A DNA stretch of 64,000 nt from an uncultured Cytophagales bacterium (GTDB lineage: Bacteria > Bacteroidota > Bacteroidia > Cytophagales > Cyclobacteriaceae): positions 186,001-250,000 of the forward strand of contig CAJXNP010000003.1 of the NCBI GenBank assembly GCA_913057175.1. Reading direction: 5' to 3'. Below the pieces are notes generated by a model. That model had not been told where the DNA came from, did not search any database, and was given only the letters and a program-made list of their open reading frames with translations. The number at the start of each line of letters is the position of its first letter. Position 1 is the first letter of the stretch. This document shows positions 1 through 64,000 of the stretch, one piece after another. The position numbers and the translations under genes are program-made.

Positions 1-1233
1 GCAAATGAATACCGGCTGATCGATCCCGATGATACCTCAAAGTATATTTCCGCCCAGAGCTATAAAGATAATGTCGTATGTGTAGTTAAGGAAGAAGCCT
101 ATCACTTCTACGAAAAAGTGGTAACGGAAATACTTCAGATGTATAAAGAAGCCGGTGTGCCAATTTCAAAATTTCACATGGGCGGCGATGAAGTGCCAAC
201 AGGCGCATGGACAGGATCTCCCCTCGTAGTTGATTTTATGAAAAATCATCCGGAGATCGAAAATCATCATGCACTTCATGCATATTTTGTAAAAACCATG
301 ACTGAGCGACTATCTCACCTTGACCTTGAATGGCATGGTTGGGAGGAAGTGGCTTTAAAAAAATCAGAAGGCAGCCATTACAAACCCAACCCCGAGTTTG
401 TCGGAAAAAAAGTTGTTCCTTATATATGGAATAATCTGTTTGATTACCCTGATATAGGATATCAACTGGCTAATGCCGGCTATCCTGTGGTGCTGTGTAA
501 TGTGTCTAATTTCTATTTTGATCTTGCATACAATAAGGATCCGAAGGAACCAGGGCTTTACTGGGCAGGATTTATCAACGAACGAGACAGTTGGACTTTT
601 GCTCCCTTCAACATGTTCCGAACCACACTGAATACCTCCTCAGGTCAGGGAATCCATGTTTTGAGAACTGAGCAAAGAGGAGATGAAAAAGTAGATATTG
701 TTAAAATAGAACCCGGCGATCAGCCAGGCCTCGAGTTAGAAAGGCTTAACCCTGAAGCCCGGCCAAATATAGTTGGCATAGAAGCGCAGATCTGGAGTGA
801 GACGATTAAAGGTCAGGACATGCTGGAGTATTATTACTTGCCAAAACTTATTGGCTTTGCTGAAAGCGCATGGACAAAGGAACGATCCTGGGAAAATACA
901 GATGATGAAGAATCAAGGATCTCTGCCCAACAAAAAGAGTGGAATGTCTTTGCCAATCTGCTTGCACAAAAAGAGTTACCCAGATTTCATTATCTCAATA
1001 ACGGTTACAATTACCGGATACCACCTCCAGGAGCAATTATCGAAGATGGATTCCTGAAAGCCAATGTAGAATATCCCGGATTGCATGTCTATTACACGAT
1101 AGACGGATCTGAACCAAACAAGAATTCACAATTATTTAGTGAGCCAGTACCACTAGAAGGCAAAACCACAATCAAACTGAAATGTATTGACATGGCAGGA
1201 AATGAAAGTCGCACTGTTGAAATTGAGAATTAG
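1..1233 (+). CDS. Beta-N-acetylhexosaminidase, GH20 (5' truncated by window edge)
   Basis: The reading frame is open from base 1, so the gene starts before the window and only the C-terminal ~410 residues are seen. Family 20 enzymes remove terminal beta-linked GlcNAc or GalNAc by substrate-assisted catalysis. The GH20 hallmark HMGGDE lies at about 175-192, with the catalytic Asp-Glu pair at 187-192 (seen). An aromatic-rich barrel follows (NWWG-type Trp/Tyr, YIWNNLFDYP, EAQIWSE). The last ~70 residues (VYYTIDGSEPN, roughly 1085-1230) look like the small chitobiase/hexosaminidase C-terminal beta domain. It is convergent with the sigma factor gene. It fits a locus for a HexNAc-containing glycan. 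Signal sequence and localisation cannot be seen. Confidence 0.93.
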   Translation, partial: ANEYRLIDPDDTSKYISAQSYKDNVVCVVKEEAYHFYEKVVTEILQMYKEAGVPISKFHMGGDEVPTGAWTGSPLVVDFMKNHPEIENHHALHAYFVKTMTERLSHLDLEWHGWEEVALKKSEGSHYKPNPEFVGKKVVPYIWNNLFDYPDIGYQLANAGYPVVLCNVSNFYFDLAYNKDPKEPGLYWAGFINERDSWTFAPFNMFRTTLNTSSGQGIHVLRTEQRGDEKVDIVKIEPGDQPGLELERLNPEARPNIVGIEAQIWSETIKGQDMLEYYYLPKLIGFAESAWTKERSWENTDDEESRISAQQKEWNVFANLLAQKELPRFHYLNNGYNYRIPPPGAIIEDGFLKANVEYPGLHVYYTIDGSEPNKNSQLFSEPVPLEGKTTIKLKCIDMAGNESRTVEIEN

Positions 1234-1662
1234 GCTAAAAGGCCTGGATCACTTATTTATCTTGCAACAAAAAACATTTTGCTATTTGACCTGAAACAAT
1301 TCACTCGATATTTCAATGAGGAAATTATCCAAGACATAACTTATTGAAAACTTTGTAATGAGAGTGTAACAAACAATGCCAAAGGCATTCCCACGGGGTA
1401 AATCAGGAAGTTTTAAGAAAAAACATAGCACCGCTATGGTGATGAAAGAATGAAACGAATTGACTGATTTGCCTGCCCGCCACAGGTGGGCCTATCCGAT
1501 GTAAGTTAAGGATGACGGCAAGTGAATTAGGCTCGAATTACCAGCCTGTCTGACAGGTATTTCTAACAATAATTTGTGTTAGAATAATTGAATTGTAGTT
1601 TTTAGAATTTATTTATTGAGCAGATGCTAATTGGTCATACCATCAGAGCAACCAGGCAATAT
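1234..1662. other. Convergent intergenic region with small hairpins
   Basis: No gene is supported here. The stretch lies between convergent genes and holds several short palindromes: a GC-rich imperfect hairpin near 1472-1492 (GCCCGCC / GGTGGGC), CCTGTC-T-GACAGG at 1545-1557, and an 8-bp perfect stem TTCTAACA / TGTTAGAA at 1561-1584. The last two could terminate transcription from either side, but neither has a strong T-run. The GC-rich hairpin resembles inserts found again at 37.5-38.3 kb. Confidence 0.5.
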
Positions 1663-2181
1663 TCAATTCACCTGCGCTCTAATGATTTGCTTGGCTTTCA
1701 CCAATTGGTTTTTCACGGTATTTTTTGAGATGTTCATCAAAAAGGCTATTTCTTCATATGATTTACCTTCCTCAAAATTCAGTTGGATAATCTTCCTTCT
1801 TTTTTCTGTCAATACACTAATAGCCTTCTTTATTTTAAAAATTCTTTCTTCTTTCAGGTCTGGCTCAGGAGTTTGGTACTCCATAATATTTTGCCAGTAT
1901 CTCTCCTTGACAAATTCATTCTTCTTCACCTCTTTCAAATAATCATATACTCTATTCCTGATGATGGTGAAAAGGTATGAATTGAAATTCAATTCAGGAT
2001 TTATGCCGTCACGTTTCTCCCATATTTTGATGAACACTTCCTGAATCAGGTTTTCTGACTCTTCGACATCCTTAATAATGGAATTACAAAATCTGATTGC
2101 AGGATCCTTGAATAAACAATAAAGCTCCTGATAAGCACCCTCATCACCATTTTTGATCCGAATAAGCAACTCTTTTTTCAT
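1663..2181 (-). CDS. ECF-type RNA polymerase sigma factor
   Basis: A 172-residue sigma-70 family protein of extracytoplasmic-function type as found in Bacteroidota. Region 2 is at about residues 10-80 (LIQEVFIKIWEKRD, then NFNSYLFTIIRNRVYDYLK) and region 4 at about 115-165 (LTEKRRKIIQLNFEEGKSYE followed by a helix-turn-helix ending NTVKNQLVKAKQ). Such factors are usually controlled by a FecR-type anti-sigma factor and a TonB receptor with an STN domain. No fecR gene follows in this operon (the next gene downstream is convergent), so this is an orphan in the window. The SusC at the far right end carries an STN domain, but that SusC may well use another sigma factor beyond the edge. Start ATG at 2181 gives a normal family length. 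Confidence 0.93.
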   Translation of the reverse strand: MKKELLIRIKNGDEGAYQELYCLFKDPAIRFCNSIIKDVEESENLIQEVFIKIWEKRDGINPELNFNSYLFTIIRNRVYDYLKEVKKNEFVKERYWQNIMEYQTPEPDLKEERIFKIKKAISVLTEKRRKIIQLNFEEGKSYEEIAFLMNISKNTVKNQLVKAKQIIRAQVN

Positions 2182-2758
2182 ATTTTAAATTTCAATTTTT
2201 AACCACCAAAAAAAATTACCACTATTCTAAATAAATCAGGTTATCCCAGTATGACTATTCAGTTAACTTTGTAACATTTCAAGGAAATTTCCCATATCAT
2301 GCATCAACTGAAAATAAATCGTTCGTATAAATGTATCTTGATAATTTTAAAATGTGGTGCGCAAAATGCGCTTTTTACACCTTAATTTGCGCAAGCTAAA
2401 ATTTATAGACCCGCTTTTAGTCGTTTTAACTATTTGATAAAAATTTCATCCTTAATTACAATTAATTGAAATAAATATGGTTTTATTGGCTTTTTTTTAT
2501 CAAAATTTTAAATATTAAGTTATTTTACTTAACACAAAATTCATATTTGATTTGTTTATAAAAAAATAGTAGGAAAAGAAATATATACAGGTGATAATTA
2601 CAAATTTAACATGAGGTGGGAATTTCCCCTTTGGGTCCGACGATATATGTCGGGCTATGATCACAGCATCATTAGCTCTCGAAAGCAAAGCTTTGCCAGG
2701 GTTAACATTAAATGTGAATTTAACCAAGTAAGGGTTTTCTACTTTTAAGCGGGTTTAT
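2182..2758. other. AT-rich intergenic region upstream of the sigma gene
   Basis: This 577-bp gap lies upstream of the sigma gene and downstream of the 2759-5389 gene (both on the minus strand). It is very AT-rich. It holds a GCGC-type palindrome cluster at 2359-2394 and small stems near 2640-2655 (CCGACGATATATGTCGG) and 2676-2700. A 70-codon open frame on the minus strand here has no recognisable features and is not called. I see no other gene. Confidence 0.5.
2359..2394. promoter_or_regulatory. Operator-like palindromes GCGCA-AAA-TGCGC and TTGCGCAA
   Basis: GCGCAAAATGCGC (2359-2371) is a perfect 5-bp palindrome around AAA, and the perfect octamer TTGCGCAA follows at 2387-2394. They sit about 180-210 bp upstream of the sigma gene start. 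A closely similar palindrome (CGCAAATTGCG, 31109-31119) lies between the divergent acyltransferase and ROK kinase genes. Operator function is inference from symmetry and placement; the binding protein is unknown. Confidence 0.4.
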
Positions 2759-5389
2759 CTATTTCTTGATTAGCCAAACCTCAGAAACAATGGTACCCCA
2801 TCCGCCGGAGTTTCTCCATTGCTCTACCTTCACCCGATCTCCATCGGCCACATCGGGAGCCTTTTCAAACCTGATTGTTAGTTCACCATCACTGGTTGCT
2901 TTTTTGGGTATTTTAAAAGTGAAAAAATCGCTCATTTGGAGAGGCAGTTCTAATTCTTTTACCAGCAATTCATCATCCGCATAAATACTTTCAGACTTTT
3001 GGTTCATTCTCAAATCGTATCTCTCCTGATACCATGGTCTTACAAGAGTCAATCTGATCTTATATTTTCCGTTTGGATCGAGATTATCATAAAAAAGAGT
3101 TACCCCCTGATTCTCATCTTGTGTAAAATGCATCGACCGCTGGCTGGGCCTATTCCCTTCAGACAGCATCTGCTGGACGTATGGCTGTCCGTGATCATAT
3201 GGATAGCCATTCACCACATGTGGGGCTTTGTCGGAAGTTCCAAGGTTATCATAAAAACCACCCTCTCCCGGATTTTCGTAGTCAACGATCATTCTGAGCA
3301 ATTCCAATCTTTCTTTACCTTTGGCTTCCATTGACCTGGATATCTGTCGTTCAAGCCACCCTAAACCAATAAAATCATGATCAAGATTATAAAGCCCGTC
3401 GTTGCGAACTCCAAACAAATCATTGCTTTCCTCACCCAATAACAAGGCTTCTTTCTTTAAAGAATTCATTTCATTGGTTTCTTTCATTCCTGATTTCAAT
3501 AATTCATCTGCCTCTAGCAAATTTTGGTCTGCCATATTTCCATCCAATCCGGTTGCAACCAATATTTCAACTTTCTCCTGTAATTTCATTTGTTCTGAAA
3601 CAGCCAGTTGAATATATCGATCGAGAGCTGCTTTTTGCATGTACATTCGCCACAACCAATTATCTTTCATCAACAGGTCGGGCATTACTTCCCCTGCCTT
3701 TTTCACCAGGTTGTAGTATTCCAATACACCTTCCTTTTCCGGTAAAGGCTTGCCTGGTATTTCTTCCAGGTTCTCCTCCAATTGGAATATTGCTTTTGCC
3801 ATAAAAGGTGCAGCTTCCTCCCCAAACCACGTTTTACAGTAATCATCTACAACATTCTCAACAGTTGTTCTCGGTGACCACAACAATCGTTGCCACATCC
3901 ATTGATTGAAATGATCATGATGACCTGAGGAATGAGTAATGTCCCCTACCCCGTACCTCATCAGGTCATTGAATACGCGATGGTAATTTCTTGGCCATGC
4001 ATAGAATGTAAGTCGGTTGTAAACCATTGTGAGATATTGGTCCGGCCTTCTCTCATAAATGTCATGACCCCAATGTGGCGGTAAGTCTCCGTTTTTGTCA
4101 GCCCTTGGATACATCTGGATATATGCATGCTGGGCATATTTCCAATGTGTGATCTCATTGTAATAGACAAGTTTATGTTGTGGAGGCATTTGCCTGACAA
4201 TTTCCAATGGATAAAGTGAATAGGGTCCAAAGCCAGGATACCTGAAAAGATCCATTCTATGTGTTTGCCGATGCCCGGGTTGCCAGGTGGTAGCATCCGA
4301 ACCCGGACCAAAGCCCCACGCCCAAAGCCAATCTCTTGGTTTCTCCTGCAAATAAGAAAAGATGGCATTATCATCAGCATTATCGAATTTCTGGTTGGTA
4401 AAGTATATCCTGGTGTCAGGGTGGTATTTATGAATAATGTTTGCCATATCCCCGACAAGCTTAATGAATGTCAATCCATATGGTTCGCATCGATCACACT
4501 CACATCCACCTCCATCGCCACCATGAAATTTGACCAAATCATAAGCAGGGCCGGCCTTTGCAAAATCTTCACATTTTTTCAGCATGTATTCCCGGGCTTC
4601 AGGAACGGAGGGACAAACATACCCTACTCTTCCTATGGACTCGGAAGCTAGCCAAGCCGGCTCTTTTATTTCCGGGGCTGTATTCGCTCCAAAACCTCCC
4701 TGGGTCATCAGGTCATAGGATTTGATAAAATCGTACATGGGGCCAGGCTTTACACTGAAGATGTTTGCCCCGGCAAGGGCATAATCTAAAATGACTCTCT
4801 GGTTTTCCTCTTCAGTCCAATCACGGACTTTTGCCAAGCGCTTGGCAACCCCACTTTGCCCGAACTGAGTACCCCTTATTTCAAAGGCCGGAGCAGTTCG
4901 AATATCGAGATCACCGGGAACCATTATATGATCAAAATGGAAAGTAATTTGTCGTAGAAGTTCCCCAACCGCATACAAACACCCTCTATTATCATAGCCA
5001 GCCATGACCAATGATTCATCATCAATTTGTTGCAAAAGAAAACCTTCCTGACCGGGCTCAAGATCGCTCAGCTCCGGAATGCGATTTTCTTTAAACTTGT
5101 CTGCAAGCAGGGCGTGATGACTGGGCATTCCAAATAATATGGTCAGACCTTCTTCTTTTTTGGAATCAATCTTTTTATCGATCGAAATATCAATATTTGA
5201 TTTTTCGAGTATTCTATCCCTTAAAAGTCGTGCTACTCTCTCTTCAATCTCACCAGAATCTTCACCAAGGACAATTGAAATTTCATCATACCTCATTGGT
5301 TGAGAATTCGAGGGAATATTTCCCTGAGATTCAAAAAAGGCTGCCAAAAGCAAGATCAGAAAACCTGATGCAATGTTTAATTTTTTCAT
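2759..5389 (-). CDS. Putative glycoside hydrolase, GH20b/GH67N-like N-terminal domain (paralog A)
   Basis: A secreted protein of about 876 residues. I chose the ATG at 5389 because it gives a standard signal peptide (MKKLNIASGFLILLLAAFF); an in-frame ATG at 5422 would add 11 residues. The N-terminal ~150 residues have the alternating pattern of the GH20b/alpha-glucuronidase N domain that precedes a TIM barrel in several families (ending TAPAFEIRGTQFG). The middle has HGGDGGGCECDRC and WLWAWGFGPG, reminiscent of DUF4838/GH163-type barrels. The C-terminus is a beta-sandwich (YDNLDPNGKY ... VSEVWLIKK) shared with the proteins at 5573-7900 and 16649-19243. It is the most divergent of the three: its barrel lacks the FxPGGDPG motif of the other two. 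Substrate unknown; divergent from the cluster starting at 5573. Confidence 0.7.
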   Translation of the reverse strand: MKKLNIASGFLILLLAAFFESQGNIPSNSQPMRYDEISIVLGEDSGEIEERVARLLRDRILEKSNIDISIDKKIDSKKEEGLTILFGMPSHHALLADKFKENRIPELSDLEPGQEGFLLQQIDDESLVMAGYDNRGCLYAVGELLRQITFHFDHIMVPGDLDIRTAPAFEIRGTQFGQSGVAKRLAKVRDWTEEENQRVILDYALAGANIFSVKPGPMYDFIKSYDLMTQGGFGANTAPEIKEPAWLASESIGRVGYVCPSVPEAREYMLKKCEDFAKAGPAYDLVKFHGGDGGGCECDRCEPYGLTFIKLVGDMANIIHKYHPDTRIYFTNQKFDNADDNAIFSYLQEKPRDWLWAWGFGPGSDATTWQPGHRQTHRMDLFRYPGFGPYSLYPLEIVRQMPPQHKLVYYNEITHWKYAQHAYIQMYPRADKNGDLPPHWGHDIYERRPDQYLTMVYNRLTFYAWPRNYHRVFNDLMRYGVGDITHSSGHHDHFNQWMWQRLLWSPRTTVENVVDDYCKTWFGEEAAPFMAKAIFQLEENLEEIPGKPLPEKEGVLEYYNLVKKAGEVMPDLLMKDNWLWRMYMQKAALDRYIQLAVSEQMKLQEKVEILVATGLDGNMADQNLLEADELLKSGMKETNEMNSLKKEALLLGEESNDLFGVRNDGLYNLDHDFIGLGWLERQISRSMEAKGKERLELLRMIVDYENPGEGGFYDNLGTSDKAPHVVNGYPYDHGQPYVQQMLSEGNRPSQRSMHFTQDENQGVTLFYDNLDPNGKYKIRLTLVRPWYQERYDLRMNQKSESIYADDELLVKELELPLQMSDFFTFKIPKKATSDGELTIRFEKAPDVADGDRVKVEQWRNSGGWGTIVSEVWLIKK

Positions 5390-5572
5390 ATCAGAAATTA
5401 TCGAAAACGAATGATGTTTCATCCCGGGAGGATGGCTCTCGTTTATGAATACTTCAAACTGCTAAAAAAAGACTAGGAAATAGTCTTTAATCATAAATCG
5501 CCCGTATTACCACTGAATTTAAATGATTGGTGATATAGTTATCATCAGATTGATCATTTTATCAATAAATTA
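5390..5572. promoter_or_regulatory. Divergent promoter region between two paralogous hydrolase genes
   Basis: This 183-bp gap separates the outward-facing paralogs A and B and must hold both 5' control regions. A perfect 8-bp hairpin AAAGACTA / TAGTCTTT lies at 5468-5488. I could not assign a Bacteroidota -33/-7 promoter with confidence. Confidence 0.4.
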
Positions 5573-7900
5573 ATGGAACTAATGCGTCGAGTATCAATCT
5601 TAATTTTTTCAATATTCTTTTTTTCGCTCTCAAAGGGAGCTGACATCAACTTAGCAGAATCCTCAGTTATCATTTCCCAGGATATAAAACCAAAAGTCAG
5701 GGAATCAGCTTTGAAGATTCTACAGGAGGAAGTAAACAAACGAACGGGAATCACCTGGTCAGAAATTACAAAATGGAAGGACAGTGAGAAATATACCCTT
5801 GCTTTGGTGTTGTCATCAACCAAAAAAATAGATGGAAAGTTGCTGCCACAACACGAAGGCCAAAACCTGCCCGAACTACAGCCTGAAGGATTTAGGATAC
5901 AAATGCAGGACAATATCCTCTGGATCATCGGCGCAGACTCAAGAGCTATCATTTTTGGTATTGGTGAAATACTTCGTAAGTCCACCATGTCGGAAGGTGA
6001 ATTTCTAATCGATGAAAACCTCAATTTTGCCACTGCTCCCCAGTATTCTATCAGGGGTCATCAAATTGGATATAGAAATACCGCCAACTCTTACGATGCA
6101 TGGAGTGTGGAGCAATATGACCAATACATCCGGGAGCTGGTATTGTTTGGCACAAATGCCATCGAAAACATTCCTCCGCTTGAAAAAGACGATAGTCCTC
6201 ATTTTAAAATCCCAAGGGAAGAGATGAACATCAGGATGAGTGAAATTTGCGATGCCTATGACATTGAATACTGGGTATGGACACCTGCTAAGGTCGATCT
6301 GACAGATCAGGAATTAAGGGAAAAACAATTGGAAATACATGAGGCCAATTACAAGCAGGTTCCCAGGCTGGATAATGTATTTTTTCCCGGAGGTGATCCC
6401 GGACACAATCATCCCAAAGAGGTAATGCCTTTCCTCAAAGACTTACATTCCAGACTTGTAAAATATCATACGGATGCAGGGATCTGGATATCCCTGCAGG
6501 GATTTAGCCAGGAGCAAATTGATTACTTTTATCAATACCTTGCCCAATACAGTCCCACCTGGCTTAGAGGTGTGGTTTCAGGCCCCAGCAGCCCCTCGAT
6601 TTCAGAGACGAGATATAGGCTACCAAAACAATATAAACACCGTCACTATCCCGATATCACACATAATGTAAGATGCGATTACCCCGCCCTCAACTTTGAC
6701 CAGGCATTTGCTCTGACAATTGGCCGGGAAGGAATTAATCCTCAACCTGTCTACTATGCCAAAATTCATGCTAAATATGCGCCTTTTACTGATGGTTTTG
6801 TCTCTTACTCCGATGGATGTCACGATGATGTAAATAAAATAATCTGGAGTCAAAGAGGGTGGGACATCAATAAAAACGTTCTGGACATTTTAAAAGAATA
6901 CACCAAATTTTTCTTCCTGCCTGAAGTAGAGCAGGAAGCAGCAGAGGGAGTCCTCGGATTGGAGCGCAACTGGGATGGCTCTATTATTGACAATGGAAGC
7001 ATCGAACCGACATTGGCTTACTGGAAACAACTCGAAAGCCAATACCCTCAATTATCAAATAACTGGAGGTGGCAGATGCTGGTTTTGAGAGCCTATTACG
7101 ATGCATATGTCCGGCAACGAAGAATCTATGAAGGAAACCTTGAAAAACAAGCAAACATAACACTTTTCGAATTTCGCGAACGCGGTGCTGATATAGTCAT
7201 GAAGGAAGCGCTGGAAATTGTGAACCAGGCAGATACCAAACCCATCAAGAGGGAGGAAAGGCAGAAGATTGAGGATTATTGCCGCGACCTGTTCGAGTCC
7301 ATAGGGCTGCAAACAAGTGTCGAAAAATACGAAGCCAGTAATTCCCAGCGAGGTTGTATCCTTGATTTTGTTGACTATCCTCTTAATAACAGGTGGTGGC
7401 TTACTGACCAGTTTGAACTAATTGAAAAAATGGATTCGGAAGAAGAAAAAAATGAACGGATCATGGTGATTGCCAACTGGGAAAACCCCGGGCCGGGAAG
7501 CTATTATGATGATGTTTCCAATATTGCGAATAGCCCACATGTCACAACCACCGTTTACGATGCGGTGGACTTTGGATGGTGGGACGGTGGCTATTGCCGT
7601 TGGAGGCTTTCTTCACAGGTCTATCAGAATGATCCCATACTTGAATACGAAGACCTTGATCCAAATGCACGATATATTGTCAGGGTAGTCGGTTATGGCG
7701 ATGCACTCATCCGAATCGACGGAAAACGACTTGAACCCCTGGTATATGATAAAGAAATAGAAGGATTTAAAGAGTTCATCGTCCCGAGAAATGTTGTTGG
7801 TGACGGAAAAATTACCATTACTTTCGACCGGCCTGAAGAGTCTCATTTGCGATGGAGAAACTACTCAAGGATCTCTGATGTTTGGTTGATTAAAAGATAG
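5573..7900 (+). CDS. Putative glycoside hydrolase, GH20b-like N-terminal domain (paralog B)
   Basis: A secreted 775-residue protein. Translation may begin at ATG 5573 or at ATG 5582 (MRRVSILIFSIFF, the cleaner signal peptide). Domains: signal peptide; GH20b/GH67N-like domain to about 150; a TIM-barrel-like region starting IRGHQIGYR with YDAWSVEQYDQYIREL; FFPGGDPG with Asp275; SYSDGCHDDVNK with Asp414, Asp418 and Asp419; a helical region; and a C-terminal beta-sandwich (YEDLDPNARY ... ISDVWLIKR). The motif NWENPGPGSYYDD before the sandwich recurs in all three paralogs as NPGxGxxYD. Close in pattern to 16649-19243. The conserved acidic residues are the best catalytic candidates, but the family is not one I can name. 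It heads a (+) cluster, with 2 bp to the next gene. Confidence 0.7.
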   Translation: MELMRRVSILIFSIFFFSLSKGADINLAESSVIISQDIKPKVRESALKILQEEVNKRTGITWSEITKWKDSEKYTLALVLSSTKKIDGKLLPQHEGQNLPELQPEGFRIQMQDNILWIIGADSRAIIFGIGEILRKSTMSEGEFLIDENLNFATAPQYSIRGHQIGYRNTANSYDAWSVEQYDQYIRELVLFGTNAIENIPPLEKDDSPHFKIPREEMNIRMSEICDAYDIEYWVWTPAKVDLTDQELREKQLEIHEANYKQVPRLDNVFFPGGDPGHNHPKEVMPFLKDLHSRLVKYHTDAGIWISLQGFSQEQIDYFYQYLAQYSPTWLRGVVSGPSSPSISETRYRLPKQYKHRHYPDITHNVRCDYPALNFDQAFALTIGREGINPQPVYYAKIHAKYAPFTDGFVSYSDGCHDDVNKIIWSQRGWDINKNVLDILKEYTKFFFLPEVEQEAAEGVLGLERNWDGSIIDNGSIEPTLAYWKQLESQYPQLSNNWRWQMLVLRAYYDAYVRQRRIYEGNLEKQANITLFEFRERGADIVMKEALEIVNQADTKPIKREERQKIEDYCRDLFESIGLQTSVEKYEASNSQRGCILDFVDYPLNNRWWLTDQFELIEKMDSEEEKNERIMVIANWENPGPGSYYDDVSNIANSPHVTTTVYDAVDFGWWDGGYCRWRLSSQVYQNDPILEYEDLDPNARYIVRVVGYGDALIRIDGKRLEPLVYDKEIEGFKEFIVPRNVVGDGKITITFDRPEESHLRWRNYSRISDVWLIKR

Positions 7901-7902
7901 CA

Positions 7903-10179
7903 ATGGTCATGAACAAAATTGTATATTCCTTTGCTGTCATTTTATTGTCATTCTTTTCCTGCCAGGAAAAAGAAAAAGAAGTTAAACTGAATCAACCGGT
8001 TTATGAGGATGTTCCCTATCTACAGGACTATGCTGTGAAATACTATCCAAAAGAGGACGGATTGGAATTCCTTAAGGTGTTTACAGACAGAAATGAAATC
8101 ATTCAGGTTCTCACAAACAAAGGTGTAATGAGGCCACATAATGGGCATTTTCACTATCCGGGAATCCTTGAGCCAGACATCACCTATATTCCTATGACCG
8201 ACAAAAAGATTTCTGATATGCTGATTTATCAAAACCAGTTTGTTTACCTGGATGATGAAGCTGTATTCAGCAATGCATGGGCAGGAAAGCTATTCTCCAG
8301 GCATAACCTTAAACAGCCTCAACTAATTGCAGCTGGCAGTGATTTCACATTTCTACTAGCAACAGGTAGTTCATATTCGATTTTGAAGGATTCCAAGATA
8401 TTATCCTCTGGTAAACTTTCAGCAGAAATCCTAGAAATCAAATATGTTGAAAATCAGAATATGTTTTACGCTCTGACTGAAGAATCAATTTATAAAATCA
8501 ATGAAATTGATGGAAAAAGCAGTCTCTTATATTCCGGTGAAGGACTAACTTCTTTCGACCAAATGCAAAACAATCAAATCGCTGTTGGTGCGGAGAGTGG
8601 ATTTTTGATCATTGACCAGGCAGGAAAAGTCATTCAACCAATAAACACAAAGTTACCCTGGACGGAAATTACCACTATAAAAAACATTGACGGAAACCTG
8701 TGGTTTGGCTCAACAAAAGGAGCATTCATGCTAAAAGAAGATGGCAAATTCAATTATTACTATGGTGAAAGATGGCTTCCTGGTGAAAGTGTAAAGCAAA
8801 TATCAGAGGGTTCTGAAAATTCAGTGCTCATCCTGACAGATAATGGTCTTGGACAAATATGCTTCAAAGAGATGACCCTGGAAGACAAAGCCATGTACTA
8901 TGAAAAGCAGGTAAGACAACGGCACATTCGCTATGGCATTAACAGCGACAATGCGAGACTTGAAAACCACCAATTGTCCACAGCTGAAAATGACGTTGCT
9001 GAAAGTGATAATCTTTGGACAGGAATGTACCTGGGAAGTCAGCTTTTCCGTTACCTGGCTACCAATTCCGAAGAGGCAAAACAAAACTGTTATGAGTCCT
9101 TCGAAGCTTTGGAACGACTACACCAGATCAACAATATTCGGGGATTGTTCGGGCGTACATTTGAACGAAGCGGCTATCATGAATTCACAAAGTCATATCG
9201 TAGCTATGTAGAAAACTACTGGTATGACGGATACAACAACAATGTCAGCTGGCAACATTCAAATGATCCGGAATGGGATTGGAAAGCCACGGCGAGTAGC
9301 GACCAGACAGTTGGGCAGATCTTTTCCATGATGCTGATGGCAGAATACATTGACGACGAGGATTACCGTCAGCGAGCCATCACTATCCTGGATGATTTGA
9401 TCGGATATATTGTTGAAAACGACTATAACCTGGTAGATGTGGATGGCAAGCCGACGCTTTGGGGAAGATGGAATCCTGAATATGTAAACCGGTTCCAAAC
9501 CATGGTCGGCGATCGAAAGATCTGTTCCTCTAACATGATCGCCTTTCTTCAAACGGCCTACAAGTTTACAGGCAAAGAAATCTACAAGGAAAAAGCATTT
9601 GAGCTAATGTCGGAATATGGCTATCTGGAAAATCTAGCAAGACCCTTTAGTGAAATTGGCAGTGCGCCGGAATCAGCCGACGAATGGAGTAAGATGCTCT
9701 CCGCTGAGTGGAACCATAGCGATGATGAAATGTATTTCCTGGCATATTGGGGATTATATCCCTATGCTTTTAACGATACGCTAAGAGATGTTTACAGGGA
9801 AGCCATCAAAGATCATTGGGAATTTGAAAGACCGGAAAAAAATGCGTTATGGAATTTTTGTTATTCGATGACAGGAGCGACGGACTTTGACCTGGATGAA
9901 TCCATTTGGCATCTCAGGGAATTCCCTCTGGATATGATCCAATATAAAACTGTCAACAGCCACAGAAAAGATATTGAATTCGTCGAGCAGAATTTCTGGG
10001 GCCAAACAACTTCTGAAGTACTTCCGCCGGACGAGCGCCCTGAACTGAAGCACAACAGGAGTCTGTTCAAATTGGATGCTGGTGACAGAAATTCAGAATT
10101 GAGCGCTGGAGATACATTTCTTCTTCCTTATTGGATGGGAAGATACTTAGGAGTTATTAGTGCTCCTGTTAGCAGCTGA
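7903..10179 (+). CDS. Propeller-toroid lipoprotein 1 (Reg_prop-like propeller + helical toroid)
   Basis: A 758-residue lipoprotein (Cys20 in LLSFFSC); the start is ATG 7903 or ATG 7909. Residues ~30-330 form a beta-propeller with repeats such as GNLWFGSTKGAFML, like the Reg_prop repeats of hybrid two-component sensors. There is no transmembrane, kinase or DNA-binding part. From ~345 on it is helical, with pairs of helices typical of an (alpha/alpha) toroid and these landmarks: DNLWTGMYLG, GRTFERSGY, DPEWDWKATASSD, KPTLWGRWNPEYV, NSHRKDIEF, LPPDERP and a C-terminal LLPYWMGRY. Four paralogs lie at 12952, 23098, 38522 (-) and 45744 (-). The closest is the one at 12952, and the two flank the GH92 gene. 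Probably a surface or periplasmic glycan-active protein; activity unknown. Confidence 0.72.
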   Translation: MVMNKIVYSFAVILLSFFSCQEKEKEVKLNQPVYEDVPYLQDYAVKYYPKEDGLEFLKVFTDRNEIIQVLTNKGVMRPHNGHFHYPGILEPDITYIPMTDKKISDMLIYQNQFVYLDDEAVFSNAWAGKLFSRHNLKQPQLIAAGSDFTFLLATGSSYSILKDSKILSSGKLSAEILEIKYVENQNMFYALTEESIYKINEIDGKSSLLYSGEGLTSFDQMQNNQIAVGAESGFLIIDQAGKVIQPINTKLPWTEITTIKNIDGNLWFGSTKGAFMLKEDGKFNYYYGERWLPGESVKQISEGSENSVLILTDNGLGQICFKEMTLEDKAMYYEKQVRQRHIRYGINSDNARLENHQLSTAENDVAESDNLWTGMYLGSQLFRYLATNSEEAKQNCYESFEALERLHQINNIRGLFGRTFERSGYHEFTKSYRSYVENYWYDGYNNNVSWQHSNDPEWDWKATASSDQTVGQIFSMMLMAEYIDDEDYRQRAITILDDLIGYIVENDYNLVDVDGKPTLWGRWNPEYVNRFQTMVGDRKICSSNMIAFLQTAYKFTGKEIYKEKAFELMSEYGYLENLARPFSEIGSAPESADEWSKMLSAEWNHSDDEMYFLAYWGLYPYAFNDTLRDVYREAIKDHWEFERPEKNALWNFCYSMTGATDFDLDESIWHLREFPLDMIQYKTVNSHRKDIEFVEQNFWGQTTSEVLPPDERPELKHNRSLFKLDAGDRNSELSAGDTFLLPYWMGRYLGVISAPVSS

Positions 10180-10308
10180 TTAAAAAACTTTTGATAGACT
10201 TTGTCAGATAGATGTTCCGATGAATATTAATAAAGCTATTGATCGAGATGTCCAACATGAGCCTGGACCTAGTGATTGTAGCTGCAGTTGAAAAAATGAA
10301 GACGTAAC

Positions 10309-12714
10309 ATGAATCAGTTTAAAAAATTTTTAATACCCATTTTCGCCATTGCAATAGTAGTGTTTTCTTCCTGCCAGAACAGGCACCAGACTAAGGTTTC
10401 AAAACAACCAGTGGATTACGTAGATCCGTTTATTGGGACAGATTTTTTCGGACACACCTTTCCAGGCGCAACATTACCGTTTGCCATGGTTCAGCTGAGC
10501 CCTGACAACGATACGGAAGGCTGGACTTATAGCTCGGGATATTCATATTCGGACAATACCATCATGGGTTTCAGTCATACCCATCTCAGTGGCACAGGCT
10601 ACACCGGGTGTGGAGATGTACTCATCATGCCAACTGTAAGTGACAAAATCATGGTCGTTCCGGGACCAAAAGACGACACGTCAAATGGATACAGATCAGC
10701 TTTCAGTCATGAAAAAGAAACAGCCTCACCGGGATATTATTCAGTACTATTGGAGGATTACAATATCGAAGCTGAATTGACCGCCACAAAAAGGGCGGGA
10801 TTTCATCGTTATACTTTTCCAAAATCCGGTAAAGCTCCCATCATCCTTGATCTTGGGCACACAATAGGTGGCACCTCAGAGGATGATATTTCAAAGATCA
10901 CCATCGTCAATGATTCTTTAGTGACCGGGGTGAAAAGCTCCATGGGTGTAAAGGTATTTTTTGCAGCCAAATTCAGCAAACCAGCCAGTTATTACGGAAC
11001 ATTTGACGCAGGTTACTACACACCGGAATCAGGAGCCAGTTTATTCCCTTACAAAAATGAAGAGATTGGTAGGAATATCGGCGCTTTTCTCATTTATCAA
11101 ACTGAACAGGATGAGCAGATTCTGGTGAAAGTAGGCATTTCTTTTGTTTCGGTTGAAGGCGCACAAAACAACCTGGATAGTGAGATCGACCATTGGGATT
11201 TCGATAGAACAAGGAAGGAAGCGGCTGAGGAATGGAACAAGGAACTTTCAAAGCTGGAAGTCAAAGATTCAAATGATGAAAACAAAGAGATCTTTTATAC
11301 AGCTGTATACCACAGTTTACTGGCACAACAAATCTCCCAGGATGTGGATGGAAAGTATTTCGGTATGGATGGAAAAATACACACAATAGAAAATGGGAAT
11401 TTCTACCCGTCTTTTTCATGCTGGGATACTTATCGAACTGAACACCCACTGATGACCCTCATTGCGCCAGAACATATAAACGACATGGTAAGTTCAATAG
11501 TGGCTAAAACGGAGAATTACGGGTGGCTACCGGCTCAACATTTCAGGAATGAATTTGATCAGGGCATGGTGGGTGATCACCTTATACCAATTATTGTAGA
11601 TGCCTATATGAAAGGATTTCGGGATTTTGATGTGGAATCCATATACCAGGCTATGAAGACCAAGGCTTTGGGAATACCTCCGGCTCCTTTTCCTGCATCT
11701 GCCGGCCGATCCGGGATTTTGGACTATATTAACCTTGGATATGCCCCCTACAACAAAGTTACTGAGTCTGTACCCAATACAATGGAGCTGGCTTATAATG
11801 ACTGGTGCATTGCCCAAATGGCCAAAAGCATGGGTGATGAGGAGGATTACCAATTGTTCATGACCCGTGCTGAAAACTATAAAAATGTTTTTGACAAACA
11901 GACGCAGTTTTTCAGACCAAAAAATTCTGACGGATCCTGGCTTCCTGAATTAAAAGACAATGATCAGGAAATTTCACAGGCGGGCGACCATAGCTATTAT
12001 AAGTATTTCGACCCATTGCTGGTGGGTAGAAGGCCAAACCGCCATTACACGGAATCAAATGCCTGGCAATACCTGTGGTCGGTACAGCATGATCCTCAGG
12101 GCTTGATAGGGTTGCATGAGGGCAGTGAGTCATTCAGCCAGCGGTTGGATCAATTTTTCCATATGACTCCCACCATTACGCCACCAAAATATGTTGGTGT
12201 GGTCGGCACAATCGGTCAGTATGTGCATGGCAATCAGCCGTCACATCATGTGACCTATTTATATAATTATGCTCAAAAACCATGGCGTACCCAGGAAATG
12301 AGCCGGCAAGTGATGCAACAACTTTACCGGACAGGACCGGGAGGATTAAGTGGCAATGAGGATATGGGCTCCCTTTCCTCCTGGTATGTTTTGAGCGCCA
12401 TGGGCATTTACCCCGTAACCCCGGGAAGCACTCAATATGCAATCGGATCACCAATATTTGATGAGGTTACCCTGGATCTGGGAAGTGACAAAACCTTCAG
12501 TTTTATCACAAGGAACAATTCTCCAAAAAACATCTACATCCAGTCAGCCCGGCTGAACGGAGAGCCAATTAATCGGTCATGGATTGACCATTCGGAAATA
12601 GTAAATGGAGGTACATTGGAATTTGAAATGGGGCCTGAACCCAATAAGGAGTGGGCCAGCAACCCAGACTCGGTACCCTATTCGATGAGCCAATCAACTT
12701 TAGAAAAGAGATAG
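10309..12714 (+). CDS. GH92 alpha-mannosidase lipoprotein (HGNQ variant)
   Basis: An 801-residue family-92 exo-alpha-mannosidase (calcium-dependent, inverting; family knowledge). Signal peptide with lipid Cys22 (VVFSSC). The N-terminal GH92 signature is VDYVDPFIGTD, then TFPGATLPFAMVQLSPDN and GFSHTHLSGTG; the C-terminal domain has TESNAWQY (Glu582, probable general acid), HGNQPSHH (Gln643) and GNEDMGSLSSWYV (probable base/Ca region). Most GH92 proteins, including the second one here (Glu629), have HGNEPSHH; the Glu-to-Gln change may alter leaving-group recognition. Set between propeller-toroid genes 1 and 2. Length is usual for the family. Substrate linkage cannot be told from sequence alone. 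Confidence 0.96.
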   Translation: MNQFKKFLIPIFAIAIVVFSSCQNRHQTKVSKQPVDYVDPFIGTDFFGHTFPGATLPFAMVQLSPDNDTEGWTYSSGYSYSDNTIMGFSHTHLSGTGYTGCGDVLIMPTVSDKIMVVPGPKDDTSNGYRSAFSHEKETASPGYYSVLLEDYNIEAELTATKRAGFHRYTFPKSGKAPIILDLGHTIGGTSEDDISKITIVNDSLVTGVKSSMGVKVFFAAKFSKPASYYGTFDAGYYTPESGASLFPYKNEEIGRNIGAFLIYQTEQDEQILVKVGISFVSVEGAQNNLDSEIDHWDFDRTRKEAAEEWNKELSKLEVKDSNDENKEIFYTAVYHSLLAQQISQDVDGKYFGMDGKIHTIENGNFYPSFSCWDTYRTEHPLMTLIAPEHINDMVSSIVAKTENYGWLPAQHFRNEFDQGMVGDHLIPIIVDAYMKGFRDFDVESIYQAMKTKALGIPPAPFPASAGRSGILDYINLGYAPYNKVTESVPNTMELAYNDWCIAQMAKSMGDEEDYQLFMTRAENYKNVFDKQTQFFRPKNSDGSWLPELKDNDQEISQAGDHSYYKYFDPLLVGRRPNRHYTESNAWQYLWSVQHDPQGLIGLHEGSESFSQRLDQFFHMTPTITPPKYVGVVGTIGQYVHGNQPSHHVTYLYNYAQKPWRTQEMSRQVMQQLYRTGPGGLSGNEDMGSLSSWYVLSAMGIYPVTPGSTQYAIGSPIFDEVTLDLGSDKTFSFITRNNSPKNIYIQSARLNGEPINRSWIDHSEIVNGGTLEFEMGPEPNKEWASNPDSVPYSMSQSTLEKR

Positions 12715-12755
12715 CTTTCTTCATTCCTTTAGACTTTCCTAATCCCAATTATTAA

Positions 12756-12897
12756 CACTCCGAATATTTCAGACTTTAAATTCACCTTACTAAATAGTCT
12801 CTTCCGGGAAAACCCAAGTATTACAGGCAAGAAATCAGTATAATTTTTAGATTATTATTTTATGAAACCGAGCATAACGCAAACGACATTCGGAGTG
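12756..12897. repeat. Spaced 10-bp inverted repeat in the gap before 12952
   Basis: CACTCCGAAT (12756-12765) and its exact reverse complement ATTCGGAGTG (12888-12897) bracket 122 bp in the 237-bp gap between GH92 and propeller-toroid gene 2. It could be a long-range mRNA pairing or chance; no mobile element is visible between the arms. Confidence 0.35.
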
Positions 12898-12951
12898 ATG
12901 ATTGTGGAATGCGAGGTTCCATGTGACCGTTAAAAAACAAATTATTAACAC

Positions 12952-15189
12952 ATGAAAAGAATTATTTATACATCGCTGCTTGGATTGAGCGTATTTTTCC
13001 TTAACTGTGCTGGTCCGGCAAGAGATAAATCAACAAATATTCAACCTGTTCATCAGGATGTTCCCTATGTGCAGGACCTCAGCATTAAATATTATAAAAC
13101 ATCAGAAGAGCTAAAGTTGAAAAAAGCCTTCATGGATCGCAATAGCGTGATCCAGGTATTGTCCGGGCAAGGGTTGATGAGGGCACACGATGGGCAGTTT
13201 CTTTATCCTGGCGAACTGGTCGCTGATCGTACTTACAGACCATTGACAGACAAAAACATAACTGATATCGCTAACATTGACAATCAATTTGTTTACCTGG
13301 ATGATGTTGCGGTATTGAGCAATGCATGGGCAGGGGAGTTGTTCATCATACATGAAATGAAAGGTGCGAAAGTATTTGCCGGTTCATCAAAATTTGAATT
13401 CCTGATCAGTGACGGAAAATCACTTAAATTCCTGTCTGAAAACAAAATTGCCTGGACAGGTGCATTGAACGGAGACGCAGTTGTGGATATTCGGTTCGAT
13501 CAAAGCACAGGTGATTTCTGGGTACTGGGAGAAAAAACCATTAGTAAATTCAACTCCTCGGAAAAAGGCCTTAAGTCATTCTATTCAGGCAATGGGTTTA
13601 CTTCTTTTGCTGTTACTGATGGTAAAATTATTATTGGTACCAATGAAGGATACCTGGAAATAGATAAATCGACTGGTAAACAGGACGGAGAAATAAATGA
13701 CAAGCTCCCCTGGACCGAAATTACAGCTATTGAAGAGATTGATGGCCACATTTGGTTCGGATCAACTAAAGGAGCTTTCATGCTGAAAGACGATGGCAAA
13801 TTCAATTACTATTTCGGAGAGCGTTGGCTTCCCGGCAATCATGTACTTCACATTTCAAAGGCCTACGACAACTCTGTTCTAATCCTTACCGATCAGGGAC
13901 TTGGACAAATCACATTTAAGAAAATGACATTGCATGACAAAGCGATGTATTATGAAAAACAAGTACGTGATCGACATATCAGGCTAGGGTTTAATGCCAG
14001 CCTTGTGGATATGGAAAAAGGAAATGTAGATACTGGTAGATTGAGCGACTCTGACAATGATGGTCTGTGGACAACCATGTATCTGGGAGCGGAAATATTC
14101 AGGTATGCTGTTACAAAATCTCCGGAAGCTTTGCAAAACTGCATTGAATCACTTGATGCGATGGAAAGGTTGTACAGTATCAATCCTGTTCCCGGCTTTC
14201 CCTCACGATCGTTTGAGCGAAGCGGATATATTGAACACCTTGGAAATCCGGAACGTTGGCAACATACAGATGACCCTGAGTGGGACTGGAAAGCCACTAC
14301 CAGCAGTGATGAAGCAATCGGACACATTTTTGCTTTCGGAGCCATGGCCGAATTGATAGATGATGAAGACATAAAGAGAAGGGCGATCACGCTAATTGAC
14401 ACTCTGATGAGTCATGTTGTAAAAAATGACATGTACCTCGTTGATTTTGATGGTGAGCCAACTACCTGGGGTCGCTGGAATCCTGATTATGTAAATGCCC
14501 GGCCTAAGGTCGTTGGTGATAGAAAGATCAATTCATCTAACATCATAGGTATGCTGCAAACAGCTTATCATTTTACCGGGAAAGAAAAGTATAAGGATAA
14601 GGCTTTCGAATTGATGAATGATCACGGATACCTGGAGAATCTCATGAGGCCGATGGACAAAATTGGCAAAGCACCGGAAGATGCAGATGAGTGGAGCAAG
14701 ATGCTTTCCGAAAACTGGAACCACTCAGACGATGAAATGTATTATGTAGGATACTGGGGACTGTACCGATATGCATTTAACGATTCGCTTAAGCAGATGT
14801 ACAAAGAGGCAATCATTGACCATTGGCAAGCTGAAAGGCCTGAAAAAGAAGGGGCATGGAACATCATGACCGCCCTGGTTGAAACGGATGAATTTGATCT
14901 CGAAGAGGCCATTTGGTATCTGCAGGAGCACCCGCTTGACATGATCGACTGGGACATCATGAACAGCCACCGAAAAGATATTGAATTTATGGAGCCTAAC
15001 TTCAGAGAACAGACCATCACGGAGGTATTGCCGCCGGATGAGAGACCTGTACAGAGACACAACGGCAACATGTTCAGACTGGATAGAGCTGGCAGAAACG
15101 GTACTTCAGAACACAGCGCTGGTGATATCTGGCTGCTGCCATACTGGATGGGGAGATATCTTGAAGTAATTAGCGCCCCAGCTAAATGA
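12952..15189 (+). CDS. Propeller-toroid lipoprotein 2
   Basis: A 745-residue lipoprotein (Cys19 in FFLNC). The N-terminal propeller (~30-335) has HIWFGSTKGAFML and other Reg_prop-like blades. The C-terminal helical toroid (~340-745) carries the family landmarks with positions: Asp368/Asp370 in SDNDGLW, Arg419 in GFPSRSFERSGY, DPEWDWKATTSSDE (Asp445, Asp453, Glu454), TWGRWNPDY (504-513), NSHRKD (671-676), LPPDERP and YWMGRY (731-736). Residues invariant in all five copies (SSD, the WNPE/D region, NxxRxD) are the best active-site candidates. Nearest relative is the protein at 7903-10179. A terminator-like hairpin follows the stop. Function unassigned. Confidence 0.72.
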   Translation: MKRIIYTSLLGLSVFFLNCAGPARDKSTNIQPVHQDVPYVQDLSIKYYKTSEELKLKKAFMDRNSVIQVLSGQGLMRAHDGQFLYPGELVADRTYRPLTDKNITDIANIDNQFVYLDDVAVLSNAWAGELFIIHEMKGAKVFAGSSKFEFLISDGKSLKFLSENKIAWTGALNGDAVVDIRFDQSTGDFWVLGEKTISKFNSSEKGLKSFYSGNGFTSFAVTDGKIIIGTNEGYLEIDKSTGKQDGEINDKLPWTEITAIEEIDGHIWFGSTKGAFMLKDDGKFNYYFGERWLPGNHVLHISKAYDNSVLILTDQGLGQITFKKMTLHDKAMYYEKQVRDRHIRLGFNASLVDMEKGNVDTGRLSDSDNDGLWTTMYLGAEIFRYAVTKSPEALQNCIESLDAMERLYSINPVPGFPSRSFERSGYIEHLGNPERWQHTDDPEWDWKATTSSDEAIGHIFAFGAMAELIDDEDIKRRAITLIDTLMSHVVKNDMYLVDFDGEPTTWGRWNPDYVNARPKVVGDRKINSSNIIGMLQTAYHFTGKEKYKDKAFELMNDHGYLENLMRPMDKIGKAPEDADEWSKMLSENWNHSDDEMYYVGYWGLYRYAFNDSLKQMYKEAIIDHWQAERPEKEGAWNIMTALVETDEFDLEEAIWYLQEHPLDMIDWDIMNSHRKDIEFMEPNFREQTITEVLPPDERPVQRHNGNMFRLDRAGRNGTSEHSAGDIWLLPYWMGRYLEVISAPAK

Positions 15190-15221
15190 TAAATTGATTA
15201 GGTTGAAATAAGTGTTAGGAT

Positions 15222-15260
15222 AAGTCCCATTAAGCTTTTTAGTGGGACTTCCTTCTTTTT
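15222..15260 (+). terminator. Intrinsic terminator-like hairpin
   Basis: AAGTCCCA (15222-15229) pairs with TGGGACTT (15243-15250) and is followed by CCTTCTTTTT. It lies 33 bp after the stop of propeller-toroid gene 2 and just before the DUF3748-like gene. It may end or attenuate the upstream transcript. Confidence 0.6.
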
Positions 15261-15261
15261 A

Positions 15262-16635
15262 ATGATGATGAGAACTACAACTATTATTTTTTCTTTCCTG
15301 ACAGTCTTACTGGCTTGTCGATGTCAATCTGTAGAATTCAAGGAAGAAATTCAATTGACGATGGATTCCTCCTACAATCATGACCTGGACAATAATGACA
15401 ATTTTTCACCTGATGACCAATGGCTGGTATACGACATCCGTACTGAAGAAGGTGGAATTGGTGCCTGCAACAGAATTGAAAAAGTAAATGTAAATACCGG
15501 CGAAAAGGTGACTATGTATGAACTATCACAAAACACTTCGTATGGACCTGGAGTGGGTGCCGTCAGTTATAGTCATCGTGAAAATAGTGTGGTCTTTATA
15601 CACGGATTGATGAATGTGACCGAAGAAAATCCCTACCAGCAGTGGCGGCGTACAGGAGTCATCGTTGACGATGCCCATCCGGGAACTCCTATCTATATGG
15701 ATGCCAGGGACATCACTTTTCCATTTACTCCGGGAGCATTGAGAGGTGGAACCCATCGCCATGAGTGGAGCGGTGACGGGCAATGGATCGGTTTTACTTA
15801 CAACGATGCCATTATGAAAGCATTGGAGGATTCTACCGGACAAATATACAATTTAAGAACCATCGGTGTTTCCAGGAAAATAAAACCTGTTGTGGTTGAG
15901 GAAGATCCCGATGGAGAAAATGTTTCCGGCGAGTGGTTTAGCGCCCTGGTAGTTAAAGTTGTATCCCAGCCAAAACCTGGCTCCGATGATATCAGCAGAG
16001 CTGCCGGAGACAGCTGGGTCGGAACTTCCGGATACGTGGATGAATCTGGCCGTAAGCAAATTGCCAGAGCGTTTATCGGCACTGTAAAAGATATCAACGG
16101 AAATGATGTTGATGAAGTATTTGTTGTCGATATCCCGGAAGACATCACAGTTCCGGGCAATAATGGGCCGCTGGAAGGAACACCTGTTAATATGCCTTCT
16201 CCACCGGCAGGAACACATCAGCGAAGACTGACATACACGGCAAAATCACAGTTCCCGGGATGCACGGGTGTTGTGAGAAGTACTCCCGATGGTAGTTTAC
16301 TCGCTTTCCGGGCACTTGATGACCAGGGGATCAGGCAAATATTTACCATATCGTCAGTCGGAGGCGAGCCTGTTCAGCAAACGCATCACAACTCTGAGGT
16401 TCAAAGTGGCGCAAGGTGGCATCCGGATGGAAAGAGATTTTTCTACGTGTGGAATAACAGCATTGTCATGAAAGAGGTGGGAAAAGAAACATTCACAACA
16501 TTAACAAAACCGACAAACCAACCTCCCGCTGACCTGGTCATTTCACACGATGGATCCATGATCGCCTATAACTATTTGGTACCCCGAAATTCGGAAAACC
16601 AGACAAAACAAATTTTCCTCATTCATTTAGATTAA
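15262..16635 (+). CDS. DUF3748-like (YidR-type) beta-propeller lipoprotein
   Basis: A 457-residue lipoprotein (Cys19 in VLLAC). Three ATG codons lie in a row at the start. The body is a TolB/WD40-like beta-propeller: repeats DNFSPDDQWLVYD, WSGDGQWIGFTY, STPDGSLLAFRA, WHPDGKRFFYV and SHDGSMIAYNY. The whole sequence matches what I remember of the DUF3748 family (E. coli YidR), whose role is unknown, although yidR sits near sugar genes. Next to a GH20b-like gene (13-bp gap), so probably one transcript. It could bind or process a released oligosaccharide; no catalytic motif is recognised. Confidence 0.68.
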   Translation: MMMRTTTIIFSFLTVLLACRCQSVEFKEEIQLTMDSSYNHDLDNNDNFSPDDQWLVYDIRTEEGGIGACNRIEKVNVNTGEKVTMYELSQNTSYGPGVGAVSYSHRENSVVFIHGLMNVTEENPYQQWRRTGVIVDDAHPGTPIYMDARDITFPFTPGALRGGTHRHEWSGDGQWIGFTYNDAIMKALEDSTGQIYNLRTIGVSRKIKPVVVEEDPDGENVSGEWFSALVVKVVSQPKPGSDDISRAAGDSWVGTSGYVDESGRKQIARAFIGTVKDINGNDVDEVFVVDIPEDITVPGNNGPLEGTPVNMPSPPAGTHQRRLTYTAKSQFPGCTGVVRSTPDGSLLAFRALDDQGIRQIFTISSVGGEPVQQTHHNSEVQSGARWHPDGKRFFYVWNNSIVMKEVGKETFTTLTKPTNQPPADLVISHDGSMIAYNYLVPRNSENQTKQIFLIHLD

Positions 16636-16648
16636 AAACGATTCAGAA

Positions 16649-19243
16649 ATGAAAACCACCTTTTGCACCAAATTGGTCCCAATGCGAACACATTTAAAAA
16701 TTTTATCCTGTCAAAAACTTCTATTTATCTTTAACATACCCCTTCACCCCTTTCAAAAGGGGACTAATGGCGTTTTTTACAGGATAAAATTCAACAATTT
16801 ATACCATTCATTTGCAAATACGTTTAGTGTAAAATTTGTACTGACTTTCGCCTTTATAATATTGCAAATTTCAACAATATCGCTCGCGGACGGTATGATT
16901 GATTTTTCGGGTAGCTCCATATATGCATCCCGTGCGGATTCCAAAGAGTTGCAGAAGGTGATCCAGGTTCTTCAGGAAGAAATACAGAAACGGAGTGGTA
17001 TTCTGGTAAGTACCACAAAAAAAGTGAAAGATAAAGGCCCACAAATTATCATCGTACTTGAAAATGGATTTAACTCATTACCAGACAAATATGTTTCCAG
17101 TTTAAACACAGATAAAACCATCAATCAGGAAGGGTACCATCTGATGGTTTTGCCATCTGAAGAAAAGGTCATCATTTTCGCAAAGACCCGACGGGGAGCT
17201 TTGTATGGAGTGGGAAAATTGTTAAGAAAAATGGAACTCAGGCAAAATGAAATTCTTGTGCCTGGTAACCTTGAAATTACTACCTCTCCGAAGTATGAAA
17301 TAAGAGGTCACCAGCTGGGATACAGACCAAAAACAAACAGCTATGATGCCTGGTCAGTGGACCAGTTTGACCAATACATCCGTGATCTGGCAATATTCGG
17401 AGCCAATAGCATTGAAATTATGCCTCCGCGTACCGATGATGATTTTACCAGCCAACACATGCAAATTCCGGCGATTGAAATGATCAATGAGCAATCAAAA
17501 ATCTGTGATGAATATGACCTGGATGTGTGGATGTGGTATCCGAATATGGGTTCTGATTATCAGCATCCTGACTCGATTAAGAAGGAAATAACAGAGAGAC
17601 ATGAAGTGTTTTCAGCGATTCCAAGGTTGGATCATCTCTTCGTTCCGGGAGGTGATCCTGGCGACCAGGAACCCGATATACTTTTTACCTGGATGAACCA
17701 GGTGGCAGAAATACTCCACCAGTATCATCCTGATGCCAAAATCTGGTTGTCACCCCAGGTGTTCAGGCCTACAAAATCCTGGTTGAACACCTTTTTCGAG
17801 CATATCAACAACAGACCGTCTTGGTTGGGAGGAGTAGTATTCGGTCCATGGGTGAAAATACCAATAGACGAAATCAGGGACATAGTAGACAAAGAAATTC
17901 CTATCCGAAGGTATCCGGATATCACTCACAGTTTGAGTTCTCAGTATCCAATTCCGCGATGGGATCTCGCATGGGCAATCACCCTCGGAAGGGAGTGCAT
18001 CAATCCAAGACCCACCGACCAAAAAATGATCCATAATGCTCTGGACCAATATGCAAATGGTAGCCTCTCCTACTCTGAAGGGACGAATGATGACGTTAAT
18101 AAGTTTATCTGGAGTGATCTGGACTGGGATCCGGAAACATCTGTAATCGAGACATTACGGGATTATGCACGTTTATTCATTTCGCCTGACCAGTCGGAAG
18201 AAATAGCCCAGGGAATCATAGCATTGGAAAAGAATATTGAAGGGCCACTTTTAACGAATGAATCTGTACAAAAAACGCTTATGCAGTGGCAGGAAATTGA
18301 GAAAAGAGCTACTCCTGACATGCAAAGAAATTTCAGGTATCAGATGGGTCTGATCAGAGCGTATTTTGATGCCTATATTCAAAAAAGATTTATTTATGAA
18401 ACATGGCTGGAGCAGAAAGCCAGAGAGGAACTTGGAACCTATTCAGAAAAAGGCACCGGACAAGGAATAGCTTCGTGCAAAGCCGTTTTGGCGCAAGCCT
18501 GGGAAAACCCAATAGACTCTCAGTTAAAATTACAATGCGAACAGTTAGCGGATGACTTATATGAAAACATTGGCGCTCAGTTAACCGTAAAAAAACATGG
18601 CGCCATGGGCGGCAGAGGCAACTTTCTGGATAATATTGATAATCCTCTCAATGACATTGCGTGGATCTACTCTCAATTATCAAAAGCCGAAAAAACCGAA
18701 AGTGAAGAAGAAAAAATAAAGTTGATAGAAGGTATCCTTTCAAGAACAAATCCTGGCCCTGGTGGATTTTATGACAATTTTGGCGCTTCATCCGGTTGGG
18801 AGAAAGTAAAGTTTCACCATGATGTAGCCAATGATCCCGGTAACCTAAAGACTCCCCGTGTGAGCTTTGGCATTGGCTTGCAGGGTAAGGAATGGGTACA
18901 TGAAATTACTGCCAGTGGATTCGAAGGTGATGCCTCACCCATGGCCTGGATGAACCAGGTCACTGCACTCTACGATCAACCTCTCGAAATCGCCTACGAC
19001 AATCTTGATCCGGAGAGCTCATATACGCTAAGGGTGGCGTATACCGGTAGGTTCAGATCCCGGATGAAATTGATGGCTGATGGGGTCATGGTTCATGATT
19101 TTATCCAAACCGGTGTCCAGCCTATTTATGAATTCCCAATTCCGAAAGATGCATTAAAAGATGGCAAAGTTACATTCTCCTGGACCTGTGGCGAGGCTGA
19201 ACGAGGAGCCCAGGTTTCTGAGGTGTGGATAATCAAGGATTAA
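16649..19243 (+). CDS. Putative glycoside hydrolase, GH20b-like N-terminal domain (paralog C), with repeat element in its 5' end
   Basis: An 864-codon frame, closely related in layout to 5573-7900: GH20b/GH67N-like domain; barrel with IRGHQLGYRPKTNSYDAW, FVPGGDPG and SYSEGTNDDVNKFIWS; a helical region; NPGPGGFYDN; and a C-terminal beta-sandwich ending VSEVWIIKD. The 5' end is odd. The hydrophobic secretion segment (KFVLTFAFIILQI) only begins near residue 65, and codons 17-48 overlap a 93-bp hairpin element (16699-16791) that is intergenic in its other copies. No ATG lies between the element and the hydrophobic segment. The start may therefore be 16649 or 16682 with an unusually long n-region, a rare start (CTG/TTG) inside, or the secretion signal may be damaged. 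Substrate unknown. Confidence 0.66.
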   Translation: MKTTFCTKLVPMRTHLKILSCQKLLFIFNIPLHPFQKGTNGVFYRIKFNNLYHSFANTFSVKFVLTFAFIILQISTISLADGMIDFSGSSIYASRADSKELQKVIQVLQEEIQKRSGILVSTTKKVKDKGPQIIIVLENGFNSLPDKYVSSLNTDKTINQEGYHLMVLPSEEKVIIFAKTRRGALYGVGKLLRKMELRQNEILVPGNLEITTSPKYEIRGHQLGYRPKTNSYDAWSVDQFDQYIRDLAIFGANSIEIMPPRTDDDFTSQHMQIPAIEMINEQSKICDEYDLDVWMWYPNMGSDYQHPDSIKKEITERHEVFSAIPRLDHLFVPGGDPGDQEPDILFTWMNQVAEILHQYHPDAKIWLSPQVFRPTKSWLNTFFEHINNRPSWLGGVVFGPWVKIPIDEIRDIVDKEIPIRRYPDITHSLSSQYPIPRWDLAWAITLGRECINPRPTDQKMIHNALDQYANGSLSYSEGTNDDVNKFIWSDLDWDPETSVIETLRDYARLFISPDQSEEIAQGIIALEKNIEGPLLTNESVQKTLMQWQEIEKRATPDMQRNFRYQMGLIRAYFDAYIQKRFIYETWLEQKAREELGTYSEKGTGQGIASCKAVLAQAWENPIDSQLKLQCEQLADDLYENIGAQLTVKKHGAMGGRGNFLDNIDNPLNDIAWIYSQLSKAEKTESEEEKIKLIEGILSRTNPGPGGFYDNFGASSGWEKVKFHHDVANDPGNLKTPRVSFGIGLQGKEWVHEITASGFEGDASPMAWMNQVTALYDQPLEIAYDNLDPESSYTLRVAYTGRFRSRMKLMADGVMVHDFIQTGVQPIYEFPIPKDALKDGKVTFSWTCGEAERGAQVSEVWIIKD
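16699..16791 (-). repeat. Variable-arm hairpin element, copy A (in-frame inside a CDS)
   Basis: The 20-nt arms 16699-16718 and 16772-16791 are reverse complements at 19 of 20 positions (AATTTTATCCTGTCAAAAAC against GTTTTTTACAGGATAAAATT). The core has CCCCTTCACCCCTTT, AAAAGGGG and CTAATGG, shared with copies B-E. Total length is 93 bp, that is 31 codons with no stop, so it does not break the surrounding frame. Confidence 0.75.
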
Positions 19244-19262
19244 TTCAACCCGTTGGGCTGAT

Positions 19263-19382
19263 TAATAGTTTCTGTCTATTGAAAAATCAGATTAAAACAC
19301 CGCTATTCCCTCCAAGTGAAGGGGGTGGGTTTCTATTGAAAAGATGTTTTTACCTGATTTTTCACAACCTGATTATTAACCT
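19263..19382 (+). repeat. Variable-arm hairpin element, copy C
   Basis: Arms 19280-19299 and 19345-19364 pair at 18 of 20 positions. The core reads CACCGCTATTCCCTCC ... GGGGGTGGGT, the reverse orientation of copies A and B. Flanks shared with copy D extend it to about 120 bp (TAATAGTTT-TGTCTATT on the left, CACAAC-TGATTATTAACCT on the right). It lies in the 315-bp gap between convergent genes (16649-19243 and the symporter), where it could act as a two-way terminator. I see nothing else in that gap. Confidence 0.75.
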
Positions 19383-19558
19383 GAAATAGGTTTTTTCCAA
19401 ATACCCGCTAACTCCTTTTGGGAGGAGAAAATAGAAATATTTCAATTCAAAATTGCGTGAGCTTATATCCAACTCCGGATATTCAGAACCACCAACCACA
19501 ATGAAGTGAACTGCATTTAACTTTGAGATGCCTTATTATAATTGATTTTAGCAGTCAA

Positions 19559-21037
19559 TTAAACTTTCTTTTTCCAGATTGTAGCTAAAAATCCGGTGAA
19601 GAATATGATCAAAGTACCAATAACGATTGTAAGATAGGTATGGAATGGACTGGCAAAATTTATCAAGGGTTCCTCTGTAAATGCCATCGGGGATAAACTC
19701 AGCCACAAAATGGCTGCCAATCCCAGTATCACACCAACAATGGTGGCTTTTACATTAACTGTCTTTACAAAAGCTCCCAGAAGAAATAATCCCAGCATGC
19801 CTCCACTGAAAACTGAGGCCAGCTTCCACCAGGCGTCCAATGCACTTTGTACATTGATCATGGCCACACCAATGATGATACCTATGATACTGAATGTCAA
19901 GGAGGAAATATAGAGTACTTTCATCGAATCCTTTTCAGTAACTTCCTTTTTTGCATATCGCTTATAATAGTCGGTGAGAATAACCGTCGATCCGCTGTTG
20001 ATGCTGGTAGAGATGGTGCTCATTCCAGCGGCAAATATTGAAGCAATCAACAAGCCGGTAAAACCTGCCGGTAAATTATTGACGATAAAAAACGGGAATA
20101 TCCTGTCACTCATTTCCGTACTTTGTAATTCAGCAGGTAAAGCGTCAGGTTGTGCAGTATAGTATGTATAGAGGGCCGTTCCAATCAGAAAAAACACCAA
20201 TGAAACCGGAATGTATAACATGCCTCCGAAGAATGCCGAACGTTTAGCCTCACGATCTGATTTCGACGCCATATACCGCTGCACATAGTTTTGATCAATC
20301 CCGTAATTCTGAAGATTAATGAATATTCCATAGATCAATACAACCCAAAAGGTGGATTCTTTGAGGCTAAGGCTGAAACTTCCCAAGCTGAATTTATGAT
20401 GCTCACTGGCAATTTCAAACACCTGGCCAGCACCCTCCGGCATGGAAAACATAATGTACAACAGGCAAAGAACCGCCCCTGATATCATGATAATCCCCTG
20501 AATGGCGTCTGTCCACACTACCGCCTGAATACCACCAAGCAATGAATATATCATAACAGCCAGGCCGGTCACGACAATTATGATGACAATATTCCATCCG
20601 AACATGACATTTACCGGCAATGCCAACAGATACAATATGGTGCCCATTCGCATAATCTGAGTAAGCAAATAGCAGGCTGAAGCATAGATCCTCGCCCAAG
20701 GCCCAAAGCGGGTCTCAAGATAGGTATAGGCCGATGGACTATTAGCTTTTCTATATAGTGGTACAAATACCTTTACTGCAAGTATGGAAGCAAAAGGAAT
20801 GGAAAGGCTAAAAACAAAGGCATTCCAGTTGGACTGATAGGCATTTCCAGGCAACGCCAAAAAACTTATGCTGCTCACAAAGGTGGCAAATATAGACATG
20901 GTTACCACCCATCCCGGAATGGCGCTGTTGCCCAATGTAAACGCAGCAGCTGATTTATTCTTTCGGTAGAATGAACTTCCAAATGCCGTAACACCAACCA
21001 TATAAACAAAAAAGACTATCAGGTCCAGTACTTTCAC
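19559..21037 (-). CDS. Sodium/solute symporter (SSS family)
   Basis: A 492-residue integral membrane protein with about 13 hydrophobic helices. SSS-family traits seen: LGNSAIPGWVVTMSIFATFV near residues 35-55, YTYLETRFGPWARIYAS, GGIQAVVWTDAIQGIIM (the classic SSS signature region) and IFAAGMSTISTSINS. Family members carry sugars, sialic acid, amino acids or vitamins with Na+. The next gene upstream (51-bp gap) is a DapA/NanA-family lyase, so a sialic-acid-like or other keto-sugar acid is a reasonable guess for the cargo, but the substrate cannot be read from sequence. Confidence 0.93.
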   Translation of the reverse strand: MKVLDLIVFFVYMVGVTAFGSSFYRKNKSAAAFTLGNSAIPGWVVTMSIFATFVSSISFLALPGNAYQSNWNAFVFSLSIPFASILAVKVFVPLYRKANSPSAYTYLETRFGPWARIYASACYLLTQIMRMGTILYLLALPVNVMFGWNIVIIIVVTGLAVMIYSLLGGIQAVVWTDAIQGIIMISGAVLCLLYIMFSMPEGAGQVFEIASEHHKFSLGSFSLSLKESTFWVVLIYGIFINLQNYGIDQNYVQRYMASKSDREAKRSAFFGGMLYIPVSLVFFLIGTALYTYYTAQPDALPAELQSTEMSDRIFPFFIVNNLPAGFTGLLIASIFAAGMSTISTSINSGSTVILTDYYKRYAKKEVTEKDSMKVLYISSLTFSIIGIIIGVAMINVQSALDAWWKLASVFSGGMLGLFLLGAFVKTVNVKATIVGVILGLAAILWLSLSPMAFTEEPLINFASPFHTYLTIVIGTLIIFFTGFLATIWKKKV

Positions 21038-21087
21038 TTTTTGAAATTTTGGGTTAAAAAAATTTATTGAAAACCATTTGTATCTAT

Positions 21088-22017
21088 TTACAAGGACGAC
21101 TCGATTCCGAATTCTACCATGATGTGCTGAAACAATTTATGGAGTGCATCCTGGATGTTCTTATCTTTCACTGTCAATTTACTCATCGGGATCCTGGTAT
21201 TTGTACAAATGTCCATCCCACGCTTCTCCAAAAATAACTTTGCAGACCATGGATAGAAATCGTGGGTAATGCGGTCCATGGCTGTCAAATGGGTATTGAG
21301 AAGTTCCAGTTCGTCGTTCTTCTTTTCATAAAATAATTTGAGAAAATGACCGTACAACTCTGGATAGAAATTCCCGGAAATGGGTGAAATGCCTTTTGCA
21401 CCATCGCGCAATGATTCCAGAGCTGAAGGTGTATCTGCATTATACAATTGAAATTGACTGCCCTTTATTTTATCTAACTTCCTTTTGATGACACCCGCAT
21501 CACAAGTGGTATCTTTGTGGTACCAGAATCTACCGGTTTCAGCCAGCCATTTCATCATATCAGGACTGATTACGCGCTTATAAGGCACAGGACATTCGTA
21601 CAATCCCAATGGAATATTTCCTGTTTTGGCCATGATCTCCTCCAGACGACGCTTGAGGATATCGTCACTTTCTTCCGGCTCTACCAGAACACTGGTAATC
21701 AGGATCACAGCTTCGACGCCCAGATCATAAATTTCTTTGATGAATTCAGCATTCTGATTTCCTTGCTGATAAAAAGAACCCGTAGCTACGACTGGCACCT
21801 TATCCTTGCAATGGTCAACAACCGTTTTCGTCAGCTCCAGCCTTTCTTCACGTGTTAACTGAAACATCTCGCTGGACAAACAATTGGCAAACATTCCAGA
21901 GGCGCCCGCATTAAGGTACATATCTGTTATTTTGCGAACTCCATCGAGATCGAGGGTATTATCAGATTTAAATGCCGTGATCATTACCGGCCACAAGCCT
22001 TCAGGAAGATTTTTCAT
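21088..22017 (-). CDS. DapA/NanA-family aldolase (dihydrodipicolinate synthase/N-acetylneuraminate lyase superfamily), copy 1
   Basis: A 309-residue (beta/alpha)8 class I aldolase. I place the start at ATG 22017 (MKNLPEGLWPV); the longer frame to 22095 adds a non-conserved leader. Schiff-base Lys168 is in FWYHKDTT, and the usual Tyr in the YxxP-type motif is Tyr140 (LYECPVPYKR). The substrate-carboxylate loop, GTTGE in DapA, reads CLSSE (residues 46-50), as expected for a catabolic sugar-acid lyase rather than lysine biosynthesis. Co-directional with the SSS symporter and opposite to an HpaI-type aldolase. Which keto-deoxy acid it cleaves is unknown. Confidence 0.9.
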   Translation of the reverse strand: MKNLPEGLWPVMITAFKSDNTLDLDGVRKITDMYLNAGASGMFANCLSSEMFQLTREERLELTKTVVDHCKDKVPVVATGSFYQQGNQNAEFIKEIYDLGVEAVILITSVLVEPEESDDILKRRLEEIMAKTGNIPLGLYECPVPYKRVISPDMMKWLAETGRFWYHKDTTCDAGVIKRKLDKIKGSQFQLYNADTPSALESLRDGAKGISPISGNFYPELYGHFLKLFYEKKNDELELLNTHLTAMDRITHDFYPWSAKLFLEKRGMDICTNTRIPMSKLTVKDKNIQDALHKLFQHIMVEFGIESSL

Positions 22018-22248
22018 TAAATTTATTCTAATCAGATTTATACAAAATACTCTTTTATCGGACAAACAGACTATCGGTCGTCTGATTTTCCTCAAAGCCT
22101 AATATAATCATCGCCGGTAGCAAATCCACCTTTGAGGGACATAGTTGATGCATTACGGAATTTTAATGAAAGTTGTATAGTACTTAGGCTGACACTGAGA
22201 GTATATTTATTGAGATTATCTCACACTAAAAATACCTGGAATATTCTC

Positions 22249-23079
22249 ATGATAACTGGTTTTCAAAAAGATGATTTAAAACAGAAATTGCTTCAGAGGC
22301 ATCAGGTATATGGAACCTGCATAACTACCAATGCTCCAAGATGGCCCGGAATTGTGGCAGGATCTGATCTGGACTTTGTTTTTATTGATACAGAGCATAT
22401 TGCCATTGATCGTGCCGAGGTATCAAAAATGTGTCGCAGTTATCAGGCTTTGGGTATAACACCCATTGTGCGTATTCCCAAACCCGATCCATTCCTCGCG
22501 AGCCAGGTTGTAGATGATGGTGCGATCGGAATCATAGCACCATACCTGGAGCACGTTGATGAGATAAAGGGACTGGTAGGAGCAACAAAATACCGCCCTC
22601 TGAAAGGTGAAAAGCTTAAAAATATACTGGATGGAAAAATCCATCCGACAAACGAACTGAAATCTTACCTTGAAAAGTACAATCATGGCAACCTTTGCAT
22701 TGCAAACATTGAAAGTGTGCCAGCGGTAGAGCAGTTGGATAAACTCCTTTCCATAGAAGGCCTTGACGGTGTATTTATCGGCCCGCATGATCTTTCTATC
22801 AATATGGGAATTCCGGAGCAATATGACCATCCTGAATTTATTAAAACTGTCAAGGTAATTATCCAAAAGGCCAGAAAACATACGCTTGGTGTTGGAATTC
22901 ATTTTTCCCTGGAGCCGGAGCGTCAGCTTTACTGGATAAAGGAAGGTGTGAATATCGTTATACACAGCTCGGATATGGCGCTCTTCAGCCAAAAACTGAG
23001 GGCTGATATGAACATCCTAAAATCATTGGATAAGAATATAAAAAATGATGAGCAGAACGACTCTTCAATAATTATTTAG
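22249..23079 (+). CDS. HpcH/HpaI-family class II aldolase
   Basis: About 276 residues from ATG 22249 (MITGFQKDDLKQ). The open frame reaches back to 22132, but the extra 39 residues look non-coding. Family traits: WPGIVAGSDLDFVFIDTEH (base and carboxylate-binding region), IVRIP, GAIGIIAPYLE, the metal ligand Glu in ANIES, and GPHDLS. These enzymes cleave 2-keto-3-deoxy (sugar) acids to pyruvate and an aldehyde, with a divalent metal. A long insert follows TKYRPLKG (ILDGKIHPTNELKSYLEKYN). It sits 18 bp before propeller-toroid gene 3. With the two DapA-family genes it makes three aldolases in one locus. Confidence 0.9.
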   Translation: MITGFQKDDLKQKLLQRHQVYGTCITTNAPRWPGIVAGSDLDFVFIDTEHIAIDRAEVSKMCRSYQALGITPIVRIPKPDPFLASQVVDDGAIGIIAPYLEHVDEIKGLVGATKYRPLKGEKLKNILDGKIHPTNELKSYLEKYNHGNLCIANIESVPAVEQLDKLLSIEGLDGVFIGPHDLSINMGIPEQYDHPEFIKTVKVIIQKARKHTLGVGIHFSLEPERQLYWIKEGVNIVIHSSDMALFSQKLRADMNILKSLDKNIKNDEQNDSSIII

Positions 23080-23097
23080 TAGATAAAATATACATCA

Positions 23098-25227
23098 ATG
23101 CGAATAATTTTTAGCCTATTATTTATACTGCTTTTGTTCCTGCAGGTTCAGGCAAAAAGTGACAAAGAATTTTTACAGGACGTAGCCCTGGTGCATGGAG
23201 CGAATCAAAACCTTCCGGAAGGGACTGTAGCGAAAATCATTCTTCAGGATGGGAATCCTCTCATTCAAGTCTCTGATCAATGGTGGGAATTCGACGGTAA
23301 ATCCTGGAAAAAATTTAAAGGGAAGCTTAAATCAGATATTCCCAAAACACCCATGCTCCCTCCGACTGCCGAGGCACTTTTGAGCCAGGTGAACTATCAG
23401 AACGGAATCGTGATTGGCTGTGATAATGGCCTGTACCTGGTAAACGAAAAGGGAAATGAATTTGAAACGCTCATACCTCAAGACGAAAATTATAGCTGGA
23501 ATCCCAGGGACGTAGCAGCTTTGGCTGTGGATACTGAGGGCAATCTTTGGGCTGGAATGCATGAAGGTGTCGGAAAATTTGATGGTAAATCCTGGAAGCT
23601 TTTTACAGGAGAAGAAGGATTGCCATATAACCAATTTACTTGCGCCTCATCCGGTCCAAATGGAGAAGTTTGGTTCGGCACCGAAAAAGGAGCAATCAGG
23701 GTGAGGGACGACTATTTCTATTATCGTGCAAGCAGGAGATGGCTTCCTGATGACTATGTAAATGATATGGTGGTTGATGAATCGGGAACTGCCTGGATTG
23801 CAACCAAAAAGGGTGTGAGCCAAATTTCACCGATCAGCATGACCTACGATGAAAAAGCGGACTATTTTATTCAGCAGGTAGAAGAGAGGCACAACCGAAT
23901 CGGATTTGTTTGCCAGAGCGATCTCCCAGTTCAATATGATATAAATTCCTCAAGACTGGATATTTCTGATAATGATGGTCTTTATACAGCCATGTATGGC
24001 GCCTCCATGGCTTACCGTTACGCATTAACCGGTGACGAAAAAGCGCGAGAACTGGCAGTCAGAAGCTTCTATGCATGTAAATGGCTGGTCGATATCACAC
24101 ATGAGCCTGGATTTCCCGCCAGGGTTATCATTCCTATAGATTGGAGGGAAGATGTTAATGCACATTACAGTAGAGAATACAATAAACGAAACCAACAAAA
24201 AGATCCTTTCTGGAAAGATATATATCCCCGGTTCCCAAAAAGTGAGGATGGAAATTATCGATGGAAATGTGATACCAGCTCGGATGAGCTTGCAGGTCAT
24301 TATTTTTATTATGGGATTTTTTACGATCTGGTAGCTGAAACAGAGCAGGAAAAGGCTGATGTCCGACAGGTGGTTGCGGATATTACCGATCACCTGATCA
24401 GACATGGGTTTTGTCTGGTGGATCATGATGGCAAACCTACCCGGTGGGCCAATTTTCAGCCGGAATTTTTCAATTCTGTCTGGGGATGGGAACAGCGCGG
24501 GCTCAACTCTATGATGATGCTGTCTTTCCTGAATGTGGCGAGTCATGTGACCGGAGATGAAAAATATGATGAAGTCGCTCAAATGCTGCGCGATAAATAT
24601 GACTATCATATCAATGCAATGCACGCCAAAGAGTTTTTCCCTCCTGAAAATGCCGTGCCCTGGGACAACAACCTGAGCTTGATGAGTCTCTACGGATTAA
24701 TGAATTATGAGAAAGACCCTGAGTTGCTCATCATGTACCGCAATGCACTTGAAAATGCCTGGCTGCATATCAGCAAACAGAAAAATGCCTATTGGGATGG
24801 ATTATATGGTGCTTTGGCAAATTCCTTTTCAGAAAAAATTGAAAATGGGTACTTTGAAGACAAGGTATTGTTTAAAGAGAATCCATTGTTTGCCCAGGCA
24901 GCCCTTGATAAATTCAGTAGCAGCAGTTTGAATACCGAATACATGGAGGAGACCTTGCAGAGAATCCCGCTGGACCTTATTGGTTATCCTGTTGATAACA
25001 GTCACAGGCTGGATGTCGTTCAGGATCCAACTCCCGGACAAGAAGACGGCATGGGTTGGCGAACGGATACCTATGCCTTGCCTATCGATGAACGTGGACA
25101 TGTTCGATTAGATCGTGACGCATTTGCAATTATTTATTCTGAAGGCAATGGATATTCCGAGCATGAGGGAACCTTTTATCTGCTCCCCTATTATTTGGCT
25201 TTGTACCATCAATTGATTGAAAAATAA
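23098..25227 (+). CDS. Propeller-toroid secreted protein 3
   Basis: 709 residues with a type I signal peptide (MRIIFSLLFILLLFLQVQA), not a lipoprotein signal. The N-terminal propeller (~25-250) is shorter than in copies 1 and 2 but clearer: GNLWAGMHEGVGKF, GEVWFGTEKGAIRV, GTAWIATKKGVSQI. The toroid part has SDNDGLYTAMYG, GFPARVIIPIDW, WKCDTSSDELAGH, KPTRWANFQPEFF, NSHRLDVV and a C-terminal FYLLPYYLALYH in place of YWMGRY. The DPEWDWK segment is replaced by YRWKCD, as in copies 4 and 5, so copies 3-5 form one subgroup and 1-2 another. Follows the HpaI aldolase by 18 bp. Confidence 0.72.
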   Translation: MRIIFSLLFILLLFLQVQAKSDKEFLQDVALVHGANQNLPEGTVAKIILQDGNPLIQVSDQWWEFDGKSWKKFKGKLKSDIPKTPMLPPTAEALLSQVNYQNGIVIGCDNGLYLVNEKGNEFETLIPQDENYSWNPRDVAALAVDTEGNLWAGMHEGVGKFDGKSWKLFTGEEGLPYNQFTCASSGPNGEVWFGTEKGAIRVRDDYFYYRASRRWLPDDYVNDMVVDESGTAWIATKKGVSQISPISMTYDEKADYFIQQVEERHNRIGFVCQSDLPVQYDINSSRLDISDNDGLYTAMYGASMAYRYALTGDEKARELAVRSFYACKWLVDITHEPGFPARVIIPIDWREDVNAHYSREYNKRNQQKDPFWKDIYPRFPKSEDGNYRWKCDTSSDELAGHYFYYGIFYDLVAETEQEKADVRQVVADITDHLIRHGFCLVDHDGKPTRWANFQPEFFNSVWGWEQRGLNSMMMLSFLNVASHVTGDEKYDEVAQMLRDKYDYHINAMHAKEFFPPENAVPWDNNLSLMSLYGLMNYEKDPELLIMYRNALENAWLHISKQKNAYWDGLYGALANSFSEKIENGYFEDKVLFKENPLFAQAALDKFSSSSLNTEYMEETLQRIPLDLIGYPVDNSHRLDVVQDPTPGQEDGMGWRTDTYALPIDERGHVRLDRDAFAIIYSEGNGYSEHEGTFYLLPYYLALYHQLIEK

Positions 25228-25303
25228 TATCCAAGCGATCCTTGCAGTCTGATGTATCCCGGAATTTCAAATATCTAAGTAATATTTAATCAAAATCAGA
25301 TCT

Positions 25304-26659
25304 ATGTCTATAAGTAAATTATCTGTTCTTGTCATCATTTTATTAATAGTTATATCCACTGGTTTTATAGTGAAAACCAGTGGAGATATTTCAAAATATC
25401 AATATCCTCATCACATCAACATTTCGTGGGAAACTTCCCCTGCGACAAGTCAATCCATTAACTGGCGAACGAGTGAATTACAAAAAGAAAGCTACGTGGA
25501 GTACCTGGAAGCTCAATCCACTCCATTCTTTGAGGACAAAATAATTTCAATCAAAGCGGAAAGTGAATCTTTCCCAGCGGATGATGGCGTTTGGAATTAC
25601 CATGGTGTCAATATCACCGGCCTAAAGCCAAATACTTTGTATTCATATCGTGTTGGAAATGGAAATTTCTGGTCGGAATGGGCAGAATTCAGGACTGCTA
25701 CCGGCAATAATGAGGATTTCACCTTTCTGTATTTTGGTGATGTTCAGAGAGATATCGTTTCAAAAGGCAGCAGGACTATCCGCCAGGCCATATTAACACG
25801 ACCAAATGCTAAATTCTTGCTGTTTGGTGGAGACATGGTTCACAGGGGTGGTTTAAACAAAGAAAACTGGAACGAGTTTTTCCAAACTGGTGGCTGGGCT
25901 TTCCAGAATTACCCAATTGTAGGCACACCCGGCAACCATGAACATTTGATTGCCAAAAGCGGGGAGAACCTGTCCGAACACTGGGGTTTAAATTTCGTCT
26001 TTCCGTTAAACGGACCCGAAGGACATAAGGAAGAAACCTTCTATGTGGACTACAACAACATTCGGGTGATCTCACTAAATCTTTGCCGGTATAAGTATCC
26101 CGAGGATAGGGAGACCATCCTGAAATGGACAGAGGAGCGATTGAAAGAATTTACCGGAGACTGGGTTTTCATTACACATCATTATGCAATGGACGCATCA
26201 GCAAGGAACCGAAAACCTGGCATCCGATTTCCGGAATTTAAAGAGTTGTATGAAAAATACAATGTACCCATCATTTTGACAGGTCATGAACACCTATATG
26301 CCAGGGGCAGGATGGACAATAAGTTTCCCGTTTATGTAGTATCTGTTTCCGGCCCTTATCAAAATGCCATACAATTTGGAGATTGGATAGAACGAGCCGG
26401 AACCTCCCTTCAACTATACCAGGAAATAGATGTTTCCCCGACTGAGATCCATTACGTTACCAGGACAGTTACAGGAGAGGTTTATGATGAGTTCACTATT
26501 CAAAAAGATAAAAAAGGGAAATTGGTCTTCATTGAAAGCAAAGAATTAGGACCCGAAAGCCTGCTCCCGCCATTGGATTTCGAGGAGCGGTATAAGCAGG
26601 AGCTGGTCGAAAGCTGGGAAAAGGATAAGAGCGACTATCTAAGTAAAAAGAAAAAATAG
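25304..26659 (+). CDS. Purple-acid-phosphatase-like metallophosphoesterase 1
   Basis: 451 residues; the N-terminal hydrophobic segment (~5-23) is a signal peptide or anchor. Residues ~35-130 look like the fibronectin-III-type N-terminal domain of purple acid phosphatases (ISWETSPATSQSINWRT ... YRVGNGNFWSEWAEF). The calcineurin-like core shows all the metal motifs: YFGDVQRD, FGGDMVHRG, GTPGNHEH, ITHHYA and LTGHEHLYARG. Expected to hydrolyse phosphate mono- or diesters outside the cytoplasm with two metals. The Lys-rich C-terminus (DYLSKKKK) is unusual. Similar to the proteins at 57143 and 54470. Confidence 0.9.
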   Translation: MSISKLSVLVIILLIVISTGFIVKTSGDISKYQYPHHINISWETSPATSQSINWRTSELQKESYVEYLEAQSTPFFEDKIISIKAESESFPADDGVWNYHGVNITGLKPNTLYSYRVGNGNFWSEWAEFRTATGNNEDFTFLYFGDVQRDIVSKGSRTIRQAILTRPNAKFLLFGGDMVHRGGLNKENWNEFFQTGGWAFQNYPIVGTPGNHEHLIAKSGENLSEHWGLNFVFPLNGPEGHKEETFYVDYNNIRVISLNLCRYKYPEDRETILKWTEERLKEFTGDWVFITHHYAMDASARNRKPGIRFPEFKELYEKYNVPIILTGHEHLYARGRMDNKFPVYVVSVSGPYQNAIQFGDWIERAGTSLQLYQEIDVSPTEIHYVTRTVTGEVYDEFTIQKDKKGKLVFIESKELGPESLLPPLDFEERYKQELVESWEKDKSDYLSKKKK

Positions 26660-26731
26660 ACGTCGGAATCATTCGCTTTATACTTATTCCGCAGGATTAT
26701 CATTGCTAGTAAAAGCCATTTTGGAATATTG

Positions 26732-26824
26732 AATTTTAAACTGCAAAAAACTATGTTTTAGATTTGACATACCCCTTCACCCCTTTCTAAAGGGGAATAA
26801 TGGTGTTTTTTGCAGTTTAAAATT
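26732..26824 (-). repeat. Variable-arm hairpin element, copy B
   Basis: The 20-nt arms 26732-26751 and 26805-26824 are perfect reverse complements (AATTTTAAACTGCAAAAAAC). The core has ACCCCTTCACCCCTTT, AAAGGGG and ATAATGG. Length is 93 bp, the same as copy A, with a related but different arm sequence. Lies between the phosphoesterase and the sialidase-like gene. Confidence 0.78.
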
Positions 26825-26869
26825 TTTGAGCACGTTTGCCCTGATCAACTACACATATAAAGAACTGAA

Positions 26870-28021
26870 ATGAAAAAATTGTTGGTAATAACTCTTGTAA
26901 CTGGTACTTTCTTATCCTGTACCTCTTCATCTGAAAAAAAGGAAGTCAGTAATCCCTCAACGACTGATTTCAGGCATATTGAAGTTTCCTATGAAGAGGG
27001 CCGTTTCAGCGGGTGGCCGGCCAATTTTGGCGCCTGGAGCTGGGGCAATGAAATCCTGGTCGGGTTTGACAAAGGATTTCACAAGGATCTCGGACCGTCC
27101 ATGCATAATATAGATCGCGATAAGCCTGAGCAAACCCTGTTTGCCAGAAGCATGGATGGTGGAGAAACATGGACCATTGAAGATCCTTCCTCAGACGGAA
27201 TACTGGTTGCAAGAGGTTCCTCCCTTCATGGAGTGGAACCCAAATATCCCAACCGGGGGGAGCCTATGGATTTAGTGGATCCGGTTAATTTCAGTCATCC
27301 CGATTTTGCCATGACGCTCCGGTTTTTAAATTATAACACAGGCCCCTCTCTTTTTTATTATTCTTACGATCGCGGCCATAGCTGGAAAGGTCCGTTTAAC
27401 CTTACGGTTTCCGGCAGGTCTGACATCCTGGCAAGGACAGACTACATTGTACAGGATCATCAGAACTGTGTGGCGTTTTTGTCATTTTCAAAAGAGGATG
27501 ACCATGAAGGAAGGCCTTTTTGTGCCATCACAAAGGACGGTGGGATCACCTGGGAACTGGCAGGACTGATCGGGCCGGAGCCAGAAGGATTTGGTATCAT
27601 GCCGTCAACAGTTCAATTAACTGATTCTGAGTATATCACAACTATTCGCAGACGAGAGGACACACATCGCTGGATAGATTCCTGGAAAAGCATTGATGGG
27701 GGTAAGACCTGGCAAATTCTCAATCCACCAATCGATGATCTTGGAGAGGGCAATCCCCCTAGCCTGATTAAATTAAAGGATGGTCGCTTATGCCTTACCT
27801 ATGGCGTCCGTGCTGAGCCCTATCGTATCGCTGCGAAAGTAAGCGATGACAATGGCAATTCCTGGTCGGATGAAATTGTATTAAGAGATGATGGTGCAGG
27901 GCGTGATATTGGGTATGTCAGATCAGTCGAAAGACCGGATGGTAAGGTGGTGACCATGTATTATTTTCAGGATAATCTAAAGCCGGAAAGATACATTGCA
28001 GCCACTATTTGGCAACCGTAA
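26870..28021 (+). CDS. Sialidase-like six-bladed propeller lipoprotein 1 (BNR/Asp-box)
   Basis: 383 residues; lipobox FLSC with Cys17. Five Asp-box repeats (S/TxDxGxxW) are visible: SMDGGETW, SYDRGHSW, TKDGGITW, SIDGGKTW and SDDNGNSW. This is the fold of exo-sialidases (GH33) and relatives. The classical FRIP arginine motif near the N-terminus is not obvious, so a different glycosidase or a binding protein of the same fold is possible. Cluster context (two DapA/NanA-family lyases and an SSS symporter) makes a keto-sugar-acid substrate plausible. Preceded by hairpin element B. Confidence 0.78.
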   Translation: MKKLLVITLVTGTFLSCTSSSEKKEVSNPSTTDFRHIEVSYEEGRFSGWPANFGAWSWGNEILVGFDKGFHKDLGPSMHNIDRDKPEQTLFARSMDGGETWTIEDPSSDGILVARGSSLHGVEPKYPNRGEPMDLVDPVNFSHPDFAMTLRFLNYNTGPSLFYYSYDRGHSWKGPFNLTVSGRSDILARTDYIVQDHQNCVAFLSFSKEDDHEGRPFCAITKDGGITWELAGLIGPEPEGFGIMPSTVQLTDSEYITTIRRREDTHRWIDSWKSIDGGKTWQILNPPIDDLGEGNPPSLIKLKDGRLCLTYGVRAEPYRIAAKVSDDNGNSWSDEIVLRDDGAGRDIGYVRSVERPDGKVVTMYYFQDNLKPERYIAATIWQP

Positions 28022-28107
28022 AGCGAATAAAACGAATTATGTTTTCTTTAACTCGAATATGATTCAGGAGCCAGAAGGAAATGCATCCACAGTTTTTCGA
28101 ATTTAAA

Positions 28108-29622
28108 TTATAACACCCTGAAAATTCTGTGAGACAGAAAGGTATTCCCAAACATGTCAACCGTTCGGATTGTCATTTTATGCGTGCCTTCTTTCAGAGT
28201 ACCTGGTAGGTTCCCAATCCAAAAATGATCTGACTTACTTGGATAATCCATCTTCCAACCCAACGCCTCATCCAGCTGTTTTCCATTTACTTCCTGATCA
28301 AGATAATCGCTTAACCTGTACAGTTCCATGTTGGCAGGATCACTTGCAACTGTCTGCGCTAGTTCAATCCACTGTCCACTTTCCCCTACCTTCATTTCAA
28401 CTTTTGACCTTGATGAACCATTGAACACATTTACCAGGACCTTTGTCGTATCAAGCGCTTCACTTGAAATCTCTTCCGGCAAATAAATGTTCATCTGATA
28501 GTCAGAAGGTCTGCGCGCTGCTTTATAACGAATATTGTATTTGTTTCCGGAAAATTCGATAATGGCATAACCATTTGGCGCCCCGTCATTCATCGTTGCG
28601 TGAGGTATCCCCAATTCATCCCGGATACCGCACCACCAGCTTCCACTTACCGTCCCATTGATAAACATGTGATGAGGTTGATCACCTTTCCACCCATATT
28701 GGTCCCCTATAAATACATTCGCCAATTCGTGTGTATGACCGGCGATGGATAAAGTATGTTCTCTGTTTTCAAGGATGCGGAACATCTTCTCCCGGTTATC
28801 GCAAGCCACCATTGGGATGTGCATCATAGGGACAATAAGGTAATCTTGAGACAGGTATTTTAAATATTCCTTTACGAAATGAAGCTGGTCGTCTGTAAAA
28901 TGAGCTTTATATCCACCCTCCTCTTTAAAGAATACATTGTTTAAAGCGATGAAAGCCACTTTGCCATATTCGTAGGCATAGGTGGATGGACCGAAATTTC
29001 TGACAAAAGTAGCGTCAGCACCTATATTGCCATTGATAGCTTTGTCATGATCGTGATTGCCAAAAACATAGTACCAGGGAATTCCGATCTGACCGATACC
29101 AGCGCTGATCTCATCAAATAGTTCCGGATCATCAGCAACTATATCTCCCAGGGCCACACCGAATTTTGCCGGACTGCCAATGCATTCTTCCACTACATCA
29201 TGCATCACGAAATTCACCTCTTTCAAACCTCTGGCCTGGGTGTCTCCAAAAAATAGCGCTTCAAAATCATCGGATGCAGCTTCATCTTTCCACAACGGGA
29301 GCCGAATGCTTTTCTCAGATCCCTTAACTAAAGCATAGTGCTGAGGCACCATTGAACCATTTAGCGGAACCCGGTAACCTGATGGCTGAATGACAAAAAC
29401 TGCCTGATCTTCTCGTACCGATAAATTCCATTGTCCTGATGCGTCAGTTTTCACGATGTCTCGCCCATTGCTTACTAATATATCAGCCAGTCCTTTTTCA
29501 CCCGGATCCATGAGCAAATTATTGTTCAAATCCTGAAAAACAAACCCGCTAAGTTGCTGGGCATTTACTATTAAAGTTTGTATGAAAAACGAGAGTAAGA
29601 GGATCAAACCAGATTTCTGCAT
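28108..29622 (-). CDS. Calcineurin-like phosphoesterase with MetallophosN and MetallophosC domains
   Basis: 504 residues from ATG 29622 (MQKSGLILLLSFFIQTLIVNA, a clear signal peptide); the frame extends to 29694 without support. Residues ~22-110 are a prealbumin-like beta domain (LSGFVFQDLNNNLLMDPGEKGL), the N-terminal domain of a secreted Bacteroidota phosphoesterase family. The core has FFGDTQARG, ALGDIVADD, VFGNHDHD, MHIPMV and AGHTHE. A C-terminal beta domain (~380-504) follows. Probably periplasmic. Architecture differs from the three purple-acid-phosphatase-like proteins in this window, so its phosphate ester may differ. Confidence 0.9.
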   Translation of the reverse strand: MQKSGLILLLSFFIQTLIVNAQQLSGFVFQDLNNNLLMDPGEKGLADILVSNGRDIVKTDASGQWNLSVREDQAVFVIQPSGYRVPLNGSMVPQHYALVKGSEKSIRLPLWKDEAASDDFEALFFGDTQARGLKEVNFVMHDVVEECIGSPAKFGVALGDIVADDPELFDEISAGIGQIGIPWYYVFGNHDHDKAINGNIGADATFVRNFGPSTYAYEYGKVAFIALNNVFFKEEGGYKAHFTDDQLHFVKEYLKYLSQDYLIVPMMHIPMVACDNREKMFRILENREHTLSIAGHTHELANVFIGDQYGWKGDQPHHMFINGTVSGSWWCGIRDELGIPHATMNDGAPNGYAIIEFSGNKYNIRYKAARRPSDYQMNIYLPEEISSEALDTTKVLVNVFNGSSRSKVEMKVGESGQWIELAQTVASDPANMELYRLSDYLDQEVNGKQLDEALGWKMDYPSKSDHFWIGNLPGTLKEGTHKMTIRTVDMFGNTFLSHRIFRVL

Positions 29623-29749
29623 AGTATAAATATGATCAAAGTTTAATAAAGTATTGATTTCTGTACTGGTGCCTAAAGAGACAACAAATAACAACTACAA
29701 ATAGAAAGAATGGCGCTATAACGTTTGCAAAAGCCATCCCAAAAATGGC

Positions 29750-29789
29750 AAAGCCGCGATAAAAATCCGAAGACATTATTCGCGGCTTT
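29750..29789. terminator. Bidirectional terminator-like hairpin
   Basis: A perfect 10-bp stem AAAGCCGCGA / TCGCGGCTTT (29750-29759 with 29780-29789) around a 20-nt AT-rich loop. It lies between two minus-strand genes, 66 bp after the stop of the acyltransferase gene in transcription order. No long T-run, so strength is uncertain. Confidence 0.55.
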
Positions 29790-29855
29790 CCGGGGTTCTG
29801 ATCCTTTTGCTTGCAACCAAACCCGCGCCAATAATTAAACTAACTACTTGTCAAC

Positions 29856-30953
29856 TTAAAGTTTTATAAATATCCTTTTTCGATACATGATTAATGCAGG
29901 GATGAACGTGATGCACACATATATCAAAGAATACAACATACTCGTAAATTTCTCTCCCAAACCTATTCCTGTGAAAACATTGAAAAAATGCATGTTCAAC
30001 GATTCTCCTCCTACTTTTATTCCATAAAAGATCCCAGCCAAAACATCGCCCAGTACATATACTGTAATCGCATTTGCACCGAAGATAATCCCGGGTTTGG
30101 TACCATGAGTATACCCTTTCATATCCACGAGATAATGAAATGCTCCCAGAGCCATAAATGCTATTCCTGAAGTAACAAATACAAATGAGCTGGTCCAGAT
30201 ATTTTCATTTACCGGAAATGTCAATCCCCACAGGTATCCGGCGAAAGTCATGAAAAAACCAAGAACCATCAGGTGAATAACCTGGACTTCTTTGGTGCGC
30301 TTACTCAAAATGATAAAACCTGCGAGCATACCGGTAATCCCTGATACAATGGAAGGAAAAGTGCTCAGGATACCCTCCGGATCCCACGTTCCCTGCCACA
30401 TCGTGCCGGGTAAATACTTGCTGTCGACCCAGGCTGCCAGGTTCACTCCCGGTTCCAGCATCACTTTTCCTACTCCTGGTGTTGGAATCAAAGTCATTGC
30501 CAGCCAATATACCACCAAAATAAACCCTCCAATCCATGCCTGTTTTTTCCAATCTGTATTTAAAAACAAAATTGAACAAGCAAGAAATACAACAGCAATT
30601 CTTGGCAAAGTTCCGGTCCACCTTAGTTCAGCAAAATTGAAATCCCATAGTAAATTCAATAGGATTCCAATTGCAAATATTTTAAATGATCTTATGACGA
30701 TCTTTTTGTACATATCTTTTTTCGGCAGGCCTTTTTCCAGTCTTTTGGTATAGGCCAGTACGATGGAAACGCCGACAATAAATAAAAAGAAGGGAGCAAT
30801 CACATCGGTAGGTGTAAGTCCATTCCATACACTATGCTTTAACGGTGCAAAAACATGATCGCCATTTCCTGGAAAATTTACCAGGATCATGGCAGCAATG
30901 GTAAACCCACGCATCGCGTCAAGTGAGATTAACCGGTTTACAGGTTCTGACAT
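29856..30953 (-). CDS. DUF5009/HGSNAT-like membrane acyltransferase (NagX-type)
   Basis: 365 residues with about 10 membrane helices. It opens with RLISLDAMRGFTIAAMILVN, the hallmark of the heparan-alpha-glucosaminide N-acetyltransferase/DUF5009/NagX group, followed by SVWNGLTPTDVIAPFFLFIVG. These proteins are thought to carry acetyl (or other acyl) groups across the membrane to amino sugars; bacterial nagX genes lie in chitin/GlcNAc loci. Its place next to a ROK kinase and sugar permease (divergent, 237-bp gap) fits handling of a hexosamine. Direction and substrate are inference. Confidence 0.88.
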   Translation of the reverse strand: MSEPVNRLISLDAMRGFTIAAMILVNFPGNGDHVFAPLKHSVWNGLTPTDVIAPFFLFIVGVSIVLAYTKRLEKGLPKKDMYKKIVIRSFKIFAIGILLNLLWDFNFAELRWTGTLPRIAVVFLACSILFLNTDWKKQAWIGGFILVVYWLAMTLIPTPGVGKVMLEPGVNLAAWVDSKYLPGTMWQGTWDPEGILSTFPSIVSGITGMLAGFIILSKRTKEVQVIHLMVLGFFMTFAGYLWGLTFPVNENIWTSSFVFVTSGIAFMALGAFHYLVDMKGYTHGTKPGIIFGANAITVYVLGDVLAGIFYGIKVGGESLNMHFFNVFTGIGLGEKFTSMLYSLIYVCITFIPALIMYRKRIFIKL

Positions 30954-31100
30954 TCTAAAAAATTAATGTGAAAAAAACTGATTTATTTATACTACCTGAT
31001 TCTCCTCACTTCGGACTACAATCACACAAGGAATCTTCTAACTTCCAAAAAATCAGACAGAGTAAAAACTTCCTCAAAACCCGTTTACGCAGTTTATGGT

Positions 31101-31131
31101 AAATAATGCGCAAATTGCGTAGTCATTATTT
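31101..31131. promoter_or_regulatory. Nested palindrome between divergent acyltransferase and ROK kinase genes
   Basis: CGCAAATTGCG (31109-31119) is a perfect palindrome around a central A. It is bracketed by AAATAATG (31101-31108) and its exact complement CATTATTT (31124-31131). It lies about 60 bp before the ROK start and shares the GCGCAAA-TGCG pattern with 2359-2371. Likely operator; the protein that binds is unknown. Confidence 0.42.
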
Positions 31132-31190
31132 TTAAATCCGAAGTATTATTGATGAAATTTTGCCGATAGGCTTAGAAAAAATAACCAGAA

Positions 31191-32042
31191 ATGAAAATCG
31201 GAGTAGACTTAGGCGGGACAAATATCAGAGCATGTTTGATTAACAATCATCAAATCGTCAGGATGAAAGAAATCCCTCTTCGGGAAAAGGAAAATCTTGA
31301 AAGTACGCTTGATCAATTAAAATCACTTATCACTTCTGTTAATGACCCAAATGTGAAAGGTATCGGTATTGGAGTGCCATCTGTTGTTGATCGTGAAAAG
31401 GGAATTGTATATGATGTTGTTAATATCCCATCGTGGAAAGAAGTCCCTTTAAAAGACATACTTGAAAAGCAATTTGGTGTCCCGGTATATATTAATAATG
31501 ATGTCAACTGCTTTGTGCTCGGTGAGAAAAACTTTGGAATTGCAAAGAGGTATAAAAATATTGTTGGCATAACCATCGGAACAGGTATTGGCGCGGGGGT
31601 TATTCTCAACAACAAGCTATACAGCGGCTCTAATTGCGGTGCTGGAGAGATAGGATACCTTCCATACCTTGATCACGACCTTGAATATTATTGCAGCTCC
31701 AATTTCTTTCAGGATTTTCATCAAACAACGGGCTATGAAGCTTTTCAAAAGGCTGAAAAAAACGATCCGGCAGCACTGAAAATCTGGAACCAATTCGGCC
31801 ATCATATGGGCGTGGCTATGAAATCTGTCATGTACACTTACGATCCGGAAATCATTATTCTGGGAGGGTCAATATCCAATGCATTCCCTTATTTCAAAGA
31901 TCAAATGCATAAGACCCTGCGAAATACTCATTTTCCCAAATCTGTCGATAATCTAAAGATTTGTCCATCTGAAGTTGAAAATGTTTCTATGTTGGGAGCT
32001 TCTTCATTGGTGGATGAAAGCGTAGAAATCATATTAAATTAA
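31191..32042 (+). CDS. ROK-family sugar kinase
   Basis: 283 residues, cytoplasmic. The N-terminal phosphate loop is GVDLGGTNIRA; catalytic Asp104 is in INNDVNCF; GITIGTGIGAGVILNN and YDPEIIILGGS match the ROK fold. Odd point: the usual ROK zinc motif (GHxxxxxxxxxCxCGxxGCxE) is missing. The expected His after GEIG is Tyr (GEIGYLPY) and only one Cys (YYCSS) remains. ROK kinases phosphorylate glucose, GlcNAc, ManNAc, mannose or fructose. The downstream sugar MFS permease (43-bp gap) suggests uptake then phosphorylation of one of these; mannose or GlcNAc would fit the glycosidases. Confidence 0.92.
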   Translation: MKIGVDLGGTNIRACLINNHQIVRMKEIPLREKENLESTLDQLKSLITSVNDPNVKGIGIGVPSVVDREKGIVYDVVNIPSWKEVPLKDILEKQFGVPVYINNDVNCFVLGEKNFGIAKRYKNIVGITIGTGIGAGVILNNKLYSGSNCGAGEIGYLPYLDHDLEYYCSSNFFQDFHQTTGYEAFQKAEKNDPAALKIWNQFGHHMGVAMKSVMYTYDPEIIILGGSISNAFPYFKDQMHKTLRNTHFPKSVDNLKICPSEVENVSMLGASSLVDESVEIILN

Positions 32043-32085
32043 CTGTTCATTACTGTCTTTTTTAACTAAAAATATCTTTACCAAA

Positions 32086-33348
32086 ATGAAAAAGAGTTAC
32101 ATCATAGTTTTCCTGATCCTTCTCACCTTTTTTGTCATTTCCTTTCTTACCAATATTCTTGGGGCATTAAACCCCAATGTTTCTTCGAGCTATACCCTTA
32201 CGGAGACCATGGCGGGATTTTTACCATTTGCTTTTTTCATTGCTTATGGTATCATGTCCATCCCTTCCGGCTTGCTGGTAGAGAAATGGGGTGAAAAGAA
32301 AATGATGATACTGGCATTTGTTTTTGCTTTTGCCGGAGCATTGATGTTTGCCCTGTTTCCCAAGTTCAATGTTTTTGTCGTCTCTCTCTTTACCATCGGG
32401 ACAGGGATGGCAGCCTTGCAGGTAGTCATTAATCCTTTATTGCGGGTTTCAGGAGGAACAGAGAATTTTGCTTTCAATTCAGTATTGGCACAATTGGTTT
32501 TTGGGCTTGCATCATTTATCAGCCCACAGATGTACACCTACCTGGTGACCAATATTGATAAAGGAAATATCGAAAAACCATTTATTGGCCTGATGACAAA
32601 CCTGGTTCCAGAAGCTCTTTCATGGGTATCGGTTTATTGGATGTTTGCTTTATTCAGTGTCCTTATGATGGTTATTATCATTTTGGTAAAATTCCCAAAA
32701 GTGGAGCTTCAGGAAGATGAAAGGGCAGGTTCAAAAGAAAGCTACATGGAACTATTCAAGAATAAATTTGTCATCTTGTATTTCCTGGGAATCTTCTGCT
32801 ATGTAGGTACAGAACAGGGAATATCCTACTGGATGTCAAAATTCCTCGGTAATTACCATGGCTTCGATACAGACACGACGGGCGCTGATGCAGTATCCTA
32901 TTTCTGGGGATTGATGACAATTGGGGGAGTTTTGGGTTTGATTCTAATGAAACTATTCGACAGCAAGAAGATATTGCGCTGGTTCACGATCCTTGCCATG
33001 GTTTGTGTATTTGCAGGATTGTTTGGAAGTGCTGACATTTCTCTATGGGCGCTGCCAATTTCCGGTTTCTTCCTTTCCGTCATGTATCCGGTGATCGTTT
33101 CTCTTGGACTTAATTCAGTTGACAGGCATCACGGATCCTTTGCCGGTATCCTGATGACAGGTATTGCCGGAGGTGCAATCGTTCAAATTCTTATCGGAGG
33201 CATCAGCGATATTTTCTCTCTGAAAGTAGGAATGATGTTCATTTTTGTTACACTTGGATACATTCTGAGCATCACATTCTGGGCAAAACCATTGGTGAAC
33301 AACAAAACCATAACGAGCCTAAAAGATCTTTTTAAACAGGAAAGTTAA
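32086..33348 (+). CDS. Sugar MFS transporter (FucP/GluP-like)
   Basis: 420 residues with about 12 hydrophobic helices. The N-terminal half has FLPFAFFIAYGIMSIPSGLL, VEKWGEKKMM (loop 2-3 motif) and TGMAALQVVINPLLR, which is typical of the fucose/glucose-galactose (FHS) permease group in Bacteroidota. Transports a free monosaccharide across the inner membrane, probably with a cation. Paired with the ROK kinase upstream and followed by hairpin element D and a XylR-like regulator. Exact sugar unknown. Confidence 0.9.
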   Translation: MKKSYIIVFLILLTFFVISFLTNILGALNPNVSSSYTLTETMAGFLPFAFFIAYGIMSIPSGLLVEKWGEKKMMILAFVFAFAGALMFALFPKFNVFVVSLFTIGTGMAALQVVINPLLRVSGGTENFAFNSVLAQLVFGLASFISPQMYTYLVTNIDKGNIEKPFIGLMTNLVPEALSWVSVYWMFALFSVLMMVIIILVKFPKVELQEDERAGSKESYMELFKNKFVILYFLGIFCYVGTEQGISYWMSKFLGNYHGFDTDTTGADAVSYFWGLMTIGGVLGLILMKLFDSKKILRWFTILAMVCVFAGLFGSADISLWALPISGFFLSVMYPVIVSLGLNSVDRHHGSFAGILMTGIAGGAIVQILIGGISDIFSLKVGMMFIFVTLGYILSITFWAKPLVNNKTITSLKDLFKQES

Positions 33349-33373
33349 TGGTAATTTAAGCCGTTGTACTAAA

Positions 33374-33499
33374 TAATAGTTTATGTCTATTGAAAAATAT
33401 GATGAAAACACCACTATTCCCCTCCTTGGAGGGGTGAAGGGGTGGGTCACTATCAAATAAATGTTTTTATCCGATTTTTCACAACGTGATTATTAACCT
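33374..33499 (+). repeat. Variable-arm hairpin element, copy D
   Basis: Arms 33391-33410 and 33462-33481 pair at 17 of 20 positions. The core has CACCACTATTCCCCTCC then GGAGGGGTGAAGGGGTGGG. Flanks identical in pattern to copy C (TAATAGTTTATGTCTATT; CACAACGTGATTATTAACCT) give about 126 bp. The right flank touches the regulator start: a GTG at 33486 belongs to the repeat, so the ATG at 33501 is the better start. Confidence 0.78.
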
Positions 33500-33500
33500 T

Positions 33501-34667
33501 ATGATTAAAATTATTCTGCTCACAGATTTCGGAGAAGAATACGGAACCAGCCTGTTAAAAGGTGTTACAAGGTATTCACAGAAATATGGCCCCTGGGTGT
33601 TTTGCCGTATGCCCGGATATTACCGTGAAACAAAAGGGATGGATGGCATTCTGAAATGGGCAAAAGAGTGGAAAGCAAATGGAATACTAGGTCAGTTTTA
33701 CAATAATTCCAATGTAGAAAAACTGGTCAGGGAAGGAATATCGGTTGTGGGTCAGGATTTTAAGGAACGTCATAACAATATTCCAAATATCACCGGTGAT
33801 TATTTCAAAACCGGACGAATGGGCGCAGAATATTTCCTCAAAAAAGGCTTTGAGAATTTTGCATACTATGGCTTTAAAAACATTGTGTGGTCAAGGGAGC
33901 GTTCAGAAGGTTTCGAAAAACGGGTAAATGAGGAAGGGTATGAAGTTCATAATTTCGAACATACCCGAAAGTTTAAATCACGTGAATTGTGGTATTACAA
34001 GCCTTCGGCATTGAGCAAATGGTTGAAATCGCTTCCCAAACCCATTGCGCTCATGGCTTGTGACGACAATCAGGCAATGCATATAACTGAAGCTTGCAGG
34101 TTAATAAATATCCGTATTCCTGAAGAAGTAGCCGTTTTGGGGGTAGATAATGATGAAATGTTGTGCAACTTGTCAGACCCTCCCCTTTCAAGTGTTGGCC
34201 TTGATACCGAGAAAGCCGGATACGAAGCAGCAAGACTTCTCCACACCATGATTAAATCCAAAAACCGGCAGTATTACGACATTGTTGTGGAGCCCACCCA
34301 GATTGTAACCAGGAACTCAACAGATATATATGCCGCTAAAGATGAGTATATAGGACAAGCGCTTAAATACATTCACAGCAATTTAAAAAACAACCTCAAG
34401 GTAAAGGATGTATTACAACAGGTCCCGTTATCCAGAAGGTCTTTGGAAAAGAGATTTTCCCAGGTGACCGGTTATCCGGTATATGAATACATTTTTAATC
34501 TAAGAATTGAAAAATTTACACAAAAACTGTTGGAAACAGATTTGTCCGTATTTGAAATAGCCATGGACCTCGGACTTAGCGACAGCAAGAATATTGCCCG
34601 TCAGTTTCGACAGATAAAGGGATGTACCCCATCAGAATACAGGAAAAAATACCTGATAGATAAATGA
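33501..34667 (+). CDS. XylR-like transcriptional regulator (LacI-type sensor + AraC HTH)
   Basis: 388 residues from ATG 33501. The alternative GTG at 33486 lies inside repeat D and is rejected. Residues ~1-275 form a periplasmic-binding-protein/LacI-like effector domain (LLTDFGEEYGTSLLKGVTRY, MACDDNQAMHITEACR, VAVLGVDNDEMLCNLSDPPL, TEKAGYEAARLL). Residues ~285-385 are an AraC-type double helix-turn-helix (VPLSRRSLEKRFSQVTGYPV, EIAMDLGLSDSKNIARQFRQ). This is the XylR arrangement; such proteins bind a cytoplasmic sugar and activate or repress nearby uptake genes. It probably controls the kinase/permease unit upstream, the GH2 gene downstream, or the wider locus. Confidence 0.92.
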   Translation: MIKIILLTDFGEEYGTSLLKGVTRYSQKYGPWVFCRMPGYYRETKGMDGILKWAKEWKANGILGQFYNNSNVEKLVREGISVVGQDFKERHNNIPNITGDYFKTGRMGAEYFLKKGFENFAYYGFKNIVWSRERSEGFEKRVNEEGYEVHNFEHTRKFKSRELWYYKPSALSKWLKSLPKPIALMACDDNQAMHITEACRLINIRIPEEVAVLGVDNDEMLCNLSDPPLSSVGLDTEKAGYEAARLLHTMIKSKNRQYYDIVVEPTQIVTRNSTDIYAAKDEYIGQALKYIHSNLKNNLKVKDVLQQVPLSRRSLEKRFSQVTGYPVYEYIFNLRIEKFTQKLLETDLSVFEIAMDLGLSDSKNIARQFRQIKGCTPSEYRKKYLIDK

Positions 34668-34817
34668 GTGTGAAAAAATTATTTAGCCGTGAAGATGTCA
34701 ATCTTCCGGTTCAGATGTTATGGAAAAATAAGCCCAATCATAAATAATATGGCATTCTTATGCCCATTTTTGATTGTGCCAGATAAAGTTTTTAATGATC
34801 TCAATATTTAAATTTCA

Positions 34818-37499
34818 ATGAAAGGAATATTTCAAAAATTCAAAACTCAAGCATTTTCGTTAGTTGCATTAGCACTTTTAATAAGCTCTTGTACAGAAAA
34901 ACCGGCGATAGAAGAATTAATATTGACGGAAGGCTGGAAAATCAGCTCAAGTGCTGAGGTAGCCGCCGATGGTAAAAAATTAACAACTGAACACACCACA
35001 TCATCTAGCTGGGTTGGTGCCACAGTGCCCACCACGGTTTTGGGAGCTCTCGTTGAGGCCGGCGTACATAAGGATCCCTTTTTCGGGGACAACCTTGCTA
35101 AAATACCACGAGAACCTTTTGAGAACACCTGGTGGTTCAGGAAAGAATTTTCATTGGATAATTTCAATTCTGACCTTGAAGAATTACGTCTATTTGTCGA
35201 TGGAATAAATTATCGGGCCAATATATGGCTGAATGGTCAGCAAATTGCCTCTCAAGACACCCTATTCGGAGCATTCCGTCAGTTTAATATAGATATTACC
35301 AACTCAGTGCAAGCTTCGAATATTCTTGCCTTTGAGATCATACCACCCAAAGCCAGGGATTTTTATATGGGATTCGTGGATTGGGCTCCAACACCACCGG
35401 ACAATTATATGGGTATCTATCGTGAGGTGCGCCTGAAAAGAAGTGGTAAGGTGACATTGGATTTTCCTTATGTAACGACCGATGTAAACACAGAAACCCT
35501 GGATGAGGCACAACTTAAAATTGGCGGAGAACTTACGAACTTCGGTCAAGCTAAAAAAACAATTTCTGTCGAGGCTTCCTTTAGGGATATAAAGATCTCA
35601 AAAGAAATATCACTTGACCCGACTCAATCAATGGAGTTTTCACTCACACCTGATGAATTCAAGGAATTGGTTATCCAACATCCAAAACTATGGTGGCCAA
35701 ACGGACTTGGCGAACCCAATATGCACCAACTTAAACTCCAGGTTTTAGACGGAAACATATTGCTGGATGAACAGGTAGTAAATTTTGGGATCAGGGAAGT
35801 GGAGACCTACCTCAATGATTCTGGAGTTCGTGGATACAAGGTAAATGGCCGTGAAGTGCTGCAAAAAAGTGGCGGCTGGGTAGATGATCTTTTCTTGCGA
35901 TACATGCCTGAAAAAGACGCTGCCCAGATCAGGTATGTGAAAGAAATGAATATGAACGCGCTCCGGTTTGAAGGGATTTGGGGCAATAACCATCACATTT
36001 ATGATCTGTGTGATCAGAACGGTATCATGCTGATGGTTGGATGGAGCTGCCAGTGGGAATGGCCCGATTACCTTGGATTGGAACTTGTTATTGCCGAAGG
36101 AGATGAAAATCTATCGATTGCAGAAGGAACTGAAATTTATGGAGTTAAGATCAGCGAGGAAGAAGAAAACCTGCTTTCCACTTATTTCAGGGATCAGGTA
36201 AAATGGCTGAGAAATCACCCTTCCATCGTTTGCTGGGCAGTAGGAAGTGATGCAATGCCCAAACCAAGCCTGGAACAAAAATATCAAAATACGCTGACCA
36301 AATTTGACGCAGACAGGTCCCTTTTGGTTTCAGCAGGGGAATTTGAAAGTACCCTTTCAGGTCCTTCCGGGATGAAAATGAATGGTCCGTACGAATATGT
36401 ACCCCCGGTCTACTGGTATGAAGACACAAAGCTTGGCGGCGCTTTTGGATATAATTCTGAAACCGGCCCCGGCCCTCAGATCCCACCTATAGAAAGCATT
36501 AAAAAAATGATCCCACAGGAAGATCTATGGCCACCTATGAATGATATGTGGAATTATCACTCAGGAAGAAAAGATTTCAATTCCGTAGGAGTTTACATGA
36601 AAGCCCTTGACAATAAATATGGAAAACCCGCTGACCTGGAAGAGCTGGCGCTGAAAGCACAACTGATGAATTATGAGGCCATGCGACCGATGTTTGAAGC
36701 TTTTGTTATCAACAGGGACGTATCCACCGGAGTGGTGCAATGGATGCTTAATTCTCCATGGCCTGAATTTTACTGGCAATTGTACGATTATTATCTTATG
36801 CCAACGGGCGCATATTTTGGCACGCAAAAAGCCTCTCAACCTGCTACGTTGATTTACAACTATGATAACAACGAGGTGTATGCCAGCAATGACGCGACCG
36901 AAGGAATAGAAAATTACCAGGGTGAGATCAGGATCTATGACGTCAATTCCCAATTAATCTTTAATGAAAATTACCCTGTCAGCCTGGGAGAAAATGAGTA
37001 TAAATCGTTGATGACCCTGCCTGAATTAAAAGGAACAAAGGAAGTTTACTTCCTGGATCTAAAACTAAAAAACGGATCCGGTGAATTGGTGGCTGATAAT
37101 TTTTACTGGTTGGCTACTCAAAAAGACCTCCTGGATTGGGAACAGTATTTCTGGTTTTATACCCCGCAAAAGCAATATGCTGATTTTACCGGAATCAATA
37201 CCATGCAAAAGATTGACATACAGGCAGAAAAAGAAATAGTGAAGCAAGGTGACGAATGGGAAGTAACAGTCACCATTGACAATCCATCTGAAAACCTGGC
37301 CTTTTTCATGGAGATGATGGCCGTAAAAAAATCTGACGGATCATCCATCCTGCCGGTATTCTGGAGTGATAATTATATTTCTCTTCCTCCAGGCGAAAGC
37401 AAAACTGTAAGTCTGAAATTCTATGAAAAGGATCTGCAGGGCGATGAGCTTCAGATTAATATTCAGGGAATCAATCTTAAGAGTAAGGTAAAGATTTAG
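34818..37499 (+). CDS. GH2 lipoprotein, exo-beta-D-glucosaminidase-like
   Basis: 893 residues; lipobox LISSC with Cys25. GH2 layout: N-terminal jelly roll (NTWWFRKEF, NIWLNGQ, YMGIYREVRL), Ig-like sandwich, TIM barrel, and C-terminal beta domains. The acid/base site is VGSD with Asp478, not the common GNE; the nucleophile region is YNSETGPGPQIPPIES with Glu548. The GSD/ET(S)PGP pair and its spacing of 70 match, from memory, the exo-beta-D-glucosaminidases (CsxA type, Asp/Glu 72 apart) rather than beta-galactosidases or classical beta-mannosidases. Plant endo-beta-mannosidases are a related alternative. It would remove non-acetylated hexosamine or beta-mannose, in line with a deacetylase gene elsewhere in the locus. 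Confidence 0.9.
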   Translation: MKGIFQKFKTQAFSLVALALLISSCTEKPAIEELILTEGWKISSSAEVAADGKKLTTEHTTSSSWVGATVPTTVLGALVEAGVHKDPFFGDNLAKIPREPFENTWWFRKEFSLDNFNSDLEELRLFVDGINYRANIWLNGQQIASQDTLFGAFRQFNIDITNSVQASNILAFEIIPPKARDFYMGFVDWAPTPPDNYMGIYREVRLKRSGKVTLDFPYVTTDVNTETLDEAQLKIGGELTNFGQAKKTISVEASFRDIKISKEISLDPTQSMEFSLTPDEFKELVIQHPKLWWPNGLGEPNMHQLKLQVLDGNILLDEQVVNFGIREVETYLNDSGVRGYKVNGREVLQKSGGWVDDLFLRYMPEKDAAQIRYVKEMNMNALRFEGIWGNNHHIYDLCDQNGIMLMVGWSCQWEWPDYLGLELVIAEGDENLSIAEGTEIYGVKISEEEENLLSTYFRDQVKWLRNHPSIVCWAVGSDAMPKPSLEQKYQNTLTKFDADRSLLVSAGEFESTLSGPSGMKMNGPYEYVPPVYWYEDTKLGGAFGYNSETGPGPQIPPIESIKKMIPQEDLWPPMNDMWNYHSGRKDFNSVGVYMKALDNKYGKPADLEELALKAQLMNYEAMRPMFEAFVINRDVSTGVVQWMLNSPWPEFYWQLYDYYLMPTGAYFGTQKASQPATLIYNYDNNEVYASNDATEGIENYQGEIRIYDVNSQLIFNENYPVSLGENEYKSLMTLPELKGTKEVYFLDLKLKNGSGELVADNFYWLATQKDLLDWEQYFWFYTPQKQYADFTGINTMQKIDIQAEKEIVKQGDEWEVTVTIDNPSENLAFFMEMMAVKKSDGSSILPVFWSDNYISLPPGESKTVSLKFYEKDLQGDELQINIQGINLKSKVKI

Positions 37500-37584
37500 A
37501 TCGGAAATACCGGGTGGTGGATTGTATTGAATGGCTAATACAATCCACTACCCGGATTAATTCTGAAAGTTCGTGGCTTGTCCC

Positions 37585-37919
37585 CCGAAACCGTGGTTTG
37601 TCCCCCGATGGCGAAGCCATGCCTTCGGCGCAAACCACCACAATCATGAAAATGATTTCAAACGGATAATATTCCTTCACTGTCTGTATTTGGATTTTTT
37701 GGATTGATGGATGACTGGATTGGTTTCATTAATTTGACTTTCTTCATCCGAAACCGTGGTTTGTCCCCCGACAAACCACCACCATGAAAATGATTACAAA
37801 CATATAATACTCCCTCACTGTCTGAATTGGGATTTGTAGGATTTGGGGCCTGCCCGCCGTAGCATTTGCGGAGGAGGGATGACTGGATTGATTTCATGAA
37901 TGTGACGTTCTTTATCCGA
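37585..37919. repeat. Degenerate tandem duplication, period ~163 bp, with palindromic inserts
   Basis: Two units begin CCGAAACCGTGGTTTGTCCC at 37585 and 37748. Both continue through CATGAAAATGATT-CAAAC, a CACTGTCTG segment and GGATGACTGGATTG. They differ by small insertions that are themselves hairpin-like: about 22 bp (GGCGAAGCC-type) in unit 1 after CCCCCGA, and about 30 bp (CCTGCCCGCC...GCGGAGGA) in unit 2. Similar GC-rich palindromes occur at 1472 and 38102. Confidence 0.65.
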
Positions 37920-38086
37920 CCACTGGATTGTGCGGATGTTTGCGAGAGTTGGTCGTCCGACCGAGACAAGGAAGGGATGAACAAATCGGGACCTGGTTGG
38001 AAGGAGGAAAAAGAAAGGAATAATGTCTGAACTATGATAAGTTTCATTACATAAAAACTATGAAAAACGACAACCGACTCCACGGC

Positions 38087-38246
38087 GTCATTGCGAACGG
38101 ATCCGCCAACTGGCGGAGGAGTGTGGCAATCTCGTTAATCTTGCATTAAGGTTTTATTTGGCAAAAAACATTTGTACTGTCTAAAACGAGATTGCCGCAC
38201 TTCGCACCCACGCCATCTCCCTACGCAGGCTGCGTTCGCAATGAAC
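38087..38246. repeat. Compound inverted repeat (dispersed palindromic element type)
   Basis: Outer arms TCATTGCGAACG (38088-38099) and CGTTCGCAATGA (38233-38244) are perfect. Inner arms 38121-38136 (GTGTGGCAATCTCGTT) and 38185-38200 pair at 15 of 16. A third small hairpin, TCCGCC-AACT-GGCGGA, sits at 38102-38117. Layout resembles dispersed intergenic elements of the GTCATTGCGA...GCAATCTCG type known from many bacterial genomes. No coding content. Confidence 0.65.
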
Positions 38247-38521
38247 TGTGCTAAAAAACAAGCTCCTTAAAGAGAAAATTCATAGTAAGGCAAATTGTTT
38301 TTAACTACCCTTGCTTGAAACCCAGTCCTTACAAAAGAATATATGAGAGTTCCTTATTCTGATGAGCCTCTTTCAATCAGAAGGATCAATTCCTTAACTG
38401 GAACGCCTTATTCAAAATGAAGTGAAGTTGACAATACTTAAATTTGGGATTAGCTCAAATCAATATCTTCTTCCCTATTTAATTATAAGTCTAAATCAAT
38501 GTCTTATTCACTCTGCATATC

Positions 38522-40837
38522 CTAGAAATCCGGCCTTCCAGGCCCTTTGTACGGAGCAGCACCGAAATCTTTATTTCTTGGCTCAACCGAAAGCAAAGAC
38601 TTATCCGTAGCAGCGGGGGCTTCTATAAATCCGTGATATCTTCCCATCCAGTAATCCCTTAAAAATCCCGTTGGCTCCATCACCCTTCGGCCACCTGCCC
38701 CACCATCGAGCGTTGTTGCCGGCCTGCTTCCTCTCATCACAGCTTGTTCACGTGGTGAAATGGCCTTTACTCCACCTTCATAGGACGTATATCCACTTTC
38801 TACATGGAGATCATCACGATGCGAGTTACTAAAATCATACTCGATACAATCCAATGTCCATGCACGAAGATGCTTGATGCACTTTTCATTATCAAAGTCA
38901 TTGTTCGTAAAAGCGCCATACGTATAATTAAACCATGGTATGTGCTCCATTCTCTTGATCTCATAGCTACGCTCCAGGCTTCTCAATAAAAAGGATTTTT
39001 CCTTCGGATCATCCGTATATCGGAGAATTGTATTGTATGCCTCAAATGCAAGGTTGTCGTCCCAAGGGGCCAGTGTAGAGGGCGGGAAGGTATTTTTTTG
39101 TCGCAAAGTATTTGTCAGGTATCCCCATTCAACCAGCTGCTGATATCCATCGCGGAACTTCTCATCTCCCGAAACCGCATAGGCTGCCTGAATAAATGCC
39201 AGAGCCTCCAATCCATTCACACCACGATCGTTGTAACCATAAGGTCGGAGCAGGTATTCCGGGTTCCATCGTCCCCAGCGCGTGGGCTTGCCATCCATAT
39301 CGATCACTACCCAACCATTTTCCATAATATAAGAGGCCATTCTCGTCAAATGTTCTTTCGCCAGCTCCTTTTCCCTACCCTCGGCCACAAGGTCATGAAA
39401 GAGTGCCACTGAATAAAAATGTGCGATGACTTCATCCGAAGATGTGTCACCCTTCCAATACCATTCACCATCTTCTGTAGCGTACCATTTAGCAGGCAGA
39501 CCCCCGGAACCGTGACGACCCATTCCTCCTTTGTCTCCTTTTACGGAATAGATCGATCGGGCGATAAATCCATCAATTGGTGTGATCCTGTCGAGCCAGA
39601 TCATTGCCTCAAACGCATCGACCGCAGCAGCCCTTGCATCCTCATCGCCAGTAACTTTGTACTTGTAACACATGGCTGCCAGGTAGGTGGCAGTATGAGC
39701 GCCATCGTTATCGCTCACCTCACGGATCCATTCCCCATCCTTATAAAAAACTGTTTGAATGAATCCCAAACGTTTGTGACCCCATTCCTGGATGTGCCTT
39801 TCATAATAAGCGGCCTTTTTCTGAAGGGTATATTCCTGATACTCGATAATACCCAAACCACCGTCAGTGGCTATATAAACGTTTTTATCCGCGACAGCTA
39901 TGTCATTCACCTTGTTGTTGGGCAGCCAATGTTCAGCGCCAAAATATTGCCAATCATTGTCCAGCATTCTCACTGCTCCTCTTTCTGTGCCAATCCACAA
40001 GTCATTGTCAAATCCCCTGGTGAGTGAAGTTGTATTTTCTACAGGCAATCCATTTTCTCCTTTAATGGTGTTCAATGTAGCGCCACGCAATTCCCCTAAT
40101 CCGCGGTCAGTCGTAATAAATAAACGACTACCAAAGCTTAGCATGTCCCTGGTGTTTCCGGATGGCAGTCTTCCCCAATCAATAAAATCTGTGTTGACGA
40201 TCTTGCCGTCAAACTGTACCAATTCACCAGGTCGCAAGATATGCAACGTACCTGCATAGGATTGAATCCTTGCAATCGGTCCCAATTCAACAGGATCAGC
40301 ATGTAATTGAGTGCCATCCTCCATCAACATGGTAACATCGCTGTTGTAATATCCACCTTCCGGTTTTATGGAAATGAACTTGTCATTCACCAGCTTGAAA
40401 ATTTCGTTGCTTGTAGCAGCATGCAGTGCACCCAGGTGCAGGCACATATCCACAAAATATTGGTCACCGACCTTTTCCCATTTCTTGCCATTGAACCGGT
40501 AGGAACCATCTTGGGTCAATGCCCAGAGATCGCCATTGAGCGTTACAAGTCTGTCAACATTTTGAAGAGTATTGCTAACAGATTCGAAATGGTCTCCATT
40601 GAGTTTTTGGATCTGATGGTCTATGATGACAAAAACCTGATCATTGGAAACTCCAACACCGGTGATTGGTTTTTCACTATAAACTTTATGGGCAATTTCC
40701 TGTAAATAAACATCGTCAGCGATGGGTTTCCAGAATTTTTCGTCCGACTGTCCGTAAGTAAGTAGAAAATTGAATATCAGGCTGATAAGCAATAGGCTGA
40801 TCAAAAATCTTCTTTGTGGAAATTGTTGGGAGCTCAT
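38522..40837 (-). CDS. Propeller-toroid secreted protein 4
   Basis: 771 residues. Long n-region then hydrophobic signal (RRFLISLLLISLIFNFLLTYG), type I rather than lipoprotein. The N-terminal propeller (~40-340) has NDLWIGTERGAVRM and KNVYIATDGGLGII blades. The toroid part has SDNDGAHTATYLA, GFIARSIYSVK, WYWKGDTSSDEVIAH, KPTRWGRWNPEYL, NSHRDDLHV and a C-terminal DYWMGRYHGFIEAP. A ~30-residue tail after the last motif (ending PYKGPGRPDF) is absent from the other copies, and LPPDERP is replaced by ISPREQA. Last gene of the long minus-strand run, split from the aldolase gene by hairpin element E, so it may be transcribed separately. Confidence 0.72.
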   Translation of the reverse strand: MSSQQFPQRRFLISLLLISLIFNFLLTYGQSDEKFWKPIADDVYLQEIAHKVYSEKPITGVGVSNDQVFVIIDHQIQKLNGDHFESVSNTLQNVDRLVTLNGDLWALTQDGSYRFNGKKWEKVGDQYFVDMCLHLGALHAATSNEIFKLVNDKFISIKPEGGYYNSDVTMLMEDGTQLHADPVELGPIARIQSYAGTLHILRPGELVQFDGKIVNTDFIDWGRLPSGNTRDMLSFGSRLFITTDRGLGELRGATLNTIKGENGLPVENTTSLTRGFDNDLWIGTERGAVRMLDNDWQYFGAEHWLPNNKVNDIAVADKNVYIATDGGLGIIEYQEYTLQKKAAYYERHIQEWGHKRLGFIQTVFYKDGEWIREVSDNDGAHTATYLAAMCYKYKVTGDEDARAAAVDAFEAMIWLDRITPIDGFIARSIYSVKGDKGGMGRHGSGGLPAKWYATEDGEWYWKGDTSSDEVIAHFYSVALFHDLVAEGREKELAKEHLTRMASYIMENGWVVIDMDGKPTRWGRWNPEYLLRPYGYNDRGVNGLEALAFIQAAYAVSGDEKFRDGYQQLVEWGYLTNTLRQKNTFPPSTLAPWDDNLAFEAYNTILRYTDDPKEKSFLLRSLERSYEIKRMEHIPWFNYTYGAFTNNDFDNEKCIKHLRAWTLDCIEYDFSNSHRDDLHVESGYTSYEGGVKAISPREQAVMRGSRPATTLDGGAGGRRVMEPTGFLRDYWMGRYHGFIEAPAATDKSLLSVEPRNKDFGAAPYKGPGRPDF

Positions 40838-40981
40838 ATTTTTTTCTTGGATTTAAAATTCACATTCTAGTTGTATTACCATGTTATTGCCGATGTAGGC
40901 TATTGTAAAAAAATCTAAATGGAGACAAATACAGTCTGCTTCGTCTTTAGGATAATCACTTTTAACTTTGAGATTGATGAA

Positions 40982-41068
40982 ATTTTGACTTGAATTATGT
41001 AGTTTTTAAATAATACACCTCTGAATCTCCTCTCAAGAGGAGAATAATGGTATAATTCAAGTCAAAAT
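40982..41068 (-). repeat. Variable-arm hairpin element, copy E
   Basis: Perfect 17-nt arms ATTTTGACTTGAATTAT (40982-40998) and ATAATTCAAGTCAAAAT (41052-41068). The core is more diverged (ACACCTCTGAATCTCCTCT, AGAGGAG, ATAATGG) but keeps the order and the small inner stem. Sits in the 279-bp gap upstream of propeller-toroid gene 4. Confidence 0.7.
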
Positions 41069-41116
41069 GTGAGCTTTCCATCGACTCACATAGTTTGATT
41101 CCTTTTGACTGTAATT

Positions 41117-42028
41117 TTATACTCCCCTTTGGATGTCTTCCTCCAGATGCACAACCTTATCTATCAATTCATCAGCGATTTGTTCCTGTATGGTATCAAA
41201 TGCCATTTTTGGCTGCCGGACATGCGCCGTCGGATATACCCCCTGCCTCCATAACAACCTTTTGAAAAACAGGATAGAGATATCAAGATGTTGGTTGGAA
41301 AAAGCCAGCACCGGTAAAATCTCATTAAACAAAGACTTTGCCTTTACATGGTTACCCTGGCTGTACTCCCTGAAAATTGTGCAATAGATCCAATGCATTC
41401 CTGTTGGCATGAAGGCATGAACCCCACGTTGGAGCGCTTCCATCATTTGAGCAACCGCCCAGCCTCCGCTAACATGGAGCTTTCCGTCTGTCAGCTTTAA
41501 TATTTTCGAATATTTTAAACTGGCCGGGACTGTTTCAATCTTCAGGCATCGAAAAGCGGGAACCTGCTCAAAAAGTTCTAAAATGAGCTCATCAGGCAAT
41601 CCATAACCGGTAAAATCCCAGTCCTGAAGCATAACCACCTTCGGGTCTGATTCAACAAGCTTTAGAAAATCCGACTTGAATTGAATATCTGACTGATAAG
41701 GCAACTGGATCAGGAAATGTTCACAACCTAAACCCTGGTACGCCTTAATCATATCCCTGGAATCTGAAAGTGTATATGAAGCCGTTCCGGCAAAAACCGG
41801 CACCGTTCCATTCACCGTTTCCAGGGCGACTTCCAGCATGCCAAGCTTCTCTTTTTTTGAAAGAGAATGAACTTCTGATGCCATTGCAGGCAGTAAAAAT
41901 CCCACCACTCCAGCTTGAAGCGCCTGATGGATATTCCTTGCTAAAGCGGAAAAATCTATCTTATTCCGATGATTAAACGGGGTATTAAGAACCGTGACGA
42001 TACCTTGCAGTGGGAAAAGGTCCTTCAT
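41117..42028 (-). CDS. DapA/NanA-family aldolase, copy 2
   Basis: 303 residues, cytoplasmic class I aldolase fold. Schiff-base Lys163 is in FRCLKIETVP. The carboxylate-binding loop reads AMASE (residues 48-52) in place of GTTGE. The Tyr of the usual YNxP motif is not apparent: the aligned stretch is MLQDWDFTGYGL. Divergent from copy 1 at 21088-22017, so a different substrate is likely. Located after the DegT aminotransferase and Gfo/Idh oxidoreductase genes with gaps of 50-60 bp, which suggests one small catabolic pathway ending in C-C bond cleavage. Confidence 0.88.
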   Translation of the reverse strand: MKDLFPLQGIVTVLNTPFNHRNKIDFSALARNIHQALQAGVVGFLLPAMASEVHSLSKKEKLGMLEVALETVNGTVPVFAGTASYTLSDSRDMIKAYQGLGCEHFLIQLPYQSDIQFKSDFLKLVESDPKVVMLQDWDFTGYGLPDELILELFEQVPAFRCLKIETVPASLKYSKILKLTDGKLHVSGGWAVAQMMEALQRGVHAFMPTGMHWIYCTIFREYSQGNHVKAKSLFNEILPVLAFSNQHLDISILFFKRLLWRQGVYPTAHVRQPKMAFDTIQEQIADELIDKVVHLEEDIQRGV

Positions 42029-42081
42029 TCACATTCAATCTTTTCTGCCTAACATCCTTTTATTGAATGGGTTAATTTTGA

Positions 42082-43308
42082 TCAGTCATTTACTGCCTCC
42101 TGAATTTTACGTATTGCCAGAGCGATCAAATCCATATCTTCCTTTGTACCGAGCATGGTATTTTGCATAATCCAGACAGCATCTTCATAGCATGCTTTTT
42201 CCGTTTCAGGGCAGCATACTTCTGTGTAGTCAACTTCCTCCGGAATCGCATAGCACATAAAATTTTTCTTCTGAAAAAGAGGTTGCTTATAAAGAGGTTG
42301 CGGATATCCCATGAAGGAAGGGACCCCTTCCGCGGCCAACATGTCGGTAAATTCGCGCTTGGAAAGATTATTGAATTTTGATTTATCATACTTAAAAATA
42401 TAGAGATGATAGGTGTGAAGCGTTTCTCCATGACCTCTTGTCAATGGCTGGATCCCATCTATCTTTTCCAATAAAGAATTAAGATAACGACCGTTTTCAT
42501 CCCGTCTTTGCGTTTGGTCCTCCAGACGAGACAACTGTTTTAAAAGCAAAGCTGCCTGAAGCTGGGTGATCCTGTAGTTGCACCCGGGATTATGATGTTC
42601 GTACCACATTCCGTCCTTCACACGGCCCACATTGCGCAAGGAATTCATCATGTTATACAATTTTTCGTCATCTGTCACAACGATTCCTCCTTCCCCACTG
42701 GTGAGATTTTTTGAGGACTGAAAGCTGAAACAGCCGGCATCACCAATACTGCCCAGTTTTTTTCCTTTATATTCTCCACCATGAGCATGAGCAGCATCTT
42801 CTATTACTCTCAGATGGTGTTTTTGTGCAATTTCCATTATTGCATCCATGTCACATGCCTGACCGGCAAAATGAACCGGAATGATAACCTTTGTTTTTGG
42901 CGTAATTGCCTTCTCAATTTCGTCCGGATCCATATTATAGGTTTCCGGATGTATATCAACAAAGACCGGCACACAATTAGCTTCCAGGACGATGGAGGCC
43001 GTTGCAATAAATGTATAGGGTGGTACAATCACTTCATCTCCCGGCTTAACCCCACAGGCAATCAATGCCAGGCGCAAAGCCACCGAACCATTGACACAAG
43101 TTATGGCATACTTGCTGCCACAATAATCAGCATATTCCCTTTCAAACTGCTCGACCAGTCCGGCGCAATCCGGATTGCCCCATGCTCCTGATTTTGCTAC
43201 CTCTCCAATGGCCTCCAGATCAGTCTGATCAAATATTGGCCATGGGAATTTCTTATTCAGCGTTTTTTCACCGCCGTTTATCGCAAGTTGCTGTTTTATA
43301 TCTTCCAT
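42082..43308 (-). CDS. DegT/DnrJ/EryC1/StrS-family PLP aminotransferase
   Basis: 408 residues. Fold-type I sugar aminotransferase features: Asp171 in IEDAAHAHG (pyridine N contact) and Lys200 in FSFQSSKNLTSGEGG (Schiff base to PLP), plus NYRITQLQAALLLKQL. Members usually make amino sugars on nucleotide carriers or AHBA/aminocyclitols. In a catabolic operon with a Gfo/Idh oxidoreductase and an aldolase it may run in the amine-removing direction, or build a sugar for export; this is inference. Upstream neighbour is Gfo/Idh (59-bp gap). Confidence 0.92.
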   Translation of the reverse strand: MEDIKQQLAINGGEKTLNKKFPWPIFDQTDLEAIGEVAKSGAWGNPDCAGLVEQFEREYADYCGSKYAITCVNGSVALRLALIACGVKPGDEVIVPPYTFIATASIVLEANCVPVFVDIHPETYNMDPDEIEKAITPKTKVIIPVHFAGQACDMDAIMEIAQKHHLRVIEDAAHAHGGEYKGKKLGSIGDAGCFSFQSSKNLTSGEGGIVVTDDEKLYNMMNSLRNVGRVKDGMWYEHHNPGCNYRITQLQAALLLKQLSRLEDQTQRRDENGRYLNSLLEKIDGIQPLTRGHGETLHTYHLYIFKYDKSKFNNLSKREFTDMLAAEGVPSFMGYPQPLYKQPLFQKKNFMCYAIPEEVDYTEVCCPETEKACYEDAVWIMQNTMLGTKEDMDLIALAIRKIQEAVND

Positions 43309-43367
43309 TGTAAATGTCCTTGTTAAAGTATTATGGTATCACTAATGTTTTCTCGATGATAAATTTT

Positions 43368-44366
43368 TTAGTCTAAATGCTTGTAGCACAATTTAATTGT
43401 TTCCAGGGAGGATTCCGGCAGACATAGATCCGGAGTCACCTTATTTTCGATACATTTATAAAAATAATCTATCTCACGATAGAACCCGTCCACATTTTCC
43501 TGAACCGGAATATTTATAATATCCCCATCCGTTGCTACCTGGATAATTTCCGGTTTTAGGGTAGAATAAAAAATGCTTGCATGATCAAAATTTGCCATAT
43601 ATCCGGCCTGGAATGGAAACGAAGTATGAAATGTGTTTCCACCCTCCACTTTCACCTTCAATCCGGATTTTTGGTACTCCCAGAATGCACTTATGTAATC
43701 ATGGTTGCTTAGTTTACCGGGAAGTGTGGTGCTTTGAATTTTATCGGGAATCCCCAGTGCATACTGAGCAAAATCGATGTCATGTATTAAAAAGTCAAAT
43801 AGTGCCCCACCGGAAGATCCAAAAGCTTTCTGCTTATCCTTCCATTGTCCCCATCCGGGTAAACCGGAAAATCTTGATAAGGAAAGAAACCTGAGCGAAC
43901 CATATGACTTCTCATCAATCCATTTTTTAAGCTTCTGATAGGGCGACATAAACCGAACCACATGTCCGACCATTAAAATGCGCTTTTTCTTTTTGGCCAA
44001 TTCAATCAATTCCTGCCCCTCATCTAACTCAAGTGTCATGGGTTTTTCAAGAAAAACATGCAGACCATTTGACAAACATTTTTTTGATAGTTCGTAATGA
44101 AGGTCGGTATGAACGCAAATATGTACGGTATCCAGCTTTTCCGACGCAAGGCAATCATCTATAGTGGAATATTTTCGGGTCTGGGAAATGGCTTTCAGAT
44201 CAATATCCTCGATGTCAAAATTTCCGGTTTTTGAAGTTAGCTTGGCTTCAATTTTATCAGGGTTTTTAGTAACAATTGCAACGAGATTAAGATTTTGATT
44301 TTTGAGGATATTGGCCACATGGGTCATACCCATGAATCCAAAACCAATTACGGCTACGTTTTTCAT
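43368..44366 (-). CDS. Gfo/Idh/MocA-family NAD(P)-dependent oxidoreductase
   Basis: 332 residues. The Rossmann glycine motif GFGFMG is at residues 8-13, and EKPMTL (107-112) holds the conserved Lys-Pro of this family. DFLIHDIDFAQYALG supplies the second-domain His/Asp region. It would oxidise or reduce a hydroxyl of a sugar, inositol or sugar acid. Next to a DegT aminotransferase, so a keto intermediate that is then transaminated (or the reverse) is a natural reading. NAD versus NADP and substrate cannot be told. Confidence 0.92.
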   Translation of the reverse strand: MKNVAVIGFGFMGMTHVANILKNQNLNLVAIVTKNPDKIEAKLTSKTGNFDIEDIDLKAISQTRKYSTIDDCLASEKLDTVHICVHTDLHYELSKKCLSNGLHVFLEKPMTLELDEGQELIELAKKKKRILMVGHVVRFMSPYQKLKKWIDEKSYGSLRFLSLSRFSGLPGWGQWKDKQKAFGSSGGALFDFLIHDIDFAQYALGIPDKIQSTTLPGKLSNHDYISAFWEYQKSGLKVKVEGGNTFHTSFPFQAGYMANFDHASIFYSTLKPEIIQVATDGDIINIPVQENVDGFYREIDYFYKCIENKVTPDLCLPESSLETIKLCYKHLD

Positions 44367-44440
44367 TTGATTGTTTTAAATCATTAAAATGAATTCAATT
44401 AAAATACTGAAATATTAAGGTAATCGGGCTATCCATATTA

Positions 44441-45724
44441 TCAGAATTCAAAACGCTTTTGCATACCGGGAGATTCACCATGGATGCTAATCGCTACAAC
44501 AGCCAGCACAGCTAAAATCAATAACAAGACCAGAAAATTCCTTCCCCACTTGTTAGCGTTTATTTCCCTTGTATCAAACACCGGTTTCAACTTTGAGATG
44601 AACATCAAAATAATTGCATAATTCACCAGGTACAGGTATTGTTCAATGCGGTAGATACTCACAATTGCGCCAGTTATTAACAGACTGAATATTGCATACA
44701 GTGCAAAGTGTGTAAATAAGAAAGTTTTTACCTCGTTCGCGGTGTATTGAATCAGGTTTTGCTTGTTGAAATGATATTTTACCAGAATGAAAATTGTGTG
44801 GCATATAACCAGAAATAGAGCAAGCAGCAATACAGCCCAAGCCCATGTTTCCGTATTCCCGTCAATTAATTCCGAATAATTCTTTTGAAGCTTTTCAATA
44901 CGGAAGGTTTGCTGCCACACAACAAATGGAATTAACAGAACCACCAATAGCATTGGGATCAGATTAGAAGATTTTTTCTGGCTGGCTTCCGCCGAATCCC
45001 ATGATGAAGTGAACACGCCATAGGCCATTCCAGCGCCACCAAAAAAACCAAGCGAATATTCCATGACATTCCAAAAATTGAATGGGATTTCAGAAACATT
45101 CCCTAACACCTGTAAAAAGTTCCCGAAGGCAAATCCGAAACCCCCACCGAGACCGGCAAATGTTGCTACTCTCAGTGCAGAATAATGCTTATGGTGAATC
45201 GTAAACCATGTGAGGAAAATGGCAACTCCCAGGCACAATGCCCAAACTTCAGACCGTGGAGGTGTCATCAACCATTCCCATTCAATAATCAGGAAGAAAT
45301 AAGTCACTATTCCACTCACCACCATGCCTGTGATCAAATTCACCCATTTGATTCTTTGATCCTTTGAATCGGTCAATGTGAGGCCAAAAAGTCCGCCACC
45401 AATGAATCCATACAATCCTCCAATCACAAATAGCATCAATAGCCCATAATAGACATTGACAAAATCAGTTCCCCTGCCGTACCCAACAACCAGGCCATAA
45501 CTCATGATCCCTCCGAGACCCCATCCGATTGCTGCAGCCAGCGTAGCCTTAAACAGCTTGCTATACCAGTCTGCCCTGCCTGATATTAATATGACACTTA
45601 TTGCACCAACCGCACCTGCCCATGCTGCGCCTTGCTCATGACCAAATTGGCCCCTAATGGCCCAGGTCGTGCCAAGGGTCATCCCGGCAATGATCATATT
45701 AAAAAGTAGTTGCTTATTTTTCAT
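44441..45724 (-). CDS. Polytopic membrane protein of unknown function
   Basis: 427 residues with about 11-12 hydrophobic helices, Gly-rich in the first half (GGIMSYGLVVGYGRGTDF, GGLYGFIGGGLFGL, GLGGGFGFAFG). The first residues include a conserved-looking TTWAIRGQFGHEQGAAWAGA segment. No transporter family signature that I recognise. It lies between propeller-toroid gene 5 (19-bp gap) and the Gfo/Idh gene, so it could carry the product of the periplasmic enzymes to the cytoplasmic oxidoreductase/aminotransferase/aldolase set. That transport role is a guess from position. Confidence 0.6.
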   Translation of the reverse strand: MKNKQLLFNMIIAGMTLGTTWAIRGQFGHEQGAAWAGAVGAISVILISGRADWYSKLFKATLAAAIGWGLGGIMSYGLVVGYGRGTDFVNVYYGLLMLFVIGGLYGFIGGGLFGLTLTDSKDQRIKWVNLITGMVVSGIVTYFFLIIEWEWLMTPPRSEVWALCLGVAIFLTWFTIHHKHYSALRVATFAGLGGGFGFAFGNFLQVLGNVSEIPFNFWNVMEYSLGFFGGAGMAYGVFTSSWDSAEASQKKSSNLIPMLLVVLLIPFVVWQQTFRIEKLQKNYSELIDGNTETWAWAVLLLALFLVICHTIFILVKYHFNKQNLIQYTANEVKTFLFTHFALYAIFSLLITGAIVSIYRIEQYLYLVNYAIILMFISKLKPVFDTREINANKWGRNFLVLLLILAVLAVVAISIHGESPGMQKRFEF

Positions 45725-45743
45725 CCATTTTAAGTTTATGAAA

Positions 45744-48005
45744 TTACTTAATCAATCCCTGGTAACGGCCCATCCAGTAAGGTAGCAGCCAATAAACCGG
45801 CTCACGCTCCTGTGCCGGATTGCCGGCTACGGCGAAATATGGGTTTCGGTCCCAGCGCATGGTTCGATACTCACTTGGTGGTCTCAGCTCATTTACCTGA
45901 ACATCTTCCAGGCTAGGCTCACGCACCAGGTGAAGGTCTTCTCGCCGTCCATTGTCAATTGTCCAATCAACGAGGTCTAATGGTGCATCCTGTAAAAAGA
46001 AAATGGAGGTTTCAAGTTCATCGGTTCCTTCCGTCAACAAATTGTATGTGAAATTTAAAAGCGGGCTTTTGGTTTCTCTGAATTTATGAAACCATTGATC
46101 AAAGTGTGACTGGTATTCAGCTTTTAATGCTTCATCTTTTTCAAGATTTATAAGCGCCGGATAGATGTATAATGCCAGGTAAATATCGAAGTATGTCTCC
46201 CATGCCGGATTGGTGGTGTAAAGTGTCTTTGCATTATCCAGATAGCCCTCATCATGAATCAATCTCAGGTACTCATCCTGGTATATTTCTTTACCGGTAA
46301 TTTCATGGGCAAACTTTAAAAATGATAAGATCTCCAAAGAATTCAATGGTTTTTCAGGCGACCATTCCGGATCCTGATTCAGGCTTTGCGGCGACCAGAC
46401 TCCCCATTTGGTGGGTTTGCCATCCACCCCGATCAGGTAAAAATCATTCCTCACCAGGTGATCCATTATTTTTTCTACATGGTCGGCAACTCTTTGCTTT
46501 TCTGCATCATCGGCAACCAGGTAATAATACCAGTAATACCCAAAGAAATGTCCATCCAACTCGTCGCTGCTGGTATCGCCTTTCCACATCCATTTACCAT
46601 CCTCTGATAAATGCCACCTTACCTCCACCGGCTTTTGCCTAGGATTATTTACTAATTCATCCGCCAATTCCTGTGGGGTGTACGTTCTGTTCATATCGTG
46701 CGTCCTCTCCCAATCTGCAGGAACAATTGTTCGGGCAAAGAATCCATCCATCCCCGTTACTTCCCTCAAATAGTGCAAAAAATCAAACGCTTTTTTTGCC
46801 CGTACCTTCGCTTCTTCGCCACCCGTAACGGCATACCGGAATGATTCCATGGCGAGATACATTGCTGTATATTCACCATCATTATCATCATCGTCCGGAA
46901 CGATTGTTGAAGTATCTCCAGGAACTTCCAGTAAAAATCTCCCTACTATCCAGGGCTCACGAACATGGCGGGTGATCAATTGGGTGTAAAAGTAGTCAGC
47001 CTTTTGGGCTAAAGTCATTTCCTTCCTTTTTATCACACTTACACCACCCGCAGTTGCTATCCAACCATTCCCGCCTTTATCAAAAGTAATATCTCTCACT
47101 TCATCAGACATCAACCAGCGTTTGCTCAAACGAACAGAATATTCAGCTTCACCTGGAGTAAATCGGGAAATGCCATAATTGGTACCCACCCACATTCTTC
47201 CATCAGGTGCCTTTTTCACTACATTTACCTCCGAGTTTGTGATCCCATTTTCGGGTTTCTTTTCATCAATAACCTGATCATTTTTTCTGATGGTTACGCC
47301 ACCCACAACACCAACCCAAAGATTTCCCCTATTATCATAATCTAAACCTCTGACATAAGCGCTGATCAAATCCTCGTTTTTGTGGAACACAGTAGATTGA
47401 TCATCATTTGCATGACAAAGTCCGACATCGGTTCCGATCCAAAGTCCACCCTGACCATCAGAAATGGCTGCGCGCATGCTCCTGGCTTTTGTATAATCCT
47501 TTTTTATCCAATTACTTCCCTGATAAAACCAGATACCTTTTGGACCTAAGGCATATACTCCTTCCTCGGCTGTAACGACTTTGGCAACCGGACCTTCCGG
47601 TCCATCCATTTTTTCTACTTCTCCATTGATATCACTGTAAATTCCATCCCATGATGCAATCCAGATATTACCTTTATCATCAGAATCCACATCATAACCT
47701 GGTCCCTGCGCTTCACCCGAGATCATCGGTGACCAATTATTGCCGGAAGGCTTCTTTGAATAGATCCCGTTTTTTGTAGCAATCCATACATTGTTTTTGT
47801 CGTCGACATGGATGGCTCTCACATCATTGGTTGAGGCATTTTCCTTGTCAATGATATAACCTTCATGGTATTCCTGGGTAAAAGGTTCATCCTCGTGAAC
47901 GGCAGACAATGTTTTCGTTTGTTGCTGATTTTTTTCATTGCACGAAAATGATGAAATCAAAAAAATACCAAAAACCAGGAGTAAACGGGAATTGAAAATT
48001 TTCAT
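45744..48005 (-). CDS. Propeller-toroid lipoprotein 5
   Basis: 753 residues; lipobox SSFSC with Cys22. This copy has the clearest propeller (~45-350): NNVWIATKNGIYS, GNIWIASWDGIYS, GGLWIGTDVGLCH, GNLWVGVVGGVTI, GRMWVGTNYGISRF and GNGWIATAGGVSVI, all of Reg_prop type as in the sensor parts of hybrid two-component systems. The toroid part has DDNDGEYTAMYLA, GFFARTIVPADW, WMWKGDTSSDELDGH, KPTKWGVWSPQSL, NGRREDLHLV and YWLLPYWMGRY. NSHR is NGRR here. It starts 3 bp after the stop of the upstream GH92 gene, tying this family to alpha-mannosidases a second time. Confidence 0.75.
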   Translation of the reverse strand: MKIFNSRLLLVFGIFLISSFSCNEKNQQQTKTLSAVHEDEPFTQEYHEGYIIDKENASTNDVRAIHVDDKNNVWIATKNGIYSKKPSGNNWSPMISGEAQGPGYDVDSDDKGNIWIASWDGIYSDINGEVEKMDGPEGPVAKVVTAEEGVYALGPKGIWFYQGSNWIKKDYTKARSMRAAISDGQGGLWIGTDVGLCHANDDQSTVFHKNEDLISAYVRGLDYDNRGNLWVGVVGGVTIRKNDQVIDEKKPENGITNSEVNVVKKAPDGRMWVGTNYGISRFTPGEAEYSVRLSKRWLMSDEVRDITFDKGGNGWIATAGGVSVIKRKEMTLAQKADYFYTQLITRHVREPWIVGRFLLEVPGDTSTIVPDDDDNDGEYTAMYLAMESFRYAVTGGEEAKVRAKKAFDFLHYLREVTGMDGFFARTIVPADWERTHDMNRTYTPQELADELVNNPRQKPVEVRWHLSEDGKWMWKGDTSSDELDGHFFGYYWYYYLVADDAEKQRVADHVEKIMDHLVRNDFYLIGVDGKPTKWGVWSPQSLNQDPEWSPEKPLNSLEILSFLKFAHEITGKEIYQDEYLRLIHDEGYLDNAKTLYTTNPAWETYFDIYLALYIYPALINLEKDEALKAEYQSHFDQWFHKFRETKSPLLNFTYNLLTEGTDELETSIFFLQDAPLDLVDWTIDNGRREDLHLVREPSLEDVQVNELRPPSEYRTMRWDRNPYFAVAGNPAQEREPVYWLLPYWMGRYQGLIK

Positions 48006-48008
48006 AAT

Positions 48009-50321
48009 CTATTTTGTTATAAAATCAATCGGGGTATCAGTCATCTCAAATTCGAGGACACCTCCTTTTATAATATCCTCATGTTTGATAAATGGACTAT
48101 TCAAAAGTTGATTATTCAGGCGGACCTCCTTGATGTAAATATTCTTTTCAGACACATTATTCGCTATTATTTTAAATGTCTTGTTCATTGGAAGTGAAAG
48201 AGTTACTTCTTCAAATTGGGGGCTGCCAAATTCGTATTGACCTGAAACCGGATTTACCGGATAAAATCCCAAACAACTCCATACATACCATGCTGAGATC
48301 TGTCCACAATCCTCATTACCACACAGTCCGGCAGGAGTAGTGTCATACAATTCATCCAGGATCTTATCTACCCAATACTGTCCCTTGTATTGGTTATCAG
48401 TATAATTATATAAATAGGCTACATGGTGACTTGGTTCATTGCCATGTGCATACTGGCCGATCATTCCTGTAACATCCTCAGTATCCTCACCCAGCAATTT
48501 TGATGATTGATTAAAAAGGCTATCCAGCATCATCTCAAAATCTGACGAACCTCCCATTTGTTCAATCATCCCATCTATGTCGTGTGGAACAAAAAAAGAA
48601 TAATGCCAGGAATTGCCCTCCACAAAATGCGGGTTTCCATATTCGGCAAAAGTAGGTTGGAAACCTTCCAGCCATGTGCCATCACTATTCTTTCCCCTCA
48701 TCAATTTGAAGTTCTTATCAAAGACATTTTTGTAATTCCCGGCTGAATTCATATAGAAATTGTAGCCATCCTGATCGTTCAAATATTTAGCAACCTGCGC
48801 GATACACCAGTCATCATAAGCGAATTCGATGGTCTTTGATACGGTACCATTTTGCCCCTTGTCTGTCGGAACAAATCCAAATTCCCGGTATAATCCAAGT
48901 CCTTTACGATCATACATGGAGGAAGATTTCATTGCATTGTATGCAAGTCGTCGGTCAAAATATCCAATATCTTTAAAAATGGCGTCAGCGATTACCGGCG
49001 CAGCATGGTATCCTATCATTGACCCTCCCTCATTACCTGCGATTTCCCAGTAAGGCAACACACCCGTGTGTTCATATTTTGCCAGAAGGGAATGAACGAT
49101 ATCCCCGTAAACATCCGGTTGCAAAACCGTTAGCAGTGGTTTTAACCCACGAAATGTGTCCCACAATGAAAAGATGGTATACTGGGTGTGATCCGCCCTA
49201 ACCGGCCGACCGTTGAATCCTTTGTACATTCCATCCACATCAGAAAAGCGATGTGGCGTCAGGTAACTTCTGTAAAGGGAAGTATAAAATAGTTTTGTCT
49301 GCTTTAGGTTGGACGATTTTACCTCCACTTTCCCCAGCTCCTCATTCCATTTTTCCCGTGTAGAGACATGCGCAGCGTCAAAATCCCACTGAAATTTATC
49401 ACTTGTTTGCAGGTTCTTCATAGCACCTTCGATGCTTGCAGAAGAGATCGCCGTTTTCACAATTAGATTTTCACCGGATTCCGGATTAAAGGAAAAAACG
49501 CCTTTCACCTTTTGGCCTTCTGCTGTTAAAGCTGATACATTTTCGTATACAAAAAATTGCTTATCGCTAAACGGCTTGGAAAATGCCATGGCAAAATAGA
49601 CCTTCTGATCTTTTGCCCAGCCAGTTGAAAACCTGTAACCTGTAATTAACTGATCATTGACAATATTAATTGCAGTTTCCGTCGGCTTGTCTCTGTTGAT
49701 ATGAAATCCCAGGTCGAGAATCAGGTGTTGAATTTTGTCTTTATTCAAATAGGTATAGCGATGCCACCCTGCAAATTCCGTGACGGTAAATTCTGCTTTG
49801 ATATTATCATCATCCAGTAAGACGCTATAATGTCCGGGACTTGCCTGTTCGTTTTTATGTGAAAAGCGGGACCGGTATTTTACGAGGAAATTGCCTTTTA
49901 ATGACTCTCTTGGTATATGATGGTCTTGACTCCATTGATCCAAAAAATCGTTCCCCTGCTCAAAATACACTTCTTTAATTTCCTTTTGAGTAGGCATAAC
50001 CGAAATATCGGCAAGATCACCTACCCCGGTGCCACTTAAGTGGGTATGACTAAATCCTGCAATCATGCTGTCGGGATAGTGATAACCAGAACAATAAGCC
50101 CAGCCTTCACCACCATTATCGGGGCTCAGCTGGATCATGCCAAATGGATAGGCAGCGCCGGGGTAAACATTTCCATGCCCCGCTCCGATTTCACCGCCTG
50201 TTCCGATAAATGGATCCACAAATTTCGAGTAATCTTCATGTTCTGGCTCGCCTACATCATTACAAGAACATGACAGGGAAGACATGGCGATGAGAACGCA
50301 CAGCTTAAAAAATATTTTCAT
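48009..50321 (-). CDS. GH92 alpha-mannosidase lipoprotein (canonical HGNE)
   Basis: 770 residues; signal with lipid Cys at 18 or 20 (SLSCSC). GH92 signatures: KFVDPFIGTGG, GHGNVYPGAAYPFGMIQLSPDN, GFSHTHLSGTG, DTFRGLKPLLTVLQP, VEGNSWHY (Glu568, probable general acid), HGNEPSHHVAYLYNY (Glu629) and GNEDCGQISAWYVWS. All expected residues are present, in contrast to Gln643 of the GH92 at 10309-12714. Expected to cleave terminal alpha-mannose with inversion and Ca2+. Between the GH28-like gene (19-bp gap) and propeller-toroid gene 5 (3-bp gap). Confidence 0.97.
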   Translation of the reverse strand: MKIFFKLCVLIAMSSLSCSCNDVGEPEHEDYSKFVDPFIGTGGEIGAGHGNVYPGAAYPFGMIQLSPDNGGEGWAYCSGYHYPDSMIAGFSHTHLSGTGVGDLADISVMPTQKEIKEVYFEQGNDFLDQWSQDHHIPRESLKGNFLVKYRSRFSHKNEQASPGHYSVLLDDDNIKAEFTVTEFAGWHRYTYLNKDKIQHLILDLGFHINRDKPTETAINIVNDQLITGYRFSTGWAKDQKVYFAMAFSKPFSDKQFFVYENVSALTAEGQKVKGVFSFNPESGENLIVKTAISSASIEGAMKNLQTSDKFQWDFDAAHVSTREKWNEELGKVEVKSSNLKQTKLFYTSLYRSYLTPHRFSDVDGMYKGFNGRPVRADHTQYTIFSLWDTFRGLKPLLTVLQPDVYGDIVHSLLAKYEHTGVLPYWEIAGNEGGSMIGYHAAPVIADAIFKDIGYFDRRLAYNAMKSSSMYDRKGLGLYREFGFVPTDKGQNGTVSKTIEFAYDDWCIAQVAKYLNDQDGYNFYMNSAGNYKNVFDKNFKLMRGKNSDGTWLEGFQPTFAEYGNPHFVEGNSWHYSFFVPHDIDGMIEQMGGSSDFEMMLDSLFNQSSKLLGEDTEDVTGMIGQYAHGNEPSHHVAYLYNYTDNQYKGQYWVDKILDELYDTTPAGLCGNEDCGQISAWYVWSCLGFYPVNPVSGQYEFGSPQFEEVTLSLPMNKTFKIIANNVSEKNIYIKEVRLNNQLLNSPFIKHEDIIKGGVLEFEMTDTPIDFITK

Positions 50322-50340
50322 TCCTATTTTACTTTCCTAA

Positions 50341-51954
50341 CTATTCAAAAATATTAGACGTCAATATCTCGTCCCGGGAAACTTCGTCTGATGCAATCCA
50401 AATCTCTCCAAACTGCTTTTTGTTGACATCAGACAACCTGATGGTTGAGCTTTGACTCCCTTGTATTTCTATTGCAGCTTTAGATTTTGTGTAGGATACA
50501 GGGTTTGCCAAAAAAATATCGGAGACATTATTGGCTTTCATATAAGATGTGTTTTGGTTGATATCGGCTTTCAGATCCCTGAATTGTCCGTGTTTTACAT
50601 CCTCCAGGAAAAATGGTGAACGACGATCATCGGCGGCCAGGTAAAATTCAACATTCGAAAAGCGAACATTTTCTGCATGCCGGATAAACATGCCATATGC
50701 GGGCAACTTGCCAAACATGGTTGCTTCGGGATAGCTCTTTTCTTTTTCATCCACACTTTTATCCGCATCAGCAGGTGTTCCTCCTCCCGAATAAAAGATC
50801 CTGACATTTTCCATGGATATATTTTTAACAGGATATCCCGGAATCCCGCTTATACTTGAACCGTAATCTCCTGCATTGTAGGCTGTCACATTGGAAATAT
50901 GGACATTTTCAATGCTTCCAACACCAGGTTTGGGTAATGCTTTGTCGTAGCCCCTAGCACGGTTTCCCAGCCGTATGAAAATTGGCACAATCGGGCCATC
51001 CATAACTATATTGGAGATATTTACACCATTTAGCTCTGCCCCGTCTACAACTTCAAGGGAAATACCACTGATGCCATCCGGTTTTCCATAGATCACCTCC
51101 CGATCCCTGGAAGGTCTGATGACACAATTAGATATGGTAATGTTTTTAAAGCCGGCATTTGATTCTGTCCCGCACTTTATCGCATTGCAATGACTGCTCA
51201 GTATGCAATTCGTAATGGTAATATTCTCATTTGGCTGGGCATGGGTGCTTTTAAGGGTAATGCCATCATCATCCGTATCGCCCCGACAGTCAGATATGAT
51301 GACATCTTTGCAACCATCGATATCCATCATATCATTATTTTTGTTGCTATGATTATATACTTCTATGTTGTGGATATAGAGTTTTTCGCATGCCAGGTAA
51401 TGCTGCATCCAAAGGGCAGAATTTTGTAGCCTGATCCCTTCTATCTTAATATTTTTGCATTTTATCATCCAAATGACATAGGGTCTCACACTGTAAGAGC
51501 TTATGTTTTTATCTTTTGGCTCTTCAAATGCAGACCCCTGCCCATCAATCGTTCCTTCCCCCTTAATTGAAATGTTCTCTACATTCTCTGCGTATATCAA
51601 CGCTCTCTTTATCACATCTTTTCTGAAAAATGAATAATCGGGTAAATTCTCCGGATAATGGATCAGGTCGGTACTCCCCAATAATACAGCTCCTTTCTCC
51701 AGCCTGATGGACACATTGCTCTTTAAATAAAGCGTTCCGGTAAGATACTTTCCAGCAGGAAAAACTACTATTCCACCGCCTTCGGTCGCATCATCAATAG
51801 CGCGTTGGATAATTTCTGTGTTCAGCTTAACACCATCTGCCGTAGCGCCATAGTCAAGCACATTATATTCCTTTGCACTTACTACGAATGATACCATGGT
51901 AAAGAAAAGAACAAGTACTGCTTTATTAAATAGATAGTTATTGATATACATCAT
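50341..51954 (-). CDS. GH28-like right-handed beta-helix protein
   Basis: 537 residues with a signal peptide (VLVLFFTMVSFVVSA). Begins with the pectate-lyase superfamily opening YNVLDYGATADG, then FPAGKYLTGTLYLKSNVSIRLE, GEGTIDGQG and many parallel-helix rungs (NITITNCIL, NITISNCVI). The polygalacturonase-type Asp cluster is partly kept: NNDMMDIDGCKD and GDTDDDGITLKS. The GHG motif is replaced by SHCNAIKCG and no RIK motif is seen, so it is unlikely to be an ordinary polygalacturonase. It may act on another alpha-linked sugar or uronic/keto acid. Downstream of the sialidase-like gene by 6 bp. Confidence 0.85.
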   Translation of the reverse strand: MMYINNYLFNKAVLVLFFTMVSFVVSAKEYNVLDYGATADGVKLNTEIIQRAIDDATEGGGIVVFPAGKYLTGTLYLKSNVSIRLEKGAVLLGSTDLIHYPENLPDYSFFRKDVIKRALIYAENVENISIKGEGTIDGQGSAFEEPKDKNISSYSVRPYVIWMIKCKNIKIEGIRLQNSALWMQHYLACEKLYIHNIEVYNHSNKNNDMMDIDGCKDVIISDCRGDTDDDGITLKSTHAQPNENITITNCILSSHCNAIKCGTESNAGFKNITISNCVIRPSRDREVIYGKPDGISGISLEVVDGAELNGVNISNIVMDGPIVPIFIRLGNRARGYDKALPKPGVGSIENVHISNVTAYNAGDYGSSISGIPGYPVKNISMENVRIFYSGGGTPADADKSVDEKEKSYPEATMFGKLPAYGMFIRHAENVRFSNVEFYLAADDRRSPFFLEDVKHGQFRDLKADINQNTSYMKANNVSDIFLANPVSYTKSKAAIEIQGSQSSTIRLSDVNKKQFGEIWIASDEVSRDEILTSNIFE

Positions 51955-51960
51955 GTAGAA

Positions 51961-53316
51961 TTAATTATCCTTCACCCAGCTCACTGGAAAAGCTGCATAT
52001 TTTATCGTTTTATTTCGTCCGTCCTGTCGATCTTTTTGATGATAACTGTACACAATGTGTATTCGTCTGTTATCTCCCTGGATAATAGCCGGATAATGGA
52101 AGGAAGTAGCATTTTCTTCGCGTGGGTCGTGCTCGATTTTTTTCTTCCATTTCCAGGACAAGCCTTCATCATTTGAAATCGCAATGGTAAGATCGTGTCG
52201 TCCATCTTCCGTGTCATTGTACACCATTGCCCATTCACCGGATTCCAACGTCACCATATCAAATCCTGCTCCCGGGTTAGGTATTTCAGTATCTTTTGCA
52301 ATGGTCCAGGTGTATCCTCCGTCATTGGAATTAGTTACCTGCATTCTCTGTGGTGGCGGGCCATTGTCACGCAGATATGCTGTCAAACTCCCATCTTTTG
52401 AAATGCCTATTGTCGGTTGAATGCCAATGCCTCCCATCACCGGATTGCTGTACTGCCACGTCTTACCGAGGTCATCTGTTAAGGCAAACAATGAGCAATC
52501 GAGTCCATCAGAATATAAAGGTACAATCACCCTGTCGCTTATGATAATGGGTTTATTTTTGGTTTGCCAACCGATTCGTCTGGAAAGAGGATACCCAAGT
52601 GTTGCGGAATGTTCTTCATCGCCATCTTTAATTCGCCCGCTTCGCATCATGTTGGCACCACTTGCCAGACTGTCAATTCTTTTCCTGTAGGCTTTCCACC
52701 TCTTTTGCAATTGATCTTTTTGCTCACCAGTGATTTTTGTCATGAGCTCCTGGTTTAGGTAGGTTTCATATTCATCCAATTGTTTCTTTGAAGCTTCGAC
52801 AAACCGATCTCCAGGTTGTATGCCGCGCTCTGTCTTGTCTCCTGGCTTCACCAAAATGATATCCTGCCATGACCAAATGGGTGCTCCCGGCTCTTCATAA
52901 TCATCACTGATCCGATATTTTGGAATGGAAGTTTCCCATTGATTGGCAATAACAGGGTACCACATCAACCATAGCCTTTCTTTTGTATCCATAAAAAGTA
53001 TAGGGTTAATATCCGGGAAACCAGGAGTATCCGCCATTATAAACGGATCCGACCATGCCGTATCTCCTTTTTGCAACCTTGATCCCATGATCCTCACGTC
53101 ATCTGCCCAACGTTCTCCGGACCCCTGGAACCAAGCAGACAACAGGTCCCCGTTAGGTAATTCTACGATTGTCGGACCATGTGCATGCTCATGCTGCAAG
53201 GGAAATATAATTTGTTCAGAGACGGTTTTTTTTAATTTGTCCTCATTCTGTTTCATGCCACACCCCAGCATAAGGAGTATGATAACCCAGTATGATTGCT
53301 TCATTGATAGTTTCAT
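51961..53316 (-). CDS. Sialidase-like propeller lipoprotein 2 (BNR_2 type)
   Basis: About 451 residues from ATG 53316 (an alternative ATG lies at 53304; the open frame reaches 53361). Lipobox LMLGC. Propeller of the exo-alpha-sialidase superfamily, BNR_2-like: HAHGPTIVELPNGDLLSAWF, SGERWADDVRIMGSRL, TDDLGKTW, NSNDGGYTW and SNDEGLSW (Asp boxes). A charged helical insertion (~residues 155-215, EASKKQLDEYETYLNQ onward) interrupts the fold, which is unusual. Not closely similar to the propeller at 26870-28021. Active-site Arg triad not assigned, so true sialidase activity is unproven. Confidence 0.8.
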   Translation of the reverse strand: MKLSMKQSYWVIILLMLGCGMKQNEDKLKKTVSEQIIFPLQHEHAHGPTIVELPNGDLLSAWFQGSGERWADDVRIMGSRLQKGDTAWSDPFIMADTPGFPDINPILFMDTKERLWLMWYPVIANQWETSIPKYRISDDYEEPGAPIWSWQDIILVKPGDKTERGIQPGDRFVEASKKQLDEYETYLNQELMTKITGEQKDQLQKRWKAYRKRIDSLASGANMMRSGRIKDGDEEHSATLGYPLSRRIGWQTKNKPIIISDRVIVPLYSDGLDCSLFALTDDLGKTWQYSNPVMGGIGIQPTIGISKDGSLTAYLRDNGPPPQRMQVTNSNDGGYTWTIAKDTEIPNPGAGFDMVTLESGEWAMVYNDTEDGRHDLTIAISNDEGLSWKWKKKIEHDPREENATSFHYPAIIQGDNRRIHIVYSYHQKDRQDGRNKTIKYAAFPVSWVKDN

Positions 53317-53408
53317 TAGTTTATTTTTCTTTTTTCTAAAGCCAGAAAGTCGCGGTATCAATTGGGATTTGAATCAATAAAATTGATCGTAGAGTTTATT
53401 GGTTAATA

Positions 53409-54410
53409 TCAGAGCTCAGCTGCTTCAAAACGCTTCATTATTTCCTTCCAATCAGTAAATATGACACCTTCCTTTTCAAAGAACTTTATCATTTCAGGGT
53501 CGGAAAACATTTGAGCTTCCCATATACGCTGCTGCCAGGATCCCGTAATGGTTTTCAAATGTTCCGTCTCAACTGATGGATGAAAAATAATCTCTGTGAT
53601 TCCAGCCGGCAATGAACTTACAAGGCCTTGGAAAGCCTTTATTTTTTCCTCATAGGTTTCAGCATTAGGGGCGCTGGTAAAAAAATCTATTTTTGGCAGT
53701 GAATACGATTCCATAAATTCAATCAGTTCATCCGTAATTGGATATCCCTGACCTTTATAATATTCGACTACTTCCTGGTTTGACATATCAATCGCGTTGG
53801 CCGGTATGCTGTATTCCATTGCTATTTGCAGATAAGCTTTTGCAAATTCAGGATGCCCATATAAGGTGCCCATATGTGTGTCTATATGGCCTGGACGGTA
53901 CCCCAGGGCAAGGGATTTCTCTATCTGAGCCCTCACTTCTTTGGCAACTTCTTCTACCGTGGCATGCTGCACTACCTCTTCTACACTTCGCCACATCATC
54001 CCCTCCTCATCAATTAAGCCTGGCACTTCATCAACAGGTGTAACGGATGGCCAACGATATGTTTTCCACTCACTTGTCAAAGCAAGGTGTAGTCCTATGT
54101 CCATATCAGGATGCTCTTTCGCCCATTCTATCATGTCTTCAAAATAGGGACATGGAGGCATCGCAGCAGCTGATTGAATATGTCCATCCAACAAATCTCT
54201 TTTAGTAGCAATGTTAGCTTCTTCACACATACCAGCATCGTCCGCGTGGAGCATGATTACTTTTTTCCCGGCCGGATATCCAAGTCTTTCTGCCCAATTT
54301 GACCACTCTTTAACTGACGTTTGGTTTTCGTCAGACTTTTTTTTCTGATCGCAGGCAAGAAAAAACAGAATGGAAAAGATAAGAACAGGTAAAGTTTTAA
54401 TATACTTCAT
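53409..54410 (-). CDS. ChbG/HpnK (YdjC)-family carbohydrate deacetylase, lipoprotein
   Basis: 333 residues; lipobox FFLAC with Cys20. YdjC-fold motifs: MLHADDAGM (Asp57/Asp58), DIGLHLALTSEWK, HIDTHMGTLYGHP and IIFHPS, which together supply the metal His/Asp ligands. The family removes N-acetyl groups from chito-oligosaccharides or related sugars. Export as a lipoprotein is notable, since E. coli ChbG is cytoplasmic. It implies deacetylation of an oligosaccharide outside the cytoplasm, which could feed the GSD-type GH2 glucosaminidase at 34818-37499. Confidence 0.9.
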   Translation of the reverse strand: MKYIKTLPVLIFSILFFLACDQKKKSDENQTSVKEWSNWAERLGYPAGKKVIMLHADDAGMCEEANIATKRDLLDGHIQSAAAMPPCPYFEDMIEWAKEHPDMDIGLHLALTSEWKTYRWPSVTPVDEVPGLIDEEGMMWRSVEEVVQHATVEEVAKEVRAQIEKSLALGYRPGHIDTHMGTLYGHPEFAKAYLQIAMEYSIPANAIDMSNQEVVEYYKGQGYPITDELIEFMESYSLPKIDFFTSAPNAETYEEKIKAFQGLVSSLPAGITEIIFHPSVETEHLKTITGSWQQRIWEAQMFSDPEMIKFFEKEGVIFTDWKEIMKRFEAAEL

Positions 54411-54469
54411 AGCATTTTTTAATTAATACTGAAGAATCTTAAAATGTTCCTATATAATAACTGGATTTT

Positions 54470-56266
54470 TTATAGCGCCAATGACTTGTCAATAACAAAT
54501 TCATCTGAGATCTCGCCGAGACCGTTGTAAGATCTGTAAACCAATTTATGTCCATCAATAGACATATGTTGATAAAACTGTCCGTCCTTGTACCTCACTT
54601 CTGCATAGGGTTCCTGTCCGATATCATCATGATTCCCATTGATACCGATCGAAGTGGCATATACCGTTCCTTTCTGGAAACTGTTTACCACATTCCCATC
54701 AAACATGGGTTTTGACCTCATATAATAATGAACGTGTCCCGCCATGACCATATCCACATGATAACGATCAAAAATAGTACACCAGGCGTTCTGAATATCC
54801 GGATAAGGTTCTTCGAAATTATAAGGAGGAAAATGGAACATGGCAAATTTCCAGACCGCATCTGAATTTCTGAGTTTTTCTTCGATCCATTCTGATTGTT
54901 CTTCTATCGGATGTGTTGAATCGATCATAAGAAAAAGGGCATTTCCATATGTAAAAGCATATGTGCTTTCAGGGTGAACATGGGTCGGAGCATCTTTTGG
55001 GAAGTCAAACATTTCGTAATACATCCATGCTCCCAGACCATCCTGTCTGTCGTGGTTCCCTGGTACAGGCATCAACGGTTTCCTGGCAAATACTTCTCCT
55101 GAAAAACCGAACAGATCATCCCATTCATTCCTGTATAACCCCGTAGTTACCAGATCTCCCGCAATAGAATAAAAAGCCACTTCAGGATGCTTTTGATCAG
55201 CCACTTGCAATAAGTCTCCCCATAACTTTGAATGATGCGTGTCTCCAAACCAGATAAATGAAAACTGATCCTGATTCTCAGCCTGTGTTGTGAAGGTCAT
55301 CACGTCAGACCAATGGATATTTTCGTTTGAGCCAACGGTGTATTCATAAGTTGTTCCTGCATCTAAACCTGTCAGACCAGAAGTAAATCGATGTACATAC
55401 CTGTCGTTGTATAACATACGATCTTCCATTACAAATTTATCGGCAGAAGCAGTCAATGTATCTGTATCATTTTTCTTCCAATATTTTACCTCAGCGTTGC
55501 TGACGGAAGTACTTGTCCTCCACTGAATAGATTGCGTGTTTTTGGGATCATCACTCCATGTAAGCAAGATCTGATCCGGCTGGTCGACGGATGGGAACAA
55601 AGTCTCCCGAAAAGCTCCTTTTACATGCGCCTCACGGGCCCTTCCTCTTACAGTTGTAAACAAGGACTGACCTTCCAGTTCAGCAGGTAAATTCCGGATA
55701 ACCAGACCCGACCAGTCATGGTAGGTGAAAGCGCCTTCTTTCAACGTCATGATAGGATACTGTTCAGGATAATGATCAGAAATCACCAATTTGTCATTTG
55801 GTTCCTGTGGACCTACACAAATAAAATAAACAGGGCGATGCATATCGAATCCATTGATCCCAAGATTGATCCAACCTGTATCAAAATCCTTCTGCCAAAC
55901 TTCATATTCATACACCTCATTTTGTACAACATTATTGGTTTTCACAAAACCAGCCTCCTGCATCCAGAAAGGAATATTTTTTTGGCCAACATGCCGCATT
56001 AGCGAAACTGTAACCGGTACATTTACCTTGAAATACTGGTATTGTGTGGCCAACACATGTTTTTCTTCATTGGATAAAAAATCCATTATAAAGTCATCGT
56101 CAACCGTCTGATATTTATCTGACGGCACCTCTTGATACAACCTTGTAATAACATCATCCATAACTTCCTTGACCGAACGCCGGGTATCAGGATGACTTTT
56201 AACACCACAAGAAAAGCTTACAGAAATAAGCAAAAGAACAGTAGGTATGCTTATTAATTTTGACAT
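54470..56266 (-). CDS. Purple-acid-phosphatase-like metallophosphoesterase 2, with extra N-terminal domain
   Basis: 598 residues; lipobox SFSC with Cys20. A ~190-residue N-terminal region precedes the usual fibronectin-like domain (ILLTWSDDPKNTQSIQWRT ... YEYTVGSNENIHWSD) and has no recognised family; similar segments may serve for surface binding. Catalytic core motifs: WFGDTHHS, IAGDLVTTG, VPGNHDRQ, FHFPPY and AGHVHYYMRS. Starts 1 bp after the GDPD gene stop, so tightly coupled to it. Probably removes phosphate from a sugar or alditol phosphate. Confidence 0.9.
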   Translation of the reverse strand: MSKLISIPTVLLLISVSFSCGVKSHPDTRRSVKEVMDDVITRLYQEVPSDKYQTVDDDFIMDFLSNEEKHVLATQYQYFKVNVPVTVSLMRHVGQKNIPFWMQEAGFVKTNNVVQNEVYEYEVWQKDFDTGWINLGINGFDMHRPVYFICVGPQEPNDKLVISDHYPEQYPIMTLKEGAFTYHDWSGLVIRNLPAELEGQSLFTTVRGRAREAHVKGAFRETLFPSVDQPDQILLTWSDDPKNTQSIQWRTSTSVSNAEVKYWKKNDTDTLTASADKFVMEDRMLYNDRYVHRFTSGLTGLDAGTTYEYTVGSNENIHWSDVMTFTTQAENQDQFSFIWFGDTHHSKLWGDLLQVADQKHPEVAFYSIAGDLVTTGLYRNEWDDLFGFSGEVFARKPLMPVPGNHDRQDGLGAWMYYEMFDFPKDAPTHVHPESTYAFTYGNALFLMIDSTHPIEEQSEWIEEKLRNSDAVWKFAMFHFPPYNFEEPYPDIQNAWCTIFDRYHVDMVMAGHVHYYMRSKPMFDGNVVNSFQKGTVYATSIGINGNHDDIGQEPYAEVRYKDGQFYQHMSIDGHKLVYRSYNGLGEISDEFVIDKSLAL

Positions 56267-56267
56267 A

Positions 56268-57119
56268 TCAGAGATGTAGTTTTCGTTTTTTCAATGCTCT
56301 TAACAATATTTCAGGCTGATCCGTCTGGATGATGTTTGCGCCGTTTCTTAACAAATCATTAAGCGCTTTCTTTTCATCGCCCGCATCCAGCAACTCATCA
56401 TACTTCCCCAACGCATTGATCCACACCCTGCCATGATTGGATTTAATGAGCGCAGAAACTTCTTGTGTATAAAATGAAAAATCTATGTGAATAACTTCCG
56501 GGTGAAACCGGACTATTGCCGAGTCAGCCATTTCGTATGAATATGCACGCGGCATGAGCATAAAATCAGGGTCAACATCTATTATATGTTGCAGCCCTTC
56601 ATAATCGCTATCAAACCAAAAAACATGGTCTTCGCATTCCAGTTTTTTGATGACATGAATGATCGGATCCAACTGATCCGTTTTAATATCAATATCCACC
56701 AACACCTTCCCTTTGACCAATTTTAAAACTTCTTCAAAAGTGGGAATTTTCTCATCCGTAATATTCCCATTGTGGAGCAACCTGAATTTTCTTATTTCAC
56801 TCAAAGTATAATCGGATGGTTTGCCGGAGCCGTTGGTGGTCCGGTCAATGGTGCGGTCATGCATCAAAACGGGAACCCCATCTTTAGTAACTTTTACATC
56901 CAGTTCTACAATATCCACTCCCATGTCAATCGCATCCTGAATGGCCGGAAGCGAGTTTTCAGGGTAGTGATTGTGAGCAGCCCTGTGGGCAGCAACTAAT
57001 ACATATTTTGAATTTGCATCCAAAAACTGATTCCTGATTTCATCTACAGGATGCTGCGCACATACTACCGACGAATGGATTAGTAAGAATACAACCCAAA
57101 AAAATCTAATCTTTACCAT
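56268..57119 (-). CDS. Glycerophosphodiester phosphodiesterase (GDPD), exported
   Basis: 283 residues with a signal peptide (FFWVVFLLIHSSVVCA). GDPD motifs in order: AAHRAAHNHYPENS (His45, Arg46, Glu54), DIVELDVKVTKDGVPVLMHD (Glu72, Asp74, His87), RTTNGSG and GKVLVDIDIK. These Ca/Mg enzymes split glycerol-phosphate diesters such as deacylated phospholipid head groups, teichoic-type polymers or glycerophosphoglycans. Sandwiched between two phosphomonoesterase-like genes (1 and 23 bp gaps), it suggests stepwise removal: diester to monoester to free alcohol. Confidence 0.95.
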   Translation of the reverse strand: MVKIRFFWVVFLLIHSSVVCAQHPVDEIRNQFLDANSKYVLVAAHRAAHNHYPENSLPAIQDAIDMGVDIVELDVKVTKDGVPVLMHDRTIDRTTNGSGKPSDYTLSEIRKFRLLHNGNITDEKIPTFEEVLKLVKGKVLVDIDIKTDQLDPIIHVIKKLECEDHVFWFDSDYEGLQHIIDVDPDFMLMPRAYSYEMADSAIVRFHPEVIHIDFSFYTQEVSALIKSNHGRVWINALGKYDELLDAGDEKKALNDLLRNGANIIQTDQPEILLRALKKRKLHL

Positions 57120-57142
57120 CTTTTTCTTCAGATGAAAATTAT

Positions 57143-58498
57143 TTAATCTGTTTTGTGTCGCTCAGGAAAGTCCGGGATTTTATTGACAAGTTGATTGGGG
57201 TCTCCATTGTCACTTTTTATCAAATCAAAAGCATCATACAACTCACCGGTAGCGGTATAAGCGCCATATGATAAGGTATTTCCTTCGATAGAAATAATTT
57301 GATAAAGTTGAGTGTTCCCTGCCTTTCGGTCCATCCATGGGTCATGAGAATGGTCATACATTTTTGGGCCGCTGACTGAAACAACATACATTGTTCCGGA
57401 ACTTTTGTCTTTCACCTGGTACCCGGTAGGCACGTTGTTAACCATTCCTCGACCGTAGGCATGGTCATGGCCTTGCAATATGATATCTACCTTGTGCTTA
57501 TCGAAAATGGGCTTAAACATCTCCCTGAACTCTACATTATCCCGGTTTGGTTTCGTTGAAAATATAGGATAGTGAAAGGTGATGGCGGTCCATTTTCGCG
57601 GATCATGCGTCAATATCGAATCCAACCAATCCCTTTGGGCAATTTTGTATTCCTCCGATTCATCGATTTGTTCAGCATCCAGGGATACCACTTTAAAGTT
57701 AGGATAATTTACCTGGTAGCATTGTTCCTCCAGTCCTTTTGGCCCGTTGGCGGGAAGGTTGAATTGCTTTTTCCATTGAGGGGAAAACACCATATTTTTG
57801 TATTCGTGGTTTCCTGGAGTCATGACTGCCGGAACCATGGCATGGATAAAAGACCCTGCATAAAACCATTCACCCCATTCTACATCCCTGTCAAAACGGT
57901 TGATCAAATCACCGGCGTGAAGCATAAAGTCAACCTCTGGCTTAGAGCCATACGCCTGTCGGATCACCCTTGACCACATAGACTTCACACTATTCTGTGC
58001 ATCTCCAAAATAGACAAATGAAATTTTCTTGTCCGGTTCAGGCATTTGTATCTGAAACCACTCACTCCACCCAGACTCTGATCCTACCCGATACACATAT
58101 TTTTTCCCCGGTTCCAATTGATCTATGATAGCGGAATGATAGGTTGCAGAAACTTCTGGATCATTTTCCGGTTTGTAGATGAGCATTTCCCTTTTTCCGG
58201 GTATATCTCTTGTTTGATCAATAAATTCGGGGCCATGCGTTGCCTCGGCTACCTGAACAATTGACTCAACGACGGAAGTATCCGTCCGCCAGTTAACCGC
58301 CACAGAGTGTGTCGGATCATTTGTCAGGTTAAGAATAATTCGGTCAGGTGAGGTCGTCGGAAAGAGAAAATTGTTTGGTAAACCAGTAGATCCTGGCGTG
58401 TATACAATTATATTTTGGTCGGCAGGTTTAATGTTTCGACAACCTAAAATCCCAACAAGCAATACCCCTACTATAAATAATGTATTTCTAATCATCAA
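57143..58498 (-). CDS. Purple-acid-phosphatase-like metallophosphoesterase 3
   Basis: 451 residues; lipobox GILGC with Cys20. N-terminal fibronectin-like domain (IILNLTNDPTHSVAVNWRT ... YRVGSESGWSEWFQI), then a calcineurin core: YFGDAQNS, HAGDLINR, TPGNHEY, TFHYPIF and QGHDHAYGRG. Same length and layout as 25304-26659, clearly a paralog. First gene after susD, separated by a strong hairpin, so it is probably expressed at lower level than susCD. Confidence 0.92.
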   Translation of the reverse strand: MMIRNTLFIVGVLLVGILGCRNIKPADQNIIVYTPGSTGLPNNFLFPTTSPDRIILNLTNDPTHSVAVNWRTDTSVVESIVQVAEATHGPEFIDQTRDIPGKREMLIYKPENDPEVSATYHSAIIDQLEPGKKYVYRVGSESGWSEWFQIQMPEPDKKISFVYFGDAQNSVKSMWSRVIRQAYGSKPEVDFMLHAGDLINRFDRDVEWGEWFYAGSFIHAMVPAVMTPGNHEYKNMVFSPQWKKQFNLPANGPKGLEEQCYQVNYPNFKVVSLDAEQIDESEEYKIAQRDWLDSILTHDPRKWTAITFHYPIFSTKPNRDNVEFREMFKPIFDKHKVDIILQGHDHAYGRGMVNNVPTGYQVKDKSSGTMYVVSVSGPKMYDHSHDPWMDRKAGNTQLYQIISIEGNTLSYGAYTATGELYDAFDLIKSDNGDPNQLVNKIPDFPERHKTD

Positions 58499-58636
58499 AA
58501 TTAATTTTTAAAGTCAAAATCCAGGTTATAACAAATATGGCGGTAGTTGGAATGAATATCTTCTAAATTCAAGTGAAACAATTATCAAGTGGTTTTTCAA
58601 AGCAATAAATTATCTATACACTTACAAATAGTGTAT

Positions 58637-58665
58637 AAAGCCATCCCGAAAATCGGGATGGCTTT
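58637..58665 (-). terminator. Strong hairpin between susD and the phosphatase genes
   Basis: A perfect 13-bp stem AAAGCCATCCCGA / TCGGGATGGCTTT with a 3-nt loop. It lies 40-70 bp after the susD stop in transcription order. T-runs are short on both sides. A typical position for an attenuator that lets susCD be expressed more than downstream genes. Confidence 0.75.
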
Positions 58666-58704
58666 TATTATCAATTAACCCCAATTAATACCAAATTGGA
58701 TATC

Positions 58705-60378
58705 TTACCATGGGTTTCCTGTTCCTTGAAGTAACCAAGGTTTAGAATACGGGCTATCTTTTCCTAGTTGGCCGGAATAATCCGTTGTTTCCAGGTTATC
58801 AATAGCGCTATTCACATTGTCTGTATTATTATTGAGTTCATCACCACCATAACCAAACCTAACGGCAGGTACCGGTTGAGGTGCACCATTGCCAACACTT
58901 AATACAGGAAATCCTGTTCTCTTATAATCATTCCACGCTTCAGTTGCCGAAGTGAAACTAGCTACCCATTTCTGAGTAATAATTTGTTCAACGGTTCCGT
59001 CAAAAGCAACCTGTGCTACAAAATCAGCATACTGATCAGCCACTCCCCAAACCTCAAGGGAACTTCCAATTCCAGCATTGTAGTGTTCTTCAGCATCTCC
59101 AACATTCCAACCTTGTAATGCCATCTCCGCCAGTGTAAAATGCATTTCAGCCGCAGATAATAACCTTGACTGAAGTAAATCTCCCGGCAATGCATGACCA
59201 TCCATAAAGGTTGAGGTCATCATCGAAACATGGACATTATGCCTACCCTGACCCGGGCTTGGGTTTCCATTGTAGCTTTGAATTTCTGATATTAAAATAC
59301 CAGGTTCCACTCCAACATATTCACTATCGATAAATGTGACATCATTAGGATTGTATTTTCTTGTGAAAGTAGCTGAACTACCCTGATAATCTATCCAATC
59401 CGGCCAGATTGCACTTTCAACGCCATCGATATACATTACATCCTCAAAACCACTGATATTTGTATCCTGTACCCATCGAACCTGTACCGGATCAAACCAC
59501 ACAGATAATCTTGGATCATTTGATGCAGTAAGCTGATCAATGAATGTTTTACATGATTGATATCTTGTAGAGCTTTGCTCATTATCATATATAAGCGGCC
59601 ACTGATCATCAGCCCCACCGGTATAATCCATTGTGGCATCCTCACTGGTCCTTGAAATATACTTACCACTTGCCACGATGGCCTCTACAGCAGATTTAGC
59701 CTCAGAAGCTTTTTTCTCAGATAATCGTACCCAATATCTGATTAACAGAGAATTTGCAAATCTTTCCCATGCCTCCATATCACCAGCGTAATACAAATCT
59801 GCATTTTCATCAACAAAAGTATCATCTCCGGTAGCAAACAGTGCAGATGCCGCCTCTAAGTCTGCGATGACACCCATGTATATCGATTCCTGTGAATCAA
59901 ATGCCGGATATTGAAACTCAAGTTCTCCTTCTGCTCCTTTTAAGGCAGTTGAATAAGGAGCATCTCCCCAATAATCAGCAATTTGACCAAATAAAAACGC
60001 ACGCATTACCAGGCCAACGCCTTCGTGAAAAGCAAACCCGTTTTCTCTTGATACTTCTATCAACAATTGATTCGTTCTCAGATTGTCATAATAAGAAGTC
60101 CAATCAGAACCATCCCATTCGAAATAGTTAATACTTCCTCCCCAACCAGAAGCCTGCAATTGTTGCATGGCTCCGGCCATATTTATTAATCCGAGATTAA
60201 GATATGAAGATGCAGTAGGACCCAAGACCGAAGGCATTAATAAATTAGCATTGCCATCAGCCGGATTTACCGCATTCGGATTCTCATTCAATTCTGTCAA
60301 CTTATCATCACAGGCATTCATGACCAGCAATGTCATAGCCAGGATTAATATTCCTTTTATTTTTTTTATCTTTTTCAT
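58705..60378 (-). CDS. SusD/RagB-like glycan-binding outer-membrane lipoprotein (SusD-like_2 type)
   Basis: 557 residues; lipobox MNACDD with Cys23. Begins KLTELNENPNAVNPADGNAN, the standard SusD-like_2 opening, then LMPSVLGPTASSYLNLGLIN and FLFGQIADYWGDAPYSTAL in the TPR-like part, with a C-terminal region rich in aromatic and Asn/Gly segments (WNDYKRTGFPVL). Binds the oligosaccharide at the cell surface as the lid of SusC. Follows susC by 24 bp. The SusD-like_2 group is often found with peptides or glycoconjugates as well as plain glycans, so cargo is open. Confidence 0.95.
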   Translation of the reverse strand: MKKIKKIKGILILAMTLLVMNACDDKLTELNENPNAVNPADGNANLLMPSVLGPTASSYLNLGLINMAGAMQQLQASGWGGSINYFEWDGSDWTSYYDNLRTNQLLIEVSRENGFAFHEGVGLVMRAFLFGQIADYWGDAPYSTALKGAEGELEFQYPAFDSQESIYMGVIADLEAASALFATGDDTFVDENADLYYAGDMEAWERFANSLLIRYWVRLSEKKASEAKSAVEAIVASGKYISRTSEDATMDYTGGADDQWPLIYDNEQSSTRYQSCKTFIDQLTASNDPRLSVWFDPVQVRWVQDTNISGFEDVMYIDGVESAIWPDWIDYQGSSATFTRKYNPNDVTFIDSEYVGVEPGILISEIQSYNGNPSPGQGRHNVHVSMMTSTFMDGHALPGDLLQSRLLSAAEMHFTLAEMALQGWNVGDAEEHYNAGIGSSLEVWGVADQYADFVAQVAFDGTVEQIITQKWVASFTSATEAWNDYKRTGFPVLSVGNGAPQPVPAVRFGYGGDELNNNTDNVNSAIDNLETTDYSGQLGKDSPYSKPWLLQGTGNPW

Positions 60379-60402
60379 TTCTAATGCAATTAAATATTCA
60401 AA

Positions 60403-63400
60403 TTAGAAGTTGAAGTTTAGTTTGAAACCGAAAGATGCACTCCATGGCATCACGTTTTGGCGTTCAAAACCCTGCTTAAACTGGCTGTTGGTATTACCCT
60501 GTGTTCCTCCGTTTGCCTGGAAAGCCCTTTCCGGATCAATACCGACCTGCGCAGCGTTCCAAAGCATCAGGTTTCTTGTATAAACCGCGAAGGATGCATT
60601 GCTAATGCCACCGAAATTTGGAATCCGGTAAGCAAGCGATAGTTCCCTTAGCTTAACAAAAGAAGCATCAAAAGTTATATTTTTATTATAGCTCCATGGA
60701 TAGGTGTCGGTTATGGGTGCAAATACTGTACCTTCACCACCTAAGTTCTCCTCATAAACATCATCGCTGTAATCATCAGGAGTATCTGCTCCAGCTACCT
60801 GAACTACACCAGGAATAAACGCTCCATCATACCCACCATCGTCAAGTGGAAATCCACCGGTTTCCTGTGTATGTCCACCAACTCTTGGATATTTGCCCAC
60901 CTGAGGGATGATATATTCTTCCGGATTGCTTTTTAATAAATCTTCCAATTCTTCCGGAGACATATTTCCTCCCGGAATTAACTGATCAATTTGTCGTTGC
61001 GATTTCCAGTCAGATTCGCCATACCTGTAAGTGTAGGACACAAATTCCCCACCTTGTCTCCAGTCTATACTGGCACTTAATATAAATCTACCGTAGGACA
61101 AAGTGGTCTGGGTACCCAACATAAAATCGGGATTGAAATTCCCTACTTTTTCCCAATCCTGAGTATCTTCCAATGTTACCCATCCTCCTGCTTCCAGAAT
61201 AGGCCATTTGTAGTATTCGGAATTAGGGTCTTGTACCTGCGCAATACCGTAGCTGTAAATATCACCTATTTTATCACCAACAAATGAATATGCCCCCGCA
61301 TTCTCACTCCATATCTGGATGAACTCAAGATCGTCGGTCAATTCCTCAACTGTTGTTGAGTTCCTTGTGAAATTAAAGTTAATATCCCAGGTTAAGCCAT
61401 TGGCATTCCTGATTGGAGTACCGCCAACTGAAATTTCAATACCCTCACTATTTATCAATCCGGCGTTGATCAATTTACTGCTGAACCCTGATGACCTTGG
61501 CAGTGGAACAGAAAAGATTTGGTTTTCATTATCCATTGTATAATAGGTACCGCTGAATCTCAAGCGATCTTCGAACATGTTGAAATCTATGCCAAATTCC
61601 AATGATGTTGCCTGTTCAGGTTTCAAATCAGGATTAAGTAATGTACTCGGTACGGTCTGGGTTGTTAAAGAATTCCAGGTGCCAATATCGAGAGATTGTT
61701 GTAGCCTGTATGGATCTGTGTCATTACCAACTTGCGCCCATCCTGCACGTGCTTTCAACAAGCTGATACTATTAGGCAACGCAAATGTATAGTTGGCCAA
61801 CCAGCTTAACGATGCAGAAGGATAGAAATAAGATCTGTTTTCTGCTGGCAATGTGCTTGACCAGTCATTTCTTCCTGTTACATCCAGGTATAGCATACCT
61901 TTATAACCGACCGATGCTAATCCATATAAACTATAAATAGCCTTCTCATATTGATCCTGCTCTACTCTAATATTGTTTATTGGTATATTTTCGATGGAAT
62001 AAAGACCAGGAATTACCAGTCCATTTCTTCTATCATTTCCGGACCCGGTTAGTGAACTTGAGCTTTTGCGATTCATGATATTCCCGCCAACGGATAGATT
62101 AATATCCCAATTTGCATTTGCCTTTTTGTAGGATGCCAGGAAATCGGTATTTGCTTCCTGGTAGAATATATCCTGAACGGTATAGTTACCATTTGGCATT
62201 CTGTCATTGCTAAACGGAACAATCGTTTCCCTGTTCTCATTGTAACTGTCCATTGCCGACCTGACCATCAAAGAAAGATTATCAGTAAAATCATAGGTAA
62301 GGGACAGGTTTCCATAAGCCCTGTCACGGTTAAATGAATTACTCATTGCATACGCTATAAAATATGGATTATCACCTCTTGGAGGCTTATTTTGCTGAAT
62401 ACCTTCAAGGCCTTCCTCCCAGTAATCTTTCATCAGGTTCACATCTATATATGAAGAGGTGTAAACAGCTTCCAATGGGTTATTTCTTCTATCTCCCGTA
62501 CTTGGAATGTCATTTGATTTACTCCTGCTCAGGGTGATATTAGAATTGAAGGTCAGCTTGTCCAAAAGCTTATAGTTAATGCTTGTTTTCAAACTGTTGT
62601 TAAACCGATCGCTGTTTGGAATCATTCCCCTCATTGACATATTCGCATAGGAAATCCTAAAATCACCTTTATCGCCACCTCCGGTAATTGCAATATTATT
62701 TGTGGATGTTATTCCGGTTTGCATAAAATCCTTCATATTATTTGGGTATGACTTGAGTTCGGTAGGTGAATCGTATCCCCACTGCTCATGAACATTACCA
62801 GCATCCAAAGTAGGTCCACCCCAATAGGCAGAACCCTCATCCAATGTAGAATTTCTCCCACCATTGGCATATTTATAATGGAAATCAAGAAGCCTGGTTG
62901 GCTTTTCAAACAATGTGCTTGTAGAAACTGATACGCCAAGCTTTTTTGAACCTGAACCCGATTTTGTTGTAATGATAATTACACCATTACCAGCCCTGGT
63001 ACCATATAGCGCTGCAGCACTTGGCCCTTTAAGGACCGTCATGCTGGCGATATCATCCGGGTTAAGATCAGAAATTGCATTACCATAGTCAACCTGGTTT
63101 CCATCTCCATTCTGAGCGACGTTATTTAAACTATTGCTCATTGGCACACCATCAATGACAAATAGTGGCTGGTTATCCGTAGTAAGAGAAGTTGCTCCCC
63201 TGATTATGACACTTGTTGTAGAACCTGCACCACCAGTTTGATTGATCTGTACACCAGAAACTTTACCAGCTAATGAGTTCATAACATTGTCCTGTGAAAC
63301 GACTGTTAACTCGTCGCCATCTACTTCGCCAACAGAATACCCCAAAGATTTGGTTTCCCGCTCTATTCCTAGCGCTGTAATGACAACTTCATCCATTGCG

Positions 63401-64000
63401 GTAACATCGGGAGACATAGCCAGATCAATCACTGTTTTGTTCCCAACCTCAACTTCTTCGGTCAAAAAACCCACAGAGCTGAAAACCAATACACTTTCGG
63501 TGCCAAGAGTTTCAATGGCAAATTCCCCATTTACATCTGACACAGTTCCATTTGTAGTACCCTTTTCAACAATGTTCACTCCCGGCAATCCTGTGTTGTC
63601 TTCCGTAGAAGTAATTCTACCGGTGATTCGGGTACTTTGCAGAACACCACCTGTGTTTAATTTAGATTGAACTTCTGTACGTTTCCTGACGACAATATTA
63701 TTATTGACCGCTCTAAATTCTAAGTTTGAATTCTTAGAAATCTCAATTAATAAATCACGTAAATTTTCAGCATTCTCAATTTTAATTTTTTTGTCTAACT
63801 CTGTTTTAATCTCATCTTCATAAATGAAAAAATATTTCGTGTTACTAGATATTTCATCTATTATCTCGATGATTTTACCTTCCTTGATACGCATTTCTAC
63901 TTTGGTATCTTTCAGGTCTCCCAAACTACTTGCAGCAGCATACGCTGAACTGTAAGCAACAATCGCTACTAAGACAACAAAAGGCCTCAATAACAACTTA
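60403..64000 (-). CDS. SusC/RagA-type TonB-dependent transporter with STN domain (5' end beyond window)
   Basis: About 1198 residues are visible. The frame is still open at the right edge (a TTG at 63996 is only an apparent start; the codon before it is AAG), so the first few residues and the true ATG lie outside. Order: signal peptide remnant (RPFVVLVAIVAYSSAYA), STN domain (~30-103, KIIEIIDEISSNTKYFFIYE), carboxypeptidase-regulatory-like domain (~123-200, ITGRITSTEDNTGLPGVNIV), TonB box region DEVVITALGI (~201-210), plug with the SusC-type GVIIITTKSG segment, and a 22-strand barrel ending in Phe-Asn-Phe. The STN domain implies signalling to a FecR-like anti-sigma factor, probably encoded just outside the window. 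Confidence 0.97.
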   Translation of the reverse strand, partial: KLLLRPFVVLVAIVAYSSAYAAASSLGDLKDTKVEMRIKEGKIIEIIDEISSNTKYFFIYEDEIKTELDKKIKIENAENLRDLLIEISKNSNLEFRAVNNNIVVRKRTEVQSKLNTGGVLQSTRITGRITSTEDNTGLPGVNIVEKGTTNGTVSDVNGEFAIETLGTESVLVFSSVGFLTEEVEVGNKTVIDLAMSPDVTAMDEVVITALGIERETKSLGYSVGEVDGDELTVVSQDNVMNSLAGKVSGVQINQTGGAGSTTSVIIRGATSLTTDNQPLFVIDGVPMSNSLNNVAQNGDGNQVDYGNAISDLNPDDIASMTVLKGPSAAALYGTRAGNGVIIITTKSGSGSKKLGVSVSTSTLFEKPTRLLDFHYKYANGGRNSTLDEGSAYWGGPTLDAGNVHEQWGYDSPTELKSYPNNMKDFMQTGITSTNNIAITGGGDKGDFRISYANMSMRGMIPNSDRFNNSLKTSINYKLLDKLTFNSNITLSRSKSNDIPSTGDRRNNPLEAVYTSSYIDVNLMKDYWEEGLEGIQQNKPPRGDNPYFIAYAMSNSFNRDRAYGNLSLTYDFTDNLSLMVRSAMDSYNENRETIVPFSNDRMPNGNYTVQDIFYQEANTDFLASYKKANANWDINLSVGGNIMNRKSSSSLTGSGNDRRNGLVIPGLYSIENIPINNIRVEQDQYEKAIYSLYGLASVGYKGMLYLDVTGRNDWSSTLPAENRSYFYPSASLSWLANYTFALPNSISLLKARAGWAQVGNDTDPYRLQQSLDIGTWNSLTTQTVPSTLLNPDLKPEQATSLEFGIDFNMFEDRLRFSGTYYTMDNENQIFSVPLPRSSGFSSKLINAGLINSEGIEISVGGTPIRNANGLTWDINFNFTRNSTTVEELTDDLEFIQIWSENAGAYSFVGDKIGDIYSYGIAQVQDPNSEYYKWPILEAGGWVTLEDTQDWEKVGNFNPDFMLGTQTTLSYGRFILSASIDWRQGGEFVSYTYRYGESDWKSQRQIDQLIPGGNMSPEELEDLLKSNPEEYIIPQVGKYPRVGGHTQETGGFPLDDGGYDGAFIPGVVQVAGADTPDDYSDDVYEENLGGEGTVFAPITDTYPWSYNKNITFDASFVKLRELSLAYRIPNFGGISNASFAVYTRNLMLWNAAQVGIDPERAFQANGGTQGNTNSQFKQGFERQNVMPWSASFGFKLNFNF

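Follow-up and report, generated by a model that had tools for sequence, protein, structure and literature searches.

The window analysed here is a stretch of 64,000 nucleotides from an uncultured Cytophagales bacterium, in which Pfam scans covered 37 non-overlapping ORFs. The relevant genes and features are the following:

1663..2181, minus strand, ECF sigma factor
25304..26659, plus strand, third PAP-like metallophosphoesterase (PF16656+PF00149)
28108..29694, minus strand, MetallophosN/C protein (PF16370/PF16371)
29856..30953, minus strand, NagX-like transmembrane glucosamine N-acetyltransferase (PF07786; NF046061 182.8 bits, under the 480 cut-off)
31191-32042, plus strand, ROK sugar kinase
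32086-33348, plus strand, NagP/gluP-like MFS transporter
33486..34667, plus strand, regulator with a LacI-type ligand domain plus AraC HTH (PF13377+PF12833)
34818..37499, plus strand, GH2 exo-beta-D-glucosaminidase-like protein, CsxA type (2vzs, E 1.6e-148)
41117..42028, minus strand, DHDPS-family protein (PF00701)
42082-43308, minus strand, DegT aminotransferase (nearest solved structure, a 2-deoxy-scyllo-inosose aminotransferase)
43368-44366, minus strand, GfoIdh oxidoreductase
44441..45724, minus strand, hydrophobic protein, probably multi-spanning in the membrane (our own reading)
45744..48005, minus strand, beta-propeller plus helical domain protein, PropAA family (fold match to the propeller part only)
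48009..50321, minus strand, GH92 exo-alpha-mannosidase-like protein, accessory (PF07971; nearest solved structure 6f8z)
50341..51954, minus strand, GH28-like protein (PF00295)
51961..53361, minus strand, BNR_2 sialidase-like protein, BNR_A (PF13088)
53409..54410, minus strand, YdjC carbohydrate deacetylase (PF04794, E 8e-55)
54470..56266, minus strand, PAP2, second PAP-like metallophosphoesterase, with a long N-terminal region (PF16656+PF00149)
56268..57119, minus strand, GDPD-family phosphodiesterase, exported (PF03009, E 4.5e-31; the C-terminal part is a weak DUF4996 match)
57143..58498, minus strand, PAP1, exported PAP-like binuclear metallophosphoesterase (PF16656, Pur_ac_phosph_N, plus PF00149, Metallophos)
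58640..58664 (approximate extent), minus strand, strong hairpin in the susD-PAP1 gap (fold z -4.4)
58705..60378, minus strand, SusD-like lipoprotein, SusD-like_2 (PF12771, E 7.4e-70)
60403..63996, minus strand, SusC/RagA TonB-dependent transporter (TIGR04056, 591 bits)

The PAP1, GDPD and PAP2 genes lie where the first-pass annotation had placed them, with the intergenic gaps of 23 and 1 bp that it gave, and all their Pfam matches exceed the cut-offs. SusC adjoins SusD, and a FecR gene is found just upstream of SusC, beyond the window edge (L055:98-1120). The trio had been described as following directly after susD. It is indeed downstream of susCD, but a gap of 206 bp (58499-58704) with the strong hairpin intervenes; the 105-nt fold has a predicted energy of -33.1 kcal/mol, equalled by none of 200 shuffles. 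Hence, transcription of the phosphoesterase module may start at a promoter of its own or rely on read-through. The start codon of PAP1 is more likely the ATG at 58495 than a TTG, as judged from the sequence. The claim that all three proteins are exported can be kept as a prediction: signal-peptide-like or lipoprotein-like N-termini were detected in the three of them, using a simple rule of our own and not a trained predictor.

The presence of a tyrosine that binds Fe(III), in the motif GDxxY, is the cause of the color of purple acid phosphatases. Most of PAP1 matches the two-domain plant PAP fold (Z 36.3, rmsd 2.8, 376 aligned residues), and the protein keeps the remaining metal ligands (Asp, Asp, Asn, His, His and His), but it lacks the tyrosine. 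In 44 rows of the PAP1 family, the position is occupied by Asn (40), His (2), Asp (1) or Thr (1), while the motifs GDAQ, AGDL, GNHE, a His before P, and GHDH are conserved, except for one fragment that lacks the first motif. The GDPD protein can be assigned to its family by the catalytic His/Glu/Asp motifs, kept across 33 sequences; its PF03009 match spans only profile positions 1-117 of 244, and the nearest solved structure is 3i10 (E 7.4e-38). The two distant metallophosphoesterase genes of the first-pass annotation are also real, that at 25304 being PAP-like and that at 28108 of the MetallophosN/C type. Three of the four Pur_ac_phosph_N domains of the 6.62-Mb genome fall within the 64-kb window. 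By our own arithmetic, the probability of finding at least three of four in 64 kb is about 4e-6, so their concentration is not due to chance. One of the two above-cut-off GDPDs of the genome is likewise found in the window.

To examine conservation of the arrangement, 22 relative loci were fetched through PAP1 only, at 56% identity or more, together with 11 further loci below 56% and 20 control regions for comparison. SusD is the immediate upstream same-strand neighbor of PAP1 in 11/22 loci, and 12 loci contain both SusC and SusD; a phosphoesterase of another family is found nearby in 12/22 as well. Sugar-type genes were counted in two ways. With a strict set (YdjC, ROK, MFS, GH20, GH92, GH2, GH28, NagX), at least one family is present in 13/22 loci and at least two in 4/22. 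With a wide set, which adds BNR_A, PropAA, the regulator, DegT, GfoIdh, DHDPS and SSF, the figures rise to 18/22 and 15/22. None of the 20 control regions has any such neighbor, be it SusD, SusCD, a phosphoesterase or either sugar set. In the 11 loci below 56% identity, SusC with SusD is never found and two or more sugar families occur once. Because of these neighbors and their absence from the controls, PAP1 is, on gene context, a SusCD partner in glycan-type loci. In two loci (L151 and L152), ECF homologues directly precede FecR-SusC-SusD-PAP1.

The frequency of individual partners is variable. PropAA and the 44441..45724 membrane protein family are each near PAP1 in 10/22 loci, YdjC in 9, BNR_A in 8, the LacI/AraC regulator and GDPD in 7 each, ROK in 5, MFS, DegT and GH20 in 2 each, and GfoIdh in 1. 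NagX, GH2 and GH28 were found in 0/22 PAP1-fetched loci, yet GH28 is present in L039 and L044, and GH92 is absent from both the 22 and the 11 loci. These low counts indicate that the trio is not obligate, and nor are the amino-sugar genes. PAP2 is present in 22/196 family genomes, own genome counted; among the other 21, 10 have it no more than 20 kb from PAP1. Among the eight PAP2 loci, L192-L194 carry PropAA plus NagX and/or GH20 and SusC (NagX in L192 and L193), L195-L197 and L199 carry SusCD, the membrane protein and the regulator, and no partner was found in L198. Seven of the 17 GDPD-fetched loci (L038-L054) show none of the partner families. Relatives of the 25304 protein at E 1e-120 occur in 4/295 genomes, own genome counted, and the three others all carry a close PAP1.

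One relative genome, G511, is syntenic over much of the window, including the 25304 phosphoesterase, NagX (in L185), ROK, MFS, the regulator and FecR-SusC-SusD. Its PAP1-GDPD operon is about 70 kb away from the syntenic susCD, and no ORF matching the 28108 protein was found in the fetched G511 stretches. An amino sugar in the substrate is supported more by the window and G511 than by PAP1 loci at large. The hexosaminidases previously noted are one GH20, truncated where the window begins, and the GH2, which resembles the exo-beta-D-glucosaminidase CsxA and retains the aligned GSD and NSE segments of 2vzs, which have a catalytic role. Matches to NagX, NagP and IolG are all under the NCBIfam cut-offs. 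The 44441..45724 protein gave a marginal DUF3464 match that is probably spurious, and the score of a search for a shared operator was little above that of shuffles.

The first-pass annotation had proposed that phosphate is removed from an imported glycan, with phosphomannan or a GPI-like glycan as examples. The general proposal stands as the best reading, because close PAP1 relatives recur with susCD, phosphoesterases and sugar-type genes in other genera; the particular substrates are not supported. The window holds two GH92 genes, GH92 and GDPD share a locus in L043 and L045, a GH92 relative is found in G511 (L187), and DegT and GfoIdh weakly resemble inosose/inositol enzymes, all of which would suit an alpha-mannose-rich phosphoglycan or a GPI glycan. 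However, conservation of alpha-mannosidases with the phosphoesterases, our own definition of such a locus, is contradicted by the lack of GH92 in all PAP1-fetched loci. G511 has neither GH92 at the syntenic places; its relative in L187, located elsewhere in the contig stretch that was fetched, is more distant. In addition, both GH92s are closest in the PDB to other GH92 enzymes and far from CcMan5, and the IolG match reaches 100.7 bits against a cut-off of 355. The glucosamine of GPI is alpha-linked, so a beta-type glucosaminidase is a poor fit. We thus consider these substrates quite improbable.

Salvage of a glycolipid head group or of envelope material would involve a GlcN-containing phospho-glycolipid (lipid A/LPS core, glycosyl-inositol-phosphoceramide), with ceramidase-like N-deacylation in relatives. 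Near PAP1, a Ceramidase_alk-like protein is found in 4/22 loci and a PhoPQ_related protein in 10/22; beta-glucosaminidase and NagX coexist in the window, and an ulosonic acid could be compatible with a sialidase-like BNR plus pyruvate-aldolase families. The ceramidase matches, however, score 22.7 and 33.1 bits against a cut-off of 32.1, and Pfam scans of the window found no ceramidase. This explanation seems improbable.

Another possibility is scavenging of the PUS (PusCD) kind, in which SusCD would import organophosphorus compounds, and PAP-like enzymes and GDPD would release phosphate for growth. The PUS of Flavobacterium johnsoniae have the same layout of a SusCD-like pair beside phosphomono- and diesterases, according to the excerpted text of PMC8115612, and 9/22 PAP1 loci lack any strict sugar family. 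The earlier remark that phosphate-starvation genes are not seen holds for PstC and PhoU in the genome, neither of which was found above cut-off. This absence is in line with scavenging and does not by itself exclude it, because pstS is missing from a Flavobacterium subclade and a plant-associated strain with pstS had no pusCD1 (same excerpt). On the other hand, PUS clusters are described there as distinct from carbohydrate-enzyme SusCD clusters, whereas glycan genes are interleaved in the window and sugar-type genes recur in relatives. The accompanying LacI/AraC regulator also speaks against it, as does the Pfam family of SusD (PF12771/PF12741 versus pf07980/pf14322 for PusD1 and PusD2), albeit PusD is polyphyletic. 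On balance, we view scavenging as unlikely.

Gene identity, conserved active-site motifs and conserved co-location are established here. With somewhat better than even confidence, we favor a substrate-induced glycan utilization locus in which exported phosphoesterases remove the phosphate groups of an imported substrate that contains amino sugars; we infer the substrate, the order of action and the induction. A phosphorylated substrate, either an oligosaccharide or the head group of a glycolipid, would reach the periplasm through SusCD. There, a diesterase, which may be GDPD or one of the PAP-like enzymes, would open phosphodiesters, and a PAP-like phosphatase would then take off the exposed monoester. 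YdjC may deacetylate HexNAc, exo-beta-glucosaminidase and other glycosidases may free sugars, and NagX may re-acetylate glucosamine, to be passed into metabolism by the NagP-like MFS transporter and the ROK kinase. DHDPS/HpcH-family enzymes would handle a 2-keto-3-deoxy acid, and control might be exerted by the LacI/AraC regulator and FecR/ECF signaling.

A bolder and tentative speculation, which we hold possible but would not wager on, is that a hitherto undescribed class of SusCD loci is devoted to glycoconjugates with phosphate-joined or phosphate-capped amino sugars, unmasked by Tyr-less PAP-like enzymes and GDPD, with new glycosidase families represented by the five propeller-plus-helical-domain proteins. 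Examples of such substrates are lipid A/LPS-core fragments, phospho-glycolipid head groups and phosphodiester-linked bacterial polysaccharides. Our literature searches found no description of a locus like that in the window. If the favored proposal is true, a set of Bacteroidota feeds on a phosphate-bearing glycan, and a single uptake system, intermediate between known PULs and the PUS of phosphate starvation, joins the turnover of carbon and phosphorus. The Tyr-less PAP-like family would gain a role, several unclassified families of the locus would become candidate glycan-active enzymes, and the regulator, SusD and the phosphoesterases would each offer a testable route to glycan identity.

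A canonical polysaccharide utilization locus combines SusCD with CAZymes. The locus described here is alike in SusCD, exported glycoside hydrolases (GH92, GH28, GH2 and GH20 are clustered, along with YdjC), FecR, regulator, sugar transporter and kinase, but differs in its recurrent PAP-like, GDPD and MPE phosphoesterases and in a number of proteins from unclassified families. Plant-type purple acid phosphatases and PhoD resemble PAP1 in fold and domain order; unlike the plant type, the PAP1 rows, PAP2, PAP3 and the 25304 protein lack the tyrosine ligand. The Shewanella NagP/NagX glucosamine route shares, by NCBIfam names, a membrane GlcN acetyltransferase, a GlcNAc-type MFS transporter and a ROK kinase; here, the scores are under equivalog cut-offs and the genes are inside a SusCD locus. 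In nan loci, a SusCD-type pair is accompanied by sialidase-like, aldolase-family and ROK genes, as it is here, and phosphoesterases are not known to belong to the NanOU system. The likeness to NanOU sialic acid uptake, as outlined in the excerpt of PMC3969230, lies in the SusCD-type pair, whereas the matches of BNR_A to solved sialidases are weak (E 4e-5 at best). Lastly, the PUS of F. johnsoniae, within the excerpt of PMC8115612, is similar in joining a SusCD-like pair to exported phosphomono- and diesterases, and the present locus departs from it in its interleaved glycan-type genes, LacI/AraC regulator, FecR and different SusD family.

The genes from 63996 down to 41117 form one run, listed here in order and followed by the coordinates of the phosphoesterases and the sialidase-like protein:

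63996 downwards, minus strand: first part of the run, with SusC, SusD, PAP1, GDPD, PAP2, YdjC, a BNR_2 protein and a GH28-like protein
Down to 41117, minus strand: second part, with GH92, a propeller-plus-helical protein, a membrane protein, GfoIdh, DegT and a DHDPS-family protein
57143-58498, minus strand: PAP1, purple-acid-phosphatase-like (PAP)
56268-57119, minus strand: GDPD
54470-56266, minus strand: PAP2, also PAP-like
51961-53361, minus strand: BNR_A, the BNR_2 sialidase-like protein
25304-26659, plus strand: a further PAP-like protein
28108-29694, minus strand: a MetallophosN/C protein

The first-pass annotation had described three exported phosphoesterases in tandem, with intergenic gaps of 23 and 1 bp, and an ORF check confirmed both coordinates and gaps. 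Its placement of PAP1 directly after susD was right as to order and wrong as to immediacy: the two genes are 206 bp apart and a strong hairpin (fold z -4.4) lies in the gap, so that expression of PAP1 may differ from that of susCD. According to Pfam, PAP1 and PAP2 each carry a purple-acid-phosphatase N domain and a metallophosphatase domain, and the gene between them encodes a GDPD. Three of the four Pur_ac_phosph_N domains of the genome (6.62 Mb, 40 contigs, 98.7% complete) fall inside the 64-kb window; a profile search of the genome returned the same four proteins, plus the 28108 protein weakly. Two GDPD proteins of the genome score above the cut-off, one of them in the window. The fourth PAP-N protein (L058, G000:C22:70001-84000) also adjoins a SusCD pair, together with a type I phosphodiesterase-like gene and, by reading of the sequences, metallo-beta-lactamase-like and aminotransferase-like genes.

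At E 1e-60 or better, 12 of 395 class-level genomes and 88 of 295 family-level genomes carry PAP1, its own genome counted. Its surroundings were mapped in 22 loci fetched via PAP1 alone at 56% identity or more, in 11 loci with lower identity and in 20 control regions of 20 kb. The 22 loci, of 20 kb or less and in some cases cut by contig ends, represent 13 genera, with two loci each from genomes G562 and G582. They were drawn from 31 non-self PAP1 places at 56% identity or more; G032 and G015, which had entered through GDPD (L048, L050), were excluded, and seven other places were left out. Counts are based on this set because a 32-locus set held duplicates (L038=L121, L040=L120) and loci pulled in by GDPD. 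Controls were taken at hand-picked round positions, one per genome in 20 mapped genomes, 9 of which are not hosts of the 22 loci. Presence of a family required at least 0.45 bits per residue.

SusC and SusD are present in 12 of the 22 loci, and SusD lies directly upstream of PAP1, on the same strand, in 11. A second phosphoesterase family is found near PAP1 in 12. Other neighbors are a membrane protein, propeller-plus-helical proteins and PhoPQ-related proteins (10 loci each), YdjC (9), BNR_A (8), GDPD and a LacI/AraC regulator (7 each), PAP2 and ROK (5 each), ceramidase-like proteins (4), GH20, MFS and DegT (2 each) and GfoIdh (1). NagX, GH92, GH2 and GH28 were detected in none of the 22. With a strict sugar set (YdjC, ROK, MFS, GH20, GH92, GH2, GH28, NagX), 13 loci contain at least one family and 4 at least two; when BNR_A, propeller proteins, the regulator, DegT, GfoIdh, DHDPS and SSF are added, the figures are 18 and 15. 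Among the 11 more distant loci (<56% identity), SusC plus SusD occurs in none, GDPD in three and two or more sugar families in one, while the 20 controls yielded a single SusC and no other counted family. The association is thus a feature of the close PAP1 clade. Partner families (PAP1, YdjC, BNR_A, GH92 or others) accompany GDPD in 10 of 17 loci fetched through it (L038-L054), which makes GDPD a frequent, non-fixed member; the remaining seven (L042, L046, L047, L051-L054) showed no partner family at the same threshold. L041, from the cultivable relative Flavilitoribacter nigricans DSM 23189, combines GDPD with a PAP1 relative and SusCD. PhoPQ-related and Ceramidase_alk-like genes adjoin each other near PAP1, PAP2 or GDPD in L038 (=L121), L049, L050, L118 and L119, and the pair is also found in L127, L148, L149, L150 and L187.

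The explanation that we favor, by a modest preference, is that this is a glycan locus whose phosphoesterases would strip phosphate from an imported amino-sugar substrate. Against it stand the lack of GDPD in two thirds of PAP1 loci and of amino-sugar genes in most, as well as the lack of this setting around distant PAP1 homologues. The absence of NagX from all 22 loci, and the presence of two or more strict sugar families in only 4, held down our confidence in this explanation and in the proposal of an undescribed SusCD class (below), and raised that in phosphate acquisition by SusCD and phosphoesterases. Systems of the latter kind (PUS, of Flavobacterium) are described in PMC8115612 as able to serve phosphate acquisition; for the present locus we regard this as unlikely. 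PstC and PhoU gave no above-cut-off match in the genome, which is compatible with a PUS-type phosphate system.

A syntenic relative, G511, keeps the window gene order on its contig C21 in three stretches:

Stretch 1 (window gene starts): 5573-7903-12952-15262-16649
Stretch 2: SSF-DHDPS-HpcH-propeller-PAP(25304)-BNR ... NagX-ROK
Stretch 3: MFS-regulator-propeller-DHDPS-DegT-GfoIdh-membrane protein-FecR-SusC-SusD

In the window, the PAP1 operon lies between susD and the membrane-protein gene. In G511, a PAP1-GDPD-YdjC-BNR_A-propeller operon is located ~70 kb away from the syntenic SusD, and a second, more distant SusCD pair, a GH92 relative and a PhoPQ/ceramidase-like pair (L187) lie between. 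The PAP1 operon and the susCD block are two co-occurring modules, joined in some genomes only. The 25304 PAP occurs in 4 of 295 genomes including its own, and the other three all have a close PAP1. PAP2 has matches in 22 of 196 genomes, its own among them; in 10 of the other 21, the PAP2 and PAP1 positions are no more than 20 kb apart. Eight further PAP2 loci were inspected: three have propeller proteins (L192-L194), with NagX in L192 and L193 and GH20 and SusC in L193 and L194; L195-L197 and L199 combine SusCD with the membrane protein and the regulator; and L198 has no partner family among those scored.

A FecR gene lies 5' of susC, just beyond the window (L055). Its best relatives are located 5' of SusC in L186 and 5' of SusC-SusD-PAP1 in L151 and L152, where relatives of the ECF factor at 1663 stand directly 5' of the FecR genes. 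The LacI/AraC protein at 33486 has a homologue with PAP1 in 7 of the 22 loci. These regulators may point to substrate control. A shared operator was sought by Gibbs sampling in 30 upstream regions; no operator emerged, only AT-rich patterns (239.2 vs 222.5-232.8 in three shuffles at width 16; 256.1 vs 241.1-244.9 in shuffles at width 20), which were not used as evidence.

In an alignment of 44 PAP1-family rows (the window protein and 43 relatives, two duplicate pairs included), few rows deviate from the metal motifs GDAQ, AGDL, GNHE, H-x-P and GHDH. Where a PAP would have its tyrosine ligand, 40 rows have Asn, two His, one Asp and one Thr; PAP2, PAP3 and the 25304 protein also lack the tyrosine. 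The best fold match of a PAP1 model (7 sequences, mean pLDDT 76.4) was a plant PAP (Z 36.3, rmsd 2.8, 376 residues), and the next were PhoD (Z 24.9), the sphingomyelinase-like SMPDL3B (Z 18.8) and GpdQ (Z 17.8). As modeled, the fold is no discriminator between monoester and diester substrates. Assignment of PAP1 as a phytase was discarded: a wheat PAP phytase matched (Z 31.5 at best) below other plant PAPs, as explained by general PAP similarity. GDPD relatives keep the His/Glu-Asn/Glu-Asp/His-Asp motifs, and among solved structures 3i10 and 3mz2 come nearest to GDPD and carry family names only. Close to GDPD lies an exported protein whose N-terminus looks PHP-like by reading of the sequence (L041:12510-13697, L038:5915-7003, L044:10924-12036); a Pfam scan of the first two gave no match.

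As to the substrate, the window encodes a NagX-like acetyltransferase, a NagP-like MFS protein, a ROK kinase, YdjC, GH20 and a CsxA-type exo-beta-glucosaminidase, a gene content that supports a predicted amino-sugar substrate for this window. Over PAP1 loci at large, YdjC and ROK are the only frequent amino-sugar genes. A suggestion of mannose comes from the window's pair of GH92 genes, from the GH92 that accompanies GDPD in L043 and L045 and from a single GH92 in L187 of G511, a link without counterpart in the PAP1-fetched set. The presence of DHDPS and HpcH families is suggestive of a 2-keto-3-deoxy acid, and ceramidase-like and PhoPQ-related neighbors in relatives are weak signs that the substrate may be a lipid or carry acyl groups. 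DegT, GfoIdh, the DHDPS-family protein and the membrane protein (41117-45724) are grouped within this putatively catabolic locus and in L186 of G511. An inositol pathway was considered and is not claimed: the best NCBIfam match of GfoIdh, inositol 2-dehydrogenase, scored 100.7 bits against a cut-off of 355, and the nearest PDB entries of DegT are inosose aminotransferases, which together are insufficient for membership.

Two sets of unclassified proteins accompany these genes:

45744-48005, 38522-40837, 7903-10179, 12952-15189 and 23098-25227: five propeller-plus-helical-domain paralogues
5573-7900, 16649-19243 and 2759-5422: large proteins

Pfam scans of the five paralogues gave propeller-type matches only, or none, and the 12952 paralogue had no sequence match in the PDB. 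In a fold search and VIA-align, only the propeller part of the family found matches, all of them propellers. SSD, DG-x-PT and other residues are invariant, which makes it a candidate new glycan-active family. Among the large proteins, that at 16649 has weak GH67-N and GH20b matches and that at 2759 a DUF4838 match, while the 5573 protein has no match of its own and resembles the 16649 protein by eye; the three are possibly new glycosidases.

Our favored reading of the substrate is a glycan or glycolipid head group that bears phosphate and probably contains amino sugar. That the locus represents an undescribed SusCD class for phosphate-joined or phosphate-capped amino-sugar glycoconjugates is a tentative proposal, somewhat doubtful as it stands. 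Among the matches listed, the open-licence PMC literature contained no SusCD/PUL locus with these phosphoesterases. The precedent at hand is the PUS of Flavobacterium, for which phosphate acquisition through SusCD plus phosphoesterases is reported in PMC8115612.
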